NCBI RefSeq assembly: GCF_000959525.1
Contig: NZ_CP009832.1
Span: forward strand, 1,736,001 to 1,800,000
Reading direction: 5' to 3'
Length of the DNA stretch: 64,000 bases
DNA from: Burkholderia multivorans ATCC BAA-247
GTDB taxonomy: Bacteria; Pseudomonadota; Gammaproteobacteria; Burkholderiales; Burkholderiaceae
In this document: positions 1-64,000 of the stretch, one piece after another
How positions within the stretch are numbered: position 1 is the first letter of the stretch
How the letters are laid out: the number at the start of each line of letters is the position of its first letter
Position numbers and translations under genes: made by a program
The notes under the pieces: model-generated
Seen by the model: the letters and a program-made list of their open reading frames with translations, nothing else
Database searches by the model: none
Told to the model about the DNA's origin: nothing

Positions 1-2
1 AC

Positions 3-179
3 AACAGCCAGGGATCGGTCAACGATCTGAATCGGCTGGGTTCGTTCCTTGGCGCGATGGCGCAGGCGAATGCCGATCAGGGCGGCGACGCGATCATCGA
101 GAGCGACCGGAAAACGGCTGAAGTGCTCGGCGAGCGCGTCGCGATTGCGGCGAAGCGCTGGAACGGGCAGGGCGCGTGA
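3..179 (+). CDS. Flavodoxin-family / NAD(P)H-dependent oxidoreductase, C-terminal end (partial)
   Basis: Only the last 58 codons are in the window; the gene begins upstream. The readable tail contains LNRLGSFLGAMAQ followed by NADQGGDA and a final helix with ESDRKTAEVLGERVA. That pattern resembles the C-terminus of flavodoxin-fold FMN-dependent NAD(P)H oxidoreductases (WrbA-like and related), where a Gly/Met-rich loop precedes the last helix. The stop codon is 22 bp before a strong stem-loop with T-tract. The gene converges on the tRNA-Leu unit. Because only the tail is visible, the assignment rests on family resemblance. Confidence 0.5.
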   Translation, partial: NSQGSVNDLNRLGSFLGAMAQANADQGGDAIIESDRKTAEVLGERVAIAAKRWNGQGA

Positions 180-201
180 TTTTTTCGTGCCGGAAATGAA
201 G

Positions 202-227
202 AAAGGTCGGCTGAAAGCCGACCTTTT
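202..227. terminator. Intrinsic terminator, works in both directions
   Basis: Perfect 10-bp stem (AAAGGTCGGC / GCCGACCTTT) with a 5-nt loop, flanked by a T-run on one side and an A-run on the other. It can end the flavodoxin-type gene on the plus strand and read-through from tRNA-Leu on the minus strand. The core resembles the tRNA-Leu terminator at 353-376, suggesting duplication of one module. Confidence 0.75.
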
Positions 228-237
228 CGAAAACAGA

Positions 238-344
238 TGGTGCCCGGGAGAGGACTCGGTCACGCGAGCGCGACCCCGGCTGCGCTTGCAAGCGCAGCCT
301 TTCGAGTCCTCACGCAAAGCGCGCAGGCGCTTTGCTTCCTGGGC
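238..344 (-). other. tRNA-Leu-like palindromic element, copy A
   Basis: Read on the minus strand it begins with the tRNA-Leu acceptor strand GCCCAGG and ends with a matching strand plus ACCA, with one mismatch (A-C). Between them lie a perfect 9-bp stem with 4-nt loop (314-335), a stem GGACTCG/CGAGTCC (252-258 with 303-309), and inside that a 22-nt perfect palindrome (278-299). The T-arm sequence occurs twice in opposite orientation, as if two tRNA 3' ends were joined tail to tail. No anticodon arm is present, so it is not a functional tRNA. A near-identical copy is at 29127-29234. Confidence 0.65.
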
Positions 345-352
345 TCAAAATG

Positions 353-376
353 AAAAAGGCCGGCATGAAGCCGACC
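353..376 (-). terminator. tRNA-Leu terminator (copy A)
   Basis: On the minus strand GGTCGGC pairs with GCCGGCC (one G-T pair) around a 5-nt loop and is followed by TTTTT. It starts 14 nt past the tRNA 3' end at 390. The same unit follows the second tRNA-Leu. Confidence 0.8.
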
Positions 377-389
377 TTTTTTAAAACAG

Positions 390-476
390 TGGTGCCCAGG
401 AGAGGACTCGAACCTCCACGGTGTTGCCACCGCTAGGACCTGAACCTAGTGCGTCTACCAATTCCGCCACCTGGGC
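390..476 (-). tRNA. tRNA-Leu (anticodon CAG), copy A
   Basis: An 87-nt minus-strand gene with encoded CCA. The acceptor stem GCCCAGG/CCTGGGC, the D arm, an anticodon stem CTAGG/CCTAG around a loop holding CAG, the long variable arm typical of leucine tRNAs, and the T arm GGTTCGAGTCC are all present. It reads CUG codons, the commonest leucine codon in this high-GC DNA. The RNA is identical to the copy at 29281-29367, but the upstream promoter regions differ, so both are likely expressed. Confidence 0.97.
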
Positions 477-511
477 ACGTTTCGCTTGGTGCTGCATCGC
501 GAAAGACCGCT

Positions 512-539
512 ATTCTAGCGTGTCTGAAACGTCTGTCAA
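512..539 (-). promoter_or_regulatory. Promoter of tRNA-Leu copy A
   Basis: Minus strand: TTGACA (539-534), 16-bp spacer, TAGAAT (517-512). The -10 box is about 36 nt from the tRNA 5' end. It differs in sequence from the promoter of copy B although position and spacing are the same. Confidence 0.8.
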
Positions 540-589
540 CATAATTTCATCAAAGCGCACGAAATTGTCGCGCCCCTCCGCGCCCGCGC

Positions 590-1579
590 TCACGCACCGA
601 TCGGCTCCGCCCGTTTCGCGGCGAAATTCCAGCGCAGTGCCTGCCCGGTATCGACGCGCGCCGGTAGCAGTCCGGCAGCGAGAAAGGTGTCGGCGATCTT
701 CTGCTGCTCGCCGAAGTTCGGCCGCAGCACTTCGCGCACGAGGTAGCTGCGTCGTGCGTTGGCGCGCTCGATCGTCGCGGCGTCGAGCCCCCAGATCGGC
801 GCCAGCGTATTCGCGGCTTCCGGCTGATGCGCACGCAACCATGTGCCGGCCTGCGACAGCCGGTCGAACAGGATCTGCACGACGTCGGGGCGGGCCGCGG
901 CGAAACTGCTCGACGCGAGGTAGTAGCGCTGATAAGACGCGAGCCCGTCGCCGTCGGCGAGAATCCGCACGTCGGGATTCCGGTCCACCGACGCGACATA
1001 GGGATCCCACGTGATCCACGCATCGACGCTGCCGCGCTCGAATGCGGCCCGGCCGTCCGCAGGCGTGAGGTAGTGGATCGCAGCATCGGCGGGCGCGAGC
1101 TTCGCGCGCGCGAGCGCGGCGAGCAGCAGATAGTGGCTGCCGGCCGCCTTCGTCACGGCGATGCGCTGGCCCTTGAGGTCGGCGAGCGTGCGCAGCGCGC
1201 CGTCCCGCTTGACGACGATCGCCTGTGCCTTCGGCGACGGCGCTTCCTGCGCGACATACACGAAGCGCGCGTGCGCGGCCTGTGCGAAGACCGGCACCGT
1301 GTCGGCCACGTCCGCGCTGAAATCGACGGCGCCGACGTTGAGCGCCTCGGTCAGCGGCAGCCCGCTCGCGAATTCATGCCACGACACGCGCATGCCGAGC
1401 GGCGCGAGCGCCTGTTCGAGCGTGCCGCGCGTCTTGAGCAGCGTGATCAGCGTCGACGATTTCTGGTATCCGATGCGCAGCGCGGTGGGCGCATCGTCGG
1501 CGCGGGCGCGGACACCCGCGGCAGTCAGGCCGGCGGCCAGCATCGCGCGCGCGAATGCGCGGCGGTTCATCGACGTCAT
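590..1579 (-). CDS. ABC transporter substrate-binding protein, aliphatic sulfonate (SsuA/NitT-TauT) type
   Basis: A 329-residue periplasmic binding protein. Features seen: N-terminal NRRAFARAMLAAGL signal segment (possible Tat-type) ending near ARA, then LRIGYQKSSTLITLL, a ligand-loop sequence ALNVGAVDFS, and DAWITWDPYVA in the second lobe, all characteristic of SsuA-family proteins that bind sulfonates in the periplasm. The start at 1579 is chosen because AAGGAG lies 8 nt upstream. No permease or ATPase gene is adjacent. The window's only sulfonate permease/ATPase pair (ssuC-ssuB, about 46-48 kb) lacks a binding protein, so this could serve it in trans; that is inference. The substrate is not proven and could be taurine or another sulfonate. 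Confidence 0.82.
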   Translation of the reverse strand: MTSMNRRAFARAMLAAGLTAAGVRARADDAPTALRIGYQKSSTLITLLKTRGTLEQALAPLGMRVSWHEFASGLPLTEALNVGAVDFSADVADTVPVFAQAAHARFVYVAQEAPSPKAQAIVVKRDGALRTLADLKGQRIAVTKAAGSHYLLLAALARAKLAPADAAIHYLTPADGRAAFERGSVDAWITWDPYVASVDRNPDVRILADGDGLASYQRYYLASSSFAAARPDVVQILFDRLSQAGTWLRAHQPEAANTLAPIWGLDAATIERANARRSYLVREVLRPNFGEQQKIADTFLAAGLLPARVDTGQALRWNFAAKRAEPIGA

Positions 1580-1749
1580 GAAGCGTGCTCCTTGTCGGGT
1601 TCGTTGCATTGAAGCGAGCCGGCTAACGTACCAACGCCGAGCACGGACGAGAACCGATAAATTCTGCTATCGATTCGACCGATGGGCATAAGCGGCGGGC
1701 ACGTCGGTTGCTCGCAGGAACGGCCACACCTTTGTCAAGGAGAGTGACC

Positions 1750-2271
1750 ATGCCCGAACAGAGAGCGATCCAGCGAGCACGCGCCGACAAACGCGCCGGC
1801 AAGTCGCCGAGCACGCAAGCCGGCGAGTTCGTCAAGGAGGAGATCGACCGCGTACGCAGCGGCAAGCACGGGGTGCGTTCGGCGAAGCAGGCCGTGGCCA
1901 TCGGCTTGTCGGAAGCACGGCGCGCGGGCGTCGATCTGAAGCCGCCCGCGAAGGGCAAGACGAGTGAAGCGACGCGCAAGAAGGCGGCACGGGACACCGC
2001 CGCCGGTCACGGCAAGAAAAAAACCGGCGCCAGCACCGAATCGAAAGCGAAACGCTCGCGCACGACGACCGCCGTGTTGAAGCGCGAGAGCAAGGAGGGC
2101 GCGTCGTCAGCCGCAATGTCGAAGCAGGCGAAGAGTGCTGCCGCGCGTCGTCCGGCCGCGAGCCGTTCCGCCGCCGCGAAGAAGGCCGCGCAGACCAAAG
2201 GGGCGGCAGGCCGCTCGGCAGCCGCAAAGAAGGCAGCCCAGACACGCGCGGCACGTGCGCATCACCGTTAA
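1750..2271 (+). CDS. Lysine/alanine-rich DUF6496-like, histone-H1-like basic protein
   Basis: A 173-residue basic protein. The first 65 residues form a conserved-looking globular part (AGEFVKEEIDRVRSGKHGVRS, then KQAVAIGLSEARRAGV) that I associate with the DUF6496 family. The rest is a Lys/Ala/Ser/Arg-rich tail with imperfect repeats of SAAAKKAAQT, like H1-type bacterial nucleoid proteins. AAGGAG sits 7 nt before the ATG at 1750. It stands alone between divergent and convergent neighbours. A role in DNA binding or stress is inferred from composition only; the true function is unknown. Confidence 0.7.
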   Translation: MPEQRAIQRARADKRAGKSPSTQAGEFVKEEIDRVRSGKHGVRSAKQAVAIGLSEARRAGVDLKPPAKGKTSEATRKKAARDTAAGHGKKKTGASTESKAKRSRTTTAVLKRESKEGASSAAMSKQAKSAAARRPAASRSAAAKKAAQTKGAAGRSAAAKKAAQTRAARAHHR

Positions 2272-2431
2272 AGCACGGGCAGGCGCGGCGGTGGTCCGTC
2301 GAATTCAACGTCGACGGACCGCCGACCGTCCACGCTGCGCATAGCCCTGTGTGTTCGCGCGGCATGGCATGTCGCGCGAGCCCCCGTCGTCGCAGCGGCT
2401 CGGCGCCTACGACACGGCCGCCGCTTGCGCG

Positions 2432-3964
2432 CTATTGAGGCGGAGACAGGCGTCTGAAGCGTTTCCACAATTTTTTCATCTGGACGTAATCGGCGGCCGC
2501 GCGCGAAGCCCAGAACCCGCGCACGAAAGCGGCCCCGGCGACGGTATCGGCGGCGTCATGCGGCAGCGAATCGAGCAGACGAGGGGCGACCACGGCATCG
2601 TTGCGCCAGCCCAGATCGTCCTGGAGCTCGCTCAACGTCGCCACATAGTGCTTCACCGCCGACTTCGGAAACAGCGACGCAAAGAACTCGGTCGCATACC
2701 GAAGTTGTTTCGCCGCGATGCGTGCGCGATGGCGGCGACGATCGTCGAGATCGGCCAGCCCTCGGCCGCGCTTCAGCAATTTTTTGTGCCGGCGGCGCAG
2801 GATGTCGGATGCCAGCCGCTTCACGGGTTTCTGCACGGCCTCGGACGCCTGCCTCGACATGCCGTCATGCCAGCGTGCGCCGTCGAGCCACAAAGTCAGT
2901 TCCAGGATCAGTCGCGTGTAGCGGACGGACTGCACGGCCGCGGCTGCACGGGCGCGCTTTTCCGTCGCCACGCGCTTGCACGCGCGCTCCACCGCCCGGC
3001 GTTCCTGCTCTTTCTCGGTCTGCGCGAGTGCCTGGCCGAGCGTCGAGCGGGAAAGGACCTCCCAGTCGCGCGCCTCGCCGAGCTCCGACGCGATCCAGCG
3101 CAGTTCGTCCTGAAGCCCCGGATAAGCGGGGATCATCTTGTCGAACAGATCGAGCGCCGAGCGCAGGCGCCGCAGGCCGACGCGCATCTGGTGCACGCTC
3201 GACGGGTCGTGACCGGACACGACACCGCGCTCGTTCGCGTGAACCTGCTCGAGGCAGTTGTGCGCGATCGTGCGGAAGGCGTCTTCGATGCTGTTCCGCT
3301 TGTGAAGCGTCACGGGCTTCGCCTTCACCGGCGGCTGATGGTGTTGCAGCAGCATTTCATAGCCGCGATCGGCCTTGCTCATCGGGTCGAAGCGCAGCGG
3401 CACCGTTGCGAGCAGTTCGAGCGCAATGTGATAAAGACGCTCGGGGCGGCCTTGCTTCAGTTCCATTTCGACTGCGACGACGGACGCCGAATCCGTCTCG
3501 GTTTCGATCGTGCCTTCGTCGATCGCAAACTCGATTTCCTCGCCCGGTTGCGCGCGCAACGGCAGCAGCGTGCGGCGAATCTTCGTGACGAAGCGCGGTC
3601 CGAGGTCCGTCGCGGTGCGTTCGTCGCGAATCAGCTTGCCGAGGTCGCTGTCGGCGGGGATCGAGTCGTTGAACAAGCTCAGATCGGGCGCAGTGCCTTC
3701 CACCGGCATTTCGAATTCGTCTCGCTGGTATAGGCCTGCCGATGTCGCGCCGTCGATCTTGATGGTCTGGACGGTCTTGTCGCCTTGCGTTCGCACGCGC
3801 AGCGATGCATTGCAGCGACGAAACGCAAATTCCGATGTGTCGTAGTAGGTGCTGGTCAGCAGTGTGGCCGGCAAGTCGGCGTGCTTCCCGTCCGCGAACA
3901 GCGGCGATTCGCGGATGCGGTCGACGTGCTCGCGGTCGACCAGCAGCTTCAGTTCCCTTTCCAT
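2432..3964 (-). CDS. CYTH and CHAD domain protein (inorganic triphosphatase type)
   Basis: A 510-residue two-domain protein. It starts with MERELKL, the ExExK metal/triphosphate signature of CYTH enzymes, and keeps the acidic and basic strands of the CYTH tunnel over about residues 1-205. From about residue 225 it has a CHAD domain rich in conserved histidines and basic residues (HQMRVGLRRLRSALDLF, then HRARIAAKQLRYATEFF). This layout matches E. coli YgiF-type triphosphatases; CHAD domains are linked to polyphosphate binding. The start at 3964 has only a short GGGAG-to-ATG gap; an upstream in-frame ATG is possible but would break the usual MERE start. Divergent from the SulP gene. Confidence 0.85.
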   Translation of the reverse strand: MERELKLLVDREHVDRIRESPLFADGKHADLPATLLTSTYYDTSEFAFRRCNASLRVRTQGDKTVQTIKIDGATSAGLYQRDEFEMPVEGTAPDLSLFNDSIPADSDLGKLIRDERTATDLGPRFVTKIRRTLLPLRAQPGEEIEFAIDEGTIETETDSASVVAVEMELKQGRPERLYHIALELLATVPLRFDPMSKADRGYEMLLQHHQPPVKAKPVTLHKRNSIEDAFRTIAHNCLEQVHANERGVVSGHDPSSVHQMRVGLRRLRSALDLFDKMIPAYPGLQDELRWIASELGEARDWEVLSRSTLGQALAQTEKEQERRAVERACKRVATEKRARAAAAVQSVRYTRLILELTLWLDGARWHDGMSRQASEAVQKPVKRLASDILRRRHKKLLKRGRGLADLDDRRRHRARIAAKQLRYATEFFASLFPKSAVKHYVATLSELQDDLGWRNDAVVAPRLLDSLPHDAADTVAGAAFVRGFWASRAAADYVQMKKLWKRFRRLSPPQ

Positions 3965-4343
3965 TACGCTCCCTCGCGCGTCGTCGTTCCGACGCATTCG
4001 CTTCATGGATGGCGGCCACGCGATAGCAGGCCGTCCGATCGACACACGCGAGCATTTTTCGCACCTTCCGGCGGCCGCGCGCGGCTTCGACCATGACGAT
4101 ACGCGCGCCCAACGCGCTCGTGTCCGGTTGGGTCGCGTCGCAGCGCGCCCGGAGCGGACGGATACATTTGCGCCCGGGCGAGAAAAACGTACAAATCGAC
4201 GCTGTCGTAGTCGCTCGGCACGCGTACGCAATAGGCGCGACGTCAGCCGGCCTCGCGGCCGCCGGGTATGGGACTTGCTGCGCACGGGCGTCCGCAACGA
4301 CCCGTAGTCGCCATGGAACCACGAGATCCGAAAACTCACGGCC
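3965..4343. other. Divergent intergenic region, 379 bp
   Basis: Lies between the minus-strand CYTH/CHAD gene and the plus-strand SulP gene and must hold both promoters. I see no convincing gene, repeat or clear consensus promoter in it. Open frames here have no family-like sequence and no ribosome binding site. Confidence 0.5.
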
Positions 4344-6116
4344 GTGCCGCATTTCGCGGGAGCGAGACGGGTGGCTAAGGTCGGCGTCGTACGGCTCGGC
4401 AGGGAAGTCGCGCGCTACGTGCCCGGTATCGCGTGGATCCGCACGTACCGGATCGCATGGCTGCCGGGCGACGCAATCGCGGGCGCGACCCTCAGCGCCG
4501 TGCTGGTGCCGGCCGGCATGGCCTACGCGATCGCGTCCGGCCTTTCCGCCGCGTCGGGGCTCTATGCGTCGATTGCCGCGCTGGTCGCCTACGCGGTGTT
4601 CGGGCCGAGCCGCGTCCTCGTGCTCGGGCCCGATTCCGCGCTGATTGCGTTGATCGCGGCGAGCGTCGTGCCGCTCGCGCACGGCAATGCCGCGCATGCG
4701 GCCGCGCTCGCAGGTGCGCTCGCGTTGCTCTCCGGCACGCTCTGTCTGGCCGTCGGTCTATTCCGGCTCGGCTTCGTCACGGATCTGCTCTCCATGCCGA
4801 TCCGCTATGGCTATCTCAACGGCATCGTCGTCACGATCATCGTCAGCCAGCTGCCGAAGCTGCTCGGTCTGACGGTGCACGAAGCGGCGATTCCGCAGCA
4901 ACTGCGCGAGCTGGCAACGGCCGTTGCTGCCGGCAAAACGAACCTCGCGGCCTTGTCGATCGGTGTGCTTTCGCTTGCCGTGATCCTCGCGTTCAAACGC
5001 TGGATGCCGAGAATGCCGGGCGTGCTGGTCGCCGTGGTTGTCGCGACCGTCGCGGCCGCCTATTTCGATCTGGCGGCGCGCGCCGGTATCGGCGTGGTAG
5101 GCAACTTGCCGCGCGGGCTGCCGATACCCGAATTTCCGGCGCTTGCGTGGAGCGAATGGCTTGCACTACCGGCGAGTGCCGCCGCCATCGCGCTGGTGTC
5201 GTTGACGGACCTCAGCATGCTGTCGCAGATATACGGGTTGCGCAGCGGGGAACGCGTCGACCGCAATCGCGAATTCGTGGCGCTCGGCATCGCCAATATT
5301 GCAGCCGGTCTGTTCCAGGGCTTCGCAGTTGCGGCCAGCGGATCGCGCACGCCGGTCGCCGAGGGCGCAGGCGCGAAGAGTCAGGCGTGCGGCGTGATTG
5401 CCGCGCTCATCGTGGCAGCGTTGCTGCTTTTCGTCCCGCAGGCATTGCGCGATACGCCGCAAGCGACCCTTGGCGCCGTAGTCGTTGCCGCGTCGCTGTC
5501 GTTGATCGAGATCACCGGCCTGCGGCGGCTCTACCGGCTGCGTCGTCCGGAATTCGCGCAGTCGCTCGCCTGCTTTGTCGGCGTCGTGGTGTGGGGTGTC
5601 GTCGTCGGCGTGGGCATCGCACTCGGGCTCGCCGTGCTCGCCTTCCTGTGGCGCGCGTGGCGCCCTTATTCAGCGGTGCTCGGCCGGCGCGACGGCGTGA
5701 AGGGCTATCACGACACCGCGCGCCATCCGGACGCACGACGCATCCCGGGACTGGTTCTGCTGCGCTGGGATGCGCCGTTGTTCTTCGCGAATGCGGAAAT
5801 CTTTCACGAACGCGTGTTGACGGCGGCGCGCGAGGCGCCCACGCACACGCGGTGGGTTGCGATCGCGGCCGAGCCGGTGACGGATATCGATCTCACCGCA
5901 GCCGACATGCTGGCAAGGCTCGACGGCGAACTCCACGACGCGGACGTGCAACTCTGCTTCGCCGAGCTCAAGGGGCCCGTCAAGGACAGCCTGAAACGGT
6001 ATGGGTTGTACGAGCGAATCGGCGAGGACCACTTCATGCCGACGCTCGGTGAAACCGTGTCGGCGTATCTGAAATCGCATTCGGTCGACTGGCACGACTG
6101 GGAAGGTGAACGGTGA
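4344..6116 (+). CDS. SulP-family inorganic anion transporter with STAS domain
   Basis: A 590-residue inner-membrane transporter. The first about 430 residues form the membrane domain, with the SulP signature near GDAIAGATLSAVLVPAGMAY and a run of hydrophobic helices. The last about 140 residues are a cytoplasmic STAS domain containing LFFANAEIFHERV and TDIDLTAADML. SulP proteins move sulfate, bicarbonate or organic anions; the substrate cannot be read from sequence. The start is uncertain: the ATG at 4344 has no good ribosome binding site, whereas a GTG at 4371 follows a GGGAG. The block-1 neighbours do not form an obvious pathway with it. Confidence 0.88.
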   Translation: MPHFAGARRVAKVGVVRLGREVARYVPGIAWIRTYRIAWLPGDAIAGATLSAVLVPAGMAYAIASGLSAASGLYASIAALVAYAVFGPSRVLVLGPDSALIALIAASVVPLAHGNAAHAAALAGALALLSGTLCLAVGLFRLGFVTDLLSMPIRYGYLNGIVVTIIVSQLPKLLGLTVHEAAIPQQLRELATAVAAGKTNLAALSIGVLSLAVILAFKRWMPRMPGVLVAVVVATVAAAYFDLAARAGIGVVGNLPRGLPIPEFPALAWSEWLALPASAAAIALVSLTDLSMLSQIYGLRSGERVDRNREFVALGIANIAAGLFQGFAVAASGSRTPVAEGAGAKSQACGVIAALIVAALLLFVPQALRDTPQATLGAVVVAASLSLIEITGLRRLYRLRRPEFAQSLACFVGVVVWGVVVGVGIALGLAVLAFLWRAWRPYSAVLGRRDGVKGYHDTARHPDARRIPGLVLLRWDAPLFFANAEIFHERVLTAAREAPTHTRWVAIAAEPVTDIDLTAADMLARLDGELHDADVQLCFAELKGPVKDSLKRYGLYERIGEDHFMPTLGETVSAYLKSHSVDWHDWEGER

Positions 6117-6155
6117 GGTATCGCACCGGACGACGGCGACGCGTTGCGCGCAGCA

Positions 6156-8123
6156 TCATGCGTCGCGTCGATAGTGAACGACTGCGCCGGTGTTCGGTGC
6201 GACGGGGTTGCTGCGCGCGGGCTCGCCGCCGTCCGCGTGTCGCTGCGCGAGCAGCACGCAGCGATCGACGAGTTCGCTGAACGACAGCGTCGCCGATACG
6301 CCCATCTTCCGCCAAAGCGCCGGGCACTCGGTGTCGCGTCCACACAAGCCGACGACGATGCTGGCCGTCGTCGCGCGCTGGCTCAGCCGGCGTATCAGAT
6401 CGCGCAGGTAGGGCGGCGCATCGACGGCGTCGAGCGAGATCACGGCGATCACGGCCGCGCCGGACAGACGCGGGTCGCGAAAGCCGCTCCTCGGAAAGCG
6501 CTCGTAGCCGGCGCTTTCGGCATGCAGCCCGCGCTGGCGCAGCAGACGCACGGCGATGATCGCGACGACATCGTCCAGCTTGCCGCTGCCCGAGATGCAA
6601 AGCACCGACGGCACGCGGTCGGGCGTGCCTTCGTCGGCCGACAACGGCGATGCGGACGGCGGCGTCGGCGCGGCATCGCTGTCGGGCTCCAGGCTATGTA
6701 CGAGGTCCAGCACCGTTTCGCGGATGCGCCGCAATTGCTTCGGCGAGACGACGCCACGCAGCAGGTCGATTCGTGCCTGACGAAGACCCTCGAGCGCAAC
6801 GGCGTCGTAGTACGCGCAAAGCGAGCGTTTCTTCAGCAGCGTGTCGGCCTGCGCCAATGCCCGTTCGCGATCGCCGGTCAGCAGGCGTTGATAGAAGCGC
6901 TCGCCCGGCGTCAGCGCCGGTCTGTCGCCGAACAGCACGTCGAGGAATTCGAGTCCGCTGACATAGCGCCCCAGAATCACGAGGCAGAGCGTAAGCGGTG
7001 TGGAGAGCACAAGACCTACCGGGCCCCACAGCCAGCTCCAGAAAATCGCCGCGACGATCACCGCGATCGGCGAAAGGCCGGTGCTGTGACCGTAGACGAG
7101 CGGCTCGAGAAATTGGCCGGCGGCCACTTCGGTCACGGAGAAGAGCACCAGTATCGCGACGATCATCGACCAGCCGGGACTCATGGCGGCGGCGAGAATC
7201 GTCGCCGGCAGCGCGGCGATCCACACGCCGACGTACGGCACGAAGCGCATCAACCCCGCAATCACGCCGAACAGCAGCGCGCCCGGCAGGCCGATCACGG
7301 CGAGCCCGAGGCTCAACACCGCGCCGACACACACGTTGACGCACAGCTGCGCGAGAAAGTAGCGGCTCAGGCGACGCGCGGCATCGCTCATTGCCGTCGT
7401 GGTGCGGTGCATGTCGTGCGAGCCGGCAAGTCGAATCAGGCGTTCGCGCAGGTCGGCGCGCTGCAGCAGGATGAAGATCGCGGTCACGATCACGATGCCG
7501 ATCGTCGCGAGCGGGCTGACGACCGGCGAAAGAAATCCTTGTGCGAGCTGCAGCGGCGAAGGCGACGGCTCGTGGACCTCGACGGGCAACGGCGCTTTGT
7601 CCGCCGGGCCGGCAGGCCTGGTGTCGGACGTGTGCTCCTCGCGCACGGGCGCCACGCGCTTGAGCGCGTCGATGGTCCGTGTGAGGACCGCATCCGCGTG
7701 GACCACGACCGTTTGCTGGATATTGTCGACTCGGCGTTCGATCGCGACTTGATAGCGCGGCAAGTCGGACGCCAGTTCCGCCAATTGCGCGCCGATCAGA
7801 AAACCGAATGCCGTCAGCACCGACAAGGCCAGCCAGACCGCGACCAGCACCGAGACGAGCTCGCCGAGACGCAGCCGCCGCAACAGGTCCACGAGCGGTG
7901 CCAGCAGGAGGCTCAGCAGCACGGCGAGCGTGATCGGGATCAGCACCGTCCGCCCGAAATACATCGCGCAGACCATGACGACGCCCGTCGCCAGCGAGGT
8001 CAACGTCTTCAAACCCGGCACGGCGGCCGGCGCTATCTTGTGGCCGCGGGGGCCGGCGTCGCTGCGCGCCGGCCTGAAGGGGGCCCTTCGGCCGTTCCTG
8101 CGTTGCTGTTCCAGTTTCCTCAT
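6156..8123 (-). CDS. AI-2E / PerM-family permease with long C-terminal cytoplasmic extension
   Basis: A 655-residue protein. Residues about 30-400 have the AI-2E family plan: two N-terminal helices, a large soluble segment, then a helix cluster with GVIAGLMRFVPYVGVWIAAL and FLEPLVYGHSTGLSPIAV. The usual family member ends near 350-400 residues. Here about 250 more follow: a helical acidic stretch, a Pro/Ser linker, and a Rossmann-like segment (VPSVLCISGSGKLDDVVAII, later VVGLCGRDTE) that resembles a cobalamin-binding-like or response-regulator fold without its key residues. The start at 8123 has no strong ribosome site. Family members export signals or ions; this one's substrate is unknown. 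Confidence 0.8.
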   Translation of the reverse strand: MRKLEQQRRNGRRAPFRPARSDAGPRGHKIAPAAVPGLKTLTSLATGVVMVCAMYFGRTVLIPITLAVLLSLLLAPLVDLLRRLRLGELVSVLVAVWLALSVLTAFGFLIGAQLAELASDLPRYQVAIERRVDNIQQTVVVHADAVLTRTIDALKRVAPVREEHTSDTRPAGPADKAPLPVEVHEPSPSPLQLAQGFLSPVVSPLATIGIVIVTAIFILLQRADLRERLIRLAGSHDMHRTTTAMSDAARRLSRYFLAQLCVNVCVGAVLSLGLAVIGLPGALLFGVIAGLMRFVPYVGVWIAALPATILAAAMSPGWSMIVAILVLFSVTEVAAGQFLEPLVYGHSTGLSPIAVIVAAIFWSWLWGPVGLVLSTPLTLCLVILGRYVSGLEFLDVLFGDRPALTPGERFYQRLLTGDRERALAQADTLLKKRSLCAYYDAVALEGLRQARIDLLRGVVSPKQLRRIRETVLDLVHSLEPDSDAAPTPPSASPLSADEGTPDRVPSVLCISGSGKLDDVVAIIAVRLLRQRGLHAESAGYERFPRSGFRDPRLSGAAVIAVISLDAVDAPPYLRDLIRRLSQRATTASIVVGLCGRDTECPALWRKMGVSATLSFSELVDRCVLLAQRHADGGEPARSNPVAPNTGAVVHYRRDA

Positions 8124-8400
8124 GACACGGTGGCCGGCAACGATCCGGCGATGTCGCGCAGGCAGTCCGACTCGATCGACGACGATTGGGGGCCGGTGCT
8201 CGCGGCGACGCGTAATGCGAGGATGACGGGCGGCACGGTCCGGCCGCCGAGCGATCGCCACGCCGGCTACTGCCACGGATCGGCAGCCGGCAGCGAGCGC
8301 ATCGTCATCCCGACGATGCAACGATCGTGCCTGGCGACGAACTTATGTCGTTCCGGATTCCATCCGCGCGACGGCGCGACGCGCATCGCGGTCCGCGGAA

Positions 8401-10755
8401 TCAATGCGTCGCCTTGGGTAACGGCAGCGTCGGGCCGGACGGGTGGGCTGCGTCCGACACCGGCGTGCCGGGCGGCAGGCGCAGGCCCTTCGATTTCTTG
8501 CGCTGACCGGGCGGCGGCGCACTCGGCTGCTGCGACTGCATTGCCGCGATCAGCTGCTGGCATGGCAGCGGTTTGTGGTTGCTCGGCGCGATCAGCGGAA
8601 TCAGCGCGGCGAACGGATTGATCAGACCGAGGCCGACCATCGCGCCGCCGCGCACGGCGAGGGCCGTCGCGTTCACGCCGACGTGCGGATTCTTGAAGGT
8701 GCCTTTGACATAGAGCGGCGAGCGCAGCGAAAAAATGCGGAAGCCTTTCGTGTGCGGATGGATGCCGAGATTCATCGTCTCGTTCTTCATGTCGACCTTG
8801 CCGTCGACGTTGATGACGGCGTCGTCGGTATCGAGCGCGAACGCATGCGAATCGAGCACGCCGTCCGTGACGACGAAATCGGCGGCCGCGCAGTTGATAT
8901 GCACATTGCGATTTCCATACATCTTTTCGTAGACGACGTTCGCGACGTTGAGCCCTGCGGCTTCCATCAGCAGACGGCTGAGCGTGCCGTCGGTGACGAG
9001 CAGCTTCACCTCGCCGTTGGAGCTTGCGGCGAGCGCGGCCGGCGTGTTGCCGGTCGCCGACAACTGCGCGTCGCCATTGACTTCACCGAGTGCGCTCTGC
9101 ATCGTCTTCACGGTCGGCAGCAACTGCTTCAGCTTGAGACCGCGCACGCGCGTCGAGGCGCGCGCCTTGAGCGGCCGTTCGCGGCCGTCGAGATGGAGGT
9201 CCGAGGCGATCGAGCCGCCCGCGACGCCGAACTTCAGCGGCTGCAACGACAGCACGCCGTCGGTCATCACGATGTGCGTGTACAGATCGGTGATGGGCAG
9301 CGCGGGGTCCTTGACGATGCGCCGGCCCGTGAATTTCACGTCGGCATCGATCGCGCTCCAGCGCTCCGTCCGGAAGCCTTCGACCGGCAGCGCCTTGTTC
9401 GCCGGCTGGCGCGCCGTGTCGCCGCGCTTTGCCTTGCTCGCGTTGCTGTCGGCGCCCACCACCGGCGCCAGATCCTTGAACTGCAGCAGGTTCGAGACTA
9501 CGTCACCCTTGAGCAGCGGCCGCGGCTTACGCTGCGTATAGACGAGCGTGCCGCTCAGATCGCTGCCGCCCACGCGGCTTGAAAATTTTTCATAACGGAA
9601 CACGCTGTTGCCCGGTTGGATGTTGCCGATCAGGTGGCCCTCGGTGGCATAGGGAGGGGTCGTGGGAAGCGTGATGCCCGTCAATTGATAGAGGCGATCG
9701 AGACTCGAGCCTTGCAGCCACAGGCGCAAATCGACGGCAGCGAGGTGCGCGGGGTCGGTGACGGTGCCGACCAATGCGACATGCAAGTCGCCCGCCTTGA
9801 CATCGGCTTGTACCGGCACCGGCCGCGACGCGTCCTGCAGCGCGAGCACGCCGCCGAGCTTGCCGCTGCCCGACAGCGGCGAATGGTGGTAGCTGCCGGT
9901 CGCCGTCCAGCCGATGCCGTATTGCGGTTCGTTCGTTTGCGGCGAGGCGGGGGCCGCTCCGCTTGCCGCCGGCTTGCCGCCCGAAGCCACGCTTGCAGGT
10001 GCGGCGGGCGCTGCCGATGCGCCCGATGTAGCGGATGTGGCCGAAGCCGCCGTCCGCGCCTGCTTGCTCAGCTGTTGCGCGCCGCGCTTGCCGACTGTCT
10101 CGGCCGACGCGCTGCGCGATTTGTTTTCCTGCTGCTTGAGGACTTCGCCGATCGGAATCGCCTGCCCGAGCGTGTTGACCGTCACTTGCATCACCAGTCC
10201 TTGTTGCTGGTCGGACAGTGCGATGTTGCCCTTGTCGAGCCGGATGTCGTGCAGGTCGAGCTTCCACGCCAGCGGATGCGCGGACGACTTGAACTTGAAG
10301 GTCCAGTTGTTTCGACCGTCGGCAAGCCGCTCGAGATCGACCGAGGGGCCGACGAGATTGATGATAGGAATCACGATGTCATGCGTGAGCAGCGGCAGCA
10401 TCTTCACCTGGAAGTCGATTTGCTCGAGGGTGGCGAAGTACCGCTGCTTTGCCCAGTCCGGGTTCGCGATCGTGATGTTGCGTGCGGCGAAAGTCGGCCA
10501 CAGCACCCACGCGCGCCAGCCGGTTTCGCCGGCGGCGCGATGCCAGCGTACGGTCAGGTCGCCGTTGATCGTGAACGGGCGCCCGATCGCGGCGCTGACC
10601 TTGTCGTCGATCAGCGGCCGCGCGCGATTCCAGTCGAACGTGAAAATGAACAGCGCGATCGCCGCGAGCAGAATGATCAGCACCGCGACGAGCCACGCAA
10701 CGACTTTGCCGATCACGCTGGCGATCGTCCTGCCGGACGCATTCGATAGGGCCAT
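8401..10755 (-). CDS. AsmA-family outer-membrane biogenesis/lipid-transfer protein
   Basis: A 784-residue protein with one N-terminal membrane helix (VVAWLVAVLIILLAAIALFI), followed by the AsmA opening FDWNRARPLIDDKVSAAIGR and a long beta-rich periplasmic body. A low-complexity Ala/Ser linker lies near residues 215-260. The C-terminal half keeps the AsmA_2-like pattern (SNGEVKLLVTDGTLSRLL, then VDGKVDMKNETMNLGI). AsmA-like proteins bridge inner and outer membranes and are linked to phospholipid transport. The gene diverges from the bacterioferritin gene across 288 bp. Confidence 0.88.
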   Translation of the reverse strand: MALSNASGRTIASVIGKVVAWLVAVLIILLAAIALFIFTFDWNRARPLIDDKVSAAIGRPFTINGDLTVRWHRAAGETGWRAWVLWPTFAARNITIANPDWAKQRYFATLEQIDFQVKMLPLLTHDIVIPIINLVGPSVDLERLADGRNNWTFKFKSSAHPLAWKLDLHDIRLDKGNIALSDQQQGLVMQVTVNTLGQAIPIGEVLKQQENKSRSASAETVGKRGAQQLSKQARTAASATSATSGASAAPAAPASVASGGKPAASGAAPASPQTNEPQYGIGWTATGSYHHSPLSGSGKLGGVLALQDASRPVPVQADVKAGDLHVALVGTVTDPAHLAAVDLRLWLQGSSLDRLYQLTGITLPTTPPYATEGHLIGNIQPGNSVFRYEKFSSRVGGSDLSGTLVYTQRKPRPLLKGDVVSNLLQFKDLAPVVGADSNASKAKRGDTARQPANKALPVEGFRTERWSAIDADVKFTGRRIVKDPALPITDLYTHIVMTDGVLSLQPLKFGVAGGSIASDLHLDGRERPLKARASTRVRGLKLKQLLPTVKTMQSALGEVNGDAQLSATGNTPAALAASSNGEVKLLVTDGTLSRLLMEAAGLNVANVVYEKMYGNRNVHINCAAADFVVTDGVLDSHAFALDTDDAVINVDGKVDMKNETMNLGIHPHTKGFRIFSLRSPLYVKGTFKNPHVGVNATALAVRGGAMVGLGLINPFAALIPLIAPSNHKPLPCQQLIAAMQSQQPSAPPPGQRKKSKGLRLPPGTPVSDAAHPSGPTLPLPKATH

Positions 10756-11043
10756 GGCGGAAGTCTTCGGAGTTCACGGTCCGGCCCCGCGCGGGCCGGG
10801 TCGGCAGCAAGGCAGCAATCGCCGTACCGCGAACCGGCCGCTCCGTCTCGACGGGCAGGCTCGGAACTTGCTCGCCCGACGCTTGCTTTACCGCCGACGG
10901 CGAGCGGAATGGCGCGCTGCCTGGAGGCAGGGGCCGCACTCGGGCCGCGACATCCCGTGGACGGTCGTGTCCGCGGCGCCATCCAGCTCAGTCGCTGGGC
11001 GAAGCGAGTGACAGATTTCCCTACCGAATAGAGGAGCAGATCG

Positions 11044-11634
11044 ATGACGAAGTCAGCTGCAACCCACGAGGCCGCACCCGAATCGGGCGGTTCGTTCGTG
11101 CTGGATCTGAAAAAAATTCGCGAAGATGCGCGCAAGCACATGGCGGACGGCCCGGTCACGCAAACGTACGGCGCGGATCGCACCACGGTGCTGAAGCTGC
11201 TCAATGACGCGCTCGCGACCGAGATCGTCTGCACCCTGCGCTACAAGCGGCATTACTTCATGGCGAGAGGCATCAATTCGGAGGCCGTCGCGCAGGAATT
11301 CGCGCAGCACGCGACCGAAGAGCAGGAGCATGCCGACCGCATCGCGGAGCGCATCGTGCAGCTCGGCGGCGAGCCCGACTTTGCGCCGGACGGCCTGAAA
11401 ACGCGCGCGCATTCGGAGTACAAGGAGGGCACCGACCTGACCAGCATGATTGCCGAGAACCTGGTGGCCGAGCGGATCGCGATCGATACGTATCGGGAGA
11501 TCATCCGATACCTCGGCGAGAAGGATGTGACCACGCGCCGGCTGTTCGAGGAAATTCTCGCGGTCGAGGAGGAGCATGCCGACGATATGGCCGATCTGCT
11601 CCAGGGACGCGGGCAGTCTGCGGGAGGTGCTTGA
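11044..11634 (+). CDS. Bacterioferritin-like ferritin-fold protein
   Basis: A 196-residue ferritin-like four-helix protein. Metal-site ExxH motifs are visible in EEQEHADRIAERI and AVEEEHADDMADLL, with further Glu in helices beginning ALATEIVCTLRYKRHYF and AENLVAERIAIDTYREII. The order of sites matches bacterioferritins and related di-iron proteins that oxidise and store iron in the cytoplasm. Its N-terminal about 45 residues extend beyond the usual bacterioferritin start. The upstream sequence GAGGAGCAGATCG places a ribosome site 8 nt from the ATG. Dps-like DNA protection is an alternative role. Confidence 0.85.
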   Translation: MTKSAATHEAAPESGGSFVLDLKKIREDARKHMADGPVTQTYGADRTTVLKLLNDALATEIVCTLRYKRHYFMARGINSEAVAQEFAQHATEEQEHADRIAERIVQLGGEPDFAPDGLKTRAHSEYKEGTDLTSMIAENLVAERIAIDTYREIIRYLGEKDVTTRRLFEEILAVEEEHADDMADLLQGRGQSAGGA

Positions 11635-11655
11635 GGCCCGGTGCGGGCGCAGCGT

Positions 11656-11760
11656 GAAATGAAAAAAGGTCGGCGCGAAGCCGGCCTGTTTCATCAAGCC
11701 GACGGTGCCGGTGGAAGGACGCCGCGGCTTCCCATGGTACGTTGCCGCCGTCTGAGCCGG
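11656..11760. repeat. Decayed tRNA-Leu terminator and 3' end (relic)
   Basis: AATGAAAAAAGG followed by a CCGGC-type stem matches the terminator module next to both tRNA-Leu genes. It is followed, at the right distance, by ACGGTGCC, GGAAGGAC and GTTGCCGCCG, which line up with the tRNA-Leu 3' end and variable arm. The acceptor stem, anticodon and CCA are broken. It divides the tRNA-bracketed region into two blocks. Confidence 0.5.
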
Positions 11761-11791
11761 CTCGGCTCGGCAGGCGGCAGATTGCACATGC

Positions 11792-12715
11792 CTACGACTC
11801 GTGCCGAATGCGCTCGAGACCTTGCCGGTACGTGGTCACCTCGAAGCGCGGGAATCGGCGCTTGAACTTCGTGGAGTCAAAGAGGTTGTCCTGCTCGTAG
11901 CGCGGCAGCAGCTCCTCGATTTCACGTACTTGCGGCGAGAAGAGCCCCGCGGTCCGGAAGGCCCATTTCCCGACGATCGCATAAGCGGCCTTTTGTCCGA
12001 ATGCGCGGCTTGCCATCTCGACGAACTCCCGATATGTCGGGCGATCGTCGCAGCACGGCAGATGCCAGGTCTGTCCGAACGCGTCCGGCGTGTTGCCGAG
12101 CGTCGCGAGCGCGCGACTCGCGTCGGGCGTCCAGATCAGCGTGCGGCGCGTGTCGTCGCGCAACGGCACTTTCGGTTTCTTGCCGGCTTTCAGCTTGTCG
12201 ATGATCAGTGCATTCGTGAAGCTCTGGGTCTTGCCGGGACCGTAGAACTCGGGTGCACGGCCGATCAGGACGGGAATGTCGCCGCGCGCCATCTCATCGA
12301 GGACCATCGACGCCATCGCCGCGCGCACTTTGCCCTTGCGGCCGACCGGCGCGAACTGTGTCGATTCCGTTTGCGGCCGGTCGTCCTGCGGGTACATGTA
12401 GGTGTTGTCGAAGTAGGCGAACTTGGCGCCTTCCGCCCGGCACGCATCGAGTGCGTTCTTCAACATGACCGGAAACTGCGTTTCCCACAGCACGGTGTCG
12501 GGCGGCAGGCCTGCCGTGAAGTAGACGATGTCGCTGCCTTTCACCGCCTGCGCGGTCTGGCGCGCATCGAGCAGATTGGCCGACACCAGCGTATCGGTGT
12601 CATTGACCTTGCGCGGATTGCGGCTGACGAGACGTATATCCGCCGTGTCGATACGCCGCAGTTCCCGGGCCAGTTCCGTGGCGATCTGACCGTTGGCCCC
12701 TAATATCGTTTGCAT
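11792..12715 (-). CDS. NAD(P)-binding Rossmann-fold reductase/epimerase (NmrA/extended-SDR-like)
   Basis: A 307-residue protein beginning with a Rossmann nucleotide-binding turn, ILGANGQIATELAREL (GxxGxxA type), then an acidic strand-end region and YFDNTYMYPQ in place of a classical YxxxK site. Later blocks RAPEFYGPGKTQSF and DASRALATLG are typical of NAD-dependent epimerase/dehydratase family members. It likely reduces or isomerises a small carbonyl substrate in the cytosol, but the substrate is unknown. The gene is transcribed from a MerR-type promoter (12759-12789) with a perfect 9-bp dyad, placing it in the proposed MerR regulon. Confidence 0.8.
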   Translation of the reverse strand: MQTILGANGQIATELARELRRIDTADIRLVSRNPRKVNDTDTLVSANLLDARQTAQAVKGSDIVYFTAGLPPDTVLWETQFPVMLKNALDACRAEGAKFAYFDNTYMYPQDDRPQTESTQFAPVGRKGKVRAAMASMVLDEMARGDIPVLIGRAPEFYGPGKTQSFTNALIIDKLKAGKKPKVPLRDDTRRTLIWTPDASRALATLGNTPDAFGQTWHLPCCDDRPTYREFVEMASRAFGQKAAYAIVGKWAFRTAGLFSPQVREIEELLPRYEQDNLFDSTKFKRRFPRFEVTTYRQGLERIRHES

Positions 12716-12758
12716 ACCCTTTGCCTTTGCGACTTTGCGCCAAATGACGACAGGCGAG

Positions 12759-12789
12759 AGGCTAACCTTGAAGGCAACTTCAAGGTCAA
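12759..12789 (-). promoter_or_regulatory. MerR-type promoter/operator A (reductase gene)
   Basis: Minus strand: TTGACC (12789-12784), exactly 19 bp, TAGCCT (12764-12759). The spacer holds a perfect inverted repeat ACCTTGAAG/CTTCAAGGT with a 4-bp centre (12765-12786). An overlong 19-bp spacer with a dyad is the hallmark of promoters that MerR-family proteins untwist. The -10 box is about 44 nt from the start codon. Confidence 0.85.
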
Positions 12790-13110
12790 GCAGTTAGCCG
12801 TTGTCGCGTGTCAGGTCCGCAGCGTTTGAGGAAGAGGCCGACGCGACGCAGGCCGCGGCCACTACGCTTAGCAAGGAGCGATGCGCGTTGTTTGACATGT
12901 TTCGGGACACGGATACTCCGTCGGCGTAGAGCCGGGGCAGTACACGGACGAACCGGATCGGCAACGCCGATCCTCGAAAACGATGCAACCGAGCGGCATG
13001 GCGCCCGGACGCGTCAAGCGCCACGATAGACGAGAACCGACTCGCGGCTTGTAGCGCATGCCCTTCAAGGGAACGGGCGCCGTGGGCCGAGCCCTCGGCA
13101 CCCGTGGCGG
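12790..13110. other. Intergenic region with a short secretion-signal-like frame
   Basis: About 320 bp between the reductase promoter and the alpha/beta hydrolase gene. On the minus strand 12898-12794 encodes 34 codons that look like a signal peptide (LLSVVAAACVASASSSNAA) and then stop. There is no ribosome site. It may be the stub of a lost secreted protein. I would not annotate it as a gene. Confidence 0.35.
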
Positions 13111-13941
13111 TTATCCGCGGAGGAACGCGAGCAGATCGGCGTTGATAGTCTCCGCGTTGGACGTCGGCATGCCGTGCGGGAAGCCCTTGTAGATCTTCAA
13201 CGTGCTGTTTCTGGCGAGCTTCGCCGACAGCACGCCGGAATCGGCATAGGGGACGATCTGATCGTCATCGCCATGCATCACGAGCACGGGAATCGTGGTG
13301 CTCTTCAGGTCCTCGGTAAAGTCGGTCTGGGAGAAGGCGACGATGCCGTCGTAATGCGCCTTGGCACTGCCCATCATGCCCTGGCGCCACCAGTTCCAGA
13401 TCACACCCTGCGAGGGTTGCGCGCCGGCACGGTTGTAGCCGTAGAACGGGCCCGCCGGAACGTCGTAGTAAAACTGGGCGCGGTTCGCGGCCAGTTGCGC
13501 CTGCAGGTTGTCGAACACGTCCTTCGGCAGGCCGCCGGGGTTTTGGTCGGTCTTGACCATCAGCGGCGGCACGGCACTGATCAGTACGGCCTTCGACACG
13601 CGATCTTCGCCATGTCGGGCGACGTAGTGGATGACTTCACCGCCGCCGGTGGAGTGGCCGACGTGAACGGCGCCTTGCACGCCGAGATGGTCGACTACTG
13701 CCGCCACGTCGTCGGCGTAGTGATCCATGTCGTGGCCGTCCCAGACCTGGCTGGAGCGTCCGTGACCGCGACGGTCGTGCGCGATGACGCGATAGCCCTG
13801 CGACAGGAAAAAGAGCATCTGGGCGTCCCAGTCATCCGCACTGAGCGGCCAACCGTGATGGAAGAAGATGACCGGTGCGTCGCGCGGCCCCCAGTCCTTG
13901 TAGAAGATCTGAACGCCATCCTTCGTTGTGACATATCCCAT
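13111..13941 (-). CDS. Alpha/beta hydrolase, non-haem chloroperoxidase/esterase type
   Basis: A 276-residue alpha/beta-fold enzyme of standard length. Visible are the oxyanion-loop HHGWPLSADDW, the nucleophile elbow GHSTGGGE (Ser near residue 97), an acid residue in MHGDDDQIVPY, and the catalytic His in FPHGMPTSNA. Cofactor-free chloroperoxidases and aryl esterases share this pattern; hydrolysis of an ester or lactone is the more general role. AAGGAG lies 8 nt upstream of the ATG. A MerR-type promoter at 14230-14260 would give a leader of nearly 300 nt. No signal peptide, so it is cytosolic. Confidence 0.88.
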   Translation of the reverse strand: MGYVTTKDGVQIFYKDWGPRDAPVIFFHHGWPLSADDWDAQMLFFLSQGYRVIAHDRRGHGRSSQVWDGHDMDHYADDVAAVVDHLGVQGAVHVGHSTGGGEVIHYVARHGEDRVSKAVLISAVPPLMVKTDQNPGGLPKDVFDNLQAQLAANRAQFYYDVPAGPFYGYNRAGAQPSQGVIWNWWRQGMMGSAKAHYDGIVAFSQTDFTEDLKSTTIPVLVMHGDDDQIVPYADSGVLSAKLARNSTLKIYKGFPHGMPTSNAETINADLLAFLRG

Positions 13942-14229
13942 GTCAGCACTCCTTTTCGATATTCAGATTGACAACCCGTGACGTATACGGCGATCGTTGC
14001 TGCTCCGTAATGGGCGGCTCCTTGGGTGAGGGTGATGGACGAGACGGCAACGCAACGATCGAGCAGGCATCCAGACACGTTGCCGGCGATGCGCAGGTCC
14101 GCGTCACCATTCGCTTGGACCTGGATGAGACATTGCGCTCCCTTTGTTGAGACAATTTGAAACGGGCGGTCGGCCGCGTACGACTGCTTACCTCCAGTCG
14201 GTCGCGCTTCGCCATGTCCTCACCGGGCA

Positions 14230-14260
14230 ACTTTAGGATTAAAGTCAACGTTAATGTCAA
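14230..14260 (-). promoter_or_regulatory. MerR-type promoter/operator B (hydrolase gene)
   Basis: Minus strand: TTGACA (14260-14255), exactly 19 bp, TAAAGT (14235-14230). Inner half-sites ATTAACG and CTTTAAT form a near-perfect dyad. It aligns column by column with sites A, C and D. Confidence 0.8.
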
Positions 14261-14663
14261 CAGTTTTTTGGCGTGTCGCGTGAGAATTGGCGAGCGTCTC
14301 GACCAGAGCCGTGCGCAGCTCGTGATCGCGATCGAGAGCATCGAGGACAAGCCGCACGGCATCGCTCGCGCAAACAATAGAAGCGCGTGGCCGACCGCCT
14401 GTGCGCAGCGGGAATTGCGCCCGATGCGGGCCCACTTCACGGCGGCACTGTCGGCTGATCTGCGTCGACGGCAAAAGCATGCCGTCCGAGCAGTGTGCTC
14501 GCTTTCACAGCGTGGACGAGGACGTCGGCTCAAATCCGTCAGGGAGTGGACCCAACGCAGCATGCCCGACGCCTCGTCGCACGGTTCCGTTCGGGATTCG
14601 CATGAATCAGGCGGCGCGACATCGGCGAATCGCGTCGATACATTCCCCGTCGTTGCGAAGTGC

Positions 14664-14694
14664 TTGACCTTAAAGTCATATTCAATCTTAGAGT
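14664..14694 (+). promoter_or_regulatory. MerR-type promoter/operator C (decarboxylase-merR operon)
   Basis: TTGACC, exactly 19 bp, TAGAGT. The spacer keeps the shared TT-A-A-T and TTCAA columns although its dyad is less perfect. The first codon of the decarboxylase gene is about 70 nt downstream. As merR is the second gene of this operon, the regulator would control itself. Confidence 0.8.
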
Positions 14695-14764
14695 GACCAT
14701 TGCCGGCTGTTGATCGGTATGCCGCTCGAGGCCCACCTGCCGGTTCAATCACGGAGAAGGGTCA

Positions 14765-15679
14765 ATGAATATGGACAAGCGGTTCACGCAGGTCGAGTTT
14801 GGCGCGCACAAGGTCGAGGTGCCTGCCGGAGGCTACTACGACCGTTACCGGATGAACCCGGACCTCGACGAAGTGGCGCGCGATCCTGCTGCAGGGAATA
14901 TCGACTTTTTTCGCAGGATCCCGAAGCGGCTCGTCGCGTCCACGGTCGGGCCGACCTGGGCGCCGAACTTCTACTACCGCTCCAGTCACGTGCAGTTGCT
15001 GTTCCTGGCGCCTGCCGATCGATTGCGGGCAATGTTGCCGATGCCGCTCGAGCCGCTGCGCGCCTATCCCGGCCGCGGACTGGTGGCGTTGACCTTCTTC
15101 TCGTATGCCGTTTGCGATAACGACCCCTACGACGAAGTCTCGGTCGCGGTGGTCGTCCGCCGGCCGGGCGCGCGCGGCCCGCATGCACTGGAGCTGCTCG
15201 ATTCCATGCGGCGCCGCAGCTTCCACGCGCATGTTCTCGCGCTGCCGGTGACGACGGAAATCGCGCGGGTGCGCGGTCTCTATGGGTATCAATTGCCGAA
15301 ATGGCGCACGGAGATCGGCGTGAGCATCGGCGCCGACGTCAGGGCCAGCATCGCCGGCCCCGGCGGCAAAGCGGATCTGACGCTGCGTGCGCCGCTTCCG
15401 GTGTTGCGCGATGTTCCATCGCAGTCCCATATGGCGACGGCGACCATGGTCAACGAGATTGACGGCGAGTGGCACCAGACGCGCGTGCAAACCAACATGC
15501 TCTCGTTCGCGCAGCGCCTCTTGCCGCGCGACGTCCGGCTGGCGCGGCACGATGGGCCGCTGAGCCAGCTGCTCGACGGACTCGGGGCGTCCACGGTGCT
15601 TCGCATGGACGTCGTCAAGGAGGCGCAGGTGGTCTTGAACATGCCCACCCGGCTAGACACTGTCACATTCACGACATGA
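14765..15679 (+). CDS. Acetoacetate decarboxylase (ADC) family protein
   Basis: A 304-residue protein with the ADC fold pattern: an Ala/Pro-rich strand VQLLFLAPADRLRAMLP, a strand GLVALTFFSYAV, and the active-site region GLYGYQLPKWRTEI holding a Lys in the position of the Schiff-base lysine. True ADC turns acetoacetate into acetone and CO2. Many family members act on other 2- or 3-keto acids or lactones, so the substrate is open. The start at 14765 follows GGAGAAGGG. The stop overlaps the ATG of merR by 4 nt (ATGA), so the two are co-translated. BKACE, further right at 27895, could supply acetoacetate. Confidence 0.82.
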   Translation: MNMDKRFTQVEFGAHKVEVPAGGYYDRYRMNPDLDEVARDPAAGNIDFFRRIPKRLVASTVGPTWAPNFYYRSSHVQLLFLAPADRLRAMLPMPLEPLRAYPGRGLVALTFFSYAVCDNDPYDEVSVAVVVRRPGARGPHALELLDSMRRRSFHAHVLALPVTTEIARVRGLYGYQLPKWRTEIGVSIGADVRASIAGPGGKADLTLRAPLPVLRDVPSQSHMATATMVNEIDGEWHQTRVQTNMLSFAQRLLPRDVRLARHDGPLSQLLDGLGASTVLRMDVVKEAQVVLNMPTRLDTVTFTT

Positions 15680-16149
15680 AGATAGGCGATCTGGCCGAGC
15701 GCACCGGCCTGACGCCGTCGCGCATCCGCTTCTACGAACGCATCGGCCTGTTGACGGCGGTCCGGCGGCAACCAAACGGCTATCGCGTCTATTCGCCGGA
15801 CGCCGTGGTAGTGCTCGGCCTCGTCGCGACCGCGCAGAAGGCCGGTTTCAGCCTGGACGAGATTCGCATGTTGCTGCCACCCGATCTTGGGCAGTGGCAG
15901 CGCGGTGCGCTGCTCGAAGCTCTCCGTCACAAGGTGCGGGACATCGACGCCATGCAGATCAAGCTGGCGCGGAACAAGGCTCATCTCGTGTCCTTGATGG
16001 CCGAGATCGAGGGCAAGCCCGACGAAATCGATTGCAGCGCCAACGCGGCGCGTCTGTTGTCGCAAATGCAGTCGAGGGAACCCGACGGCGCGGCGCGAAC
16101 GCACGGGGCAGTCAAGGCCGGACGACGCCGACCGACCGGCAAGGGGTAG
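15676..16149 (+). CDS. MerR-family transcriptional regulator
   Basis: A 157-residue regulator. The N-terminus has the MerR winged helix: MKIGDLAERTGL, RIRFYERIGLL and GYRVYSPDAV, followed by the second helix-turn-helix and a coiled-coil dimer helix (about residues 75-115). The C-terminal effector part is short and has a single cysteine (Cys120), without the paired cysteines of metal sensors, so an organic or electrophile signal is more likely. It overlaps the upstream ADC gene by 4 nt and lies downstream of promoter C. Four MerR-type promoters within 9 kb are its obvious targets; that link is inference from the shared architecture. Confidence 0.93.
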   Translation: MKIGDLAERTGLTPSRIRFYERIGLLTAVRRQPNGYRVYSPDAVVVLGLVATAQKAGFSLDEIRMLLPPDLGQWQRGALLEALRHKVRDIDAMQIKLARNKAHLVSLMAEIEGKPDEIDCSANAARLLSQMQSREPDGAARTHGAVKAGRRRPTGKG

Positions 16150-16223
16150 GCAATGTGCACGTGAGGGCGTTCGGGAACCGTCAACGTCAGCGCTCGAGCG
16201 CCGCCGCGCGGCACGCGCGTCTC

Positions 16224-17441
16224 TCAGCGTTTGCGGACGATCAACCCGGGATGCAGCTCCCGGCACGTACGCGCTCCGAGCATCGCCATGTCGCGATCGA
16301 CTTCTTCTTGCAACAGCCGGATCGCATGCGCGACGCCCGCTTCGCCGGCAACGGCCATCGCATAGTTGAAAGGTCGGCCGACGAACACCATCCGCGCCCC
16401 CAGCGCAATGGCTTTTAGAACGTCCGCACCGCGTCGGAAGCCGCCGTCGAGCATTACCGGAAACGCAGGCTCGAGAGCGGTCACGACGTCGCGCAGAATA
16501 CGCATCGGCGACACCGCACCGTCGAGTTGGCGGCCGCCATGATTGGACAGGATGATGCCGTCCGCGCCGACGTCGCGTGCGGCCAGCGCATCCTCCACGC
16601 TGAGGATGCCCTTGACGACCAGACTGCCTTTCCATTGCGCACGAATCTGCGCGAGATGCGTCCAGTCGAGGTGATCGCGCGCGGAGAAGTCGCGCAACAC
16701 GTGCGCGGACAGGATGGGCGCGCCGCGCGTGGCGAACGAATTTTCGAAGTGCGGCATCCCGTGCCGGAGCAGTGTCCGGGCGAACGTGCCGATCAGCCAG
16801 CGCGGCCGCGTCAGTCCGTCCCACGCGAGACGCATGCTCGGACGCAGCGGCGTGGAAAAACCGGTACGGACGTTGTTCTCGCGATTCGCCGCAACGGGAA
16901 TGTCGACGGTCACGACGAGCGTCCGGTATCCCGCGCGCGCGACGCGCTCGAGCAGCGCGGCGATGCGTTCGGGGTCGCCCGGAAGATAAGCCTGAAACCA
17001 GGTTGACGGCGCTGCCGCCGCGACCGCTTCGAGCGGGATCAGCGACGAGCCGCTCATGATCGACGCGATGCCTGCCGCCTGCGCCGCGCGGGCGAGCACG
17101 ATGTCGCCGCGATAGGCCGACAACGCGTTGATGCCCATCGGCGCGATACCGAAAGGCGCGGCGAACCGCTGCCCGAACAGGTCGACCGCCTGCGTGCGGG
17201 CCGACACGTTGCGCAGCACGCGCGTCGTGAAGCCGAACTCGTCGAACACGCTGCGGTTGTCGTCGCGCGTGCGATTGTCTTCGGCGGCGCCGCTCACGTA
17301 GCCGAAGATCGGACGCGGTAACACGCGGCGCGCGCGTGCTTCGAAGTCGTGCAGGCTCAGCATGTTGCGCAGCACGCGCGGCGGCTTGTCGGTGGGCGCT
17401 GCAGCGTCGCGACGAAGTGTGGCGCGATCGGCGACACTCAT
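16224..17441 (-). CDS. FMN-dependent alpha-hydroxy-acid oxidase/dehydrogenase
   Basis: A 405-residue TIM-barrel flavoenzyme of the LldD / mandelate dehydrogenase / glycolate oxidase family. Seen are the opening RPIFGYVSGAAEDNRT, FMN-binding APMGINALSAYRGD, and the catalytic-His motif GIILSNHGGRQLDG (His near residue 280), then the phosphate-binding LDGGFRRGADVLKA. It oxidises an L-2-hydroxy acid to the 2-keto acid. The start at 17441 is preferred because AAGGAG is 7 nt upstream; an ATG six codons earlier lacks one. It diverges from the LysR gene, which probably controls it. The exact acid (lactate, mandelate or other) is not readable. Confidence 0.87.
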   Translation of the reverse strand: MSVADRATLRRDAAAPTDKPPRVLRNMLSLHDFEARARRVLPRPIFGYVSGAAEDNRTRDDNRSVFDEFGFTTRVLRNVSARTQAVDLFGQRFAAPFGIAPMGINALSAYRGDIVLARAAQAAGIASIMSGSSLIPLEAVAAAAPSTWFQAYLPGDPERIAALLERVARAGYRTLVVTVDIPVAANRENNVRTGFSTPLRPSMRLAWDGLTRPRWLIGTFARTLLRHGMPHFENSFATRGAPILSAHVLRDFSARDHLDWTHLAQIRAQWKGSLVVKGILSVEDALAARDVGADGIILSNHGGRQLDGAVSPMRILRDVVTALEPAFPVMLDGGFRRGADVLKAIALGARMVFVGRPFNYAMAVAGEAGVAHAIRLLQEEVDRDMAMLGARTCRELHPGLIVRKR

Positions 17442-17543
17442 CCGGATTCTCCTTTTCATTCAAGACGAGGGCTCATGCTAGGTTGACCGGGGATTGAATA
17501 AAAGCGATATTCCTTCGAAATTCATGTTCGCTAAAAGAGAACG

Positions 17544-18443
17544 ATGTCGACGCCGACGCTCAAGCAGCTCGATGCCTTTTATTGGGCCGCGACCTGCGCC
17601 AATTTCGCCACGGCCGCGCAGCGGCTTCATTTGTCCGTGTCGTCGTTGTCGAAGCGGATCAACGAACTCGAACAGGTACTCGGGCGGACGCTGTTCGACC
17701 GAAGCGGCTATCGCGCCACGCTGACTCAGGACGGCGAAAGTCTGTTGCCGACGGCGCTGCGCGTGCTCGAATCGGTCGCGACGATCCAGGACACCTTCGG
17801 TCAGCACAACGGACTGTCGGGGCGACTACGCTTCGGCGTCGGCGAGTTGTCGGCGATGACCTGGCTGCCGCGTTTCGTCGCCGCCGTTCAAAAGCTGCAC
17901 GGCCAGCTGCAGCTCGAGCCGCATGTCGACGTCGGCGAGGCGCTCGAGGAGAAGGTCGACGCAGGCGAGCTGGACTTCGCGGTGGTCGCGGGTCGCTCGT
18001 CGCGCAGTAGCATCGTGTCCCAGCCGGTGGCGGAAGCGCGATTCGCCTGGATGGCCGCCGAGCGGCTCGTCGGCCGTCAGCGCACACTGACACCGGCCCT
18101 GCTCGCGCGGCATGCGCTCGTGACGCTGCCCGCCGGGTCGGGCGTCACGCGCATTCTGGACGAGTGGCTGCTGGCGCGCGGTATCGACAGTCCGCGCCAC
18201 ATTACGTGCAACAACTGGTTCGCCGTGGCCGGCATGTTGCGCGAAGGCGTCGGCATCGGCTTTCTGCCGACGGCATGGGAGGCGTCGCGCGCGGGCGGCA
18301 CGCTGGTCCGTCTGACGAGTCAGCCGGCGTTGTCGCCGCTGCATTACGCATTTCAGTGGCGGCGCGGCGACCTGCGCGCGACGATTCCGGCCATGCTGGC
18401 GCTCGTGCGGCTGCACGTGGCGTTCGACGTTCCGCTTGCATGA
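17544..18443 (+). CDS. LysR-family transcriptional regulator
   Basis: A 299-residue LysR protein with the N-terminal helix-turn-helix (LKQLDAFYWAATCANFATAA, then LSVSSLSKRINELE) and the two-lobe effector domain (GRLRFGVGELSAMTWLPRF, later GVGIGFLPTAWEA). It is divergent from the hydroxy-acid oxidase gene across about 100 bp and convergent with the MFS gene. This is the usual position for a regulator of its divergent neighbour. The effector is presumably a substrate or product of the cluster. Confidence 0.92.
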   Translation: MSTPTLKQLDAFYWAATCANFATAAQRLHLSVSSLSKRINELEQVLGRTLFDRSGYRATLTQDGESLLPTALRVLESVATIQDTFGQHNGLSGRLRFGVGELSAMTWLPRFVAAVQKLHGQLQLEPHVDVGEALEEKVDAGELDFAVVAGRSSRSSIVSQPVAEARFAWMAAERLVGRQRTLTPALLARHALVTLPAGSGVTRILDEWLLARGIDSPRHITCNNWFAVAGMLREGVGIGFLPTAWEASRAGGTLVRLTSQPALSPLHYAFQWRRGDLRATIPAMLALVRLHVAFDVPLA

Positions 18444-18477
18444 GCGGTCGCCGCACCGGCCCGTTGCGGGGCGGCGC

Positions 18478-19707
18478 TCAGCTGATTTCGCGTCCCTTCG
18501 TTTCCGGCAGGAGCAACGCAGTGATCAGCACGACGAGATAGGCGCCGCCCGCGAACATGCCGATCGCCATGCCGAGCCCGTAACCGTGGGCGAGATACCC
18601 GACGAGGCTCGGAAACAGCGCGCCGAGGCCGCGCCCGAAGTTGTACGCAAAGCCTTGTCCGTTGGCGCGCACGGCAGACGGAAACAGTTCGGTCAGGTAA
18701 GCGCCCATGCCGCTGAAGATGCCCGAGGCCGCGAAGCCGAGCGGGAATCCGAGGATCAGCATCTGGTCGTTGGTGAGTCGAAGCTGCGTATAGGCGTAGA
18801 TACTGATGCCGGACAGCATCGCGAAGATCAGCAGGTTCGCGCGGCGGCCGGCGCGGTCGGTCAGCCATGCGCCGGTGAGATAGCCGACGAACGATCCTAG
18901 AATGACGACCAGCAGATAGCCGCCCGTGCCGACCACCGACAGGTGACGCTCGGTTTTCAGGAACGTGGGCAGCCACGTGGTCACCGCGTAGTAGCCGCCC
19001 TGAACGCCGGTACACAGCAACGAGGTCAGCGCCGTCGTCTTGATCAGCGACGGCGAGAAGATCGTCCAGATGGACGTGCGCTTGTTGCTGGCTTGCTCCT
19101 GCTTGCGGGTACGCTGGAATACTTCAGGTTCCGGCACGCCCTTGCGGATGTACAGCACCAGCAGCGCCGGCAGCGCGCCGACCCAGAACAGCGCACGCCA
19201 TGCATAGTCTTCGGGCAGCCAGGAAAACAGAACGGTGTAGACGATGGCCGCGATCCCCCAGCCGATCGACCAGGCGCTCTGCACGGTGCCGACGGCTCGC
19301 CCGCGGAATTCGGTCCGAACGATCTCGCCCATCAGCACCGAGCCGACCGCCCATTCGCCGCCGAAGCCCAGCCCTTGCAGAGCCCGCAGGACGAAGATCT
19401 GTTCGAAATTCTGCGCGAAGCCGATCGCCACCGTGCAGCCGGAAAACCAGAGGATCGTCGCCTGCAGGATGCGTACACGCCCGTAGCGGTCGGCGAGGAT
19501 GCCGGCGATCCAGCCGCCGATGGCCGAGAACAGCAACGTGACGGTGGCCAGCAGGCCGGCCTGCGTGCTGTCGATCTTGAAAATCGAGATCAGCGTCGTG
19601 ATCACGAACGTGAACACCATGAAGTCGAGCGCGTCCATCGCCCAGCCGCCCGCCGCGGAAATGAAGGTCCGCCTTTCGGTGACGGACATGTTGCTGTACC
19701 AGCTCAT
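18478..19707 (-). CDS. MFS transporter, organic/aromatic acid:H+ symporter type
   Basis: A 409-residue inner-membrane transporter with about 12 hydrophobic helices and the MFS loop motif GILADRYGRVRI between helices 2 and 3. WAMDALDFMVFTFVI in helix 1 and LQGLGFGGEWAVGSVLMGEI in helix 4 are typical of the aromatic-acid and sugar-acid symporter subfamilies. It lies 47 bp behind the amidohydrolase gene on the same strand, so the two are probably one operon that imports and opens a cyclic or lactone-type acid. Length is normal for the family. Confidence 0.85.
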   Translation of the reverse strand: MSWYSNMSVTERRTFISAAGGWAMDALDFMVFTFVITTLISIFKIDSTQAGLLATVTLLFSAIGGWIAGILADRYGRVRILQATILWFSGCTVAIGFAQNFEQIFVLRALQGLGFGGEWAVGSVLMGEIVRTEFRGRAVGTVQSAWSIGWGIAAIVYTVLFSWLPEDYAWRALFWVGALPALLVLYIRKGVPEPEVFQRTRKQEQASNKRTSIWTIFSPSLIKTTALTSLLCTGVQGGYYAVTTWLPTFLKTERHLSVVGTGGYLLVVILGSFVGYLTGAWLTDRAGRRANLLIFAMLSGISIYAYTQLRLTNDQMLILGFPLGFAASGIFSGMGAYLTELFPSAVRANGQGFAYNFGRGLGALFPSLVGYLAHGYGLGMAIGMFAGGAYLVVLITALLLPETKGREIS

Positions 19708-19754
19708 CGTGTCTCCTTGTCATATGGCCGCTGAGCGGCGCGTGCTTGCGTCGT

Positions 19755-20657
19755 TTATGGATTGCCGCGCGGGAAACCGTACAGGCGGGCCGGGTTGTCG
19801 ACGAGAATCCGGCGCCGCATTGCTGCGTCGGGCGCCCACTGCGCGAGCAGGTTGCGCAGGTGGCCGGTGTTGGGCATCCTGGCCGCTTCCAGCGACACAT
19901 GCGGCCAGTCGCTGCCCCAGACGATCCGGTCGGGCGCGTCGTCGATCAGTGCCTGCGCGAACGGCGTCACGTCGTCGAAAGTCGGGAAGCGATCGCTGAT
20001 CCGGTAAGCGCCGGACAGCTTGACCCAGAAGCCATGCCCGACCACCAGTTCGCGAAGGGCGGCGAATCCCGGTGAAGCCAGCCCCGCGGCGACGGGCGTA
20101 TGGCCCATGTGATCGACGATGCCGGTGATCGGCAGCCTCGCCATGCGCGGCATCAGTTCAGGCAGCGTCTTCACGTCCATCAGGAACTGCATGTGCCAGC
20201 CCAGATCCTTGATGCGGTGCGCCAGCGTCTCCATCGCGGCGAAGCCGATGCCGCCGCCGAACAGCACGTTGATGCGCAGCCCGCGCACGCCAGCCTCGTG
20301 CATGGCCTCGAGTTCCCGGTCGCTGATTTCGGGCGGCACGACGGCGATGCCGCGCAGCCGCTGCGGATGACGGCGCAGCGCCTGCAGCATGTAGCGATTG
20401 TCGGTGCCGTGCACGCTGACCTGAACCAGCACGCCATAGGTGCAGCCGACCGCGTCGAGCATCGCGAGGTATTGCTGTTCCGACGCCTCCGGCGGTGTGT
20501 AACTGCGTTGTGCGACCATCGGATAGTCGGGGCTGGTCGAAATCACGTGCGCATGCGTATCGACGGCGCCCCGAGGCATCTCGAACGCGGGCGGATCGAC
20601 ATCGGGTAAAGGGGCGGCGCATCGAAACTCGGCGCCGGAACGAGCCGGTTCAGTCAT
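19755..20657 (-). CDS. Amidohydrolase-family hydrolase (2-pyrone-4,6-dicarboxylate lactonase-like)
   Basis: A 300-residue TIM-barrel hydrolase. It has the metal-binding DTHAHV motif near residue 35, GIVDHMGH in the middle and WGSDWPHVSLE near the C-terminus (catalytic Asp), the set seen in LigI-type lactonases and related amidohydrolase-2 enzymes. These open lactone rings of aromatic breakdown intermediates in the cytosol. The start at 20657 follows GAGGAG; another ATG 11 codons upstream lacks one. First gene of a likely operon with the MFS transporter. The substrate is inferred only by family. Confidence 0.82.
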   Translation of the reverse strand: MTEPARSGAEFRCAAPLPDVDPPAFEMPRGAVDTHAHVISTSPDYPMVAQRSYTPPEASEQQYLAMLDAVGCTYGVLVQVSVHGTDNRYMLQALRRHPQRLRGIAVVPPEISDRELEAMHEAGVRGLRINVLFGGGIGFAAMETLAHRIKDLGWHMQFLMDVKTLPELMPRMARLPITGIVDHMGHTPVAAGLASPGFAALRELVVGHGFWVKLSGAYRISDRFPTFDDVTPFAQALIDDAPDRIVWGSDWPHVSLEAARMPNTGHLRNLLAQWAPDAAMRRRILVDNPARLYGFPRGNP

Positions 20658-21177
20658 CGTGGTCTCCTCGAATGATCGGAAGCGAGCCATGCGGATGATA
20701 CGTGCGCCCGGTGTCGGATCGGCGCTTGCCGAGCGATCGCTTTACGTGCGCACGCGGCGCCCTGGAGCGCCATGCGAGCAAGGGCGCGCATCGGGGCCGG
20801 CGAGCACGGATTCCATGGCTTGAGAAGCGTAGCCGGAACTGCACGCCCAATACAGCGAATTAATCAATAGCCGAACGTTCGCTTTTTCGAAACATTGCAA
20901 TCCTGCTCAGGGGGATACCGATGCGCGCGATCTCGTGTCGTTGATGGCAGCGGTCGGCGGCAAGCCGGGCGACACCGGATTGCACCGCGAACGCGACGCA
21001 CCGCACCGATTGTGCGAGCCGCAATCTGCTCGGCCGTTTGCTCGTGACCGCCGACATGGTCGGCATCCCGGACATCCAAGACTATTCGCATCCGGGCGCT
21101 TGACATTCAACTTTGGTTCAACCTTAAGGTGCCGGTAGTCGGCTGAGCCATTGCGATATGAGGCAAGGAAGCAATAC
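20658..21177. other. Intergenic region before the molybdoenzyme operon
   Basis: About 520 bp. It contains MerR-type promoter D at its right end. One frame (20945-21103, plus) has no start codon but ends in a plausible protein-like tail (LLGRLLVTADMVGIPDIQDY) whose stop overlaps the -35 box of promoter D; it may be the stub of a lost gene. An AT-richer patch lies near 20860-20900. No confident gene. Confidence 0.4.
21100..21130 (+). promoter_or_regulatory. MerR-type promoter/operator D (molybdoenzyme operon)
   Basis: TTGACA, exactly 19 bp, TAAGGT. Inner half-sites ATTCAAC and GTTCAAC match the shared pattern of sites A-C. The start codon is 47 nt downstream of the -10 box. Confidence 0.82.
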
Positions 21178-21645
21178 ATGAATCTTGACGTCAACCGCCA
21201 AGCGATGAACATCGATTGCGACCCGTCCACGCCGTTGCTGTGGGTGCTACGCGACCACTTGAACCTGACGGGGACGAAGTTCGGCTGCGGCGTTGCAGCG
21301 TGCGGCGCGTGTACCGTGCATCTGGACGGTGCGGCGGTGCGATCTTGCGTCCTCCCGGTGGCAGCGGTTGCCGGCAAGCGCATCACCACGATCGAAGGGC
21401 TGGCCGAATCGCCGGGCAAGCGCCATGCGTTGCAGCAGGCCTGGATCGACGAACAGGTACCGCAATGCGGCTATTGCCAGTCGGGCATGCTGATGGCGGC
21501 GGCAGACCTGTTGGCAAGGCAACCGGACCCGACCGACGCCGATATCGACGCGGCCATCACCAACCTGTGTCGCTGCGGGACGTACCCGCGCGTGCGCATG
21601 GCCATCAAGCGTGCGGCGAAGGCGCTGCGGGAGGGCCGCGCGTGA
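21178..21645 (+). CDS. Isoquinoline 1-oxidoreductase alpha-type [2Fe-2S] subunit
   Basis: A 155-residue iron-sulfur subunit of the xanthine-dehydrogenase superfamily. It has the plant-type cluster site [14 protein letters not shown] and the second cluster site [11 protein letters not shown] with CRCGTYPRV, which pass electrons from the molybdenum site. The start at 21178 ([10 protein letters not shown]) is backed by AAGGAAG; the in-frame upstream codons are not family-like. The stop overlaps the GTG start of the large subunit by 4 nt. There is no FAD subunit, as in isoquinoline and some aldehyde oxidoreductases that donate to cytochromes. Driven by MerR-type promoter D. Confidence 0.92.
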
Positions 21646-23939
21646 GTGTCGACGCGACCAATGTGCGGCGCGGGCGGCGCCGGTTTCTGCTAGGCGCGCT
21701 TGGCGTCGGCGGTGCGCTTGTGGTCGGCTGGGGCGTGATGCCGCCGCGCAGCCGGCTGGGCGGTCCTGACGCGTTTCCCGCAGTGTCAGGTCAGATCGCG
21801 CTGAATGGCTGGATCAAGATCACGCCGGAAGGCAATGTGATCCTTGCCATGCCGCGTGTCGAGATGGGGCAGGGCATCCACACGGCGCTGTCGATGTTGG
21901 CCGCCGAGGAGCTCGATATTCCGCTTGAGCGCGTGAGTATCGAGTCGTCGCCGATCGAGCGTCTCTACGGTAACGTCGTCGCCATGGGCGATAGCGCGCT
22001 GCCGTTGCATCCGGACGACGCAGCCAGGGTCTGGGCGCGCGCACTGCACTGGATCATGGCCAAGGGCGCACGCGAGATCGGCCTGATCGTCACCGGCGGC
22101 AGCAGCAGCATGGCCGACGGCTGGCAGCCCGTGCGCGAGGCCGCCGCGACGGCGCGCGCTGCGCTGGTGGAAGCGGCCGCGCGCGAATGGGGCGTGCAGC
22201 CGACGCAGATCACGGTGCGCGAAGGCCAACTGATTGGCCCCGACGGTAAGCAGATGCCGTTCAGCGCCGTTGCGCGAAAGGCGCGCGAGATTGCGCCGCC
22301 ATCCAATGTCACGCTCAAGCCGGCTGCGCAATACCGGTTGGTCGGCAAGCCTGCGCCACGCAACGACATCGCCGGCAAGACGGACGGCAGCGCCCGTTTT
22401 GCGATCGACGCGAGGCCGCCCGGCATGGTGTACGCGGCCGTGGTCATGTGTCCTGTATTCGGCGGCAAGCTCAAGACGTTCCAGTCGAAAGCGGCGCTTG
22501 CCATGCCCGGCGTGCGGCATGTCGTGCCGTTCGATGGCTCGACGGGCGGCGCGCCGGGCGTCGCCGTGGTGGCCGATCATTACTGGCAGGCACGACAAGC
22601 ACTCGCGGCGCTCGAGCCCGTATGGGACAACGGACCGAATGCCACGCTCGATTCGGCTGGCATCCGTGAGCAACTCGTCGCTGCGCTGAACAGCGACAAG
22701 GACGGCTTTACCTATCGCTCCACGGGCCATGGTCTGAAGGCCTTCGAGAAGGCGCAGGGTGCGACCATCGTGGAGGCCGAATACAGCGCGCCGTATCTTG
22801 CGCATGCCGCCATGGAGCCAATCAACTGCACGGCGCAGGTGACCAAGGATCGCGTGCAGCTTTGGGCGCCGACGCAGGTGGCCACGCTGGCCCAACTGGT
22901 CGCGGCTCGTGCGGCAGGCGTGAGCCGCGATCAGGTACATATCAATATTCCGCTGATCGGCGGCGGCTTCGGGCGGCGGCTCGAATCGGACTTTGTGGCT
23001 CAGGCCGTGACGATCGCTGTCCACACCGAGGGGCGCCCTGTGCAGGTGATCTGGTCGCGCGAAGGCGACATCCGACACGACTTCTATCGCCCGCAAGCCA
23101 TCGCGCGGCTGAAGGCGCGTGTCGAGAACGGCAGGGTGACGGCCATCGCGTCGCGCAGTGTCGGCCAGTCGATCCTGGCCGGCGAACTGGAGCGCCTGTT
23201 CGGCATGCCGTCGCCCGGTATTGATCGCTACACGGCGGAAGGTTTGTTCGACCTGCCATACGAGATCGAGCACGAACACATTGCGCATCGGGTGGTCGAC
23301 TTGCCGGTGCCGATCGGCTTCTGGCGCAGCGTCGGCCACTCCTATACGGCATTCTTCCTCGAAGGCTTTCTGAACGACGTGGCAGCTGCGGCGAGGATCG
23401 ATCCGCTGGCGATGCGGCGCGATCTGCTCAAGGCGCATCCACGCGAGCTGAAGGTGCTCGACATCGTGGCGCAAGCGGCCGACTGGGGCCGGCCGCTTGC
23501 GCCGGCAGCCGACGGTGCGCCGCGTGCGCGCGGATTGGCGCTGCACAATTCGTTCGGATCGGTGGTGGCACAGGTCGCGGAAGTGTCGCTCGAGGCGGGC
23601 AGGCCGCGCGTGCATCGCGTCGTTTGCGCGGTGGACTGCGGAATGGTCGTCAATCCGGGCATCGTCACGCAGCAAATCGAAAGCGCGATCATCTTCGGCT
23701 TGAGCGCGGCGCTGTACAACCAGATTCAGATCAAGGACGGACGGGTCGTGCAGGCCAACTTCCCCGATTACCCGGTGCTGAAAATGGCCGAGACGCCGGT
23801 GATCGAAACGCACCTCGTGCCGAGCGTGGCAGAACCGACCGGAGTCGGTGAAATTGCCGTGCCTCCGATCGCGCCGGCTGTCGCACATGCCGTTGCGCAA
23901 CTCACCGGCAAGCCGGTGCGGCAGTTGCCGATGGTGTAG
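21642..23939 (+). CDS. Isoquinoline 1-oxidoreductase beta-type molybdopterin subunit, Tat-exported
   Basis: A 765-residue molybdopterin-binding subunit. The N-terminus has a twin-arginine signal ([16 protein letters not shown]), so the enzyme is probably folded in the cytosol and exported or anchored outside it. Molybdopterin motifs are seen in [28 protein letters not shown] and, near the end, [17 protein letters not shown] with the catalytic Glu. Family enzymes hydroxylate N-heteroaromatics or oxidise aldehydes. The start is GTG at 21642, overlapping the small subunit (GTGA). Length and order match IorA-IorB pairs. The true substrate is unknown. Confidence 0.9.
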
Positions 23940-24150
23940 CAAACGAGTTCGGAACGCGCGGTATCGGTTGCTTGCGTCGCGGCAGACCGACAGCGCGAAG
24001 AGCGAATCCTTCGACGGACCCTTTCGCGAGGCACGCCTTAACGCGCATGGGTTCTGGTCGCTCGAGAACCCGCACACAAATTCGAAGTCCGCTTTCGCGC
24101 GCCGGACGGCAGCGTCGAACCTCACGACTCCACCGCATCGCTGCAAGCCG

Positions 24151-25176
24151 TCATCGGCGCAGGTCATTCACGGTTTTGCCGGTCCATCGTTTCAGCGCGC
24201 GGCGGAAATTTGCGCCGTCGCTGAAGCCGAGGAGCATCGCAATATCGCTCGTGTTCATGCGCGTGTCCTTCAGATACTCGCGTGCCAGCGAACACCGCAC
24301 GTCGTCGACGATTGCCTGGAACGACGTGCCTTCGTCCTGCAGCCGCCGCCGCAACGTTCGGCCCGTCATGTTCAGCATGCGTGCAACCTCATCCGCGCTC
24401 GGGAACTCGCCGGGCTTGCTCATCAGGACCCGGTAGACGTTCCGCGAAAGTCCGTTGCCCTCCATGGCCTGCCCGAGCAACTTATCGCACATCTCCTGTA
24501 CCAGGACGGACGTGAGCGTATGGGCCATTTGAGGGGTCCGGTCGAGCATGGTGTTGTCGTAGACGAGCTCGCATTCCGGCTGGTCGAAGTAGCAGGGGCA
24601 ACCGAGATAGGTCGGATAGATGTCGGCGTGGGCAGGCGCCGAATAGGAGAAGCGCGCTTCCAGCGGCGGACAACGACCGCCGGCAGCCTCTTGTACGTGC
24701 GTGACGGTCACGCTTGCCTGTTGCTCGATCAGGAACTGCCGCAAGCGGGGCGGCGGGTTCGCGACGAAGATATCGGGAAACCTGCAGGACACGGCGTCAG
24801 GTTTTTCCACGAACTCGATTGCGACGGACGGTGTGGTCAGGCGCCGGTATTTGACCGCGAGGCGAAAGTACTCGCGTAGCGAGGTGCATGACATCAGCGC
24901 ATATCCGTAGATCCCGTACGCCGAGAGGTGCAGGCGCGCCCCGACCTCGAAGGCGATCGAAGGCGTGCGCGACAGCGCCATCGCGTTTTCGCAGACGATC
25001 AGATACTGGCTTACCGATGTCCGCGCAAAGGCATTGCCGAGATCGTCGATCGTCACCCCGCTGCCTTTCAGGGACGCCTCCGGCGCAATGCCTTGTTCTT
25101 CGAGCACACGAACGATCGCACCGATCTTGTAGGGCGCGTAGAGGCGCTCGTTGGGTAGCGGAAGCATGGTGTCCAT
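24151..25176 (-). CDS. AraC-family regulator with arabinose-binding-like N-terminal domain
   Basis: A 341-residue regulator of the OruR/ArgR-like AraC subgroup. Residues about 20-205 form the ligand-sensing domain (YGIYGYALMSCTSLREYF is typical). The C-terminal about 100 residues are the AraC DNA-binding domain, with TGRTLRRRLQDEGTSFQAIV and the second helix-turn-helix ending GFSDGANFRRALKRWTG. The start at 25176 follows GAGGA; an upstream in-frame start is unlikely. It diverges from the transporter-dehydrogenase-BKACE operon, which it very likely activates. Confidence 0.9.
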   Translation of the reverse strand: MDTMLPLPNERLYAPYKIGAIVRVLEEQGIAPEASLKGSGVTIDDLGNAFARTSVSQYLIVCENAMALSRTPSIAFEVGARLHLSAYGIYGYALMSCTSLREYFRLAVKYRRLTTPSVAIEFVEKPDAVSCRFPDIFVANPPPRLRQFLIEQQASVTVTHVQEAAGGRCPPLEARFSYSAPAHADIYPTYLGCPCYFDQPECELVYDNTMLDRTPQMAHTLTSVLVQEMCDKLLGQAMEGNGLSRNVYRVLMSKPGEFPSADEVARMLNMTGRTLRRRLQDEGTSFQAIVDDVRCSLAREYLKDTRMNTSDIAMLLGFSDGANFRRALKRWTGKTVNDLRR

Positions 25177-25317
25177 GTTGTCCTCAAGTCGTCCGCAAAT
25201 GACTCCGCAATGACCGGAATGGACGTTTCTCAACCGAGAATATCTGACTACCATTTTCGGCACAAGCACGTCGCCCGAGAGGCGGGCGATGCGTCAAAAA
25301 GGAATGGAAGGAGACAC

Positions 25318-26733
25318 ATGGCTCAGTTCGGAAATGAGGAGATCGGCCGTGCGCCGCACGGCCCCAGGGACGCGTCCGGCAAGCGAAGCCTGTCCGAGCG
25401 GTTCACGGAATGGAGCCTGAACTGGGTTCCCGATTCGATGGTGTTCGTCGTCGCGTTGACGGTCGTCGTATTCCTGCTCGCGCTCGGATTGACGCTGCAC
25501 GGGCCGATGGAACTGCTCGACGACTATGCGAAGGGCTTCTGGGTCTTGCTGACGTTCGCGATGCAGCTGACCGTGATGATGATCACGGGCTTTGTCGTGG
25601 CCGACTCGAAGCCGGTGAAATCGACGCTGATCCGCATCGTCGGCATCCCGCGGACCGCACGGTCGACGTTGATCATGTTCTGCCTGATCGTCGGCATCGT
25701 CGCGTGGCTGCACTGGGCCGCCGGCCTCATGGTCGCGATCATCATGGGCAAGGAGATTGCGGTCCGCAAACGCGGTATCGGCCTCCATTATCCGGTCCTG
25801 GTCGCGTCGGCCTACGCAATGATGATGCTCATGGCGAACGGTCCGTCGCAGTCGGCGCCGTTGCTGGCTGCCACGGCGGGCAATTTTCTCGAGAAGTCCA
25901 TAGGCGGCCTGATCCCGCTGACACAGACGGCCTTGTCGCCTTTTCTTCTCGTGTTCGTGCTGTTCGAACTGCTGACAATCCCGTTCATCTTCGTGTGGCT
26001 GACGCCCAGGAAGGAAAGCGCCGTCGACATCACCGACGAAATTTACCAAGAGTTTGCGCAGGCGCCACCGGCCGACAACACGAGACGGAGCGATCTGCGT
26101 CCGGCCGAGAGGTGGGAGCGTTCGCGGCTTCCGCTCTCGATCGTCGGCGTCGGCATTTTGTTCTGGATTGCGAATTTCGTGGCCACGCACGGCGTCGGCA
26201 AGATCGATCTGAACGTGATCAATTTTGCGCTGTTCGGGATCGGCATGGTGCTGCATGGGTCGGCACGCAGCTTCGTCGCGTCGGTGAAGCAGGGTGTCGG
26301 CACGACCTCCGGCGTGATTATTCAGTTTCCGCTGTATGCCGGCATTTTCGGGCTGATCGTCCATTCCGGACTGTCTGAAGTCATCACGCACTGGTTCCTG
26401 TCGATTTCGACGCCGCGCACCTACGCGTGGATCGTCGTGATCTACACGACCATCATGGACTTTTTCGTGCCCTCGGGCGGCTCCAAGTTTGCGATCGAGG
26501 CGCCGTACATCATTGCGGCCGGCCAGAAGCTCGGTATTCCCGTTGCCCACGTCATCAACGCGTACAGCACGGGCGGTCAGCTTGCGAACCTGATCCAGCC
26601 ATTCTGGGCGCTGCCGTTCATTACGGCTTTTAGAGTCCGCTTCCAGGACATCCTTCCTTACACCTTCGTGATTTTCATCTATGCCATCGTGCTCGCGAGC
26701 ATTGCGTTTCTCGTGTTGCCGGCCGGGCTGTGA
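25318..26733 (+). CDS. Short-chain fatty acid transporter, AtoE family
   Basis: A 471-residue membrane protein with about 11-12 helices. FTEWSLNWVPDSMVFVVALT at the start, MANGPSQSAPLLAAT in the middle and MDFFVPSGGSKFAIEAPYI later are signature stretches of AtoE-type transporters, which take up acetoacetate and other short-chain fatty or keto acids. AAGGAG lies 4 nt before the ATG. It is the first gene of a three-gene operon whose second and third enzymes would oxidise and cleave a beta-hydroxy/keto acid, fitting an uptake role. Confidence 0.88.
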   Translation: MAQFGNEEIGRAPHGPRDASGKRSLSERFTEWSLNWVPDSMVFVVALTVVVFLLALGLTLHGPMELLDDYAKGFWVLLTFAMQLTVMMITGFVVADSKPVKSTLIRIVGIPRTARSTLIMFCLIVGIVAWLHWAAGLMVAIIMGKEIAVRKRGIGLHYPVLVASAYAMMMLMANGPSQSAPLLAATAGNFLEKSIGGLIPLTQTALSPFLLVFVLFELLTIPFIFVWLTPRKESAVDITDEIYQEFAQAPPADNTRRSDLRPAERWERSRLPLSIVGVGILFWIANFVATHGVGKIDLNVINFALFGIGMVLHGSARSFVASVKQGVGTTSGVIIQFPLYAGIFGLIVHSGLSEVITHWFLSISTPRTYAWIVVIYTTIMDFFVPSGGSKFAIEAPYIIAAGQKLGIPVAHVINAYSTGGQLANLIQPFWALPFITAFRVRFQDILPYTFVIFIYAIVLASIAFLVLPAGL

Positions 26734-26774
26734 AGGTCACGTCGCTTGAACACAGTCATTGCGGAGATACAGGT

Positions 26775-27839
26775 ATGCGGGCAGCCATGGTAGGTGCGGG
26801 TTCACTCGGGACGATTATCGGGGCGCTGATGACGCGGGCCGGCAAACAGATCGATCTGGTCGACAGTTACCAGGAACACGTCGACGCGCTCAACGCGTGC
26901 GGCGCGACGATCACCGGCGCCTTGGAGCTGAATGTTCCGGTTCGCGCCTTGACGCCCGATCAACTGACAGGGCGCTACGACCTCGTGTTCCTGTTGACGA
27001 AGCAGACGGTCAATCAGGCGATTCTGACGACGTTACTACCGCACCTGCATGCCGACAGCATCGTCTGCACCTTGCAGAACGGCATACCGGAGCATGCGGT
27101 GGCGGCGCTCGTCGGCGCGGAAAGGACGGTGGGCGGTGCCGTGGGCTTCGGCGCGACGTGGCTGAAACCCGGTGTGTCGTCGCTCACCTCGAGCTATGAG
27201 GCAGTGCAGAAGTTTGCGTTCGAGATCGGCGAGATCGACGGCGTGATCCGTCCGCGCCTGAAAGTCGTTCAGGCGTATCTCGAGTGCGTCGGCACGACCG
27301 AGATCCGCGCCGACCTGATGAGCATCCGGTTTTCGAAACTCCTGATGAACGCGACGTTCAGCGGCATGTCGGCGGCGCTCGGCTGTACGTTCGGCGACGT
27401 GCTCGACGATTCCCGTGCGATGGCGTGTCTCGCCTTCGTCGCCGACGAGTGCATCAAGGTCGCGCATGCGCACGGCGTACGCCTCGCCGAGATGCAGGGC
27501 AAGAATTTCGAATGTTTCGAACTGGCGAGCGCCGCCGACATTCCTTCGAAGATGCCGCTCTATCGCGAGATCTGGGGGGCGCACGCGAAGCTGAAAGCCA
27601 GCATGTTGCAGGACCTCGAAAAACGGCGCGATACCGAAATCGGCTACATCAACGGGCTGATCTGCGAGAAGGGCCGTGAGCGAGGTGTGCCGACGCCGTT
27701 CAACGACAGGATCGTCGCGCTCGTTGCCGAGGCGCAAGCGCGGCGCGGCGTCAACGACTTCAGTCATCTGGCGCGCTTCGACGACCTGCTCGCCGCGCAC
27801 GTGCGCGATCTTCCCGCTCTCGCGTGTTTAGACATGTGA
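26775..27839 (+). CDS. Ketopantoate-reductase-fold dehydrogenase (PanE/KPR family)
   Basis: A 354-residue NAD(P)-dependent dehydrogenase. The Rossmann motif MVGAGSLGTIIGAL starts the protein and the catalytic KPR Lys/Asn pair is visible in RFSKLLMNATFSG. It is longer than pantothenate PanE (about 300), and no pantothenate gene is near, so a role in the operon's pathway is more likely: interconverting a hydroxy acid and its keto acid. The start at 26775 follows GGAG by 8 nt; a GTG at 26730 overlapping the upstream stop is an alternative. Followed 55 bp later by the BKACE gene. Confidence 0.82.
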   Translation: MRAAMVGAGSLGTIIGALMTRAGKQIDLVDSYQEHVDALNACGATITGALELNVPVRALTPDQLTGRYDLVFLLTKQTVNQAILTTLLPHLHADSIVCTLQNGIPEHAVAALVGAERTVGGAVGFGATWLKPGVSSLTSSYEAVQKFAFEIGEIDGVIRPRLKVVQAYLECVGTTEIRADLMSIRFSKLLMNATFSGMSAALGCTFGDVLDDSRAMACLAFVADECIKVAHAHGVRLAEMQGKNFECFELASAADIPSKMPLYREIWGAHAKLKASMLQDLEKRRDTEIGYINGLICEKGRERGVPTPFNDRIVALVAEAQARRGVNDFSHLARFDDLLAAHVRDLPALACLDM

Positions 27840-27894
27840 TCGACACGCAGGCCCATCGATCCAGTTTTCCGTCCACTGCCCCACGAGGCATTTC

Positions 27895-28824
27895 ATGAGC
27901 AAGAAGACCATCATCAGCTGCGCCATCACGGGCGCCGTCCACACGCCGTCGATGTCACCGTATCTTCCGTGCACGCCCGACGAAATCGCCGAACAGAGCA
28001 TCGCGGCTGCCGAGGCGGGGGCCGCCATCATTCATCTGCATGCGCGCAATCCGGCGGATGGCAGCCCGTCGCCGTCTGCCGACGTCTATATGCGATTCCT
28101 GCCGCGCATCGCGGAACGGACCGATGCCGTGATCAACATCACCACGGGCGGCAGCGTCACGATGACGCTCGAGGATCGGCTGCAAGGCGCGCTGCGCGCG
28201 TCGCCCGAAATGGCGTCGCTGAATACCGGCTCGTTGAACTTCGCGATGTTCAGAATGGCGGAAAAACCGCGCGAGTGGAAACACGAATGGGAAGTGCCCT
28301 ACCTGAAAGCCACTGAGGACGGCATTTTCCGCAACACCTTCCGCGACATCAAATACATCCTGGAAACGCTGGGAAAAACGCACGGTACGAAGTTCGAGTT
28401 CGAGTGCTACGACATCGGCCACCTGTACAACCTGGCTTACTTCGTCGACATCGGCATGGTGAAGCCGCCGTTCCTCGTTCAGTCGGTGTTCGGCGTCATG
28501 GGCGGTATCGGCGCCGATCCGGAGAACATCTTCCTGATGAAGCAAACGGCCGACCGGCTGTTTGGCCAAGACTACGTCTGGTCGCTATTCGCGGCGGGCA
28601 AGCAGCAGATGCCGTTTACGACGATGGGCGCGTTGATGGGCGCGAACGTCCGTGTCGGCCTGGAAGACAGCCTGTTCCTCGAGCGCGGTAGGCTCGCGAC
28701 GTCGAATGCGGAACAGGTCGCGAAGATTCGCCGAATTCTCACCGAGCTGGGCGTGGAGATCGCGACGCCGGATGAGGCTCGCCAGATGCTTCAGCTGAAG
28801 GGGCGCAATAACGTAGCGTTCTAG
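27895..28824 (+). CDS. Beta-keto acid cleavage enzyme (BKACE / 3-keto-5-aminohexanoate cleavage family)
   Basis: A 309-residue TIM-barrel enzyme of the DUF849/Kce family. Zinc ligands IIHLHARNP (His47, His49) and the later conserved VQSVFGVMGGIG and GLEDSLF stretches are present. BKACE enzymes condense a beta-keto acid with acetyl-CoA and release acetoacetate and a new acyl-CoA. Each member has its own keto acid, such as dehydrocarnitine in carnitine breakdown. Here the gene follows a dehydrogenase and an AtoE-type importer, so the operon would import, oxidise and cleave one acid. No carnitine-specific genes are near. The substrate is open. Confidence 0.92.
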   Translation: MSKKTIISCAITGAVHTPSMSPYLPCTPDEIAEQSIAAAEAGAAIIHLHARNPADGSPSPSADVYMRFLPRIAERTDAVINITTGGSVTMTLEDRLQGALRASPEMASLNTGSLNFAMFRMAEKPREWKHEWEVPYLKATEDGIFRNTFRDIKYILETLGKTHGTKFEFECYDIGHLYNLAYFVDIGMVKPPFLVQSVFGVMGGIGADPENIFLMKQTADRLFGQDYVWSLFAAGKQQMPFTTMGALMGANVRVGLEDSLFLERGRLATSNAEQVAKIRRILTELGVEIATPDEARQMLQLKGRNNVAF

Positions 28825-29126
28825 CGGGTGTTCGGCTAGAGCCCGATTTGTATCCGACCGCATCGTCCGCCGGGACGAGGGGGCAGTGTGGCGAACGACG
28901 CCGACAACGACGTCAAGCGCCACCACGTGCGGGCGGCTGCTCGTCTTACTGCCGGGCGGGGAGTAGGGGCCAGCCGGGATTCGATTGAACCTCACGGTCG
29001 CGGGCTTCGGCCCATGTCCGAAAGTCACAGATGCTGTCGGCAGCTCTCCGCGCCAACGAAAAAACCAATAATGTATTGATCTTACGGGGTTTTCCGAGCT
29101 TCGCCGGGTTGCGCAGGAACAGCTGA
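28825..29126. other. Intergenic region between BKACE gene and second tRNA-Leu unit
   Basis: About 300 bp with no convincing gene or consensus terminator for the BKACE operon. It ends where the conserved tRNA-Leu module begins. Open frames here on the minus strand show no recognisable domain. Confidence 0.5.
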
Positions 29127-29234
29127 CGGTGCCCAGGAGAGGACTCGGTCACACGAGCGCGCCCCCCGGCTGCGCTTGCAAGCGCAGCCCTTCGAGTCCC
29201 CACGCAAAGCGCGCAGGCGCTTTGCTTCCTGGGC
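29127..29234 (-). other. tRNA-Leu-like palindromic element, copy B
   Basis: Same architecture as 238-344: acceptor-like strands GCCCAGG/CCTGGGC (here perfectly paired), the 9-bp stem with 4-nt loop (29204-29225), and the 22-nt perfect palindrome (29168-29189). The 3' end reads CCG instead of CCA. The paired segments are unchanged relative to copy A while linkers differ, which suggests the fold matters or that copies are recent. Confidence 0.65.
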
Positions 29235-29242
29235 CGAAAATG

Positions 29243-29267
29243 AAAAAAGGCCGGCATGAAGCCGACC
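29243..29267 (-). terminator. tRNA-Leu terminator (copy B)
   Basis: GGTCGGC/GCCGGCC stem followed by TTTTTT on the minus strand, 14 nt past the tRNA 3' end. Same module as 353-376. Confidence 0.8.
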
Positions 29268-29280
29268 TTTTTAAAACAGA

Positions 29281-29367
29281 TGGTGCCCAGGAGAGGACTC
29301 GAACCTCCACGGTGTTGCCACCGCTAGGACCTGAACCTAGTGCGTCTACCAATTCCGCCACCTGGGC
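29281..29367 (-). tRNA. tRNA-Leu (anticodon CAG), copy B
   Basis: 87 nt, CCA encoded, identical in the mature part to the copy at 390-476. It is divergent from rnr. Homology with copy A runs through the tRNA to about 7 nt beyond its 5' end (29374) and then stops abruptly, so the duplication boundary sits at the tRNA start. Confidence 0.97.
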
Positions 29368-29402
29368 ACGTTTGCAGTAGCTGCTTGCTGCAAAGAAGCG
29401 AA

Positions 29403-29430
29403 ATTATAGCGCCCCAATTATTCGTGTCAA
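29403..29430 (-). promoter_or_regulatory. Promoter of tRNA-Leu copy B
   Basis: Minus strand: TTGACA (29430-29425), 16-bp spacer, TATAAT (29408-29403). Both hexamers are perfect consensus. It is the strongest-looking promoter in the window. Confidence 0.88.
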
Positions 29431-29616
29431 CATTTTTTTGCGATGCGCCGCAGGGCGGCCGCCGCCGCGTGCGGCGGCGCGACTCGGCGTCATTTTGCGA
29501 CACGGCCGGGTGATAGAATGAGCCGCCGCCGTCACTATAGAACTGTCTGACGGACACTTCTATGTTGATGCCGTGCACCATCTGTCAACGCAACGAGAAC
29601 AATCATCGACAAACCC

Positions 29617-32073
29617 TTGAGCAAATATCCGTACCCCATTCCGAGCCGTGAAGAGATTCTCGGCGTGCTGCGTACGAGCGACGCGCCGCTGGCCGCCAAC
29701 GACATCGCGGAAGCGCTGTCGATCAAGCGCCAGGAGCGTGAAGGGTTCTTCCGGCGTGTCGCCGCAATGGAGCGCGACGGCCAGATCCGGCTCGACAAGC
29801 GTGGCCATTACCAGCTGACCCATCCGTCCAATTTCGTGGCCGGCCGCGTGCAGGGCCATCGCGACGGCTACGGCTTCGTCATTCGCGACGACGGCCAGGA
29901 CGACCTGTTCCTGCCGAACGGCGAAATGCAGAAGGTGATGCACAACGATCGCGTGCTCGCGCGGATCGTCGGCTACGACCGCCGCGGCCGGCCCGAAGGG
30001 CATGTGGTCGAGGTCACCGAGCGCGCGAACAAGCGCGTGATCGGCCGTCTGCTCAACGAGAACGGCGCGCTGATCGTCGCGCCCGAAGACAAGCGCATCG
30101 GCCACGACATCCTGATCACGCAGAACGTGAAGAAGGCGAAGGTCGGGCAGGTGGTCGTCGTCGAGCTGACCGATTTCCCGAGCCGTCATTCGCAGCCGCT
30201 CGGCCGCGTCGTCGAGGTGCTCGGCGACATCGACGATCCGGGCATGGAAATCGAAATCGCGGTGCGCAAGTACGGCGTGCCGCACGAGTTCAGCCCGGCG
30301 GCGCTCGACGAGGCCGCCGCGCTGCCCGACAAGGTGCGCCCGGCCGATCTGCGGTTCCGCGTCGACCTGCGCGACGTGCCGCTCGTGACGATCGACGGCG
30401 AAGACGCGCGCGACTTCGACGATGCCGTCTACTGCGAGCCGACGAAGGTCGGCCGCGGCGACGGCTTCCGGCTGATCGTCGCGATCGCCGACGTGTCGCA
30501 CTACGTCCAGCCGGGCAGCGGGCTCGACGCCGACGCACTGGAGCGCAGCACGTCGGTCTACTTCCCGCGCCGCGTGATTCCGATGCTGCCGGAGAAATTG
30601 TCGAACGGTCTCTGCTCGCTGAACCCGCAGGTCGACCGCTGCGTGCTCGCGTGCGACATCGTGATCACGGCGCGCGGCGAGATCAAGGCGTATCAGTTCT
30701 ATCCGGCCGTGATCCACTCGGCCGCGCGTCTCACGTATACGGAAGTCGCGGCGGTGCTCGCCAACACGAAGGGGCCGGAAGCCGCGCGTCGCGCGGAGCT
30801 GCTGCCGCACCTGCAGAACCTGTACGGCGTGTACAAGGCGCTGTTCGCGGCGCGCCAGAAGCGCGGCGCGATCGACTTCGACACGACGGAGACGTACATC
30901 GTCTGCAACGCGCAGGGCAAGATCGAGCAGATCGTCCCGCGCCAGCGCAACGACGCGCACAAGCTGATCGAGGAATGCATGCTGGCCGCGAACGTCTGCG
31001 CGGCTGACTTCCTGAAGCGCAACAAGCATCCGGGCCTGTACCGCGTGCATGCAGGGCCGACGCCGGAGAAGCTCGAGAACCTGCGTGCGTTCCTGCGCGG
31101 GATGGGCCTGACGCTCGGCGGCGGCGAGACGCCGCACGCGAGCGACTACGCGGCGCTGATGGCGCAGATCCGCGACCGGCCCGACGCGCAGATGCTGCAG
31201 CCGATGCTCCTGCGCTCGATGCAGCAGGCCGTCTACAGCCCCGACAACATCGGTCACTTCGGCCTCGCGTACGACGCCTACGCGCACTTCACGAGCCCGA
31301 TTCGCCGCTATCCGGACCTGCTCACGCACCGCGCGATCTACGCGATCCTGTCGGGCAAGAAGTACGTGCCGAAGGCACCGGAAGGGTTCGAGCTGAACAC
31401 CGCGCTGTCGCCGCGCGCCCGCGCGATGCAGCAGGCGGACGACGAAGCGCGCAACCGCTCGCGCAGCAACACCGCGATCTGGGAAGAGCTCGGCCTGCAC
31501 TGCTCGGCGAACGAGCGCCGCGCGGACGAGGCGTCGCGCGACGTCGAAGCCTGGCTGAAGTGCTATTTCATGCGCGACAAGCTCGGCGAGGAGTACGGCG
31601 GCATGGTGAACGGCGTCACGTCGTTCGGCATCTTCGTGCAGCTCGACACGCTGTTCATCGAAGGGCTCGTGCACGTGACGGAACTCGGTTCCGACTACTT
31701 CCAGTACGACGAGATCAAGAACGAGCTGCGCGGCGAACGCACGGGCATCCGCTATCGGCTGTCGGACCGCGTGCGCGTGCAGGTGAGCCGCGTCGATCTC
31801 GACGCGCGCAAGATCGACTTCCGGCTCGTGCGCGACACGCCGGTGAAGGCGCCGCGTCCGGTCGTTGCGCCGACACCGGGCGCCGAGCGCGGCGGCCCGC
31901 GCGTGCGCGCGCTGCCGTCCGCGGAAGAATCGGCGCCGCATCACAAGAAGGCCGCGAGTGCGCCGAGCGCCGCGGTGAAGGAAGCGCGCGCGGCGCGCGC
32001 AGCCGCTAAGAAGAAGGGCGGCACGGCGGCGAAGGCCCCCGCGAAGAAGGTGCGCGCCCGCAAGAAACACTGA
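29617..32073 (+). CDS. rnr: Ribonuclease R
   Basis: An 818-residue 3'-5' exoribonuclease that degrades structured RNA and takes part in rRNA/tmRNA quality control. Order: N-terminal winged helix (REEILGVLRTSDAPL), cold-shock domains, RNB catalytic domain with the acidic motif TIDGEDARDFDDAV near residue 260 and FTSPIRRYPDLL, an S1 domain (GGMVNGVTSFGIFVQLDTLF), and a Lys/Ala-rich basic tail. The best start is TTG at 29617, giving MSKYPYPIPS; there is no good Shine-Dalgarno and no in-frame ATG upstream before a stop. A hairpin separates it from rlmB. Confidence 0.97.
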   Translation: MSKYPYPIPSREEILGVLRTSDAPLAANDIAEALSIKRQEREGFFRRVAAMERDGQIRLDKRGHYQLTHPSNFVAGRVQGHRDGYGFVIRDDGQDDLFLPNGEMQKVMHNDRVLARIVGYDRRGRPEGHVVEVTERANKRVIGRLLNENGALIVAPEDKRIGHDILITQNVKKAKVGQVVVVELTDFPSRHSQPLGRVVEVLGDIDDPGMEIEIAVRKYGVPHEFSPAALDEAAALPDKVRPADLRFRVDLRDVPLVTIDGEDARDFDDAVYCEPTKVGRGDGFRLIVAIADVSHYVQPGSGLDADALERSTSVYFPRRVIPMLPEKLSNGLCSLNPQVDRCVLACDIVITARGEIKAYQFYPAVIHSAARLTYTEVAAVLANTKGPEAARRAELLPHLQNLYGVYKALFAARQKRGAIDFDTTETYIVCNAQGKIEQIVPRQRNDAHKLIEECMLAANVCAADFLKRNKHPGLYRVHAGPTPEKLENLRAFLRGMGLTLGGGETPHASDYAALMAQIRDRPDAQMLQPMLLRSMQQAVYSPDNIGHFGLAYDAYAHFTSPIRRYPDLLTHRAIYAILSGKKYVPKAPEGFELNTALSPRARAMQQADDEARNRSRSNTAIWEELGLHCSANERRADEASRDVEAWLKCYFMRDKLGEEYGGMVNGVTSFGIFVQLDTLFIEGLVHVTELGSDYFQYDEIKNELRGERTGIRYRLSDRVRVQVSRVDLDARKIDFRLVRDTPVKAPRPVVAPTPGAERGGPRVRALPSAEESAPHHKKAASAPSAAVKEARAARAAAKKKGGTAAKAPAKKVRARKKH

Positions 32074-32110
32074 GCGTGCGGGGCGCAATGCGCTCCGCCG
32101 TATCGAAAGA

Positions 32111-32155
32111 CGCCGCGTCGCCGGTCACGTGCCGGCCACGCGGCGCTTTCCTTTT
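32111..32155 (+). terminator. Hairpin between rnr and rlmB
   Basis: CGCCGCGT and ACGCGGCG form the outer stem with an inner CCGG/CCGG stem, followed by a T-rich tract. Probably a full or partial terminator behind rnr, lying 38 nt after its stop. Confidence 0.65.
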
Positions 32156-32215
32156 CCATGGATCGCGGCTGCGCGCGTCGTGCGGCCGCACGTTTGATCG
32201 AAGGTTGTTCCAGTC

Positions 32216-32959
32216 ATGTCACGTCTGAAGGTTCTTTACGGTTTTCATGCGGTGACCGCACGCTTGCGGCACGATGCAGCGACGGTGGTGGAGGTGCTGT
32301 ACGACCAGACGCGTCGCGATCGCCGCATGCAGGACTTCCTGCACGCCGCGAAGGAAGCGGGCGTGCGGCTGATCGCAGCCGACGAGACGCGTCTGTGGGG
32401 GCTCGCGCATACCGAGCGTCACCAGGGCGTCGTCGCGCGCGTCGAAGACCTCCCGCTCGCGCAAAACCTGTCCGAGCTGCTCGACGGCATTCAAGGGCCG
32501 GCGCTGTTGCTGGTGCTCGACGGCGTCACCGATCCGCACAACCTCGGCGCGTGCCTGCGCGTCGCCGATGCGGCCGGCGCGCACGCTGTGATCGCGCCGC
32601 GCGACCGTGCGGTCGGCCTGAACGCAACGGCTGCGAAGGTCGCGAGCGGCGCCGCCGACACCGTGCCGTACATCACGGTCACGAACCTGGCGCGTGCGTT
32701 GCGCGAGCTGAAGGAAGCCGGCGTGTGGATCATCGGCACGTCGGACGAAGCGTCGGCGACGCTGTACGACACGAAGCTCGACGGCCCGGTCGCGATCGTG
32801 ATGGGCGCCGAAGGCGAGGGCATGCGCCGGCTCACGCGCGACACGTGCGACGAAGTGATGAGCATTCCGATGGCGGGCAGCGTCGAAAGTCTGAACGTGT
32901 CGGTGGCGAGCGGCGTATGCCTGTACGAAGCGGTTCGGCAGCGGCGGGCGAAAGGCTGA
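32216..32959 (+). CDS. rlmB: 23S rRNA (guanosine-2251-2'-O)-methyltransferase
   Basis: A 247-residue SPOUT methyltransferase. The N-terminal substrate-binding domain ([11 protein letters not shown]) is followed by the knot region with motifs [28 protein letters not shown] and [15 protein letters not shown], all diagnostic for TrmH/RlmB enzymes that bind SAM. It methylates G2251 in the peptidyl-transferase centre. The position directly behind rnr is the standard proteobacterial order, which decides RlmB over other TrmH-type proteins. Confidence 0.96.
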
Positions 32960-33029
32960 CGCGTCTGCCGCGCCGCACGAGGCATCGCCCGCGTCTGCCG
33001 CGCCGCGAGCGCGCAGCACGATGCGCATC

Positions 33030-33062
33030 GCGCGCCCGCAAGCGCAGCGGCGCGCGTTTTCT
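33030..33062 (+). terminator. Hairpin behind rlmB
   Basis: GCGCGCC/GGCGCGC stem, 12-nt loop, then TTTTCTTCC. Weak T-tract, and it lies just 16 nt before the amidase start, so it might instead be an internal leader hairpin. Confidence 0.4.
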
Positions 33063-33077
33063 TCCGGTTCTCACTCG

Positions 33078-33953
33078 ATGACATCGTTTCGCGTCGGCGC
33101 GTCGTGCGCCGCCTTGTGCCTGCTTGCCGCGTGTGCGTCGCCGTCGCTGGTCGAACGCGGCAGCTACTATGCCGATACGAGCCTGCACGCGCGCGGCGCC
33201 GATTCGCGGATCCGCTTTCTCGTGATGCACTACACCGAAAGCGACGAGGCGAAATCGCTGCGCACGTTGACGGGCGATACGGTCAGCGTGCACTACGTGG
33301 TGCCGGCTCATCCGCGCAGCGAGCGCGGGCAGCCGGTCGTCTATCAGCTCGTGCCCGAAGCCCAGCGCGCGTGGCATGCGGGCGTCAGCGCATGGCAGCA
33401 GACGACCGAACTGAACGCGGCATCGATCGGCATCGAGAACGTGAATCGCGGCCCGCTCGATCCGCAGCAGCGCACGTGGCAGCCGTATCCGCCGGAACAG
33501 GTCGATGCGCTGATCCGGCTGTCGAAGGACATCGTCGCGCGTTACGGCATCGCACCGACTCGCGTGGTCGGGCACAGCGACATCGCACCGCAACGCAAGA
33601 TCGATCCGGGCCCGCTGTTTCCGTGGCGCGCGCTCGCACAAGCCGGCGTCGGCGCGTGGCCCGACGACGCGACGGTCGCCGCGCGGCTCGCGGGCCGCGA
33701 CCCGCATGCGCCCGTCGACGTGCGCGAGCTGCAGGCGAAGCTCGCGCGCTACGGCTACGACGTGCCGATCGACGGCGTGCTCGACACGCGCACGCGCCGC
33801 GTGTTTTCGGCGTTCCAGATGCACTTTCGGCCGTCCGACTATGCGGGCGATGCAGATGCCGAGACGGACGCGATCGCGCAGGCGCTGCTCGACAAGTATT
33901 TCCCGGGCCAGCCGCCGATGGATGGCGCGCGGTCCGACGTCGATCCGCAGTGA
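33078..33953 (+). CDS. N-acetylmuramoyl-L-alanine amidase, AmiD-like lipoprotein
   Basis: A 291-residue cell-wall enzyme. The signal peptide ends in the lipobox LLAAC (Cys near 17), so it is lipid-anchored, probably in the outer membrane. The zinc amidase_2 domain has FLVMHYTES and GHSDIAPQRKIDPG with the metal and catalytic residues. A C-terminal peptidoglycan-binding segment (VRELQAKLARYGYDVPIDG) follows, as in E. coli AmiD. It cleaves the muramic acid-L-Ala bond and may recycle cell-wall fragments. The start at 33078 gives a proper signal peptide; an ATG at 33021 would not. Confidence 0.88.
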   Translation: MTSFRVGASCAALCLLAACASPSLVERGSYYADTSLHARGADSRIRFLVMHYTESDEAKSLRTLTGDTVSVHYVVPAHPRSERGQPVVYQLVPEAQRAWHAGVSAWQQTTELNAASIGIENVNRGPLDPQQRTWQPYPPEQVDALIRLSKDIVARYGIAPTRVVGHSDIAPQRKIDPGPLFPWRALAQAGVGAWPDDATVAARLAGRDPHAPVDVRELQAKLARYGYDVPIDGVLDTRTRRVFSAFQMHFRPSDYAGDADAETDAIAQALLDKYFPGQPPMDGARSDVDPQ

Positions 33954-34040
33954 GCGACCGGCGCGCCGAAAACGGGCGGCCGCTTGCGCGAGTCCGGTAA
34001 ACTGGCGGTTTTTCCGCAATCCTGCAGCATCATCCATCCC

Positions 34041-34736
34041 ATGACTCAAGACGAACTCAAACGCCTGGTCGGCCAGGCCGCCGCCGATTACGTGATCCAC
34101 AACGTGCCGGAGGGCGCGGTGATCGGCGTCGGCACCGGCTCGACGGCGAACTGCTTCATCGACGCGCTCGCGGCCGTCAAATCGCGCTATCGCGGCGCCG
34201 TATCGAGCTCCGTCGCGACGACCGAGCGCCTGAAGTCGCACGGCATCGCGGTGTTCGACCTGAACGAAGTGGAGTCGCTGCAGGTGTACGTCGACGGCGC
34301 CGACGAGATCGACGCGAGCGGCGCGATGATCAAGGGCGGCGGCGGTGCGCTGACGCGCGAGAAGATCGTCGCGTCGGTCGCCGACACCTTCGTCTGCATC
34401 GCCGACGCGAGCAAGCGTGTGCCGGTACTCGGCGCGTTCCCGCTGCCGATCGAAGTCGTGCCGATGGCGCGCACCGCGATCGGCCGGCGCGTGACGGCGC
34501 TCGGCGGCGTGCCGGTGCTGCGCGTGACGAAGGACGGCGCGCCGTACATCACCGATAACGGCAACGAGATCCTCGACGTGAAGGGGCTGCAGATCGCCGA
34601 TCCGCGCGGTTTCGAGGCGCAGGTCAATGCGTGGCCGGGCGTCGTGACGGTCGGGCTGTTCGCCGCGCGCGGCGCGAATCTGTGCCTGCTCGGCACCGAA
34701 CACGGCGTCGAGACGATCGTTTATCCGGCGCATTGA
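34041..34736 (+). CDS. rpiA: Ribose-5-phosphate isomerase A
   Basis: A 231-residue cytosolic enzyme of the non-oxidative pentose-phosphate pathway that interconverts ribose-5-phosphate and ribulose-5-phosphate. Signature stretches: [37 protein letters not shown] with the catalytic Asp/Glu/Lys region, and TDNGNEILD near the end. Length is exactly typical for the family. Followed by a clear terminator, so it is the last gene of this run. Confidence 0.97.
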
Positions 34737-34813
34737 AAAACGTCGGCGTGCAATCGGTCAGAACGCGCACATAGCCGTAATGGATTGCATGTTTAAATCT
34801 TGAAAAAATCATG

Positions 34814-34849
34814 GCCCGGCAGGCGCAGCGCGCTTCCCGGGCTTTTTTT
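34814..34849 (+). terminator. Terminator behind rpiA
   Basis: GCCCGG/CCGGGC stem with a GC-rich loop, followed by seven T residues. It starts 77 nt after the rpiA stop. Confidence 0.85.
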
Positions 34850-34933
34850 GAGGCCGTATAAATCTCCGCGTCAAAAAGAGGGATAACCCTGTCAGGTGTT
34901 TACCAGATAGCGGAATGGCGTCGAACTCATCAA

Positions 34934-34948
34934 CTTATAGATCATAAG
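34934..34948. promoter_or_regulatory. Palindrome upstream of the GntR gene, possible operator
   Basis: CTTAT-AGATC-ATAAG, a perfect 15-bp dyad 68 bp before the GntR start codon. FadR-type regulators often bind their own promoter, but this does not match a known GntR consensus. Confidence 0.35.
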
Positions 34949-35016
34949 AACAGTCGTAACCAGGGCCGGCGGAACTGCGGAGCAGGTTTTCGCAAATCGA
35001 CGCACGGGGAGGTGTC

Positions 35017-35733
35017 ATGGAGCAGGGCAAAGACCGGTCACTGGTCGCCAAAGTGATGGATGGACTTGTCACGGGTATCGTCGAGGACAAGTATGGCGGC
35101 ATCCTGCCGCCGCAGGACGTGCTATCGAAAGAGTTCGACGTGAGCCGCACGGTGATGCGTGAAGCATTGTCGATGTTGCTGGCGCGCGACATGCTCGACG
35201 TGCGTCCGAAAGTCGGCACGCGCGTGCGTCCGATGCGCGACTGGCGCATGATCGACGAAGACGTCGTCAGCTGGCGGTTCCGGGCGAAACCCGATCCGCA
35301 GTTCATGCGCGACGTCATCGAGTTCCGCATGCTGATCGAGCCGCGCGCCACCGCGCAGGCGGCCGTGCGTGCGACCGCGACCGACATCGCCGGCATCCGT
35401 GAGGCGTTCGAAGCGTTCAAGGTGCTGGAGCCCGGCGATCCCGGCTACGACACGGCGGACGAACTGCTGCATACGCGGATCGTGCAGGCGAGCGGCAACC
35501 AGTTCTTCCAGCAGATGGCGGCGATCGTGCGCGGCGCGGTGCGGCTCGTCAATCCGCGCGTCGTGCAGAAGGAAGGCGCGCATGAGGTCGCGGTGCAGGC
35601 GCATGCGCGCGTCGTCGACGCGATCGAGCGGCGCGATCCGCGCGAGGCGGAAGCCGCCGCGCTCGCGCTCATCGATTTCAGCGCGGACGAGATCTCGCGC
35701 GACTTCTCGGTCGAAGTGCCCGTGCGCGCGTGA
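35017..35733 (+). CDS. GntR-family (FadR subfamily) transcriptional regulator
   Basis: A 238-residue regulator. The N-terminal winged helix (LPPQDVLSKEFDVSRTVMRE) binds DNA. The C-terminal all-helical FCD domain (about residues 95-220) carries conserved Asp/His metal-ligand positions (DELLHTRIVQASGN, VQAHARVVDAI). The pattern is close to sugar-acid regulators such as DgoR. The oxidoreductase gene starts about 95 bp later on the same strand and could be a target. The ligand is unknown. Confidence 0.9.
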   Translation: MEQGKDRSLVAKVMDGLVTGIVEDKYGGILPPQDVLSKEFDVSRTVMREALSMLLARDMLDVRPKVGTRVRPMRDWRMIDEDVVSWRFRAKPDPQFMRDVIEFRMLIEPRATAQAAVRATATDIAGIREAFEAFKVLEPGDPGYDTADELLHTRIVQASGNQFFQQMAAIVRGAVRLVNPRVVQKEGAHEVAVQAHARVVDAIERRDPREAEAAALALIDFSADEISRDFSVEVPVRA

Positions 35734-35828
35734 GCGCGTTGCCGATCCGGATGCCGGCCCGCCGTTTATCATGACGGCCTGCCGGCGTCGTGCCGGCCGT
35801 TGCTCCACGACCGACACGGAAAATCCGG

Positions 35829-36815
35829 ATGAACGACCTCGACCAGCGCCCGGTGCGCTTCGGCATCATCGGCGCGGGCGGCATCGCGCGCCGCTTCGCC
35901 CAAAGCCTCGCGCACGTACCGGGCGCCGCGCTTGCCGGCGTATGGGCACGCCGCGCGGACGCGGCCGCCGCGTTCTGCGCGGCCTGCGGCGGTACGCCCG
36001 CGGCCAGCGTCGACGCGCTGCTCGCGTCCGACATCGATGCCGTCTACATCGCGACGCTACATGACAGCCACGCGCAGTACGCGCTCGCCGCGCTCGCGGC
36101 CGGCAAGGCCGTGCTCTGCGAAAAGCCCGCGACGCTGAACGCGGTGCAGCTCGATGCCGTGCTGCGCGCCGCACACGCCGCCGGGCGGCTGTTCATGGAA
36201 GCGATGAAGCCGCCGTTCTTTCCGCTCTACCGCCGGTTGCGCGCACATCTGAACGCCGATCCGATCGGCGAGATCCGGCTCGTGCGGGCAGGGTGCGCAT
36301 CGTCGACGGTGCCGGCCGAGCATTCGGTGTACCGGCTCGATCGTGCGGGCGGCGCGCTGCTCGATATCGGGATCTACGAAGCCTTTCTGGCCGTCGACTG
36401 GCTCGGGGCACCCGTCGACGTGCAGACGCTCGGCCGTCTCGGCCCGACCGGCGTCGACGTGTTCGCAAGCCTGAACAGCCGCCACGCGAACGGCGGCATC
36501 GCGCAGCTGTTCTGCGGGCTCGACGTGATGGGGCGCGGCGATGCGCTGATCGCGGCGGCCGGCGGCCACGTGACGATCCACGAGAAATGGTGGAATCCGG
36601 CGCGCGCGACGATTCGCTATGCAGACGGCCGCACGGTCGAACTCGATGCGCCGTTCGAAGGCGGCGGGCTCAACTATGAAACCGGGCACTTCTGCGAATT
36701 GCTGCGTGCCGGCGAGATCGAAAGCCCGATCGTCACGCATGCGCATTCGCGGCAGATGATCGCGATGACCGACGCGGCACGCGCCGCGCTCGGTGTCCGT
36801 TATCCGGACGAGTGA
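35829..36815 (+). CDS. Gfo/Idh/MocA-family oxidoreductase
   Basis: A 328-residue NAD(P)-dependent dehydrogenase. The N-terminal Rossmann fold opens with FGIIGAGGIARRFAQSL, followed by the conserved EKPATLNA segment (residues about 98-105) that contributes the catalytic Lys. The C-terminal sheet domain contains GGALLDIGIYEAFLAV. Such enzymes act on sugars, inositols or trans-dihydrodiols. It follows the GntR gene and may be controlled by it. The start at 35829 gives the usual spacing before the Rossmann motif; an upstream ATG is less likely. Confidence 0.87.
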   Translation: MNDLDQRPVRFGIIGAGGIARRFAQSLAHVPGAALAGVWARRADAAAAFCAACGGTPAASVDALLASDIDAVYIATLHDSHAQYALAALAAGKAVLCEKPATLNAVQLDAVLRAAHAAGRLFMEAMKPPFFPLYRRLRAHLNADPIGEIRLVRAGCASSTVPAEHSVYRLDRAGGALLDIGIYEAFLAVDWLGAPVDVQTLGRLGPTGVDVFASLNSRHANGGIAQLFCGLDVMGRGDALIAAAGGHVTIHEKWWNPARATIRYADGRTVELDAPFEGGGLNYETGHFCELLRAGEIESPIVTHAHSRQMIAMTDAARAALGVRYPDE

Positions 36816-36855
36816 CGGTGCGGCGCGCGGCGCAGCGCGTGCCGCGCGGCCGCGG

Positions 36856-37547
36856 TCAGTGCCGTGCCGGCAGCGACAGGCGCTTCTCGTACCAGCGCTG
36901 CACCCACTCGAGGATCTGGCATAGCACCCAGTAGATGGCCGCGGCCGCGAGATAGAGCGGCAGCGGCTGATAGGTCGCGGCGATCATTTCCTGCGCGCTG
37001 CGCAGCAGCTCGGTCACGGTGATGACGGACACGAGCGAGGTGTCCTTGATCAGGCTGATCAGGCTGTTCGACAGGCTCGGCACCGCGATGCGCAGGGCCT
37101 GCGGTCCGATCACGTAGCGCAGCGTCTGCCCCCACGACAGCCCGAGACTGTACGCGGCGAGCCACTGGCCGCGCGCAATCCCGTTGATTGCGCCGCGCAT
37201 GCTTTCGGACATGTACGCGGCGACGTTCGCGGACAGCGCGATCACGCCGGCCGGCGTCGGATCGAGCGAGATGCCGAGGCTCGGCAGGCCGTAGTAGATC
37301 ACGAAGATTTGCACGAGCAGCGGCGTGCCGCGCATCAGGCTGACGTAGGCGCGCGCGAGCCACGCCAGCGCATTGACCCAGATGCGCTCGAAGCCTTCCA
37401 GCGGTTCGCCTTGCCGGATGCCCATCATCGCCAGGACGACGGCGCCGAGCAGGCCGAACACCATCGACAGCACGGCGACTTGACGGTCAGAACGGCGCCC
37501 TGGGCGAGCACCGGCAGCGATTGGACGAGCAGGGACGTGGTCGACAT
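36856..37547 (-). pseudogene. Amino-acid ABC transporter permease with a one-base frameshift
   Basis: The sequence encodes a His/Glu/Gln/Arg/opine-type permease (about 230 residues) with helices and the cytoplasmic EAA-like loop (GLSWGQTLRYVIGPQALR). The natural start is ATG at 37547, giving MSTTSLLVQSLPVLAQGAVL and then TVK. At about 37,478 one base is missing: the expected Phe codon after TVK is short by one, and the frame resumes as AVLSMVFGLLGAVV. The length of 692 bp is one short of a multiple of three. It may be a real inactivating mutation or a sequencing error. The downstream partner is the binding protein (37676-38470); no ATPase gene is adjacent. Confidence 0.85.
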
Positions 37548-37603
37548 GGAGTACGGAACGGATGCGTGCGCGAAAGCGCAATCATAAACCGGACGAATAA
37601 AAC

Positions 37604-37635
37604 AAAGGGCGGCATCGTTGCAGATGCCGCCCTTG
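37604..37635 (-). terminator. Attenuating hairpin between binding protein and permease
   Basis: On the minus strand AAGGGCGGCATC and GATGCCGCCCTT pair perfectly and are followed by a T-rich tract. Its place between the binding-protein and permease genes fits partial termination that keeps binding-protein mRNA in excess. Confidence 0.75.
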
Positions 37636-37675
37636 TCGGTCCGCCGTCAGGCGGCGCGTGGAGGCCGGAGGGCGC

Positions 37676-38470
37676 TTACTTCAGCGGCTTCGTCACGTCG
37701 ATGCCGAACCACTTGTCCGAGATCTTCGTGAACGTGCCGTCGGCTTCGAGCTGCGTCATCGCGTCGTCGATCGCCTTCTGGAACTTCGGGTTGCCCTTCT
37801 TGAACGGAATGCCCGACGGATTCGCCGAGCCGACGTTCGCGCCCGGGCGCAGCGGCAGCTGCGAATTCTTCGTCAGGTACGCGAGCATCAGGCGGTCGTT
37901 GAGTGCCGCGTCGAGACGGCCGGCCGCGAGGTCGCGCAGATACTCGGGCGCGCCCGGATACGTCTTCACGTCGATGCCCGGCACCGACTTCGCCATGTCC
38001 ATGTAGTTCGTGCCGAGCGCGACGCCGAGCTTCTTGCCCTTCAGGTCTTCGAGCGACTTGAACTGGCGCGTGTCGTCCTTGCGCTGGATCAGCTGCGCGG
38101 ACGAATACGTATAAGCCGGCGAGAAGTCGAGCGTTTCCTTGCGCTTGTCGGTGATGCCGACCTGGTTGACGATCACGTCGAACTTGCCGGCCTGCAGGCC
38201 GGCGATGATGCCGCTCCATTCGGTCGTCACGAATTCCGGCTTCACGCCGAGCTTCGCGGCGACGGCCTTCGCGATGTCGACGTCGAAGCCGACGAGCTCG
38301 CCTTGCGGATTCTTGGAGTTGAACGGCGGGAACGTGCCCTCGAGGCCGATCCGCAGCGTGCCGCGTTGTTTGACCTGGTCGAGGAGGTCGGCCGCATGCG
38401 CGGTCGCGGCGGCGAACGACGTGCCGATCAGACCGGCAACCAGCAGCTTCTTCAGCAGCGCAAATTTCAT
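37676..38470 (-). CDS. Amino-acid ABC transporter periplasmic binding protein
   Basis: A 264-residue type-3 solute-binding protein. A signal peptide (LLKKLLVAGLIGTSFAAATA) is followed by RGTLRIGLEGTFPPFNSKN, the ligand-binding GFDVDIAKAVAAKLG and KFDVIVNQVGITDKRKETL, the standard marks of polar amino-acid receptors, closest in pattern to cystine/FliY-type proteins. The start at 38470 follows GGAAGC and gives a proper signal peptide; an upstream ATG would not. It heads a two-gene operon with the frameshifted permease. Confidence 0.9.
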   Translation of the reverse strand: MKFALLKKLLVAGLIGTSFAAATAHAADLLDQVKQRGTLRIGLEGTFPPFNSKNPQGELVGFDVDIAKAVAAKLGVKPEFVTTEWSGIIAGLQAGKFDVIVNQVGITDKRKETLDFSPAYTYSSAQLIQRKDDTRQFKSLEDLKGKKLGVALGTNYMDMAKSVPGIDVKTYPGAPEYLRDLAAGRLDAALNDRLMLAYLTKNSQLPLRPGANVGSANPSGIPFKKGNPKFQKAIDDAMTQLEADGTFTKISDKWFGIDVTKPLK

Positions 38471-38571
38471 CGTGTGAGCTTCCTTGCCCCGGCGGGGCTC
38501 ATGATCTGACAATGGCGTCGATCATAGCAAAAATACAATCGACGTCAAAATATCGTTTGTTTATGCCTATA

Positions 38572-39609
38572 TTACGCGGCACGCTCGCGCGCGATCGCCT
38601 TCACGCATTCGGCCACGAGCGCAGGGCCGCGATAGATGAAGCCGGTATAGAGCTGGACGAGCGATGCGCCGGCCGCGAGCTTCGCGCGCGCGTCATCGCC
38701 CGAGAAAATGCCGCCGACGCCGATGATCGGCACCGCGCTGCCGACTTCCGCGTGCAGTTTGCGGATCACCTCGTTCGACGCATCGAACACCGGGCGGCCC
38801 GACAGCCCGCCCGCTTCGTCCGCGTGCGGCAGGCCTTGCACGGCGGCGCGCGACAACGTCGTGTTGGTCGCGATCACCGCTTCGATCTTGTGGCGCAGCA
38901 GCGTATCGGCGATCGCCTTGACCTGTTCGTCGTCGAGATCGGGCGCGATCTTCAGCGCGAGCGGCACGAGCTTGCCGTGCAGGTCGGCCAGACGCTGCTG
39001 CTTGTCCTTCAGTGCAGCGAGCAGCGCGTCGAGTTCGCCCGCGCCCTGCAGCTGGCGCAGGTTCTTCGTGTTCGGCGACGAAATGTTGATCGTCACGTAG
39101 CTCGCGAACGGGTAGACGCGCTCGAGGCAGTACAGATAGTCGTCGGCGGCGCGCTCGATCGGCGTGTCGGCATTCTTGCCGATGTTCAGGCCGAGGATGC
39201 CGCGATAGCGCGCGGCCTGCACGTTCTTCACGAACTGGTCGACGCCGTGGTTGTTGAAGCCCATCCGGTTGATCAGCGCCTCGGCCTGCGGCAGGCGGAA
39301 CATCCGCGGGCGCGGATTGCCGGGCTGCGCGCGCGGCGTGACCGTGCCGACCTCGATGAAGCCGAAACCGAGTGCCGCGAGGCCGTCGATGGCCGCGCCG
39401 TCCTTGTCGAGACCGGCCGCCAGGCCGACCGGGTTGCGGAACGTGAGGCCCATCACCGTACGCGGCGCGTCGGGCACGCGCGCCGACAGCGCGCAGGCGA
39501 GGCCCGTGCGGCCGGCGGCGCCGAGCGCGCGCAGCGTGAGGTGGTGAGCGTCTTCCGCATCCATCTTGAACAGGGATGCGCGGGCCAGCGGATAGAGGGA
39601 ACTGAACAC
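38572..39609 (-). CDS. pyrD: Dihydroorotate dehydrogenase (quinone), class 2
   Basis: A 345-residue membrane-associated flavoenzyme, fourth step of pyrimidine synthesis, passing electrons to quinone. The N-terminal amphipathic helix ([20 protein letters not shown]) marks class 2. FMN and active-site stretches include [33 protein letters not shown] with the catalytic Ser, and [13 protein letters not shown]. The start is taken as GTG at 39609, which gives the family-usual FSSLYPLA opening; an in-frame TTG at 39642 is possible. Same strand as bpt, aat and the NUDIX gene. Confidence 0.95.
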
Positions 39610-39753
39610 GGGAATTGGGCGGACAGCCGGAATGAATGACAACCCGCTATTTTACCGGGAGTTGTGCGGCAGAGGCGGGCTTTGGTCCGGCGTGCTCGCG
39701 CGCCGCGATCTTTGCGCGCTGTCCCGTGCGCAAGCGGCGGCGCCGCGTACCGC

Positions 39754-40584
39754 TCACACCGAGCCGGTGTGACCGCCGGGCAGCGGCGCGCGCGCGAGTG
39801 CGGCGTCGACGGGCGGCAGATCGACGCGCGCCGGGTCGAGCACCTTCCAGCGGCCGTCGATGAGTCCTTCGAGCGGATGGAAGTTGGCCTTGTACGCCAT
39901 CTTCGGGCTTTCGCGGATCCAGTAGCCGAGATAGACGTACGGCAGGCCGAGGCTCTTGGCCTGTTCGATCTGCCAGAGGATGTTGTACGTGCCGTAGCTC
40001 GTGTGCGGATCGTCGGGCTCGAAGAACGTGTAGACCGACGAGAGCCCGTCGCCGAGGATGTCGATCATGCTCACCATCCGCAGCTTGCCGGGCTCGCCGT
40101 CCGGCGCATCGGGATCGCGGAATTCGACGAGGCGCGAATTGATCCGGCTTTGCAGCAGGAACTGCTCGTACTGGTCGCGGCTGTCGCGGTCCATGCCGCC
40201 GCCCGCGTGGCGCGCCGACTGATAGCGCATGTAGAGCGCGTAGTGATCTTCGTCGTAGTGCAGCGGCGATACGGTCGCGACGAGCGCGCGATGCCGCTTC
40301 CACATCCGGCGCTGCGTGCGCGACGGCGCGAACGCGGCGACCGGCACGCGAACCGGCACGCAGGCGCGGCAGCCGTCGCAGTACGGCCGATAGGTGAACA
40401 CGCCCGAGCGGCGAAAGCCGGCCTTCACGAGCTCGGTGTAGATGTCGGAGTTGATCAGATGGCTCGGCGTCGCGACTTGCGAGCGCGCGATACGGCCGTC
40501 CAGATAGCTGCACGGATAGGGCGCCGTTGCATAGAATTGCAGCGCCGAAAGCGGTGAAAGCGGCAGCTCAGTCGGGTGAGTCAT
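39754..40584 (-). CDS. bpt: Aspartate/glutamate leucyltransferase
   Basis: A 276-residue N-end-rule enzyme that adds Leu from Leu-tRNA to N-terminal Asp or Glu, marking proteins for ClpSAP. The Cys pair in [15 protein letters not shown] near residue 70, YRPYCDG, and [20 protein letters not shown] near the end are family signatures shared with eukaryotic arginyltransferases; the bacterial form with this length is Bpt. The start of aat's partner gene is 33 bp upstream, so bpt and aat, the two leucyl-transferases, form one operon. Confidence 0.93.
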
Positions 40585-40617
40585 GGGCAGCTCTCGATGC
40601 AGGGATGGAGTGCCGCG

Positions 40618-41382
40618 CTAGCGCTCGATCCCGGAAGGGGCCGCCGGCTCGGTGCGGCCCGTCAGCGCGGCGAGCACGCGCTTGTCGAACTGCCACGGAA
40701 TCGGCGGTTCGGCCACCGCGCGGCGCACGTGAGCGACAAAGGCCTTGCGTGCGATCTCGCGGCCGCCGAGCGACGCTAGATGCGACGTATTCTGCTGGCA
40801 GTCTATCATCTCCAGCCCGTGCTCGCGAAGGTGGGCGACGAGCGCGGCCAGCGCGATCTTCGAGGCGTCGGTGACGTCCGCATACATCGACTCGCCGAAG
40901 AACATCTGCCCGAACGCGACGCCGTACAGCCCGCCGACGCGCCGTCCGTCGTGCCAGGTCTCGATGCTGTGCGCATTGCCGGAGCGATAAAGCGACGTGT
41001 ACGCGTCGATGATCTCGGCCGTGATCCACGTGCCGCGCTGCCCGCGGCGCGGCGCCTGCGCGCACGCACGCATCACGCCGCGGAAGTCGTGATCGACGCG
41101 CACTTCCCATGCGGGATCGCGCAGCACGCGCTTGAGCGTCTTCTTCAGCGACGGCGATACCTTGAACTCGTCCGGCACGAGGATCATCCGCGGGTCGGGG
41201 CTCCACCACAGCACGGGCTGGCCGTCCGAATACCACGGGAAAATGCCGCGCAGATACGCGTCGATGAGCCGCGACGGCAGCAGATCGGCGCTCGCGGCAA
41301 GCAGGCCCGGCGCGCCGGTCGCAGGTCCGAGCGCGCGTTCGACGGGCGGAAACGGATCGTCCGGGCCGAGCCAGGGAACCAT
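40618..41382 (-). CDS. aat: Leucyl/phenylalanyl-tRNA-protein transferase
   Basis: A 254-residue cytosolic enzyme that attaches Leu or Phe to proteins with N-terminal Arg or Lys, making them ClpS substrates. The diagnostic block [20 protein letters not shown], then [16 protein letters not shown] and [17 protein letters not shown], are all present. The start at 41382 ([13 protein letters not shown]) is the normal family start. It sits between the NUDIX gene and bpt, each gap under 40 bp, so all three are probably co-transcribed. Confidence 0.96.
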
Positions 41383-41390
41383 GGGCCGAT

Positions 41391-41936
41391 TCAGCCGTTG
41401 CGCAGCGAGCGGAAGATGTCGCCGGTGTGTACGCCGTAGTCGCCGGTCGCGCGATCGGCGAAGAAGAAGCGCAGCGTCTGGCTGACCGTCGGGAACGCGA
41501 TCTCGTCCCACGGGATGTCGGCTTCGTCGAACAGCTTGACCTCGAGGCTTTCCTCGCCGGCCTCGAATTCCGGATCGACGAGCCGCGCCAGATAGAACAG
41601 ATGCACCTGGTGCACGTGCGGCACGTTCAGCAGCGTGAACAGGTTCTGCACCTCGACGCGCGCGCCGGCTTCCTCGAGCGTTTCGCGCGCGGCCGCCTCG
41701 GCGGTCGTTTCGCCCATCTCCATGAAGCCCGCGGGCAGCGTCCAGAATCCGTAGCGCGGTTCGATCGCACGGCGGCACAGCAGCACCTGTTCGCCCCATA
41801 CCGGCACCGTGCCGACGACGTTGCGCGGATTCTGATAATGGATCGTGCCGCAGTGATCGCAGACGAAGCGCTCGCGGTTGTCGCCCTGAGGGATGCGCGC
41901 GATGACTTCGTGGCCGCAGACGGAGCAGAATTTCAT
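41391..41936 (-). CDS. NUDIX hydrolase with N-terminal zinc ribbon
   Basis: A 181-residue protein. The first 35 residues are a zinc ribbon with two cysteine pairs (CSVCG and CDHCG). From about residue 75 comes the Nudix box ([13 protein letters not shown], then RETLEEAGA), the metal and diphosphate site. This layout is seen in NudC-like and related nucleoside-diphosphate hydrolases, but at 181 residues it is shorter than NAD pyrophosphatase/decapping NudC, so the substrate is uncertain. First gene of the run with aat and bpt; tRNA-fMet lies upstream on the same strand. Confidence 0.88.
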
Positions 41937-42051
41937 GTCGAATGGAAGGGACGAGGTGATTGCGAGTGTATCACCGGGGCGGCGCATTCTCGAACGCGCG
42001 CATCGGGCGCGCGGCGGTGCGCGCGCGACGGACCGAAACCGCACGGAAAAC

Positions 42052-42078
42052 AAAAAGCCCGGCGCTGGGCCGGGCTTT
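42052..42078 (-). terminator. Terminator of tRNA-fMet
   Basis: Perfect 9-bp stem AAAGCCCGG/CCGGGCTTT with 7-nt loop; on the minus strand it is followed by a T-run. It lies 20 nt behind the tRNA. Confidence 0.85.
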
Positions 42079-42097
42079 CTGCGGAAATCGGGACGCT

Positions 42098-42174
<77 letters not shown>

Positions 42175-42190
42175 TCCGTCGAAAGATTGA

Positions 42191-42219
42191 ATTATAAGGA
42201 GTAACCCGAGCGCGCGCAA
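42191..42219 (-). promoter_or_regulatory. Promoter of tRNA-fMet
   Basis: Minus strand: TTGCGC (42219-42214), 17-bp spacer, TATAAT (42196-42191). The -10 box is 16 nt ahead of the mature 5' end plus a short leader. Confidence 0.8.
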
Positions 42220-42369
42220 GCACTTTGTGAGAATCGCGTTCGAAAGGCGGCCGGGGTCGGGACGCGCGACGCGTGCGCTAGAATCGAGCGGTTTGTGTCG
42301 TCACTCCGGCAGCGGAGCCCGCGATCGCCGCGGCGCCGTTGCGATTCTCATTACAGCATCGACGGATTC

Positions 42370-42867
42370 ATGGACATCGCTCACGATCTGCAATCGATCG
42401 GCGCGCAGGAACAGGCGCTCGTGTTTCCCCACTTCGATCCGGCGCGCGCGTGGGCGCTCGGCAACCGCATGCATGCGCTCGCCGCGTCGCGCGGGCACGC
42501 GGTCGCGATCGACATCGTCACGTTCGGGCACCCGCTGTTCTTCTCGGCGCTGCCCGGCGCCACGCCGGACAACGCCGACTGGGTGCGCCGCAAGCGCAAC
42601 GTCGTCGCGCATTTCCGCCGCAGTTCTTATGCGATCGGGCTGCGCATGCAGCAGGCCGGCACGACGCTCGCCGACAAGCACGGCCTGCCGCTCGCCGAAT
42701 ACGCGCCGCACGGGGGCGCGTTTCCGCTGACCGTCGCGGGTGCCGGCGTGATTGGCTCGGTCACGGTGTCGGGACTGCCGCAACGGCTCGATCATGAATT
42801 CGTCGTCGAAACGCTGTGCGCGGAGCTCGGTCAGGACTACGGCGTGCTGGCGCTCGCGAGGAGCTGA
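42370..42867 (+). CDS. UPF0303 / HbpS-like haem-degrading domain protein
   Basis: A 165-residue protein of the UPF0303 (DUF336-related) family: [33 protein letters not shown] and [19 protein letters not shown] are characteristic. The fold is that of HbpS, a haem-binding/degrading sensor partner in actinomycetes, but members in proteobacteria lack assigned functions. The start at 42370 gives the usual N-terminus. The SMR gene follows after 3 bp, so they are co-transcribed. Confidence 0.85.
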
Positions 42868-42870
42868 ACG

Positions 42871-43209
42871 ATGCAGCTGCCCGGATACGCCTGGCTCGCG
42901 ATCGCGATCGTCGCGGAAGTGATCGGCACGTCGGCGCTGCGCGCGGCGGACGGCTTCACGCGCTTCTGGCCGTCTGCGCTCGTCGTCGCCGGTTACGGCG
43001 TCGCGTTCTACTGCCTGTCGCTGACATTGCGCACGATGCCGGTCGGCATCATCTATGCGGTGTGGTCGGGCGCGGGCATCGTGCTGATCACGCTCGTCGC
43101 GATGCTGCTGTACCGTCAGGTGCCCGACCTGCCGGCGGTGATCGGCCTCGGCCTGATCATCTCGGGCGTCGTGGTGCTGAACCTGTTCTCGAAGATGCAG
43201 GCGCACTGA
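42871..43209 (+). CDS. Small multidrug resistance (SMR/EmrE-type) transporter
   Basis: A 112-residue protein with four membrane helices, the SMR size. The essential Glu of helix 1 is present in AIVAEVIGTSAL (Glu16), with conserved YAVWSGAGIVLI in helix 3. SMR dimers exchange protons for cationic compounds or guanidinium. Directly behind UPF0303; the enoyl-CoA hydratase-like gene starts 33 bp later. Confidence 0.93.
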   Translation: MQLPGYAWLAIAIVAEVIGTSALRAADGFTRFWPSALVVAGYGVAFYCLSLTLRTMPVGIIYAVWSGAGIVLITLVAMLLYRQVPDLPAVIGLGLIISGVVVLNLFSKMQAH

Positions 43210-43242
43210 ACGTGCGCACGATTGCCCGATAGATAGACGCTC

Positions 43243-44391
43243 ATGACCGACACCGCTTCCGTTTCTCCCGAATCCGCCCAGCCCGACGTGCGTGCGTATG
43301 TTGCGAACCGCATCGGCTTTCTCGAACTGAACCGGCCGAAGGCGCTGAACGCGCTGTCCGTCGCGATGATCCGCACGATGCAGCAGGCGCTCGATGCGTG
43401 GCGCGACGATCCGGACGTCGTCGCGGTCGTCGTGCACAGCCCGCATCCGCGCGCGTTCTGCGCGGGCGGCGACGTACGGTTCTTCCATGAAGCATGGCAG
43501 CGCGGCGACCGCGACGCGGTCGACACGTTCTTCATCGAGGAATACACGCTCAACCACGCGATCTTCACCTATCCGAAGCCGTACATCGCGCTGATGCACG
43601 GCGTCGTGATGGGCGGCGGGATGGGGATCTCGCAGGCCGCGCGGCATACGGGCGGCCTGCGCGTCGTCACCGATTCGACGAAGATGGCGATGCCCGAAAC
43701 CCGCATCGGACTGTTCCCGGACGTCGGGATGAGCTGGTTCCTGGCCCGTACGCCGGGCATGATCGGCCGCTACCTCGCGGTGACGGGCGCGACGCTCGAC
43801 GCGGCCGGCGCGTTGGCCGCGCAGCTTGCCGACGTCTACGTGCCCGACGCCGCGTTGCCGGCGCTGATCGACGCGCTGAAGGGCACGCGCTTCGACGACG
43901 GGGCGCAGGCGGTCGCGTGCGTCGCCGATGCGGCGGCCGCGCACAAGGTCGTACCGACGCCGGATACCTCGGCGCTCGCCGATGCGCGCGCCGGCATCGA
44001 TCGGCATTTCGCGCAGCCCGACATCGGCGCGATCGTCGCGTCGCTCGAGGCGGAGCAGGACTGCGCGGCCGTCGACGGCTGGGTCGAGAAGGCGACGCAT
44101 GCGATGCGCAGCGAGCTGTCGCCGCTGTCGATGGCCGTGTCGCTCGAAGTCGTCGACCGCGCGCGCGGCGCGACGATGGCCGAATGCCTGCGACGCGATC
44201 TCGATCTCACGCGCTCGACGTTCGCGCGCGGCGACGTGATCGAGGGCGTGCGTGCACTGATCGTCGACAAGGATCACCAGCCGGCATGGCGGTTCAAGTC
44301 GATCGCCGACGTCGATCGCGCGGACGTGCTCGCGATGTTCGACAGCCCGTGGACGCCCGACACGCATCCGCTGCGTCATCTGAAGGACTGA
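43243..44391 (+). CDS. 3-hydroxyisobutyryl-CoA hydrolase / enoyl-CoA hydratase family
   Basis: A 382-residue crotonase-fold enzyme. The oxyanion sequence FCAGGDVRFFHEAW and VMGGGMGISQAARH, followed by AMPETRIGLFPDVGMSWFLA with the Glu and Asp seen in HIBCH, together with the extra C-terminal about 100 residues, separate it from plain enoyl-CoA hydratases (about 260). It hydrolyses 3-hydroxyisobutyryl-CoA in valine breakdown. Ends 35 bp before a strong terminator. Confidence 0.88.
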   Translation: MTDTASVSPESAQPDVRAYVANRIGFLELNRPKALNALSVAMIRTMQQALDAWRDDPDVVAVVVHSPHPRAFCAGGDVRFFHEAWQRGDRDAVDTFFIEEYTLNHAIFTYPKPYIALMHGVVMGGGMGISQAARHTGGLRVVTDSTKMAMPETRIGLFPDVGMSWFLARTPGMIGRYLAVTGATLDAAGALAAQLADVYVPDAALPALIDALKGTRFDDGAQAVACVADAAAAHKVVPTPDTSALADARAGIDRHFAQPDIGAIVASLEAEQDCAAVDGWVEKATHAMRSELSPLSMAVSLEVVDRARGATMAECLRRDLDLTRSTFARGDVIEGVRALIVDKDHQPAWRFKSIADVDRADVLAMFDSPWTPDTHPLRHLKD

Positions 44392-44426
44392 ATGCGCGGT
44401 GCCGCGCGAAGCGGCGTATCGAAATG

Positions 44427-44458
44427 AAAAGGCCGCCTGTCGATGCAGGCGGCCTTTT
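44427..44458. terminator. Bidirectional terminator between convergent genes
   Basis: Perfect 13-bp stem AAAAGGCCGCCTG/CAGGCGGCCTTTT with a 6-nt loop. It serves the hydrolase gene on the plus strand and the membrane-protein gene on the minus strand. Confidence 0.88.
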
Positions 44459-44465
44459 CGTTGGC

Positions 44466-44527
44466 GGGCGCTCGAACGCGCGGTATGTCGTTTGGCGACT
44501 GGCGGCCGACGGGCGCTCGAACGCGCG
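44466..44527 (+). repeat. Two 17-bp direct repeats behind the terminator
   Basis: GGGCGCTCGAACGCGCG occurs at 44466-44482 and 44511-44527, 45 bp apart, with related filler between. Short local duplication; no function can be read from it. Confidence 0.6.
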
Positions 44528-44544
44528 CGGCCGTGCTTGGCCGA

Positions 44545-44973
44545 TCAGTCTTCGCCGGCGTCGTCCGACATGAACGCGCGCATGAACACGAGCGCGCCGA
44601 AGCCCCAGATCGCATTGGCCGCGAAGCCGGCCGCGAGCACCGGCATCATGTTGCCGGACGGCCAGAGGCCGCGCAGCGGATCGATCGCGAACACGCGCGC
44701 GGCGGTCAGCACGATTCCGCCGAACAGCAGCGCGCCGATCCACGGCGCCTCGCGCTCCGGCGACACGCGCAGCAGCCACGCCATCGGGATCGCGATGCAC
44801 GCGCTGATCAGCGCGTTGGCGACAAATTCAGGAATACCGAGCGGCGCGAACGGCTGCGTCGAGAAGCCGGCCGCGGCGATCAGATCGGCCGTATGCAGCA
44901 GCGCCAGCGTCGCTTCGCGGAAGAACAGGGCGGCCAGGAAGCCGGAGAGGAAGGGCAGGATGACTTTCTGCAT
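44545..44973 (-). CDS. Small integral membrane protein of unknown function
   Basis: A 142-residue protein with about four hydrophobic helices (FLSGFLAALFF; FVANALISACIAIPMAWLL; WIGALLFGGIVLTAARVFA; MPVLAAGFAANAIWGFGALV). I do not recognise the family. Start and composition are convincing as coding: GC-biased codons and a C-terminal acidic tail (SDDAGED). It is convergent with the hydrolase gene and divergent from the sulfonate operon. Confidence 0.72.
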   Translation of the reverse strand: MQKVILPFLSGFLAALFFREATLALLHTADLIAAAGFSTQPFAPLGIPEFVANALISACIAIPMAWLLRVSPEREAPWIGALLFGGIVLTAARVFAIDPLRGLWPSGNMMPVLAAGFAANAIWGFGALVFMRAFMSDDAGED

Positions 44974-45316
44974 CGGTCGGTAGTGTGTGCTGCATGCGCG
45001 TGCGGCGAAGCCGGATGCGCGCGGTTGTTCGGACAGGGCGTCATTATAGGGCCGGGCCGGCGCATATTCGCTGCAGCGTCGCGCTAATCACGAAAGCGGA
45101 AAACCTAAGCTCAAAAAAATCGTTCCAAAGCCGCGCCTCGGTCCCTAGACTGATTTCCCAGAAGCCGCCGTGCATCCGCGCATTCGCCCGCCGCACGGCC
45201 CGACCGGCGAACCATCCCGATTCGAACGCACACCATGCATGCGGCGCCGACGCGCGCCGCGAGCAGGGCGACGTTTTATCTCAATTCTGGCAAGGACAGT
45301 CACGCAGGAGCAGCAG
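44974..45316. other. Upstream region of the sulfonate operon
   Basis: About 340 bp. It must carry the promoter for ssuD and any CysB/Cbl-type regulator site; an AT-richer patch with TTCCAAAG lies near 45120. I see no remains of ssuA or ssuE here and no other gene. Confidence 0.5.
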
Positions 45317-46474
45317 ATGAATGTGTTCTGGTTTATTCCCACGCACGGCGACAGCCGCTACCTCGGCACGGCCGAAGGCGCACGCGCCGCGGACTACGAC
45401 TACTTCCGGCAGGTTGCCGTCGCGGCCGACACGCTTGGCTACGAAGGCGTGCTGCTGCCGACCGGTCGCTCGTGCGAGGACGCGTGGGTCGTCGCGTCGA
45501 GCCTGATTCCGGCAACGCGGCGGCTGAAGTTCCTGGTCGCCGTGCGGCCCGGCATTGCGTCGCCGGGGCTGTCCGCGCGGATGGCCGCGACGTTCGACCG
45601 GCTGTCCGGCGGCCGTCTGCTGATCAACGTCGTGACGGGCGGCGATGCGGCCGAGCTCGAAGGCGACGGGCTGTTCGCCGATCACGATACGCGCTACGAG
45701 ATCACCGACGACTTCCTGCACATCTGGCGCGGGCTGCTCGCCGCATCGCACGACAACGACGGCTTCGACTATATCGGCAAGCATCTGCGCTCGAAGGGCG
45801 GCAAGGCGCTGTATCCGCCGGTGCAGCGTCCGCATCCGCCGCTGTGGTTCGGCGGTTCGTCGCCGGCCGCGCATGCGATCGCGGCCGACCACATCGACAC
45901 CTATCTGACCTGGGGCGAACCGCCCGAGGCCGTCGCGAAGAAGATCGCCGATATCCGCGCGCGAGCGCAGGCGCGCGGGCGCGAGATCAAGTTCGGCATT
46001 CGTCTGCACGTGATCGTGCGCGAAACCGAGGACGAAGCGTGGCGCGACGCCGACCGGCTGATCAGCCGTCTCGACGACGACACGATCGCCCGCGCGCAGC
46101 AGGCCTTCGCGAACATGGACTCCGAAGGGCAGCGCCGGATGGCCGCGCTGCACGGCGGCAAGCGCGGCGGGCGCGAGACGCTCGAGGTGTATCCGAACCT
46201 GTGGGCCGGTGTCGGCCTCGTGCGCGGCGGGGCGGGCACGGCGCTCGTCGGCAATCCGGAGCAGGTCGCGGAGCGCATGCGCGAATACGCGGCGCTCGGG
46301 ATCGATACGTTCATCCTGTCCGGCTATCCGCATCTCGAAGAGTCGTACCGTTTCGCGGAACTCGTGTTCCCGCTGATCAAGGGCAAGCAGGCGCAGCGTC
46401 CGACCGGACCGCTGTCGGGGCCGTTCGGCGAGATCGTCGGCAACAGCTATCTGCCGAAGACGAGCCAGAGCTGA
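45317..46474 (+). CDS. ssuD: FMNH2-dependent alkanesulfonate monooxygenase
   Basis: A 385-residue luciferase-type TIM-barrel enzyme that uses FMNH2 and O2 to cut sulfite from alkanesulfonates, giving an aldehyde. Signature stretches: [14 protein letters not shown] at the start, [30 protein letters not shown], and [24 protein letters not shown] is 6 nt before the ATG. First gene of ssuD-ssuC-ssuB-mop. It needs a reductase (SsuE) that is not encoded nearby. Confidence 0.96.
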
Positions 46475-46490
46475 GCGAAGGGAGGCTGCA

Positions 46491-47300
46491 ATGACGACGA
46501 CAACGTCGACGACCGGCGGCGCCGCCGCCCGTGCGTGGCGCGGTATCGCGCCGTGGCTCGTGCCGCTCGCGCTGCTGGTCGCGTGGGAGATCGGTACGCG
46601 CACGGGCTGGCTGTCCACGCGCGTGCTGCCGGAGCCCGTCGCGGTCGTGCGGGCCGCGTGGTCGCTCGTGACATCGGGCGAGATGTGGGCGAACGTCAAG
46701 GTCAGCACATGGCGTGCGCTGCTCGGCTTTGCGGTCGGCGGCGGCGTCGGCCTTGCGCTCGGGCTGGCGACCGGACTGTCGAAGGCCGCGGAGGTCGCGC
46801 TCGACTCGACGATCCAGATGATCCGCAATATTCCGGCGCTCGCGATGATTCCGCTCGTGATCCTGTGGTTCGGGATCGACGAGAAGGCGAAGCTGTTCCT
46901 CGTCGCGCTGGGCGTGTTCTTTCCCGTCTACATCAATACGTATCACGGCATCCGCTCGGTCGACGCAAGCCTGATCGAGATGGCGAAGAGCTACGGCGTG
47001 CGCGGCTTCGCGCTCTACCGGCACGTGATTTTGCCGGGCGCGCTGCCGTCGATCCTCGTCGGCGTGCGTTTTGCGCTCGGGCTGATGTGGGTGATGCTGA
47101 TCGTCGCGGAAACGATCTCCGCGCAGTCGGGCATCGGCTACATGACGATGAACGCACGCGAATTCCTGCAAACCGACGTCGTGGTGGTGGGCATCCTGCT
47201 GTACGCGGTGCTCGGCAAGCTGGCCGACGTGCTGGCGAAATGGCTCGAGCGCGTGACGCTGCGCTGGCACCCCGCCTATCAATCAGGAGCGAAGGCATGA
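46491..47300 (+). CDS. ssuC: Sulfonate ABC transporter permease
   Basis: A 269-residue inner-membrane permease of the SsuC/TauC family, with six helices and the EAA loop around [20 protein letters not shown], which docks the ATPase. [20 protein letters not shown] is a classic family stretch. It starts 16 bp behind ssuD and overlaps the ssuB start by 4 nt (ATGA). Confidence 0.95.
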
Positions 47301-48259
47301 ATGCGACCACTTCGGCGGCCGTCTACGGGCCGCTGGCCGGCGCCGATCTCGAAGCCGAACTCGCGCAGACGCGCGTGGCGGACGACGCAGCGCGCGACGC
47401 GGCGATCGTGGAGCGCGACGGCGGTGCAGCCGTTGTGCCGCTTGCGCGGCGCCGCGCGGGCGATGCGGCGTCCGACGATGCCGTGACGCTGAGCGGCGTC
47501 AGCAAGCGTTTCGGCACGCGCACGGTGCTCGACGACGTCGATCTGCGGATCGCGCGCGGCAGCTTCGTCGCGATCGTCGGGCGCAGCGGCTGCGGGAAAT
47601 CGACGCTGCTGCGGCTCGTCGCCGGCCTCGAGCAGCCGAGCGACGGCACGCTCGCGACGCGCGGTGCCGCCGGCGGCGCGCTCGATACGCGAATCATGTA
47701 TCAGGACGCGCGGCTGCTGCCGTGGAAGACCGTGCTGCAGAACGTGATGCTCGGCCTCGGCCGCCGCGCGCGCGACGACGCGCGTGCGGTGCTCGCCGAA
47801 GTCGGCCTGCTCGAGCGCGCGGACGACTGGCCCGCGCAGCTGTCGGGTGGCCAGCGTCAGCGCGTCGCGCTTGCGCGTGCGCTCGTGCATCGTCCGGAGT
47901 TGCTGCTGCTGGACGAGCCGCTCGGCGCGCTCGACGCGCTGACGCGCATCGAGATGCATGCCCTGATCGAGCGGCTGTGGCGCGAGCATCGGTTCACCGC
48001 GCTGCTCGTCACGCACGACGTGCAGGAAGCCGTCGCCCTCGGCGACCGCATCCTGCTGATCGAGCAGGGGCGTGTCGCGCTCGACCAGCCCGTGCCGCTC
48101 GAGCGGCCGCGCGCGCGGGCGTCGGCGGCGTTCGCCGCGCTCGAGGACCGCGTGCTGCAGCGCGTGCTCGGCGGGCGCACGGAGGAGGTGCGCGACGGCG
48201 ACGCGAACGTCCACGCGAGCGGCGGGCGATCCGTCGCACGGATCCGCTGGGCCGTTTAA
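47297..48259 (+). CDS. ssuB: Sulfonate ABC transporter ATPase
   Basis: A 320-residue ATP-binding subunit. After an unusual N-terminal extension of about 60 residues come Walker A ([10 protein letters not shown]), the Q-loop, the signature [15 protein letters not shown] and Walker B ([12 protein letters not shown]), then the switch His in VTHDVQEA. It powers sulfonate import with SsuC. The extension has Ala/Asp-rich low complexity and is family-variable. The start overlaps ssuC. Confidence 0.95.
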
Positions 48260-48314
48260 TCCGCGGGCGGCACCGGCGCCCGTTTCCCGACTTTTTTTCG
48301 GAGCGATCAACCCG

Positions 48315-48530
48315 ATGAGCATTACTGCAATCAACGTGCGCAACCAGTTCAAAGGCAAGGTGAAGGAGATCATTCGCGGCCCCGTCGTGTCCGAGGTCGA
48401 CGTGGAGACGCCGTTCGGCATCGTCACGTCCGTCATCACGACGCGTTCGGTCGACGAACTCGAACTGAAGGTGGGCGCCGAAGTCGTCGCGCTCGTGAAA
48501 TCGACCGAGGTATCGATCGCGCGGCTGTGA
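48315..48530 (+). CDS. ssuF: TOBE/Mop-domain molybdopterin-type binding protein of the sulfonate operon
   Basis: A 71-residue single Mop-type TOBE domain: VRNQFKGKVKEIIRGPVVSE and TTRSVDELELKVGAEVVAL, ending in KSTEVSIARL. Such small proteins bind oxyanions (molybdate) and are found at the end of ssu operons in pseudomonads and Burkholderia, where SsuF is needed for growth on sulfonates by an unknown route. Start at 48315, 55 bp behind ssuB. Confidence 0.88.
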   Translation: MSITAINVRNQFKGKVKEIIRGPVVSEVDVETPFGIVTSVITTRSVDELELKVGAEVVALVKSTEVSIARL

Positions 48531-48669
48531 GCGGCGGCACGCGTCGGGCGGCGATGCCGCCTGGCGCCGTGCGGTGCACTCGAGGCGTGCGTTTCGTCGG
48601 CCGATCGGCCGGTGTTCGACGTCCGGGCGAAGTGCTAGGATGGAGCGACATCGATGCCGGAGGCCGCGC

Positions 48670-48867
48670 ATGACGCCCATTCTTTCTCCCGAAGCCATCG
48701 AGGCGCTGAAGTGGATCGACCGGTTCGGCGAAAGCCGGCCGGTGCCCGCTGCGTTCGACGACGTCGTCTACGCGTTGCTGAACGAGGGGCTGATCTATCA
48801 GGCCGCGGCGGGCCGCGTCGACCTGACCGCCGACGGCAAATCCGTTTTGTCCGACAAATACGACTGA
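48670..48867 (+). CDS. Small hypothetical protein
   Basis: A 65-residue protein (begins MTPILSPEAIEALKWIDRFG). The pattern of helices and a Gly-Asp-rich turn near RVDLTADGKSVL resembles a compact winged-helix-like domain, but no family is recognised. It ends DKYD. There is no strong ribosome site; GC codon bias supports coding. A second small gene follows 54 bp later. Confidence 0.6.
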   Translation: MTPILSPEAIEALKWIDRFGESRPVPAAFDDVVYALLNEGLIYQAAAGRVDLTADGKSVLSDKYD

Positions 48868-48921
48868 CCTGACGGCGCGGGCCGCGCCGGCGGCGTCGCG
48901 CCGTGCACGACGGAGCGTGCG

Positions 48922-49176
48922 ATGGAACCGACAGGCAGCGATCTCGGCGACTACAGCGAGCCTTATCGCGGCTTCGAGATCGAGGTGAAGACCGAGCAGG
49001 TGTGGGACGGCGAGCATGTCCACTATCGCGTGCTGGAGCGCGGCGAGGTGCGCATCGACTGGCGGCTCGTCAAGGTCGACGGGATTCTGCTGACCGAGCG
49101 GCGCGTGATCGAACGCGTGCTCGACGAAGCGCGGCGCGCGGTCGACGCGGAACTCGGCGACGCGAGCGCGCGTTAG
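48922..49176 (+). CDS. Small hypothetical protein
   Basis: An 84-residue acidic protein with alternating strand pattern (YRGFEIEVKTEQVWDGEHVH) and a C-terminal helix rich in Arg/Glu (RVIERVLDEARRAVDAEL). Not recognised. The position between another small gene and dusA is compatible with a short operon. GC codon bias supports coding. Confidence 0.62.
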   Translation: MEPTGSDLGDYSEPYRGFEIEVKTEQVWDGEHVHYRVLERGEVRIDWRLVKVDGILLTERRVIERVLDEARRAVDAELGDASAR

Positions 49177-49249
49177 CGGCGCCGGCAAGGCGTGCGCCGG
49201 TTGCGGTAAAATGCCCGGTTGTTCCCGCGCCGCCTGTTGCCCCGATTCC

Positions 49250-50284
49250 ATGTCCGCTTCGTCTTCGCTTCCTCCCCGCCGCGTTTCCGTCGCGCCCATG
49301 CTCGACTGGACCGATCGTCATTGCCGCTCGTTCCATCGCACGCTGACGCGCAACACGTGGCTGTATACGGAGATGATCACGACGGGCGCGCTGCTGTTCG
49401 GCGACGTCGCGCGGCATCTCGCGTTCACGCCGAACGAGTCGCCGGTTGCGCTGCAGCTCGGCGGCAGCGAGCCCGACGATCTTGCGCGTGCGGCCAAGCT
49501 CGGCGAGCAGTGGGGCTACGACGAAATCAACCTGAACTGCGGCTGCCCGTCCGAACGCGTGCAGCGCGGCGCATTCGGCGCGTGCCTGATGAATGAGCCG
49601 CAGCTCGTCGCCGACTGTGTGAAGGCGATGCGCGATGCGGTGGCGGTGCCCGTGACGGTCAAGCACCGGATCGGCGTCGATGCGGTCGAGGATTACGCGT
49701 TCGTGCGCGACTTCGTCGGCACGGTGGCGGAAGCAGGGTGCTCGACGTTCATCGTGCATGCGCGCAATGCGATCCTGAAGGGCTTGTCGCCGAAGGAGAA
49801 TCGCGAGATTCCGCCGCTCAAGTACGACTATGCGTATCGGTTGAAGCACGATTTCCCGTCGCTCGAGATCGTGATCAACGGCGGGATCAAGACGCTCGAC
49901 GAGGTGGCGCAGCATCTCGAGCACGTCGACGGCGTGATGCTGGGCCGCGAGGCGTATCACAACCCGTACGTGCTCGCCGACGTGGATGCACGCTTCTACG
50001 GATCGACCGACGCCGCGCCGACGCGCGAAGAGGCCGAGGCGCGGCTGATCGAATACTGCGCGGCGGAACTGAAGCGCGGCACGTACCTCGGCGCGATCGT
50101 ACGGCATGCGCTCGGCCTGTATCGCGGCGTGCCGGGTGCGCGCGGCTGGCGTCGCGTGCTATCGGACAACAAGAAGCTCGGGCGCGGCGATCTGGCCGTG
50201 TTCGACGAGGCACGCGCGCATCTGAACGACGTCGAAGAAATTTTTGAAAAAAAGGCTTTGCAAGATTCAAAAGAGTTCGTATAA
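49250..50284 (+). CDS. dusA: tRNA-dihydrouridine(20/20a) synthase
   Basis: A 344-residue flavoenzyme that reduces uridine 20 in the tRNA D-loop. Signature blocks: VSVAPMLDWTDRHCR, the catalytic Cys in EINLNCGCPSERVQRGAFGA, VKHRIGVD, HARNAILKGLSPKENREIP and NGGIKTLDEVAQHL. The length and the SPKENR block favour DusA over DusB/C. The stop codon lies inside the -10 box of the tRNA-His promoter. dusA is a known target site for some integrating elements. Confidence 0.95.
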   Translation: MSASSSLPPRRVSVAPMLDWTDRHCRSFHRTLTRNTWLYTEMITTGALLFGDVARHLAFTPNESPVALQLGGSEPDDLARAAKLGEQWGYDEINLNCGCPSERVQRGAFGACLMNEPQLVADCVKAMRDAVAVPVTVKHRIGVDAVEDYAFVRDFVGTVAEAGCSTFIVHARNAILKGLSPKENREIPPLKYDYAYRLKHDFPSLEIVINGGIKTLDEVAQHLEHVDGVMLGREAYHNPYVLADVDARFYGSTDAAPTREEAEARLIEYCAAELKRGTYLGAIVRHALGLYRGVPGARGWRRVLSDNKKLGRGDLAVFDEARAHLNDVEEIFEKKALQDSKEFV

Positions 50285-50285
50285 T
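50258..50285 (+). promoter_or_regulatory. tRNA-His promoter inside the end of dusA
   Basis: TTGCAA, 16-bp spacer, TATAAT. The -35 lies in dusA codons and the -10 covers the TAA stop, so any change to the end of dusA would affect tRNA-His transcription. Confidence 0.78.
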
Positions 50286-50343
50286 CTTGCTTCTTCGCTG
50301 CTGAACAGCAAACGACGCAGCGGAGAACAAAGCAGTATCAGTG

Positions 50344-50419
50344 GTGGCTGTAGCTCAGTTGGTAGAGTCCAGGATTGTGATTCCTGTTGTCGTGGGTTCG
50401 AGTCCCATCAGCCACCCCA
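50344..50419 (+). tRNA. tRNA-His (anticodon GTG)
   Basis: A 76-nt gene with encoded CCA: acceptor stem GTGGCTG/CAGCCAC, D arm, anticodon GTG in a 7-nt loop, T arm. The base before the 5' end is G (50343) and residue 73 is C, giving the extra G-1:C73 pair needed for histidyl identity. A terminator follows at 50451. Confidence 0.95.
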
Positions 50420-50450
50420 AAGAATTCCGAGCAGTATCAAGTTGTTGGAA

Positions 50451-50487
50451 ACGGCACTGAGATTTCTCAGTGCCGTTTTTGTTTTTG
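50451..50487 (+). terminator. Terminator behind tRNA-His
   Basis: Perfect stem ACGGCACTGAG/CTCAGTGCCGT with a 4-nt loop, followed by TTTTTGTTTTT. Confidence 0.9.
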
Positions 50488-51014
50488 GCGTTCCCAAATT
50501 GGGAATCTCGCCCAAGTCGGTTTTGCGCCGACCGAATGATCCGAACGCCGACACACCGTCACCGCCAAGAATCTGAACTGCCGCTGCGACTTTGATCGAA
50601 ACGGCCCACGCTCGCTCCGCGGGCTGTGATTCGTCTTATGCGGCTCTCAAAAATCGCTCCCATCATTACGCACCGAGCGCATGGTATGCAGACCGGTACA
50701 TTCAGGCGCCGCGATCCCACTACCCAACGTCGGCTGCTACGCATACCGCCACCACCCCATATCGGCCTTCGCCAAATCCCACCCGCCGTCTCCCCGATCC
50801 TTTGACATCAATCAACATTGGCGGAATCGAACAGCGATTAGGCGAATTTCACGGCTGACTCACATGCTTTCATCCATGTAAGATGACCGCACTTTCCTCG
50901 CGCCTGTTTTTTTCAAGGGCCGTTCGATCCCGACGATATCCCGGATGTCGTCGGGATTTTTTTTCGCGTTTTCGAATGCCGCTCGAACTCGAATCGCGCG
51001 AGCCTTTCCCGACG
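50488..51014. other. Gene-poor region behind tRNA-His
   Basis: About 530 bp without a convincing gene on either strand and with locally lower GC. It contains an orphan plus-strand terminator (50927-50964). It may be the remains of an integrated element near dusA/tRNA-His. No tRNA 3'-end duplicate was found in it by eye. Confidence 0.45.
50927..50964 (+). terminator. Orphan intrinsic terminator
   Basis: ATCCCGACGA/TCGTCGGGAT stem with 11-nt loop, then eight T residues on the plus strand. No plus-strand gene is seen in front of it, so it ends an unknown transcript or a small RNA. Confidence 0.7.
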
Positions 51015-51482
51015 TCACTGCACGCCGCAATAACGCATCAGCAAATCGGCCTCCGTCTCGTGCACTTCGACGGGCAGGGCCGTCGCGCCTGCATGTGCGA
51101 GATAACGCGCGCGATGCTGCCCATTGCGGAACGACACGACACCGACTTTCGCCAGACCGGGAAGACCGAACAGCGTCCGCGTTCTCGTCTCGCGAAACGT
51201 GACGAACGGCATATCGGGAATGCGCGGACTGACCGGATCGAGGAACGCGCGAATACCGGCCGCTTTGCCGGGCGGCCAATACGCGACCGCGGGCAGCACG
51301 TAATCCGTGGTGTCGCGGTCGGCGCACGCAAGCAGCCTGGCCGGATCGACGATCACGACGCGATGCCGCGAATCGTCGGACGCGAACACGCGCTTCAGGT
51401 GCGTGGACGCATAGGGCGCGTGTCCGGGGAGCGGAACGATCCAGACCTCTTCGCCGCGATAGGTGGTACGAGTCAGTGGCAT
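51015..51482 (-). CDS. Possible plasmid fertility inhibition factor-like / ParB-like domain protein
   Basis: A 155-residue protein with FRNGQHRARYLAHAGATALP near the C-terminus. That motif recalls the ParB/Srx-like fold and proteins annotated as plasmid fertility inhibition factors. The rest (EEVWIVPLPGHAPYA, VVIVDPARLLA) looks coding with the genus codon bias. Identification is from memory of that motif only. It sits in a gene-poor zone next to an insertion sequence, compatible with a mobile-element origin. The start at 51482 lacks a clear ribosome site. Confidence 0.5.
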   Translation of the reverse strand: MPLTRTTYRGEEVWIVPLPGHAPYASTHLKRVFASDDSRHRVVIVDPARLLACADRDTTDYVLPAVAYWPPGKAAGIRAFLDPVSPRIPDMPFVTFRETRTRTLFGLPGLAKVGVVSFRNGQHRARYLAHAGATALPVEVHETEADLLMRYCGVQ

Positions 51483-51654
51483 CGTTTTGGTGAATAGTGC
51501 GGGCGGTCTCGATCGGTCTGATGGCGAGTGTAGCAGTGCCGCACGATCGCAAAGCGATCGGGATAACGCAGCAACAAAAAAATGACGACGTCCAAACGGC
51601 GAATCGATCGGCGCAATGCAATGACGCGCACTCGTACCGAGACGAATGCCCGCG

Positions 51655-51662
51655 CCGATGCG
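51655..51662 (+). repeat. 8-bp target-site duplication, left
   Basis: CCGATGCG, repeated at 53018-53025 directly after the right IS end. Confidence 0.85.
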
Positions 51663-53017
51663 GGAGGTATCCGGAATTCCGTGTGTGAGGCGGGTTGAGA
51701 TTCAGATTCCAATGTTGAATCGTTCCGGGTAAAGCAGCGCGAACTGGGTCATCGCGCTCTTCCAATCGTGCCGAGAGCCGGTCCACTTGGCCACGACGTT
51801 GCGCAGCGCCAGCCAGATCAGTTTGAGCGCGGCCTCGTCCGACGGGAAGTGGCCGCGCGCCTTGATGATCTTTCGAAGCTGCATATGCAGCGACTCGATC
51901 GCGTTGGTCGTATATACAATTTTCCGGATGTCAGGCGCGAAGGCGTAGAACGGAATCACCTGATCCCAGGCCCGGCGCCAGAGCGCGGCAATCGGAGGGT
52001 ATTTCGTACCCCACGGGCTCGTATCGAACGCGTCCAGCGCCACGGCGGCCGCTTCGGCCGACGGTGCCCGATAGACCTCCTTGAGCGCCGCTGCGACCGA
52101 TTTCCTGTCTTTCCAGCTGGCAAAGTCCAGCGAGTTCCGGATCAGATGCACGATGCAGGTCTGGACCGTCGTTTCCGGGAACACCGTGTTGATCGCTTCA
52201 GGGAAGCCCTTCAGGCCGTCGACCACGGCGATCAGAATGTCCTGCACGCCGCGCAGCTTCAGGTCGTTCACCACCCGCAGCCAGAACTTGGCGCCCTCGG
52301 TCTGCTCGATCCAAAGGCCGAGCACGTCACGCGTGCCGTCGCGGCGCACGCCCAGCGCCAGGTAGATCGCCTTGTTGCGCACCACGCCTTCGTCGCGGAT
52401 CTTGACTCGCAAGGCATCGAAGAACACGACCGGGTACATCGGCTCGAGCGGTCGCTGCTGCCATTCGCGCACTTCGTCGATCACGGCATCAGTCACCGTG
52501 CTGATGAAGTCCGGCGACACCTCGATGCCATACATCTCCAGCAGGAAGCCCTGAATCTCCCGCACGCTCATGCCGCGGGCATACATCGCGATGATCTTGT
52601 CGTCGAAGCCTGTGAAGCGTCGCTCGCCCTTGGCGATCAGCACCGGATCGAACGTGCCTTCGCGGTCGCGCGGAATCTCGACGTCGAGCAGGTCATTGTC
52701 GGTTGCGATGCGCTTGCGGCTGGTGCCGTTGCGATGGTTCGTGCGGCCTACCGGCTTGGCTTCGCCCTTCTCGTAGCCCAGGTGGTGGGTCAGTTCGCCG
52801 CCCAGCGCGCGCTCGAATATCGCCTTCTTCAGGGCCGCGAATTGCTCGTTGATCGAAGCCCGATCCAGCGTTCCGGGCACCAGTTGCTTGATGAGTTCCG
52901 GGTCCAGGTTCAAGCCCTTGCCCGGTTCTACCGGCACTTCTTCCTTGCGTTTGCGTGGCATAACGTGGCTCCTTGGCCATCAGTTTATGCCTCACACACA
53001 AAAGTTCGGATAGGCTC
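51663..53017 (-). mobile_element. IS256-family insertion sequence, complete
   Basis: A 1355-bp element. Ends at 51663-51691 and 52989-53017 are 29-bp imperfect inverted repeats that share GTGTGTGAGGC at the inner side and TATCCG at the outer. Both sides are flanked by the 8-bp direct repeat CCGATGCG, the size expected for the family. It encodes one transposase and no passenger gene. Intact ends and duplication suggest a recent insertion. Confidence 0.92.
51702..52961 (-). CDS. IS256-family transposase
   Basis: A 419-residue mutator-type transposase, normal length. DDE acidic residues are recognisable in VVFFDALRVKIRD, VVDGLKGFPEA and NAIESLHMQLRK. The C-terminus KWTGSRHDWKSAMTQFALLY is a common family end. 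No frameshift or stop is seen, so it is probably active. Contained in the IS at 51663-53017. Confidence 0.95.
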   Translation of the reverse strand: MPRKRKEEVPVEPGKGLNLDPELIKQLVPGTLDRASINEQFAALKKAIFERALGGELTHHLGYEKGEAKPVGRTNHRNGTSRKRIATDNDLLDVEIPRDREGTFDPVLIAKGERRFTGFDDKIIAMYARGMSVREIQGFLLEMYGIEVSPDFISTVTDAVIDEVREWQQRPLEPMYPVVFFDALRVKIRDEGVVRNKAIYLALGVRRDGTRDVLGLWIEQTEGAKFWLRVVNDLKLRGVQDILIAVVDGLKGFPEAINTVFPETTVQTCIVHLIRNSLDFASWKDRKSVAAALKEVYRAPSAEAAAVALDAFDTSPWGTKYPPIAALWRRAWDQVIPFYAFAPDIRKIVYTTNAIESLHMQLRKIIKARGHFPSDEAALKLIWLALRNVVAKWTGSRHDWKSAMTQFALLYPERFNIGI

Positions 53018-53025
53018 CCGATGCG
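53018..53025 (+). repeat. 8-bp target-site duplication, right
   Basis: CCGATGCG, same as 51655-51662. Confidence 0.85.
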
Positions 53026-53270
53026 CAATTTCCGGCATTCAAACAAGCAGTCGATTTAAAGACGCCCGCGAATATCGATTTTCGAATAAGCCGCCGCACG
53101 CAACCGGCATGCGCGACGCCGCGAGATCATGCGACACCTCATCGCGCGAACATATGGGCGTCGCCCGCGACTGCACAACCTGCACACAGTTCGCCCGATT
53201 GCTGCATTGGCATCAGCAATGCGTCATTTGCCGCACAGACCGCCTGGCGCCCGCGCCCGACAATCCGCGT

Positions 53271-53337
53271 GGTTGACCGTTCTACCCCGGCCCGGTCAAC
53301 CTTTTCCCCGCTCGCTCGCGTAGGAGCGGGGCTTTTT
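53271..53337 (+). ncRNA. Candidate small RNA or orphan terminator unit
   Basis: A 9-bp stem GGTTGACCG/CGGTCAACC (53271-53301) followed by CCCCGCTC/GAGCGGGG (53306-53331) and TTTTT. Plus-strand T-tract with no gene upstream. Could also be the tail of an unseen transcript. Confidence 0.4.
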
Positions 53338-53447
53338 ACCCATCCGGCGCCCGAAGCTCGCGCCGGCAAACCGGACTGCGTCAGCCCGGCTGCTGCGTCG
53401 TCGCGCGGTCTCGCGTCGCGCCGTCCGCATGAATTGCTTTCCTCGTG

Positions 53448-53534
53448 CCTGAGCCTCGCTCAGGCCCATCGCCGGTTGCGGCCGGCGATGTCTTGGTCCC
53501 GGCAGCGTACGATTGCGCTGCCGGGATACTTTTT
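53448..53534 (+). ncRNA. Candidate structured small RNA with three stems
   Basis: Three consecutive perfect stem-loops: 7 bp (53448-53464, CCTGAGC/GCTCAGG), 9 bp (53467-53490, CATCGCCGG/CCGGCGATG) and 11 bp (53497-53526, TCCCGGCAGCG/CGCTGCCGGGA), then a T-tract. The last acts as an intrinsic terminator on the plus strand. No start site is identifiable. It lies between genes and antisense to nothing known. Confidence 0.5.
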
Positions 53535-53571
53535 GCGCCGCCACCGCGGCGCGGCCCGCGCGGCACTCGCG

Positions 53572-54315
53572 TCAGCGCGCGTCCTCGACATTCGTCTCCC
53601 AGCCGCCGTACCGGCCGCCCAGCGAACGCACCTCGCGATCGATCGCAACCGTATGTCCCGTGATGTCGGCGAGCGCCATCGTGCCGTCGTGCATGAATCG
53701 CACGACGCTGTTGCCGTCTTCGTCGGGCGCGACCGAGTCGATCTCGTAGCCTTTCGCTTCGGCCCAGTCGGCGAAGTGGTGCGCATCGTCCGGTTCGCGG
53801 AAGTTCGCCCAATGCAGCACGCGCCGGCGCACGTCGCTCGCGTCGCCGTTGCGCCGCAGCGCATCGAGCACCTGCATGTCGAGCATGATCCGGCGATCGT
53901 CGTCGGTCGGGTAGAGCGTTCGCCAGTACGTTTCCTTGTCCGGATCGTCCTGATACGCGTACTGAAGCTCGTACGTCGTGCGCTCGGCCGCATCGTCGAC
54001 GACGGCTGCCGCCGCCTCCTCGTCGAACGGCACGTAGAACAGCAGGTCGCGATGGCCGTCGACGGTGATGTGGCCGATCATCACGCCGCCTTTCGCAAGC
54101 ACGGCCGCGTCGAGCAGGTCGTCGACCTTCGCGAGCTCGGCAAGCTCGTCGGCGGCCGGCAGCCCGTCAGGCGTCGGCCGCGCGATGTCGACGCGCACGC
54201 TGAGCAGCGCCGTGCGCGGATCGTCTTCCGCAATCTCGGCAAAACTCTCGTTGAAGCCGATGAACGCTTGGTGATCGCCCATCCGGGCAGGGAAGGTTCC
54301 CCAGGTGTCGGTCAT
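53572..54315 (-). CDS. DUF695 plus RraB-like two-domain protein
   Basis: A 247-residue protein. The N-terminal about 130 residues (WGTFPARMGDHQAFIGFNES, GGVMIGHITVDGHRDLLFY) fit DUF695. The C-terminal about 100 (LDMQVLDALRRNGDASDVRR, HFADWAEAKGYEIDSV) resemble the RraB ribonuclease E inhibitor/DUF1260 fold with its conserved Asp/Trp pattern. This combination is known from a few proteobacterial proteins. A role in RNase E control is only inferred. Cytosolic; no signal peptide. Confidence 0.65.
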   Translation of the reverse strand: MTDTWGTFPARMGDHQAFIGFNESFAEIAEDDPRTALLSVRVDIARPTPDGLPAADELAELAKVDDLLDAAVLAKGGVMIGHITVDGHRDLLFYVPFDEEAAAAVVDDAAERTTYELQYAYQDDPDKETYWRTLYPTDDDRRIMLDMQVLDALRRNGDASDVRRRVLHWANFREPDDAHHFADWAEAKGYEIDSVAPDEDGNSVVRFMHDGTMALADITGHTVAIDREVRSLGGRYGGWETNVEDAR

Positions 54316-54470
54316 GGATCTCTCCGGTCAGGGGTCGTGTTGACGGTTGCAAAGCGTTCGAATGTATCATCGAAAGCCGCGTCGGCCGGGCAGGTCGGTG
54401 CGAACCCGGGCGGCGCCTGCCGCGACGGCGGCCGCCGCGCGTGTCGCCACCACCAGCGAAGGAGATTCCG

Positions 54471-54779
54471 ATGTCGATGTTCGCGGTCAATGGTGTTCGA
54501 ATCGATCCGCTCAGTGCGCGCGTCACGCACGTGCGCTGGGCGGCCGTGAATGCAGCCGACCGCTCGTGGGCGGCTGCACCGGCCGAGGCGCCGGTCGCCG
54601 ACGTCGCACGGGCGATCGCCGCCGGCGACGACGTTCATGCGATCTTCGCCGATGCAGGCGACGCCGTGATCGGGCCGCGGCTGAAGCGCGTGCGCTATCG
54701 CGACGCGTCGGAAGGCATCGAGCTCGACGTCGACGCGACGAGCGAAGCGCGTACGCTGCGCGATCTGCCACAAATCTGA
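54471..54779 (+). CDS. Small hypothetical protein, DUF3892-like
   Basis: A 102-residue protein starting with AAGGAG 6 nt before the ATG. The opening FAVNGVRIDPLSARVTHVRW and later VIGPRLKRVRY resemble DUF3892-type domains with a beta-strand pattern, but the match is by eye only. Function unknown. Divergent from the DUF695 gene. Confidence 0.6.
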   Translation: MSMFAVNGVRIDPLSARVTHVRWAAVNAADRSWAAAPAEAPVADVARAIAAGDDVHAIFADAGDAVIGPRLKRVRYRDASEGIELDVDATSEARTLRDLPQI

Positions 54780-54919
54780 GCGGCGCGCACCGCGCGCACT
54801 TGCGCATCGCCGCCGGTGCGCGCAGTATCGGCTGAGGGCCGGCCCGTACCGGGCCGTCGCACGCGCGACCGACGTTCTGCCGGTCGACGCCAACCGGATC
54901 CGGCAAACCTCAGGAAATC

Positions 54920-55159
54920 ATGTCCCGACACTTCATTGCCTCGCTCGTCGCCGCGTCGTGTGCGCTGCTCGCAGCGTGCCAAAGCGCGTCCGAGCCGCCT
55001 GCCATGACGCCGTCGCCGGAAACCGCGTCGACCGCGGTGCCGGCTTCGGCGCCCGCAGCCCGGATCCGCGGCATCGGCTCGGCACCGCGCCTCGCCGCAC
55101 AGAGCCACTGGTCCATCAGCCAGTGCACGTCGAACGGTACGGTCAAGGTCTGTCAGTAG
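54920..55159 (+). CDS. Small putative lipoprotein
   Basis: A 79-residue secreted protein. The signal peptide (FIASLVAASCALLAAC) ends with an LAAC lipobox, so it is predicted to be lipid-modified. The mature part is Ala/Pro/Ser-rich with two Cys near the end. Not recognised otherwise. Single gene, no clear ribosome site. Confidence 0.55.
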   Translation: MSRHFIASLVAASCALLAACQSASEPPAMTPSPETASTAVPASAPAARIRGIGSAPRLAAQSHWSISQCTSNGTVKVCQ

Positions 55160-55416
55160 CGTGGGGCGGCGCAACGCGCGTCCGCTTCCGCGGGGTTTTC
55201 ACGCGATAACGATCGATCGCACGCGGCCGTTCGATCGTCGCGATGCCGTCACACGTCGGCCGCCTGCCGCGGCCGCAGAAACAGTGAGCCGGCCATCCGC
55301 AAAGAAATTTCTGACGACATGTCGATCCGCGGATCGCTCGTTCGTCGTGGCATCGGAGGCATGCGCATCGCGCGCCCCGTTATCCGATACGACAACCGAT
55401 TGAAGGAGCGACACCC

Positions 55417-55890
55417 ATGTCCACATCCGTCAAACCGATCCCCGAAGGGATGCGCACGCTGACGCCGCATCTGATCTGCGCGAACGCCGCCGATGCGATC
55501 GAGTTCTACAAGCGTGCATTCAACGCGACCGAAGTGACTCGTCTGGCCGCGCCGGACGGCAGGCTCGCGCACGCGTGTCTGGCGATCGGCGATTCGAAGC
55601 TGATGCTGATGGATGAAATGCCCGAGCATCAAGCGCTCGGGCCGAAGGCGCTGAAGGGAACGGCGGTCTGCCTGCATCTCTACGTGCCGGACGTCGATGC
55701 GGCAATCGCGCAGGCCGTTGCCGCCGGCGCGACGCTGACGATGCCGGCCACCGACATGTTCTGGGGCGACCGCTACGGCCAGGTCGAGGATCCGTGCGGG
55801 CATCGCTGGTCGATCGCGACGCATCAGCGCGATCTGACGCCGGAGCAGATCGAGGAAGCGATGAAGAACGCGCCGCCGTGCGGTAGTTAA
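55417..55890 (+). CDS. VOC-family protein (PhnB/glyoxalase-like)
   Basis: A 157-residue vicinal-oxygen-chelate protein: LTPHLICANAADAIEFYKRA at the start and DMFWGDRYGQVEDPCGHRWS at the end are typical of the PhnB-like subgroup. These proteins bind a metal and a small substrate; exact substrates are seldom known. GGAGCGACACCC lies just ahead of the ATG. Single gene. Confidence 0.88.
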   Translation: MSTSVKPIPEGMRTLTPHLICANAADAIEFYKRAFNATEVTRLAAPDGRLAHACLAIGDSKLMLMDEMPEHQALGPKALKGTAVCLHLYVPDVDAAIAQAVAAGATLTMPATDMFWGDRYGQVEDPCGHRWSIATHQRDLTPEQIEEAMKNAPPCGS

Positions 55891-56071
55891 GGCATCGCGC
55901 GGCGAGCGTCGCGGCACGGCGGACGATGCAGGGTCGCCGTGCGGCACGCGTGCGACTCGCCGAACCGGCGTCGTGCGCGTGCCCGCCACAAGTCGATACG
56001 ATCGCGCCGCCTCAAGCCGCGCGATGCCGTGCCGTAAACAGGACGAGACCATTCGTTCAATTGCCACCCTT

Positions 56072-56290
56072 ATGATCCGTTTCGTTTACGCCGGTTATCT
56101 CGCGTTTGCGCTGTTCCTTCTCTATCCCATGGTGCAGGGCGCCGTGACGACCAGCACCGCATGCCTGCGAAGCGCGCTGCCGGGCAACGGCGCGGTCGCC
56201 GCGGCGCGGCCGGCCAGCGATGCGCACGCGCACGATTGCGTGCTCGGCAGCCGCGGCGACGCACCGACCGCGCGGCTGGCCGCGCGCTGA
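56072..56290 (+). CDS. Small hypothetical protein with N-terminal membrane segment
   Basis: A 72-residue candidate (begins MIRFVYAGYLAFALFLLYPM) with one hydrophobic helix and an Ala/Asp/His-rich tail with two Cys. There is no good ribosome site. It may be secreted. Coding status is uncertain. Confidence 0.4.
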   Translation: MIRFVYAGYLAFALFLLYPMVQGAVTTSTACLRSALPGNGAVAAARPASDAHAHDCVLGSRGDAPTARLAAR

Positions 56291-56432
56291 GCGCCGGCAC
56301 GCACGCGCACGAACTGCATCGGCCGTTCGGCCGAATTGTCGGTGGTCGCGCATTCGCCGATCATCGACGACATGGCCGTTTCCATGACGCGAGAGCCGGA
56401 TCGCCGAGCGACGAACAGGCCGTGCGTGAGGT

Positions 56433-57056
56433 TCAGTAGGTGGAGCGGTACGGCGTGCCCTGATCGAAGCGGCTTTGCCAGTGCGTGAGATAGCGCGACG
56501 CAAGCTGCGGGTTGTTCCACACCACGACGACGTTCTCCGAATTGCGGCTCGCTGCCGACGCGCTGTAATTGAACGAGCCCGTCTCGACGTGTTCGGCGTC
56601 GATCACGAGGTACTTGTCGTGGTGAATCGCATACGTGTCGATCGTGCGCGTCGGGATGCCCGCATTGACGAGCAGGTTCAGCGCCTGCTTGCTGTTCTTC
56701 GCGCGATTGCCCTTGTCGTCGACGACGACCGCGACATTCACGCCGCGCCGTTTCGCGTCGAGCAGTGCGCGCGTCACCGCAGGCGAGGTGAACGAATACG
56801 CGGCGACGCGGATCGAGCTGCGCGCTGCGCCGATCGCCTTCAGCACGAGCGCTTCGGCGCCGCCGTCCGGCGAGAACGCCGATTCGACGACCTGCGTGGC
56901 GGGTGCTTCGTGCGTCGGCGTCGGCAGCAGTCGCGACACGAAGTCGATCGCCTGCTGCAGCAGCGATTCGTTGTGCGTCTTGCCGAAGGCGGCGTAAGGC
57001 GTGACGAGCAGGGAGGCAGCGAGACAGGTAGCGGCGAGGCGATTGCGCGACAACAT
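56433..57056 (-). CDS. Phospholipase D-type nuclease, secreted
   Basis: A 207-residue protein with a signal peptide (LAATCLAASLLVTPYAAFG) and one HKD catalytic motif, IHHDKYLVIDAEHVETGS, near the C-terminus. The size and single motif match the Nuc/EDTA-resistant endonuclease family, which forms dimers to complete the active site and cuts DNA in the periplasm. Start at 57056 gives the signal peptide. Divergent neighbours do not clarify the role. Confidence 0.88.
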   Translation of the reverse strand: MLSRNRLAATCLAASLLVTPYAAFGKTHNESLLQQAIDFVSRLLPTPTHEAPATQVVESAFSPDGGAEALVLKAIGAARSSIRVAAYSFTSPAVTRALLDAKRRGVNVAVVVDDKGNRAKNSKQALNLLVNAGIPTRTIDTYAIHHDKYLVIDAEHVETGSFNYSASAASRNSENVVVVWNNPQLASRYLTHWQSRFDQGTPYRSTY

Positions 57057-57514
57057 CGGCGACAGCGGACAATTTCGAGACAGCGGGCCGTGAGTGTAAC
57101 GCAGACGCGTCGCGACGGCCACGTTTGAAATTGCCCGACGGGCATTGCGCGCGGGCGCGATGGCACGCATACGCGCTCACGGGCGCGATACGGTGACCAC
57201 GGAGGCACGCGGCTGTCAGCGCGGCGCCGTATGCCGGCAGCATCGGCGCGCGCCGACGTTGCACGCCGATGTTTCGACGCGGCGGTCGGCATTGCGATGT
57301 ACGTCGCGTTACGTCACGCGGCGAGCAAATGACGGACGAACCACGAACGAACCACGAATCACGACACGAATCGCGTGCGTCCCAGCGAACGTGCGATGTG
57401 ATGATGGAGCGCGCCGCGCGATGCTTCGTCAACGAATCGCGAGCGTCCCGACGAGCGCGCGCTCTGACGACGCGACGCGCCGCATGCAATGCTTCGTCAA
57501 CGAAACGCACAACG
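57057..57514. other. Intergenic region with local repeats
   Basis: About 460 bp with no convincing gene. It contains ATGCTTCGTCAACGAA twice (57421-57436 and 57489-57504) and CGAACCACGAA-type short repeats near 57336. The left end is the promoter region of the nuclease gene. Confidence 0.5.
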
Positions 57515-57997
57515 TCACGCGTCGCGCATCTCGACCGACTCGGGCGCGCCCCATCCCGGCCCGGGCTCCGGCGTGACGTCGCGCGGATCGAGCGGCTCGC
57601 CGCATGCCGAACAGACGGCAACCGCATGCATCAGCTGCCCACACCGACGATGGCGCAACTGCAATGGCGGCCCGTGGCCGTCGTCCTTCCAGCGGTCGCC
57701 CCAGGCGAGCAGTGCGAGCAGCGCCGGGTAGAGGTCGCGGCCTTTTTCGGTCAGCCGATATTCGAAGCGCGGCGGCCGCTCCTGATACGCGCGTTTGGCG
57801 AGCACGCCTTCGTCGACGAGCCGTGTCAGCCGATCGGCAAGCACGTGTCGCGTGAGGCCGAGCTGCGCCTGGAATGCATCGAAGCGACGACAGCCGAGAA
57901 ACGCGTTGCGCAGGATCAGCATCGTCCAGCGATCGCCGAGCACGGCGAGCGTGCGCGCGACGGAACAGTTCAGCGTGCCGATGTCTTCCCATTTCAT
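57515..57997 (-). CDS. HxlR-family transcriptional regulator
   Basis: A 160-residue winged-helix regulator: the conserved Cys in LNCSVARTLAVLGDRWTMLI, the HTH region LTRHVLADRLTRLVDEGVL and the wing RFEYRLTEKGRDLYP. The C-terminal RCGQ and CSACGEPLDP form a zinc-ribbon-like extension seen in some HxlR proteins. HxlR members often use the N-terminal Cys to sense electrophiles or oxidants. Divergent from the thioesterase gene with a palindromic operator between. Confidence 0.93.
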   Translation of the reverse strand: MKWEDIGTLNCSVARTLAVLGDRWTMLILRNAFLGCRRFDAFQAQLGLTRHVLADRLTRLVDEGVLAKRAYQERPPRFEYRLTEKGRDLYPALLALLAWGDRWKDDGHGPPLQLRHRRCGQLMHAVAVCSACGEPLDPRDVTPEPGPGWGAPESVEMRDA

Positions 57998-58106
57998 CGT
58001 CGTATCTCCTGCGCAGTTCAGCGAAACAGCGGGCGATTATAGAGTGCGCGTTCGAGCGCACTGCACACCGCACCGATTGACATCGCCGATGTGCGTGTGA
58101 ATAATC

Positions 58107-58123
58107 AGTTCCAATTTGGAACT
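58107..58123. promoter_or_regulatory. Palindromic HxlR-type operator
   Basis: AGTTCCAA-T-TTGGAACT, a perfect 8-bp dyad with a 1-bp centre between the divergent HxlR and thioesterase genes. Confidence 0.7.
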
Positions 58124-58162
58124 TACACGCGCGACGACGCGCGCTCAATCAGGAGACGCCCG

Positions 58163-58600
58163 ATGAATCCGCTTTCCCTGTCCGGAATCGAACTGTTGCG
58201 CGCCGCGGCGGCGGGCGACGCGCCGCTCGCGTCGATTTCCGAAACGATGCCGATGCGGCCGCTCGAGGTGGAACTGGGCTACATCCGGATGTCGGCGCGT
58301 GCGGACGATCGGCATCTGAACCCGCTCGGCGGCGTGCATGGCGGCTTTGCCGCGACGGTGCTCGATTCGGTCACCGGTTGCGCGGTGCATTCGATGCTCG
58401 AGGCGGGCGTCGGTTACGGGACGATCGATCTCCACGTGAAGATGCTGCGGCCGGTGCCGCGCAACGTCGATCTGATCGCGGAAGGGCGCGTGATTCATCT
58501 GTCGCGCTCGCTCGGCGTCGCCGAAGGCACGCTGAAGACGCCCGACGACAAGATCGTCGCGCATGCGTCCGCGACGTGTTTCATCCAGCGGCCGCAGTAA
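58163..58600 (+). CDS. PaaI-type hotdog-fold thioesterase
   Basis: A 145-residue hotdog protein. LNPLGGVHGGFAATVLDS carries the conserved His-Gly-Gly of PaaI-like acyl-CoA thioesterases and GYGTIDLHVKMLRPV the strand motif. It releases free acid from small acyl- or aryl-CoA esters. The start at 58163 follows AGGAGACGCCCG. Divergent from HxlR, which is the likely repressor. Confidence 0.9.
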   Translation: MNPLSLSGIELLRAAAAGDAPLASISETMPMRPLEVELGYIRMSARADDRHLNPLGGVHGGFAATVLDSVTGCAVHSMLEAGVGYGTIDLHVKMLRPVPRNVDLIAEGRVIHLSRSLGVAEGTLKTPDDKIVAHASATCFIQRPQ

Positions 58601-58708
58601 GCGTCGCGTGGCCATCGAAGGCGCAATGTAAGCTGCCGCGGCGCGCGTCTGAAGCGTTCGTTTCAATGTGATAGCGTTCCTGCTTTCCACCGACGCGACA
58701 GGAACAGC

Positions 58709-59761
58709 ATGGAATACCGCACACTCGGCGATTCGGGCATCGAGGTGAGCCTGATCGGTCTCGGCACGATGACGTGGGGCGAGCAGAATTCGGAGCGCGA
58801 TGCGCACGAGCAGATCGATTACGCGCTCGACCATGGCGTCACGCTGATCGACGCCGCGGAGATGTATCCGGTGCCGCCGAAGCCCGATACGCAGGGGCGC
58901 ACCGAACAGTACATCGGCACGTGGCTCGCGCAGCATCGCGCGCAGCGCGACCGGATCGTGCTCGCGACGAAGATCGCAGGGCCGGCACGGCAACCGCACA
59001 ACCCGCGGCATATTCGCGGCGAGGGCAACCAGTTCGACCGCAAGAACCTGACCGAGGCGCTCGACGGCAGCCTGAAGCGGCTGCAAACCGACTACGTCGA
59101 CCTCTATCAGCTGCATTGGCCCGATCGCAGCACGACGACGTTCGGCCGCTCCGCATATCCGTGGATCGACGACGCGTATACGGTGCCGATCGAAGAAACG
59201 CTCGCGGTACTCGCCGAATTCGTGAAGGCCGGCAAGGTGCGCGCGATCGGCGTGTCGAACGAAACGCCGTGGGGCGTCGCGCAGTTCCTGCGCGCGGCCG
59301 AGAAGCTCGGGCTGCCGCGCATCGCGAGCATCCAGAATCCGTATAGCCTGCTGAACCGCACGTTCGAGAACGGCTTGTCGGAATTCACGCACCGCGAGGG
59401 CGTCGGCTTGCTCGCGTATTCGCCGCTCGCGTTCGGCTGGCTGTCCGGCAAGTACGAGAACGGCGCGCGTCCGGCCGGCGCACGCATCACGCTGTTCGAA
59501 CGCTTCCAGCGCTACAGCAAGCCGCAGGCCGTCGCGGCGACGTCGCGCTACGTGGCGCTCGCGAAGCGGCACGGCCTGTCGCCCGCGCAGCTCGCGCTCG
59601 CGTTCGTGAACAGCCGTCCGTTCGTGCGCAGCAACCTGATCGGCGCGACGTCGCTCGACCAGCTGAAGGAGAACATCGGCAGCATCGACGTGAAGCTGTC
59701 CGACGAGATTCTCGCGGAGATCGACGCGCTGCACGAGCAGCAGCCGAACCCGGCGCCGTAA
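58709..59761 (+). CDS. NADP(H)-dependent aldo/keto reductase (Tas-like)
   Basis: A 350-residue TIM-barrel reductase. The catalytic tetrad region is seen in LIDAAEMYPVPPKPDTQGRT (Tyr), ATKIAGPARQ (Lys) and YVDLYQLHWPDRST (His); YSPLAFGWLSGKY and VRSNLIGATSLDQLKEN form the cofactor end. E. coli Tas has the same length and insert pattern. It reduces aldehydes or ketones. Start at 58709 follows ACAGGAACAGC. Confidence 0.9.
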   Translation: MEYRTLGDSGIEVSLIGLGTMTWGEQNSERDAHEQIDYALDHGVTLIDAAEMYPVPPKPDTQGRTEQYIGTWLAQHRAQRDRIVLATKIAGPARQPHNPRHIRGEGNQFDRKNLTEALDGSLKRLQTDYVDLYQLHWPDRSTTTFGRSAYPWIDDAYTVPIEETLAVLAEFVKAGKVRAIGVSNETPWGVAQFLRAAEKLGLPRIASIQNPYSLLNRTFENGLSEFTHREGVGLLAYSPLAFGWLSGKYENGARPAGARITLFERFQRYSKPQAVAATSRYVALAKRHGLSPAQLALAFVNSRPFVRSNLIGATSLDQLKENIGSIDVKLSDEILAEIDALHEQQPNPAP

Positions 59762-59837
59762 ACGACGTGCGGCCCGCGCGGCGCGATGCCGGCGCGGGCC
59801 GCCGCTCGATCGGCAGCGCATCGCGCTGCCGTTTCCA

Positions 59838-61124
59838 CTATTGCATCCGCAGCCGCGTGCGTGCGACGAACAGCGCGACGAGACTGAGGATCGCGCATCC
59901 GATCAGATACAGCGCAGGCGACAGCCGGTTGCCGGTCGCGCTGATCAGCCAGGTGATGACGAACGGCGCGAAGCCGCCGAACAGCGTGACGCCCGTGTTG
60001 TAGCTGACGGCCAGGCCCGTCGCGCGCGTCTGCGCGGGAAACAGTTCCGCCATCAGCGCGGGCAGCGCACCGCAATACATGGCCTTCAGCGCGCCGATCC
60101 AGATCAGCGCCGCCAGCATCGTCGCGAACGACGCGTGCCGCGTGAGCCATGCGAACGTCGGCCAGACGGTCACCAGCATCAGCAGCGCCGCGGTCGTCAT
60201 CACGCGGATCCGTCCGGTGCGATCGGACAGGTGCCCGACGAGCGGCGTGACGAGCGTCAGCACGAAGCCGGTCGCGAGCGTCGCCGCGAATCCGGTCGAC
60301 GCCGGCAGTCCGAGCTGCTTGATTGCGTACGTCGGCATGTACAGCACCATGTAATTGATCGCGGTCGAGATCACGAGTGCGCCGATCGCGAGCAGCAATC
60401 GCATCTTGTAGTGCGTGAACAGTTCGCGCACCGGCGCTTCGGCGCGCGCCTGCGTGCGGAACTCGACGCCCTCGTCGACGTAGCGGCGGATGTAGAGTCC
60501 GACCGGGCCGATGGCAAGGCCGAACAGGAACGGCACGCGCCAGCCCCAGCTTTCGAGCTGCGCGGGCGTCAGCGTAGACGTCAGCAGGGCGCCGAACCCC
60601 GACGCGAGCAGCGTGGCGAGACCCTGGCTCGCGAATTGCCAGCTCGACATGAAGCCGCGCCGCTGCGGCGCATGCTCGACGAGAAACGCGGTCGAGCTAG
60701 CGAACTCGCCGCCGGCGGAAAAGCCCTGCATCAGCCGCGACAGCATGATTCCGAGCGGCGCGAGAATGCCGATCGACGCGTAGGTCGGCATCGCGGCGAT
60801 CAGCAGCGTGCCGCCCATCATCATCGCGATCGACAGCAGCAGCGACGCCTTGCGGCCCGCGCGATCCGCATACGCGCCGAGCACGAAGCCGCCGATCGGG
60901 CGGATCAGATAGGACAGCCCGAACGTGCCGAGCGTGAGCAGCAGCGACGTCGCTTCGCTCGTCGCGGGGAAGAACAGCTTCGCGATCGTCACCGCGAAAA
61001 AGCCGTAGACGATCAGGTCGAACCATTCGAGCGCGTTGCCGATCGACGCCGCGAAAATGATGCGCCGGATCTGCGCCGCGTTGGGGCGTGCGGCGTCCTG
61101 CGTGGTCAGCGTGGTCGTATTCAT
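59838..61124 (-). CDS. MFS transporter, metabolite:H+ symporter (MHS) type
   Basis: A 428-residue 12-helix transporter with the MHS opening NALEWFDLIVYGFFAVTIAK and loop motif GAYADRAGRKASLL. FSAGGEFASSTAFLVEHAPQ is another typical stretch, seen in citrate, alpha-ketoglutarate and shikimate symporters. Start at 61124. It lies 35 bp behind the M20 peptidase gene on the same strand, so the two are probably one operon that imports a peptide or amide and cuts it. The substrate is unknown. Confidence 0.9.
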   Translation of the reverse strand: MNTTTLTTQDAARPNAAQIRRIIFAASIGNALEWFDLIVYGFFAVTIAKLFFPATSEATSLLLTLGTFGLSYLIRPIGGFVLGAYADRAGRKASLLLSIAMMMGGTLLIAAMPTYASIGILAPLGIMLSRLMQGFSAGGEFASSTAFLVEHAPQRRGFMSSWQFASQGLATLLASGFGALLTSTLTPAQLESWGWRVPFLFGLAIGPVGLYIRRYVDEGVEFRTQARAEAPVRELFTHYKMRLLLAIGALVISTAINYMVLYMPTYAIKQLGLPASTGFAATLATGFVLTLVTPLVGHLSDRTGRIRVMTTAALLMLVTVWPTFAWLTRHASFATMLAALIWIGALKAMYCGALPALMAELFPAQTRATGLAVSYNTGVTLFGGFAPFVITWLISATGNRLSPALYLIGCAILSLVALFVARTRLRMQ

Positions 61125-61159
61125 CGTGGATGGGGCTCCGTGGAAGGATGCAGCACGCG

Positions 61160-62593
61160 TTACGCAGCGATGCCGGCCGCGGCCGACGCCGACGCCGACG
61201 CCGTGCGGCGCGGATGCGGCGCGTCGTCGCCGAGATCCCAGAAGAGGCCGGCCATCATCTGCAGCCCCTCGCGCGCGACGCTCGCGAGCAGATGCTCGTC
61301 GGGCGCATGCTGCGAGCACGCGGGATACGAGTGCGGCACCCAGAGCGTCGGCAAGCCGAGCGTGTCGGCGAACACCTCGTTCGGCAGCGTGCCGCCGAGA
61401 TTCGGCAGGATCGCCGGCTTCTTGCCGGTCGTGCGCGCGAGCGACGCGACGGCCCACTGCACCCACGGATCGTCGGGCGACAGGCGCGTGGCGGGCGCAC
61501 CGCGCTCGACCTCGATGTCGACGTCCGCAAAGCCATGCGCATCGAGATGTGCGCGCAGATGCGCATGCAGCGCCTGCCAGTCGGTACCGACCACGAAGCG
61601 CAGCTGGCAGTGCGCATACGCGGCCGGCGGAATCGCGTTGACCGGATGCTCGGGGTTGCCGGCCTTGAACGCGAGGATCTCGAGCGTGTTCCAGCCGAAT
61701 ACGCGTTCGGGCGCCGACAGCCCCGGCTCGCCCCAGCCGGCGTCGAGCGCCGGGTCGCCGGGGCCGCCGCCCACCGACAGATCGGCGAGCGCGTCGCGCA
61801 CGGCGGCTGGAATCGGCGGCGGGCGCAGCCCCGCGACGCGGATCGCCCCGCGTGCATCGACGAGACTGGCGAGCGCATGCGCGAGCACGATCGCGGGATT
61901 GCGCAGCAGCCCGCCCCAGTTGCCGGAGTGATGGGCGCCGTCGCGCGCCCGCAGGCCGAGCCGGAAGTTCACCGCGCCGCGCGAGCCGAGGAACACCGTC
62001 GGACGTTCGGCGGTAACGCGCGGGCCGTCCGATGCGATCAGCACGTCGGCCGCCAGTGCGTCGCGCTCGCGGCGGCACAGCGCGTCGAGGCCCGGCGAGC
62101 CGGTTTCCTCGCCCATCTCGATCAGCAGTTTCGCGTTGAAGCCGAGACGGCCGCCGCGCGCGTGCAGCACGCTCGCGAGCGCCGCGAGGTTGATCGTGTG
62201 CTGCCCCTTGTTGTCGGCAGTGCCGCGTCCGTACCAGCGGTCGCCGTCGGCGTGCAGCCTCCACGGCGACAGCGGCGCGCGCCATTGCGCGTCGTAGCCG
62301 CGCACGACGTCGCCGTGGCCGTAGATCAGCACGGTCGGCAACGCGTCGTCCTCGTGGCGCGACGCCAGCAGAAACGGGCCGCCGCCGTCGACCGGGTTGT
62401 CGACGATGCGTGTCGAAAAGCCGAGGCGCGCGGCTTCGGGCGCGATCTCGTCGGTCAGATACGCGCGCAGCGCGGCATCGGCGCCGCGTTCCTGGCTTTC
62501 GGTGCGCAGGCCGACGCGGCGGCTCAGCGTCGCGAACAGCGCGCCGGATTCGAACTGGTTCAGCGCATGCTGAACGGCAGCGGTACGGGTCAA
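61160..62593 (-). CDS. M20-family metallopeptidase / dipeptidase
   Basis: A 477-residue zinc hydrolase. Ligand motifs: YGHGDVV (His), RGTADNKGQH (bridging Asp) and EMGEETGSPGL (general base and metal Glu), all M20 hallmarks; the His of the dimer domain is in HHSGNWGG. Length fits M20 family members related to carboxypeptidase G2 and dipeptidases. The best start is TTG at 62593 with GAGGAG 8 nt upstream; no in-frame ATG or GTG fits. First gene of an operon with the MFS transporter; divergent LysR at 62760. Confidence 0.86.
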   Translation of the reverse strand: MTRTAAVQHALNQFESGALFATLSRRVGLRTESQERGADAALRAYLTDEIAPEAARLGFSTRIVDNPVDGGGPFLLASRHEDDALPTVLIYGHGDVVRGYDAQWRAPLSPWRLHADGDRWYGRGTADNKGQHTINLAALASVLHARGGRLGFNAKLLIEMGEETGSPGLDALCRRERDALAADVLIASDGPRVTAERPTVFLGSRGAVNFRLGLRARDGAHHSGNWGGLLRNPAIVLAHALASLVDARGAIRVAGLRPPPIPAAVRDALADLSVGGGPGDPALDAGWGEPGLSAPERVFGWNTLEILAFKAGNPEHPVNAIPPAAYAHCQLRFVVGTDWQALHAHLRAHLDAHGFADVDIEVERGAPATRLSPDDPWVQWAVASLARTTGKKPAILPNLGGTLPNEVFADTLGLPTLWVPHSYPACSQHAPDEHLLASVAREGLQMMAGLFWDLGDDAPHPRRTASASASAAAGIAA

Positions 62594-62707
62594 GACGTGT
62601 CTCCTCGGCAAGGTGCCGAACGGTGCGCGGGCCGCGCCGTCGGCATGAAGTGCGATCGATTCTAGAAAGCCGTTTTTTTTGTCACAATGATCGAATTTCG
62701 AAGCTTT

Positions 62708-62726
62708 CTTTGCCGAAAAGGCAAAG
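62708..62726. promoter_or_regulatory. Inverted repeat before the LysR gene
   Basis: CTTTGCC-N5-GGCAAAG, perfect 7-bp dyad 33 bp before the LysR start. Could be a LysR-type operator or a leader hairpin. Confidence 0.4.
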
Positions 62727-62759
62727 CAGGACAGCCGCTCGCGGCACGGAGACAGAACG

Positions 62760-63713
62760 ATGGCGGCTTTTCTGCATGGCCTGGCACTGCGGTATTTCGT
62801 CGAAGTCGCGCGTACGGGCTCGCTCAGCGACGCGTCGGCGCGGCTGCATGTCGCCGTGTCGGCGATCAGCCGGCAGATCGCAAAGCTCGAAAGCGAGCTC
62901 GGCGCGCCGCTGTTCGAGCGGCGGCCGCGCGGCATGGCACTGTCGGAGGCGGGCGAGCGGCTGCTCGGTTTCGCGCAGCGCAGCCTGCTCGAAGCCGAAC
63001 ACGTGATGAAGGAGATCGGCGGGCTCGACGCGCTGCACGGCAGCCTGTTGAAGATCGCCTGCTCGGAAGGGTTCGCGATCGATTTCCTGCCCGGCGCGCT
63101 GGCAGCGTTCAAGGCGCGCCATCCGGGCGTCGATTTTTCGGTGTGGGTCGTATCGCCGGCCGATGCGACGCGGCGCGTGCGCGACGGCGACGCCGACATC
63201 GCGCTGACCTTCAGCCTCGCGCCGGAAAAGGGCGTGCGCGTCGAGCATACGGAGCGCGCGCCGATCTTCGCGCTGCTGCGCCGCGATCATCCGCTCGCGG
63301 CGCGCGAGGCCGTATCGCTCGCCGACGTCGCGCGTCATCCGCACGTGCTGCCCGAAGCCGGCACGACCGTGCGCCAGCTGATCGATATCGCATGCGCGCT
63401 CGACGGCCTGATGCTCGAGCCGGAGCTCACGAGCAACAACACGGCCGCGATGTACCGCTACGCGCAGCGTACGGGCGCGGTGATGTTCTCCGGTCTGCTG
63501 TCGGTGCGCGACCGCTGCGACGCCGACGGTTTCGTCGTCGTGCCGGTCACGAACCCGCAGTTGCGTGAACGCAGCATCCAGGTACAGACGATGGCGGGGC
63601 GCGATCTGCCGGCGTCGGTGCGCGCGTTTCGCGATCATCTGATCGACGCGATGAAGGCCGCGTCGGTGCCGCCGAACGCGGCGCGCGGCTCGCGGCGCCC
63701 GCGCGTGAGATAA
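62760..63713 (+). CDS. LysR-family transcriptional regulator
   Basis: A 317-residue LysR protein: the HTH in LRYFVEVARTGSLSDASARL and VAVSAISRQIAKLESELGAP, then the effector domain (KIACSEGFAIDFLPGALAAF; later NNTAAMYRYAQRTGAVMFS). Divergent from the M20-MFS operon with about 165 bp between, so it is the likely regulator of that operon. Ligand unknown. Confidence 0.92.
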   Translation: MAAFLHGLALRYFVEVARTGSLSDASARLHVAVSAISRQIAKLESELGAPLFERRPRGMALSEAGERLLGFAQRSLLEAEHVMKEIGGLDALHGSLLKIACSEGFAIDFLPGALAAFKARHPGVDFSVWVVSPADATRRVRDGDADIALTFSLAPEKGVRVEHTERAPIFALLRRDHPLAAREAVSLADVARHPHVLPEAGTTVRQLIDIACALDGLMLEPELTSNNTAAMYRYAQRTGAVMFSGLLSVRDRCDADGFVVVPVTNPQLRERSIQVQTMAGRDLPASVRAFRDHLIDAMKAASVPPNAARGSRRPRVR

Positions 63714-63778
63714 TTGCAGGTCCGCCTTCCTGCGCCCGTGCGGCTCGCCGAGCCGCACCGACCCGTTTCGACGCCAAA

Positions 63779-64000
63779 TTGAAGAACCTGATTGTCACCC
63801 TCGATCGCGCCGCCGAGTTCGACGAGATCATCGACGTGCGCACGCCGCTCGAATTCGCCGAGGACCATATCCCCGGCGCGCTGAACGCGCCCGTGCTCAG
63901 CAACGAGGAGCGCGTGCTCGTCGGCACGATGTATCGGCAGGTGTCGCCGTACGAGGCGACGCGCGTGGGCGCGGCGATCGTCGCGCGCAACATCGCGCGC
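63779..64000 (+). CDS. mnmH: Rhodanese-domain tRNA 2-selenouridine/geranyl-2-thiouridine synthase (start only)
   Basis: The gene runs off the window end; 74 codons are visible. The rhodanese opening FDEIIDVRTPLEFAEDHIPG is followed by ALNAPVLSNEERVLVGTMYR and YEATRVGAAIVARNI, the usual N-terminal sequence of MnmH/SelU, which swaps sulfur for selenium in tRNA wobble uridines. The start is TTG at 63779. The Cys of the rhodanese loop and the P-loop domain lie outside the window. Confidence 0.8.
   Translation, partial: MKNLIVTLDRAAEFDEIIDVRTPLEFAEDHIPGALNAPVLSNEERVLVGTMYRQVSPYEATRVGAAIVARNIAR

Follow-up and report, generated by a model that had tools for sequence, protein, structure and literature searches.

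The 64-kb stretch of DNA that was analysed as a whole (the window) carries four genes or operons, each preceded by a putative operator-promoter of the type TTGAC[AC]-N19-TANNNT (Table 1). Nearest among solved structures to the hydrolase encoded by target gene 2 are the esterase 1zoi and the non-heme chloroperoxidase 4dgq, while the N-terminal RRRFLLG of the molybdopterin subunit is what we take to be a Tat-like motif, which predicts export of the molybdenum hydroxylase. The product of target gene 3 had been labelled a decarboxylase in a preliminary description of this DNA; this label is a weak one, since the protein reaches 26.4 bits with the Pfam ADC (acetoacetate decarboxylase) model at a cut-off of 29.8, and a single-sequence search returned no solved structure at E ≤ 1. 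The end of this gene is overlapped by four bases (ATGA) by the start of merR1, and site 3 precedes both, so that merR1 would fall, as had been supposed, within its own regulon.

Table 1. Genes, relics and putative operator-promoters in the window (dyad, matched pairs at the best axis).
Feature	Position	Strand	Description	Basis or properties
Target gene 1	11792..12715	-	NAD(P)-binding epimerase/NAD_binding_10 protein, 307 aa	Pfam
Site 1	12759..12789	-	TTGACC-N19-TAGCCT, putative operator-promoter of NAD(P)-binding (SDR-like) gene	43 bp to start codon; PWM 45.8; dyad 9/11
Target gene 2	13111..13941	-	Alpha/beta hydrolase, non-heme chloroperoxidase/esterase type, 276 aa	Pfam
Site 2	14230..14260	-	TTGACA-N19-TAAAGT, putative operator-promoter of alpha/beta hydrolase	288 bp to start codon; PWM 49.2; dyad 7/11
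merR2 relic	14280..14455	+	Short 5' end and C-terminal part remain, middle deleted; beside site 2	tblastn, blastn, local alignment
Site 3	14664..14694	+	TTGACC-N19-TAGAGT, putative operator-promoter of ADC-like gene-merR operon	70 bp to start codon; PWM 47.5; dyad 5/11
Target gene 3	14765..15679	+	Weakly acetoacetate decarboxylase-like protein, 304 aa	Pfam ADC below cut-off
merR1	15676..16149	+	MerR regulator, 157 aa, one Cys (position 120)	Pfam MerR_1
merR-like relic	20925..21002	+	78 bp, C-terminal part, precedes site 4	blastn, 78% identity to merR1 of L105 and L092
Site 4	21100..21130	+	TTGACA-N19-TAAGGT, putative operator-promoter of molybdenum hydroxylase operon	47 bp to start codon; PWM 42.2; dyad 6/11
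Target gene 4a	21178..21645	+	[2Fe-2S] small subunit, xanthine dehydrogenase/aldehyde oxidase-type enzyme	Pfam Fer2, Fer2_2
Target gene 4b	21642..23939	+	Molybdopterin large subunit, N-terminal RRRFLLG	Pfam MoCoBD_1/2; N-terminus

The four sites lie at the coordinates and on the strands given for them earlier, and they have the common layout that had been reported. When spacings between 13 and 25 bp were tried on the 64-kb window, TTGAC[AC]-N-TANNNT occurred four times with a spacing of 19, twice with 16, once with 18 and never with any of the remaining ten. The spacers of the four sites have a mean pairwise identity of 0.614, compared with 0.263 for random intergenic 19-mers (maximum of 0.50 among 20,000 draws), and eight of their 19 columns are invariant; the 60-bp flanks are unrelated (18-38% identity). 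The column-by-column spacer pattern likewise returned four matches and none in 100 shuffles, a test that is circular since the pattern was derived from these very sites. With a PWM derived from other genomes (60 distinct sites), the four sites scored 42-49, and the next-best position in the window (10.4) was the reverse strand of site 1. Collectively, these data show that the four promoters exist as described and resemble one another much more than chance would allow.

Among the dyad axes tried, position 14.5 was the best in all four sites, although at site 3 it yields five pairs versus four at the next axes. Hence, instead of the three clear inner dyads that had been claimed, there are two strong and two partial ones (Table 1). 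The MerR-type geometry holds in each case, with a spacer of 19 bp in all four promoters and an axis 8 bp from the -35 box; a publication on this class (PMC5045206) gives as its criterion a 19-20-bp spacer with a dyad between the boxes, centred 7-8 bp from the -35 box, and reports 22-bp sites with an axis 8 bp past that box, which the window sites match. No covariation was detected within the dyad, as the observed mean of 7.37 pairs is nearly equal to the 7.27 pairs of a column-shuffled null; the dyad is thus a property of the consensus and does not reflect paired changes.

The preliminary description had confined the regulon to 9 kb. The 6.3-Mb genome from which the window comes contains six exact motif sites, two of which are situated on contig C1 in front of a relic ADC/saccharopine-dehydrogenase-like gene and a DJ-1/PfpI gene, and this limit therefore falls. 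A reversed control motif had no match in this genome and none in 65 genomes of the genus, and it matched in one of 299 genomes of the family. The co-occurrence of site and merR, a check that had been suggested earlier, proved nearly perfect: the site was found in 94 and a subfamily MerR in 90 of the 299 family genomes (both in 90, site alone in four, MerR alone in none, neither in 205), a distribution whose Fisher p-value overstates the case since the genomes of relatives are not independent, and for which scoring, with a MerR profile made largely from genes beside sites, was confined to each genome's top 12 candidates. Within the genus, both were present in 33 genomes and both missing in eight, with no discordant case. 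One genome (G278) has a hydrolase site and no MerR at the threshold used.

In the same genus, 125 of the 126 sites found at 82 loci are followed within 450 bp by the start of a gene from one of eight families, and 66 of the 126 lie no more than 200 bp from a MerR match when relics are counted. With family-level loci taken from among the matches listed, 171 of 177 sites precede enzyme families or MerR and six were left untyped, and no metal transporter is present among the typed sites (L216, which overlaps L215, was left out of this tally, and the same-genus loci L212 and L213 were counted as 'other'). Sites in front of different target families are 75% identical, versus 28-30% for their flanks. 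The commonest target among the relatives examined is an Old Yellow Enzyme (OYE) ene-reductase gene, mostly divergent from merR. Counterparts of the window sites also occur: the orthologue of target gene 1 in other Burkholderia is preceded by a site similar to site 1, in two relatives (G007 and G020) the counterpart of site 2 is separated by 20 bp from a merR in divergent orientation, and a diverged version of site 4 (PWM 38.1) precedes the orthologue at L092 and L105. In MerR-less genomes, 21 hydrolase and OYE homologue loci were devoid of a site-like sequence (best PWM -5.1); most of these homologues are only distantly related to the targets (58-72% and 44-61% identity, respectively) and hence not necessarily their orthologues. 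In the literature searched, as far as listings and selected passages show, neither this operator nor a regulon that joins MerR to OYE is described.

We consider the four promoters to be the operators of one MerR-family regulon of redox/detoxification-type enzymes, a reading to which we assign a probability of about 0.87. The sites and their geometry, conservation and co-occurrence with merR are observed; binding, activation, the order of events and the signal are inferred. It is possible, if on the whole unlikely, that the regulon instead supports the catabolism of one compound, for instance a nutrient with an aromatic or heterocyclic ring, rather than the detoxification of electrophiles in general. 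Molybdenum hydroxylase, OYE, the lactonase/esterase-type hydrolase and the ADC-like enzyme could make up a pathway, and the set is an accessory one with a patchy distribution (94 of 299 genomes); however, its composition varies between genomes, its promoters are mostly separate, DJ-1/PfpI proteins are part of it, and the OYE-merR pair stands without other targets nearby in several genomes.

merR1 is the only intact MerR gene in the window, as had been stated, but two relics of such genes remain (Table 1), the one beside site 2 having been identified against the intact merR2 genes of G007 and G020 and a copy on contig C2 of the same genome. This copy (merR2; 738185-738580) is a second intact paralogue of the subfamily and belongs to a clade of hydrolase-divergent MerRs, its grouping with the orthologues of G007 and G020 having 99/97 support in a tree from which the frameshifted MerR of L111 and duplicate protein rows were left out. 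Paralogues of this kind are often present several times per genome, and often divergent from an OYE gene. Of the proposal that a single MerR acts on all four sites, the MerR-type regulon is supported, but the operator is common to the whole MerR subfamily, and MerR2 could act at some or all of the sites. We regard it as unlikely that MerR2 is the main reader of the window sites and that merR1 serves its own operon only, even though MerR2 is encoded by an intact ORF and is a member of the very clade whose local copy at site 2 decayed. All MerR clades share the operator, and the divergent site of the C2 copy itself is degraded (TTGGAATC..., PWM 27.7); a residue present in the nearest orthologues is missing from its protein, though other members also lack this residue. 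Moreover, genomes with a single subfamily MerR match retain sites on other contigs; in nine of them a further site is located on a contig other than that of the MerR match, so that one regulator would need to act in trans.

The MerR1 protein belongs to the MerR family by its N-terminal winged helix-turn-helix, with Pfam scores above the curated cut-offs (given in brackets) of 65.7 for MerR_1 (21.6), 56.0 for MerR (28.2) and 38.6 for MerR-DNA-bind (25.4). Its sole cysteine is C120 and it has no metal-binding pairs, in agreement with the preliminary description. C120 is present in all 36 aligned members and nearly invariant in the subfamily; it aligns with the second metal-loop cysteine of 4ua1, the first being absent. 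Since this sole cysteine occupies the second metal-loop position, MerR1 falls outside the canonical sensors of the metal, SoxR and NmlR/AdhR types. SoxR resembles it as a MerR-family protein with long-spacer promoters and has redox-type targets in some bacteria; it differs by the four cysteines of its [2Fe-2S] loop, as compared to one, and the SoxR model gives a score of 40 against a cut-off of 117. AdhR and NmlR are likewise small MerRs with one conserved cysteine, but depend on Cys52/54, whereas the subfamily has an invariant glutamine at position 54 and its cysteine at 120 (NF041849, 45 bits against 175); they control detoxification enzymes for aldehydes (PMC4776306). In Proteobacteria, LiuR is likewise described as a MerR-type protein that regulates several enzyme operons (PMC5343134), with targets in branched-chain amino acid metabolism.

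That a metal-sensing MerR of the CueR/CadR type governs the regulon is very improbable. The subfamily profile places CueR first among solved structures, both CueR and Hg-MerR count among the nearest structures and NCBIfam models, and these regulators share with MerR1 the fold, judged by sequence, and the 19-bp-spacer promoter with a central dyad. Column 76, which aligns with a third cysteine of 4ua1, holds a cysteine in 16 of 76 same-genus members, though arginine in MerR1. Yet MerR1 retains only C120, whereas nearly every metal-sensing MerR carries a pair of loop cysteines (PMC9909328), which would mark CueR, ZntR, CadR or MerR; all NCBIfam scores are far below cut-off (CueR 70 of 147); and the typed sites, as tallied above, precede enzyme or MerR genes and no metal transporter.

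Under the MerR regulon that we favor, a dimer of the small MerR1, and perhaps also of MerR2, would occupy the 22-bp dyad in the spacer, which at 19 bp is overlong, and repress or poise the promoter; upon sensing its signal, it would untwist the DNA such that sigma-70 RNA polymerase could use the -35 and -10 boxes. Synthesis of the NAD(P)-binding reductase, the non-heme-haloperoxidase-type hydrolase, the ADC-like enzyme together with MerR1, and the exported molybdenum hydroxylase would follow, and the two C1 promoters would belong to the regulon as well. As the signal, a reactive organic electrophile is the most likely candidate, for example an enone, quinone or aldehyde, and C120 may be what senses it; the predicted enzyme families and this cysteine are consistent with such a signal and do not prove it, and additional cysteines occur in 41 of 76 same-genus members. 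The hydrolase, ADC, PfpI, SDR and molybdenum-hydroxylase promoters look as if they had been acquired later, under the control of duplicated MerRs that recognize one common operator. Tentatively, and at somewhat less than even odds, we suggest that a separate MerR subfamily, found in the Burkholderiaceae and in some further proteobacteria, has lost half of its metal loop (the partner of C120, which itself remains) and is a thiol-based sensor of organic electrophiles. Its duplicates would keep a common operator, and an original ene-reductase switch would thereby have grown into a detoxification regulon that spans several replicons and outlasts the decay of individual regulator genes.

A concrete operator, a candidate regulator and a defined set of enzymes of obscure role (OYE, ADC-like protein, non-heme-haloperoxidase-type hydrolase, DJ-1/PfpI and exported molybdenum hydroxylase) make a response of Burkholderia and its relatives, be it to stress or catabolic, testable. 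They also bear on the way in which a metal-sensor fold may be turned to a different signal, and on the expansion and subsequent loss that paralogous regulators with a common operator can undergo.

At the class level, the exact pattern, which misses divergent operators, matched in eight of 369 genomes (our own included), hardly above the five of 369 obtained with the reversed control. Chance similarity, to which AT-rich genomes lend themselves as these control matches illustrate, or duplication of the promoters along with their genes, can be dismissed for the window sites, given the scarcity of control matches in the genome itself, the genus and the family, and given that the target genes are non-homologous and the flanks unrelated, yet the sites agree. 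One of the class-level matches (L210 in G504) has no known target gene beside it and four others may be due to chance; those in G461 and G596 have a MerR-like gene on one side and an OYE gene on the other.

The data support well a MerR regulon that would operate by ordinary MerR activation; new are its subfamily, the conserved cysteine C120, the common operator and the set of enzymes, and our search of the literature available to us found no description of this regulon. The coordinates assigned to the four operator-promoters in the preliminary description were reproduced exactly. Within the window, TTGAC[AC]-N-TANNNT is present four times at a spacing of 19 and three times in total across the remaining twelve spacings of the 13-25 range, and the mean spacer identity among the four sites is 61%, while the maximum of 20,000 random draws of intergenic 19-mers was 50%. 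Position 14.5 was the best dyad axis, among the axes tried, in all four sites, and the centre of the 22-bp dyad is 8 bp beyond the -35 box, which is the distance that PMC5045206 gives for 22-bp MerR-class sites. Since 9, 7, 5 and 6 of 11 pairs match at sites 1-4, we count two clear and two partial dyads where three clear ones had been claimed.

Coordinates of the sites, genes and relics discussed in the text
Feature	Location	Coordinates (strand)	Remark
Site 1	window	12759-12789 (-)	SDR-like gene
Site 2	window	14230-14260 (-)	alpha/beta hydrolase gene
merR2 relic	window	14280-14455	two ends left
Site 3	window	14664-14694 (+)	ADC-like gene and merR1
merR1	window	15676-16149	
Four genes separating merR1 from the molybdenum hydroxylase operon	window	16224-20690	labelled by eye: hydroxy-acid dehydrogenase, LysR regulator, MFS transporter, amidohydrolase
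merR-like remnant, 78 bp	window	20925-21002	upstream of site 4
Site 4	window	21100-21130 (+)	molybdenum hydroxylase operon
Second copy of the hydrolase-side locus	locus L019 of contig C2	5868-6835	intact merR2 ORF, degraded divergent operator, truncated ADC-like gene
Interrupted merR2	genome G029 (L121)	4461-6245	
Split ADC-like gene	genome G007 (L092)	12597-15467	
Catalase or peroxidase gene	genome G007 (L092)	8261-10471	
Catalase or peroxidase gene	genome G020 (L105)	8881-10416	
MerR gene divergent from OYE-like gene	Hyphomonadaceae metagenome bin (L186)	2691-4417	

When the entire genome (6,322,746 bases in three contigs) was searched with up to two mismatches allowed, the motif was found at seven places, six of them exact; the pattern read backwards, our control, gave no match. 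Of the exact sites, two lie outside the window on contig C1: the first precedes a shortened ADC-like gene, after which comes a saccharopine-dehydrogenase-like gene, and the second a DJ-1/PfpI gene. The seventh match (L020, two mismatches) scored below 5 with the position weight matrix and was taken as chance. The MerR search gave ten matches in this genome, including merR1 and its nearest paralogue on contig C2; the loci of the eight more distant ones (L010-L017) lack a comparable site (best score 5.1).

Across the genus, the strict pattern is present in 46 of 65 genomes (reversed control, 0/65) and the MerR protein, at E <= 1e-25, in 52 of 65, with ten genomes discordant. Two of these (G010 and G047) have a site and a more distant subfamily member encoded beside it; the other eight carry the MerR and, in every case, a near-site (best matrix scores 37.9-46.9). 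The co-occurrence of site and merR raised in the preliminary description was then borne out in 299 genomes of the family, surveyed with a somewhat looser pattern plus a subfamily profile (E <= 1e-30), the best 12 candidates being scored per genome: 90 have both, four the site only, none the MerR only and 205 neither, while the reversed control matched in one genome. The genomes surveyed are relatives of one another, and it was largely MerRs found beside sites that went into the profile; a p-value for this agreement should therefore not be taken at face value. Agreement persists inside genera having both states (both/neither: own genus, 33/8; g20, 7/31; g24, 15/1; with one exception each, g3, 15/23 and g11, 19/12; with two, g10, 1/37). 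Among the site-only genomes, the match in G278 is a hydrolase promoter; those in G074, G230 and G269 do not adjoin any recognised target gene. The signal weakens at the class level, with matches in 8 of 369 genomes, our own included, and control matches in 5 of 369. Only two of the remaining class-level matches are clearly a MerR-OYE (Old Yellow Enzyme) pair. The alphaproteobacterial L186 MerR is 61% identical over residues 1-135, and its near-site scores 45.3.

Targets were called as gene starts within 450 bp downstream of a site. In 82 same-genus loci, picked for holding a site or a MerR and with gene families named after viewing them, 126 sites precede genes for OYE (37), ADC-like (32), DJ-1/PfpI (22), hydrolase (18), SDR (7), saccharopine-dehydrogenase-like (7), molybdenum hydroxylase (1) and MerR (1) proteins, with none found for one. 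Counting relics, 66 sites have a MerR match no more than 200 bp away and 35 more have one within 6 kb; for the other 25 it is farther away or outside the fetched stretch. In 33 further loci, mostly from other genera, 51 sites precede genes for OYE (24), hydrolase (10), MerR (5) and others (7), with none found for five. Sites of different target families are 75% identical, whereas their 60-bp flanks are only 28-30% identical; hence, they do not represent one duplicated promoter region. Eleven MerR-less genomes of the genus have a hydrolase homologue (8/11; mostly 58-72% identity) or an OYE homologue (6/11; mostly 44-61%), and the 21 loci taken from them contain nothing site-like (best score -5.1). 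This supports the view that the site tracks the regulator rather than the target gene, although it falls short of proof because many of these homologues may be paralogues. A catalase gene and a peroxidase gene (the latter presumably KatG-type) also occur in the larger clusters of the relatives G007 and G020; none of the six top-scoring places listed per locus is a site belonging to either gene.

The window MerR is a candidate regulator of all four sites, and two observations speak for a MerR acting in trans on the common operator. First, nine genus genomes (G006, G010, G030, G031, G033, G037, G039, G041 and G044) each have a single subfamily MerR match and carry two sites located on separate contigs, the unlinked sites preceding ADC-like, PfpI or saccharopine-dehydrogenase-like genes. 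Second, the local merR2 of G029 is interrupted by a gene pair that we take to be IS-like, and this locus has kept its hydrolase, ADC and PfpI sites, with an SDR site elsewhere. The intact paralogue on C2 is a real alternative as regulator of the window sites; the operator divergent from it is degraded (score 27.7), and a truncated ADC-like gene comes after it.

In a midpoint-rooted tree of 104 MerRs, the window MerR groups with those encoded downstream of ADC-like genes, and the hydrolase-divergent MerRs, the C2 copy among them, form one supported group of 27 rows. The branches closest to the root are OYE-divergent MerRs; given that this root is a midpoint, we infer only tentatively that OYE was the first target. 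At E <= 1e-60, no OYE of the family is found in our genome.

C120 is the sole cysteine of the window MerR. It is present in 36/36 aligned members, a selection of those available, and in 74/76 same-genus members, the exceptions being L111 (frameshifted) and L140 (Arg). One cysteine is found in 34 of these 76 and two or three in 41; the additional cysteines are not conserved (column 76 is Cys in 16/76). In a profile alignment with the Bacillus MerR 4ua1, C120 stands opposite the second loop cysteine, the first loop cysteine is missing, and Arg at position 76 of the window protein aligns with a third Cys of 4ua1. The cysteine pattern and the kinds of target (ene-reductase, DJ-1/PfpI and aldehyde-oxidase-type proteins) suggest that the signal may be a reactive organic electrophile; a specific catabolic substrate could also fill this role. 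With C120 alone and the first loop cysteine missing, the canonical metal-sensor arrangement (as set out in the excerpt of PMC9909328), the canonical SoxR arrangement and that of NmlR/AdhR (excerpt of PMC4776306) are excluded for this protein.

The window locus seems to be a larger cluster in decayed form. A full second merR is present in G007 and G020, where it lies 20 bp from the counterpart of site 2, to which the window site is identical, and is divergent from the hydrolase gene; the window retains relics (see table). The molybdenum hydroxylase operon of both relatives has a diverged, recognisable site (score 38.1). The place of the four window genes downstream of merR1 is taken in G007 and G020 by a DJ-1/PfpI gene, and this stretch of the window looks like an insertion or rearrangement. 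The ADC-like gene of G007 is itself split by two genes that resemble an IS21-type pair.
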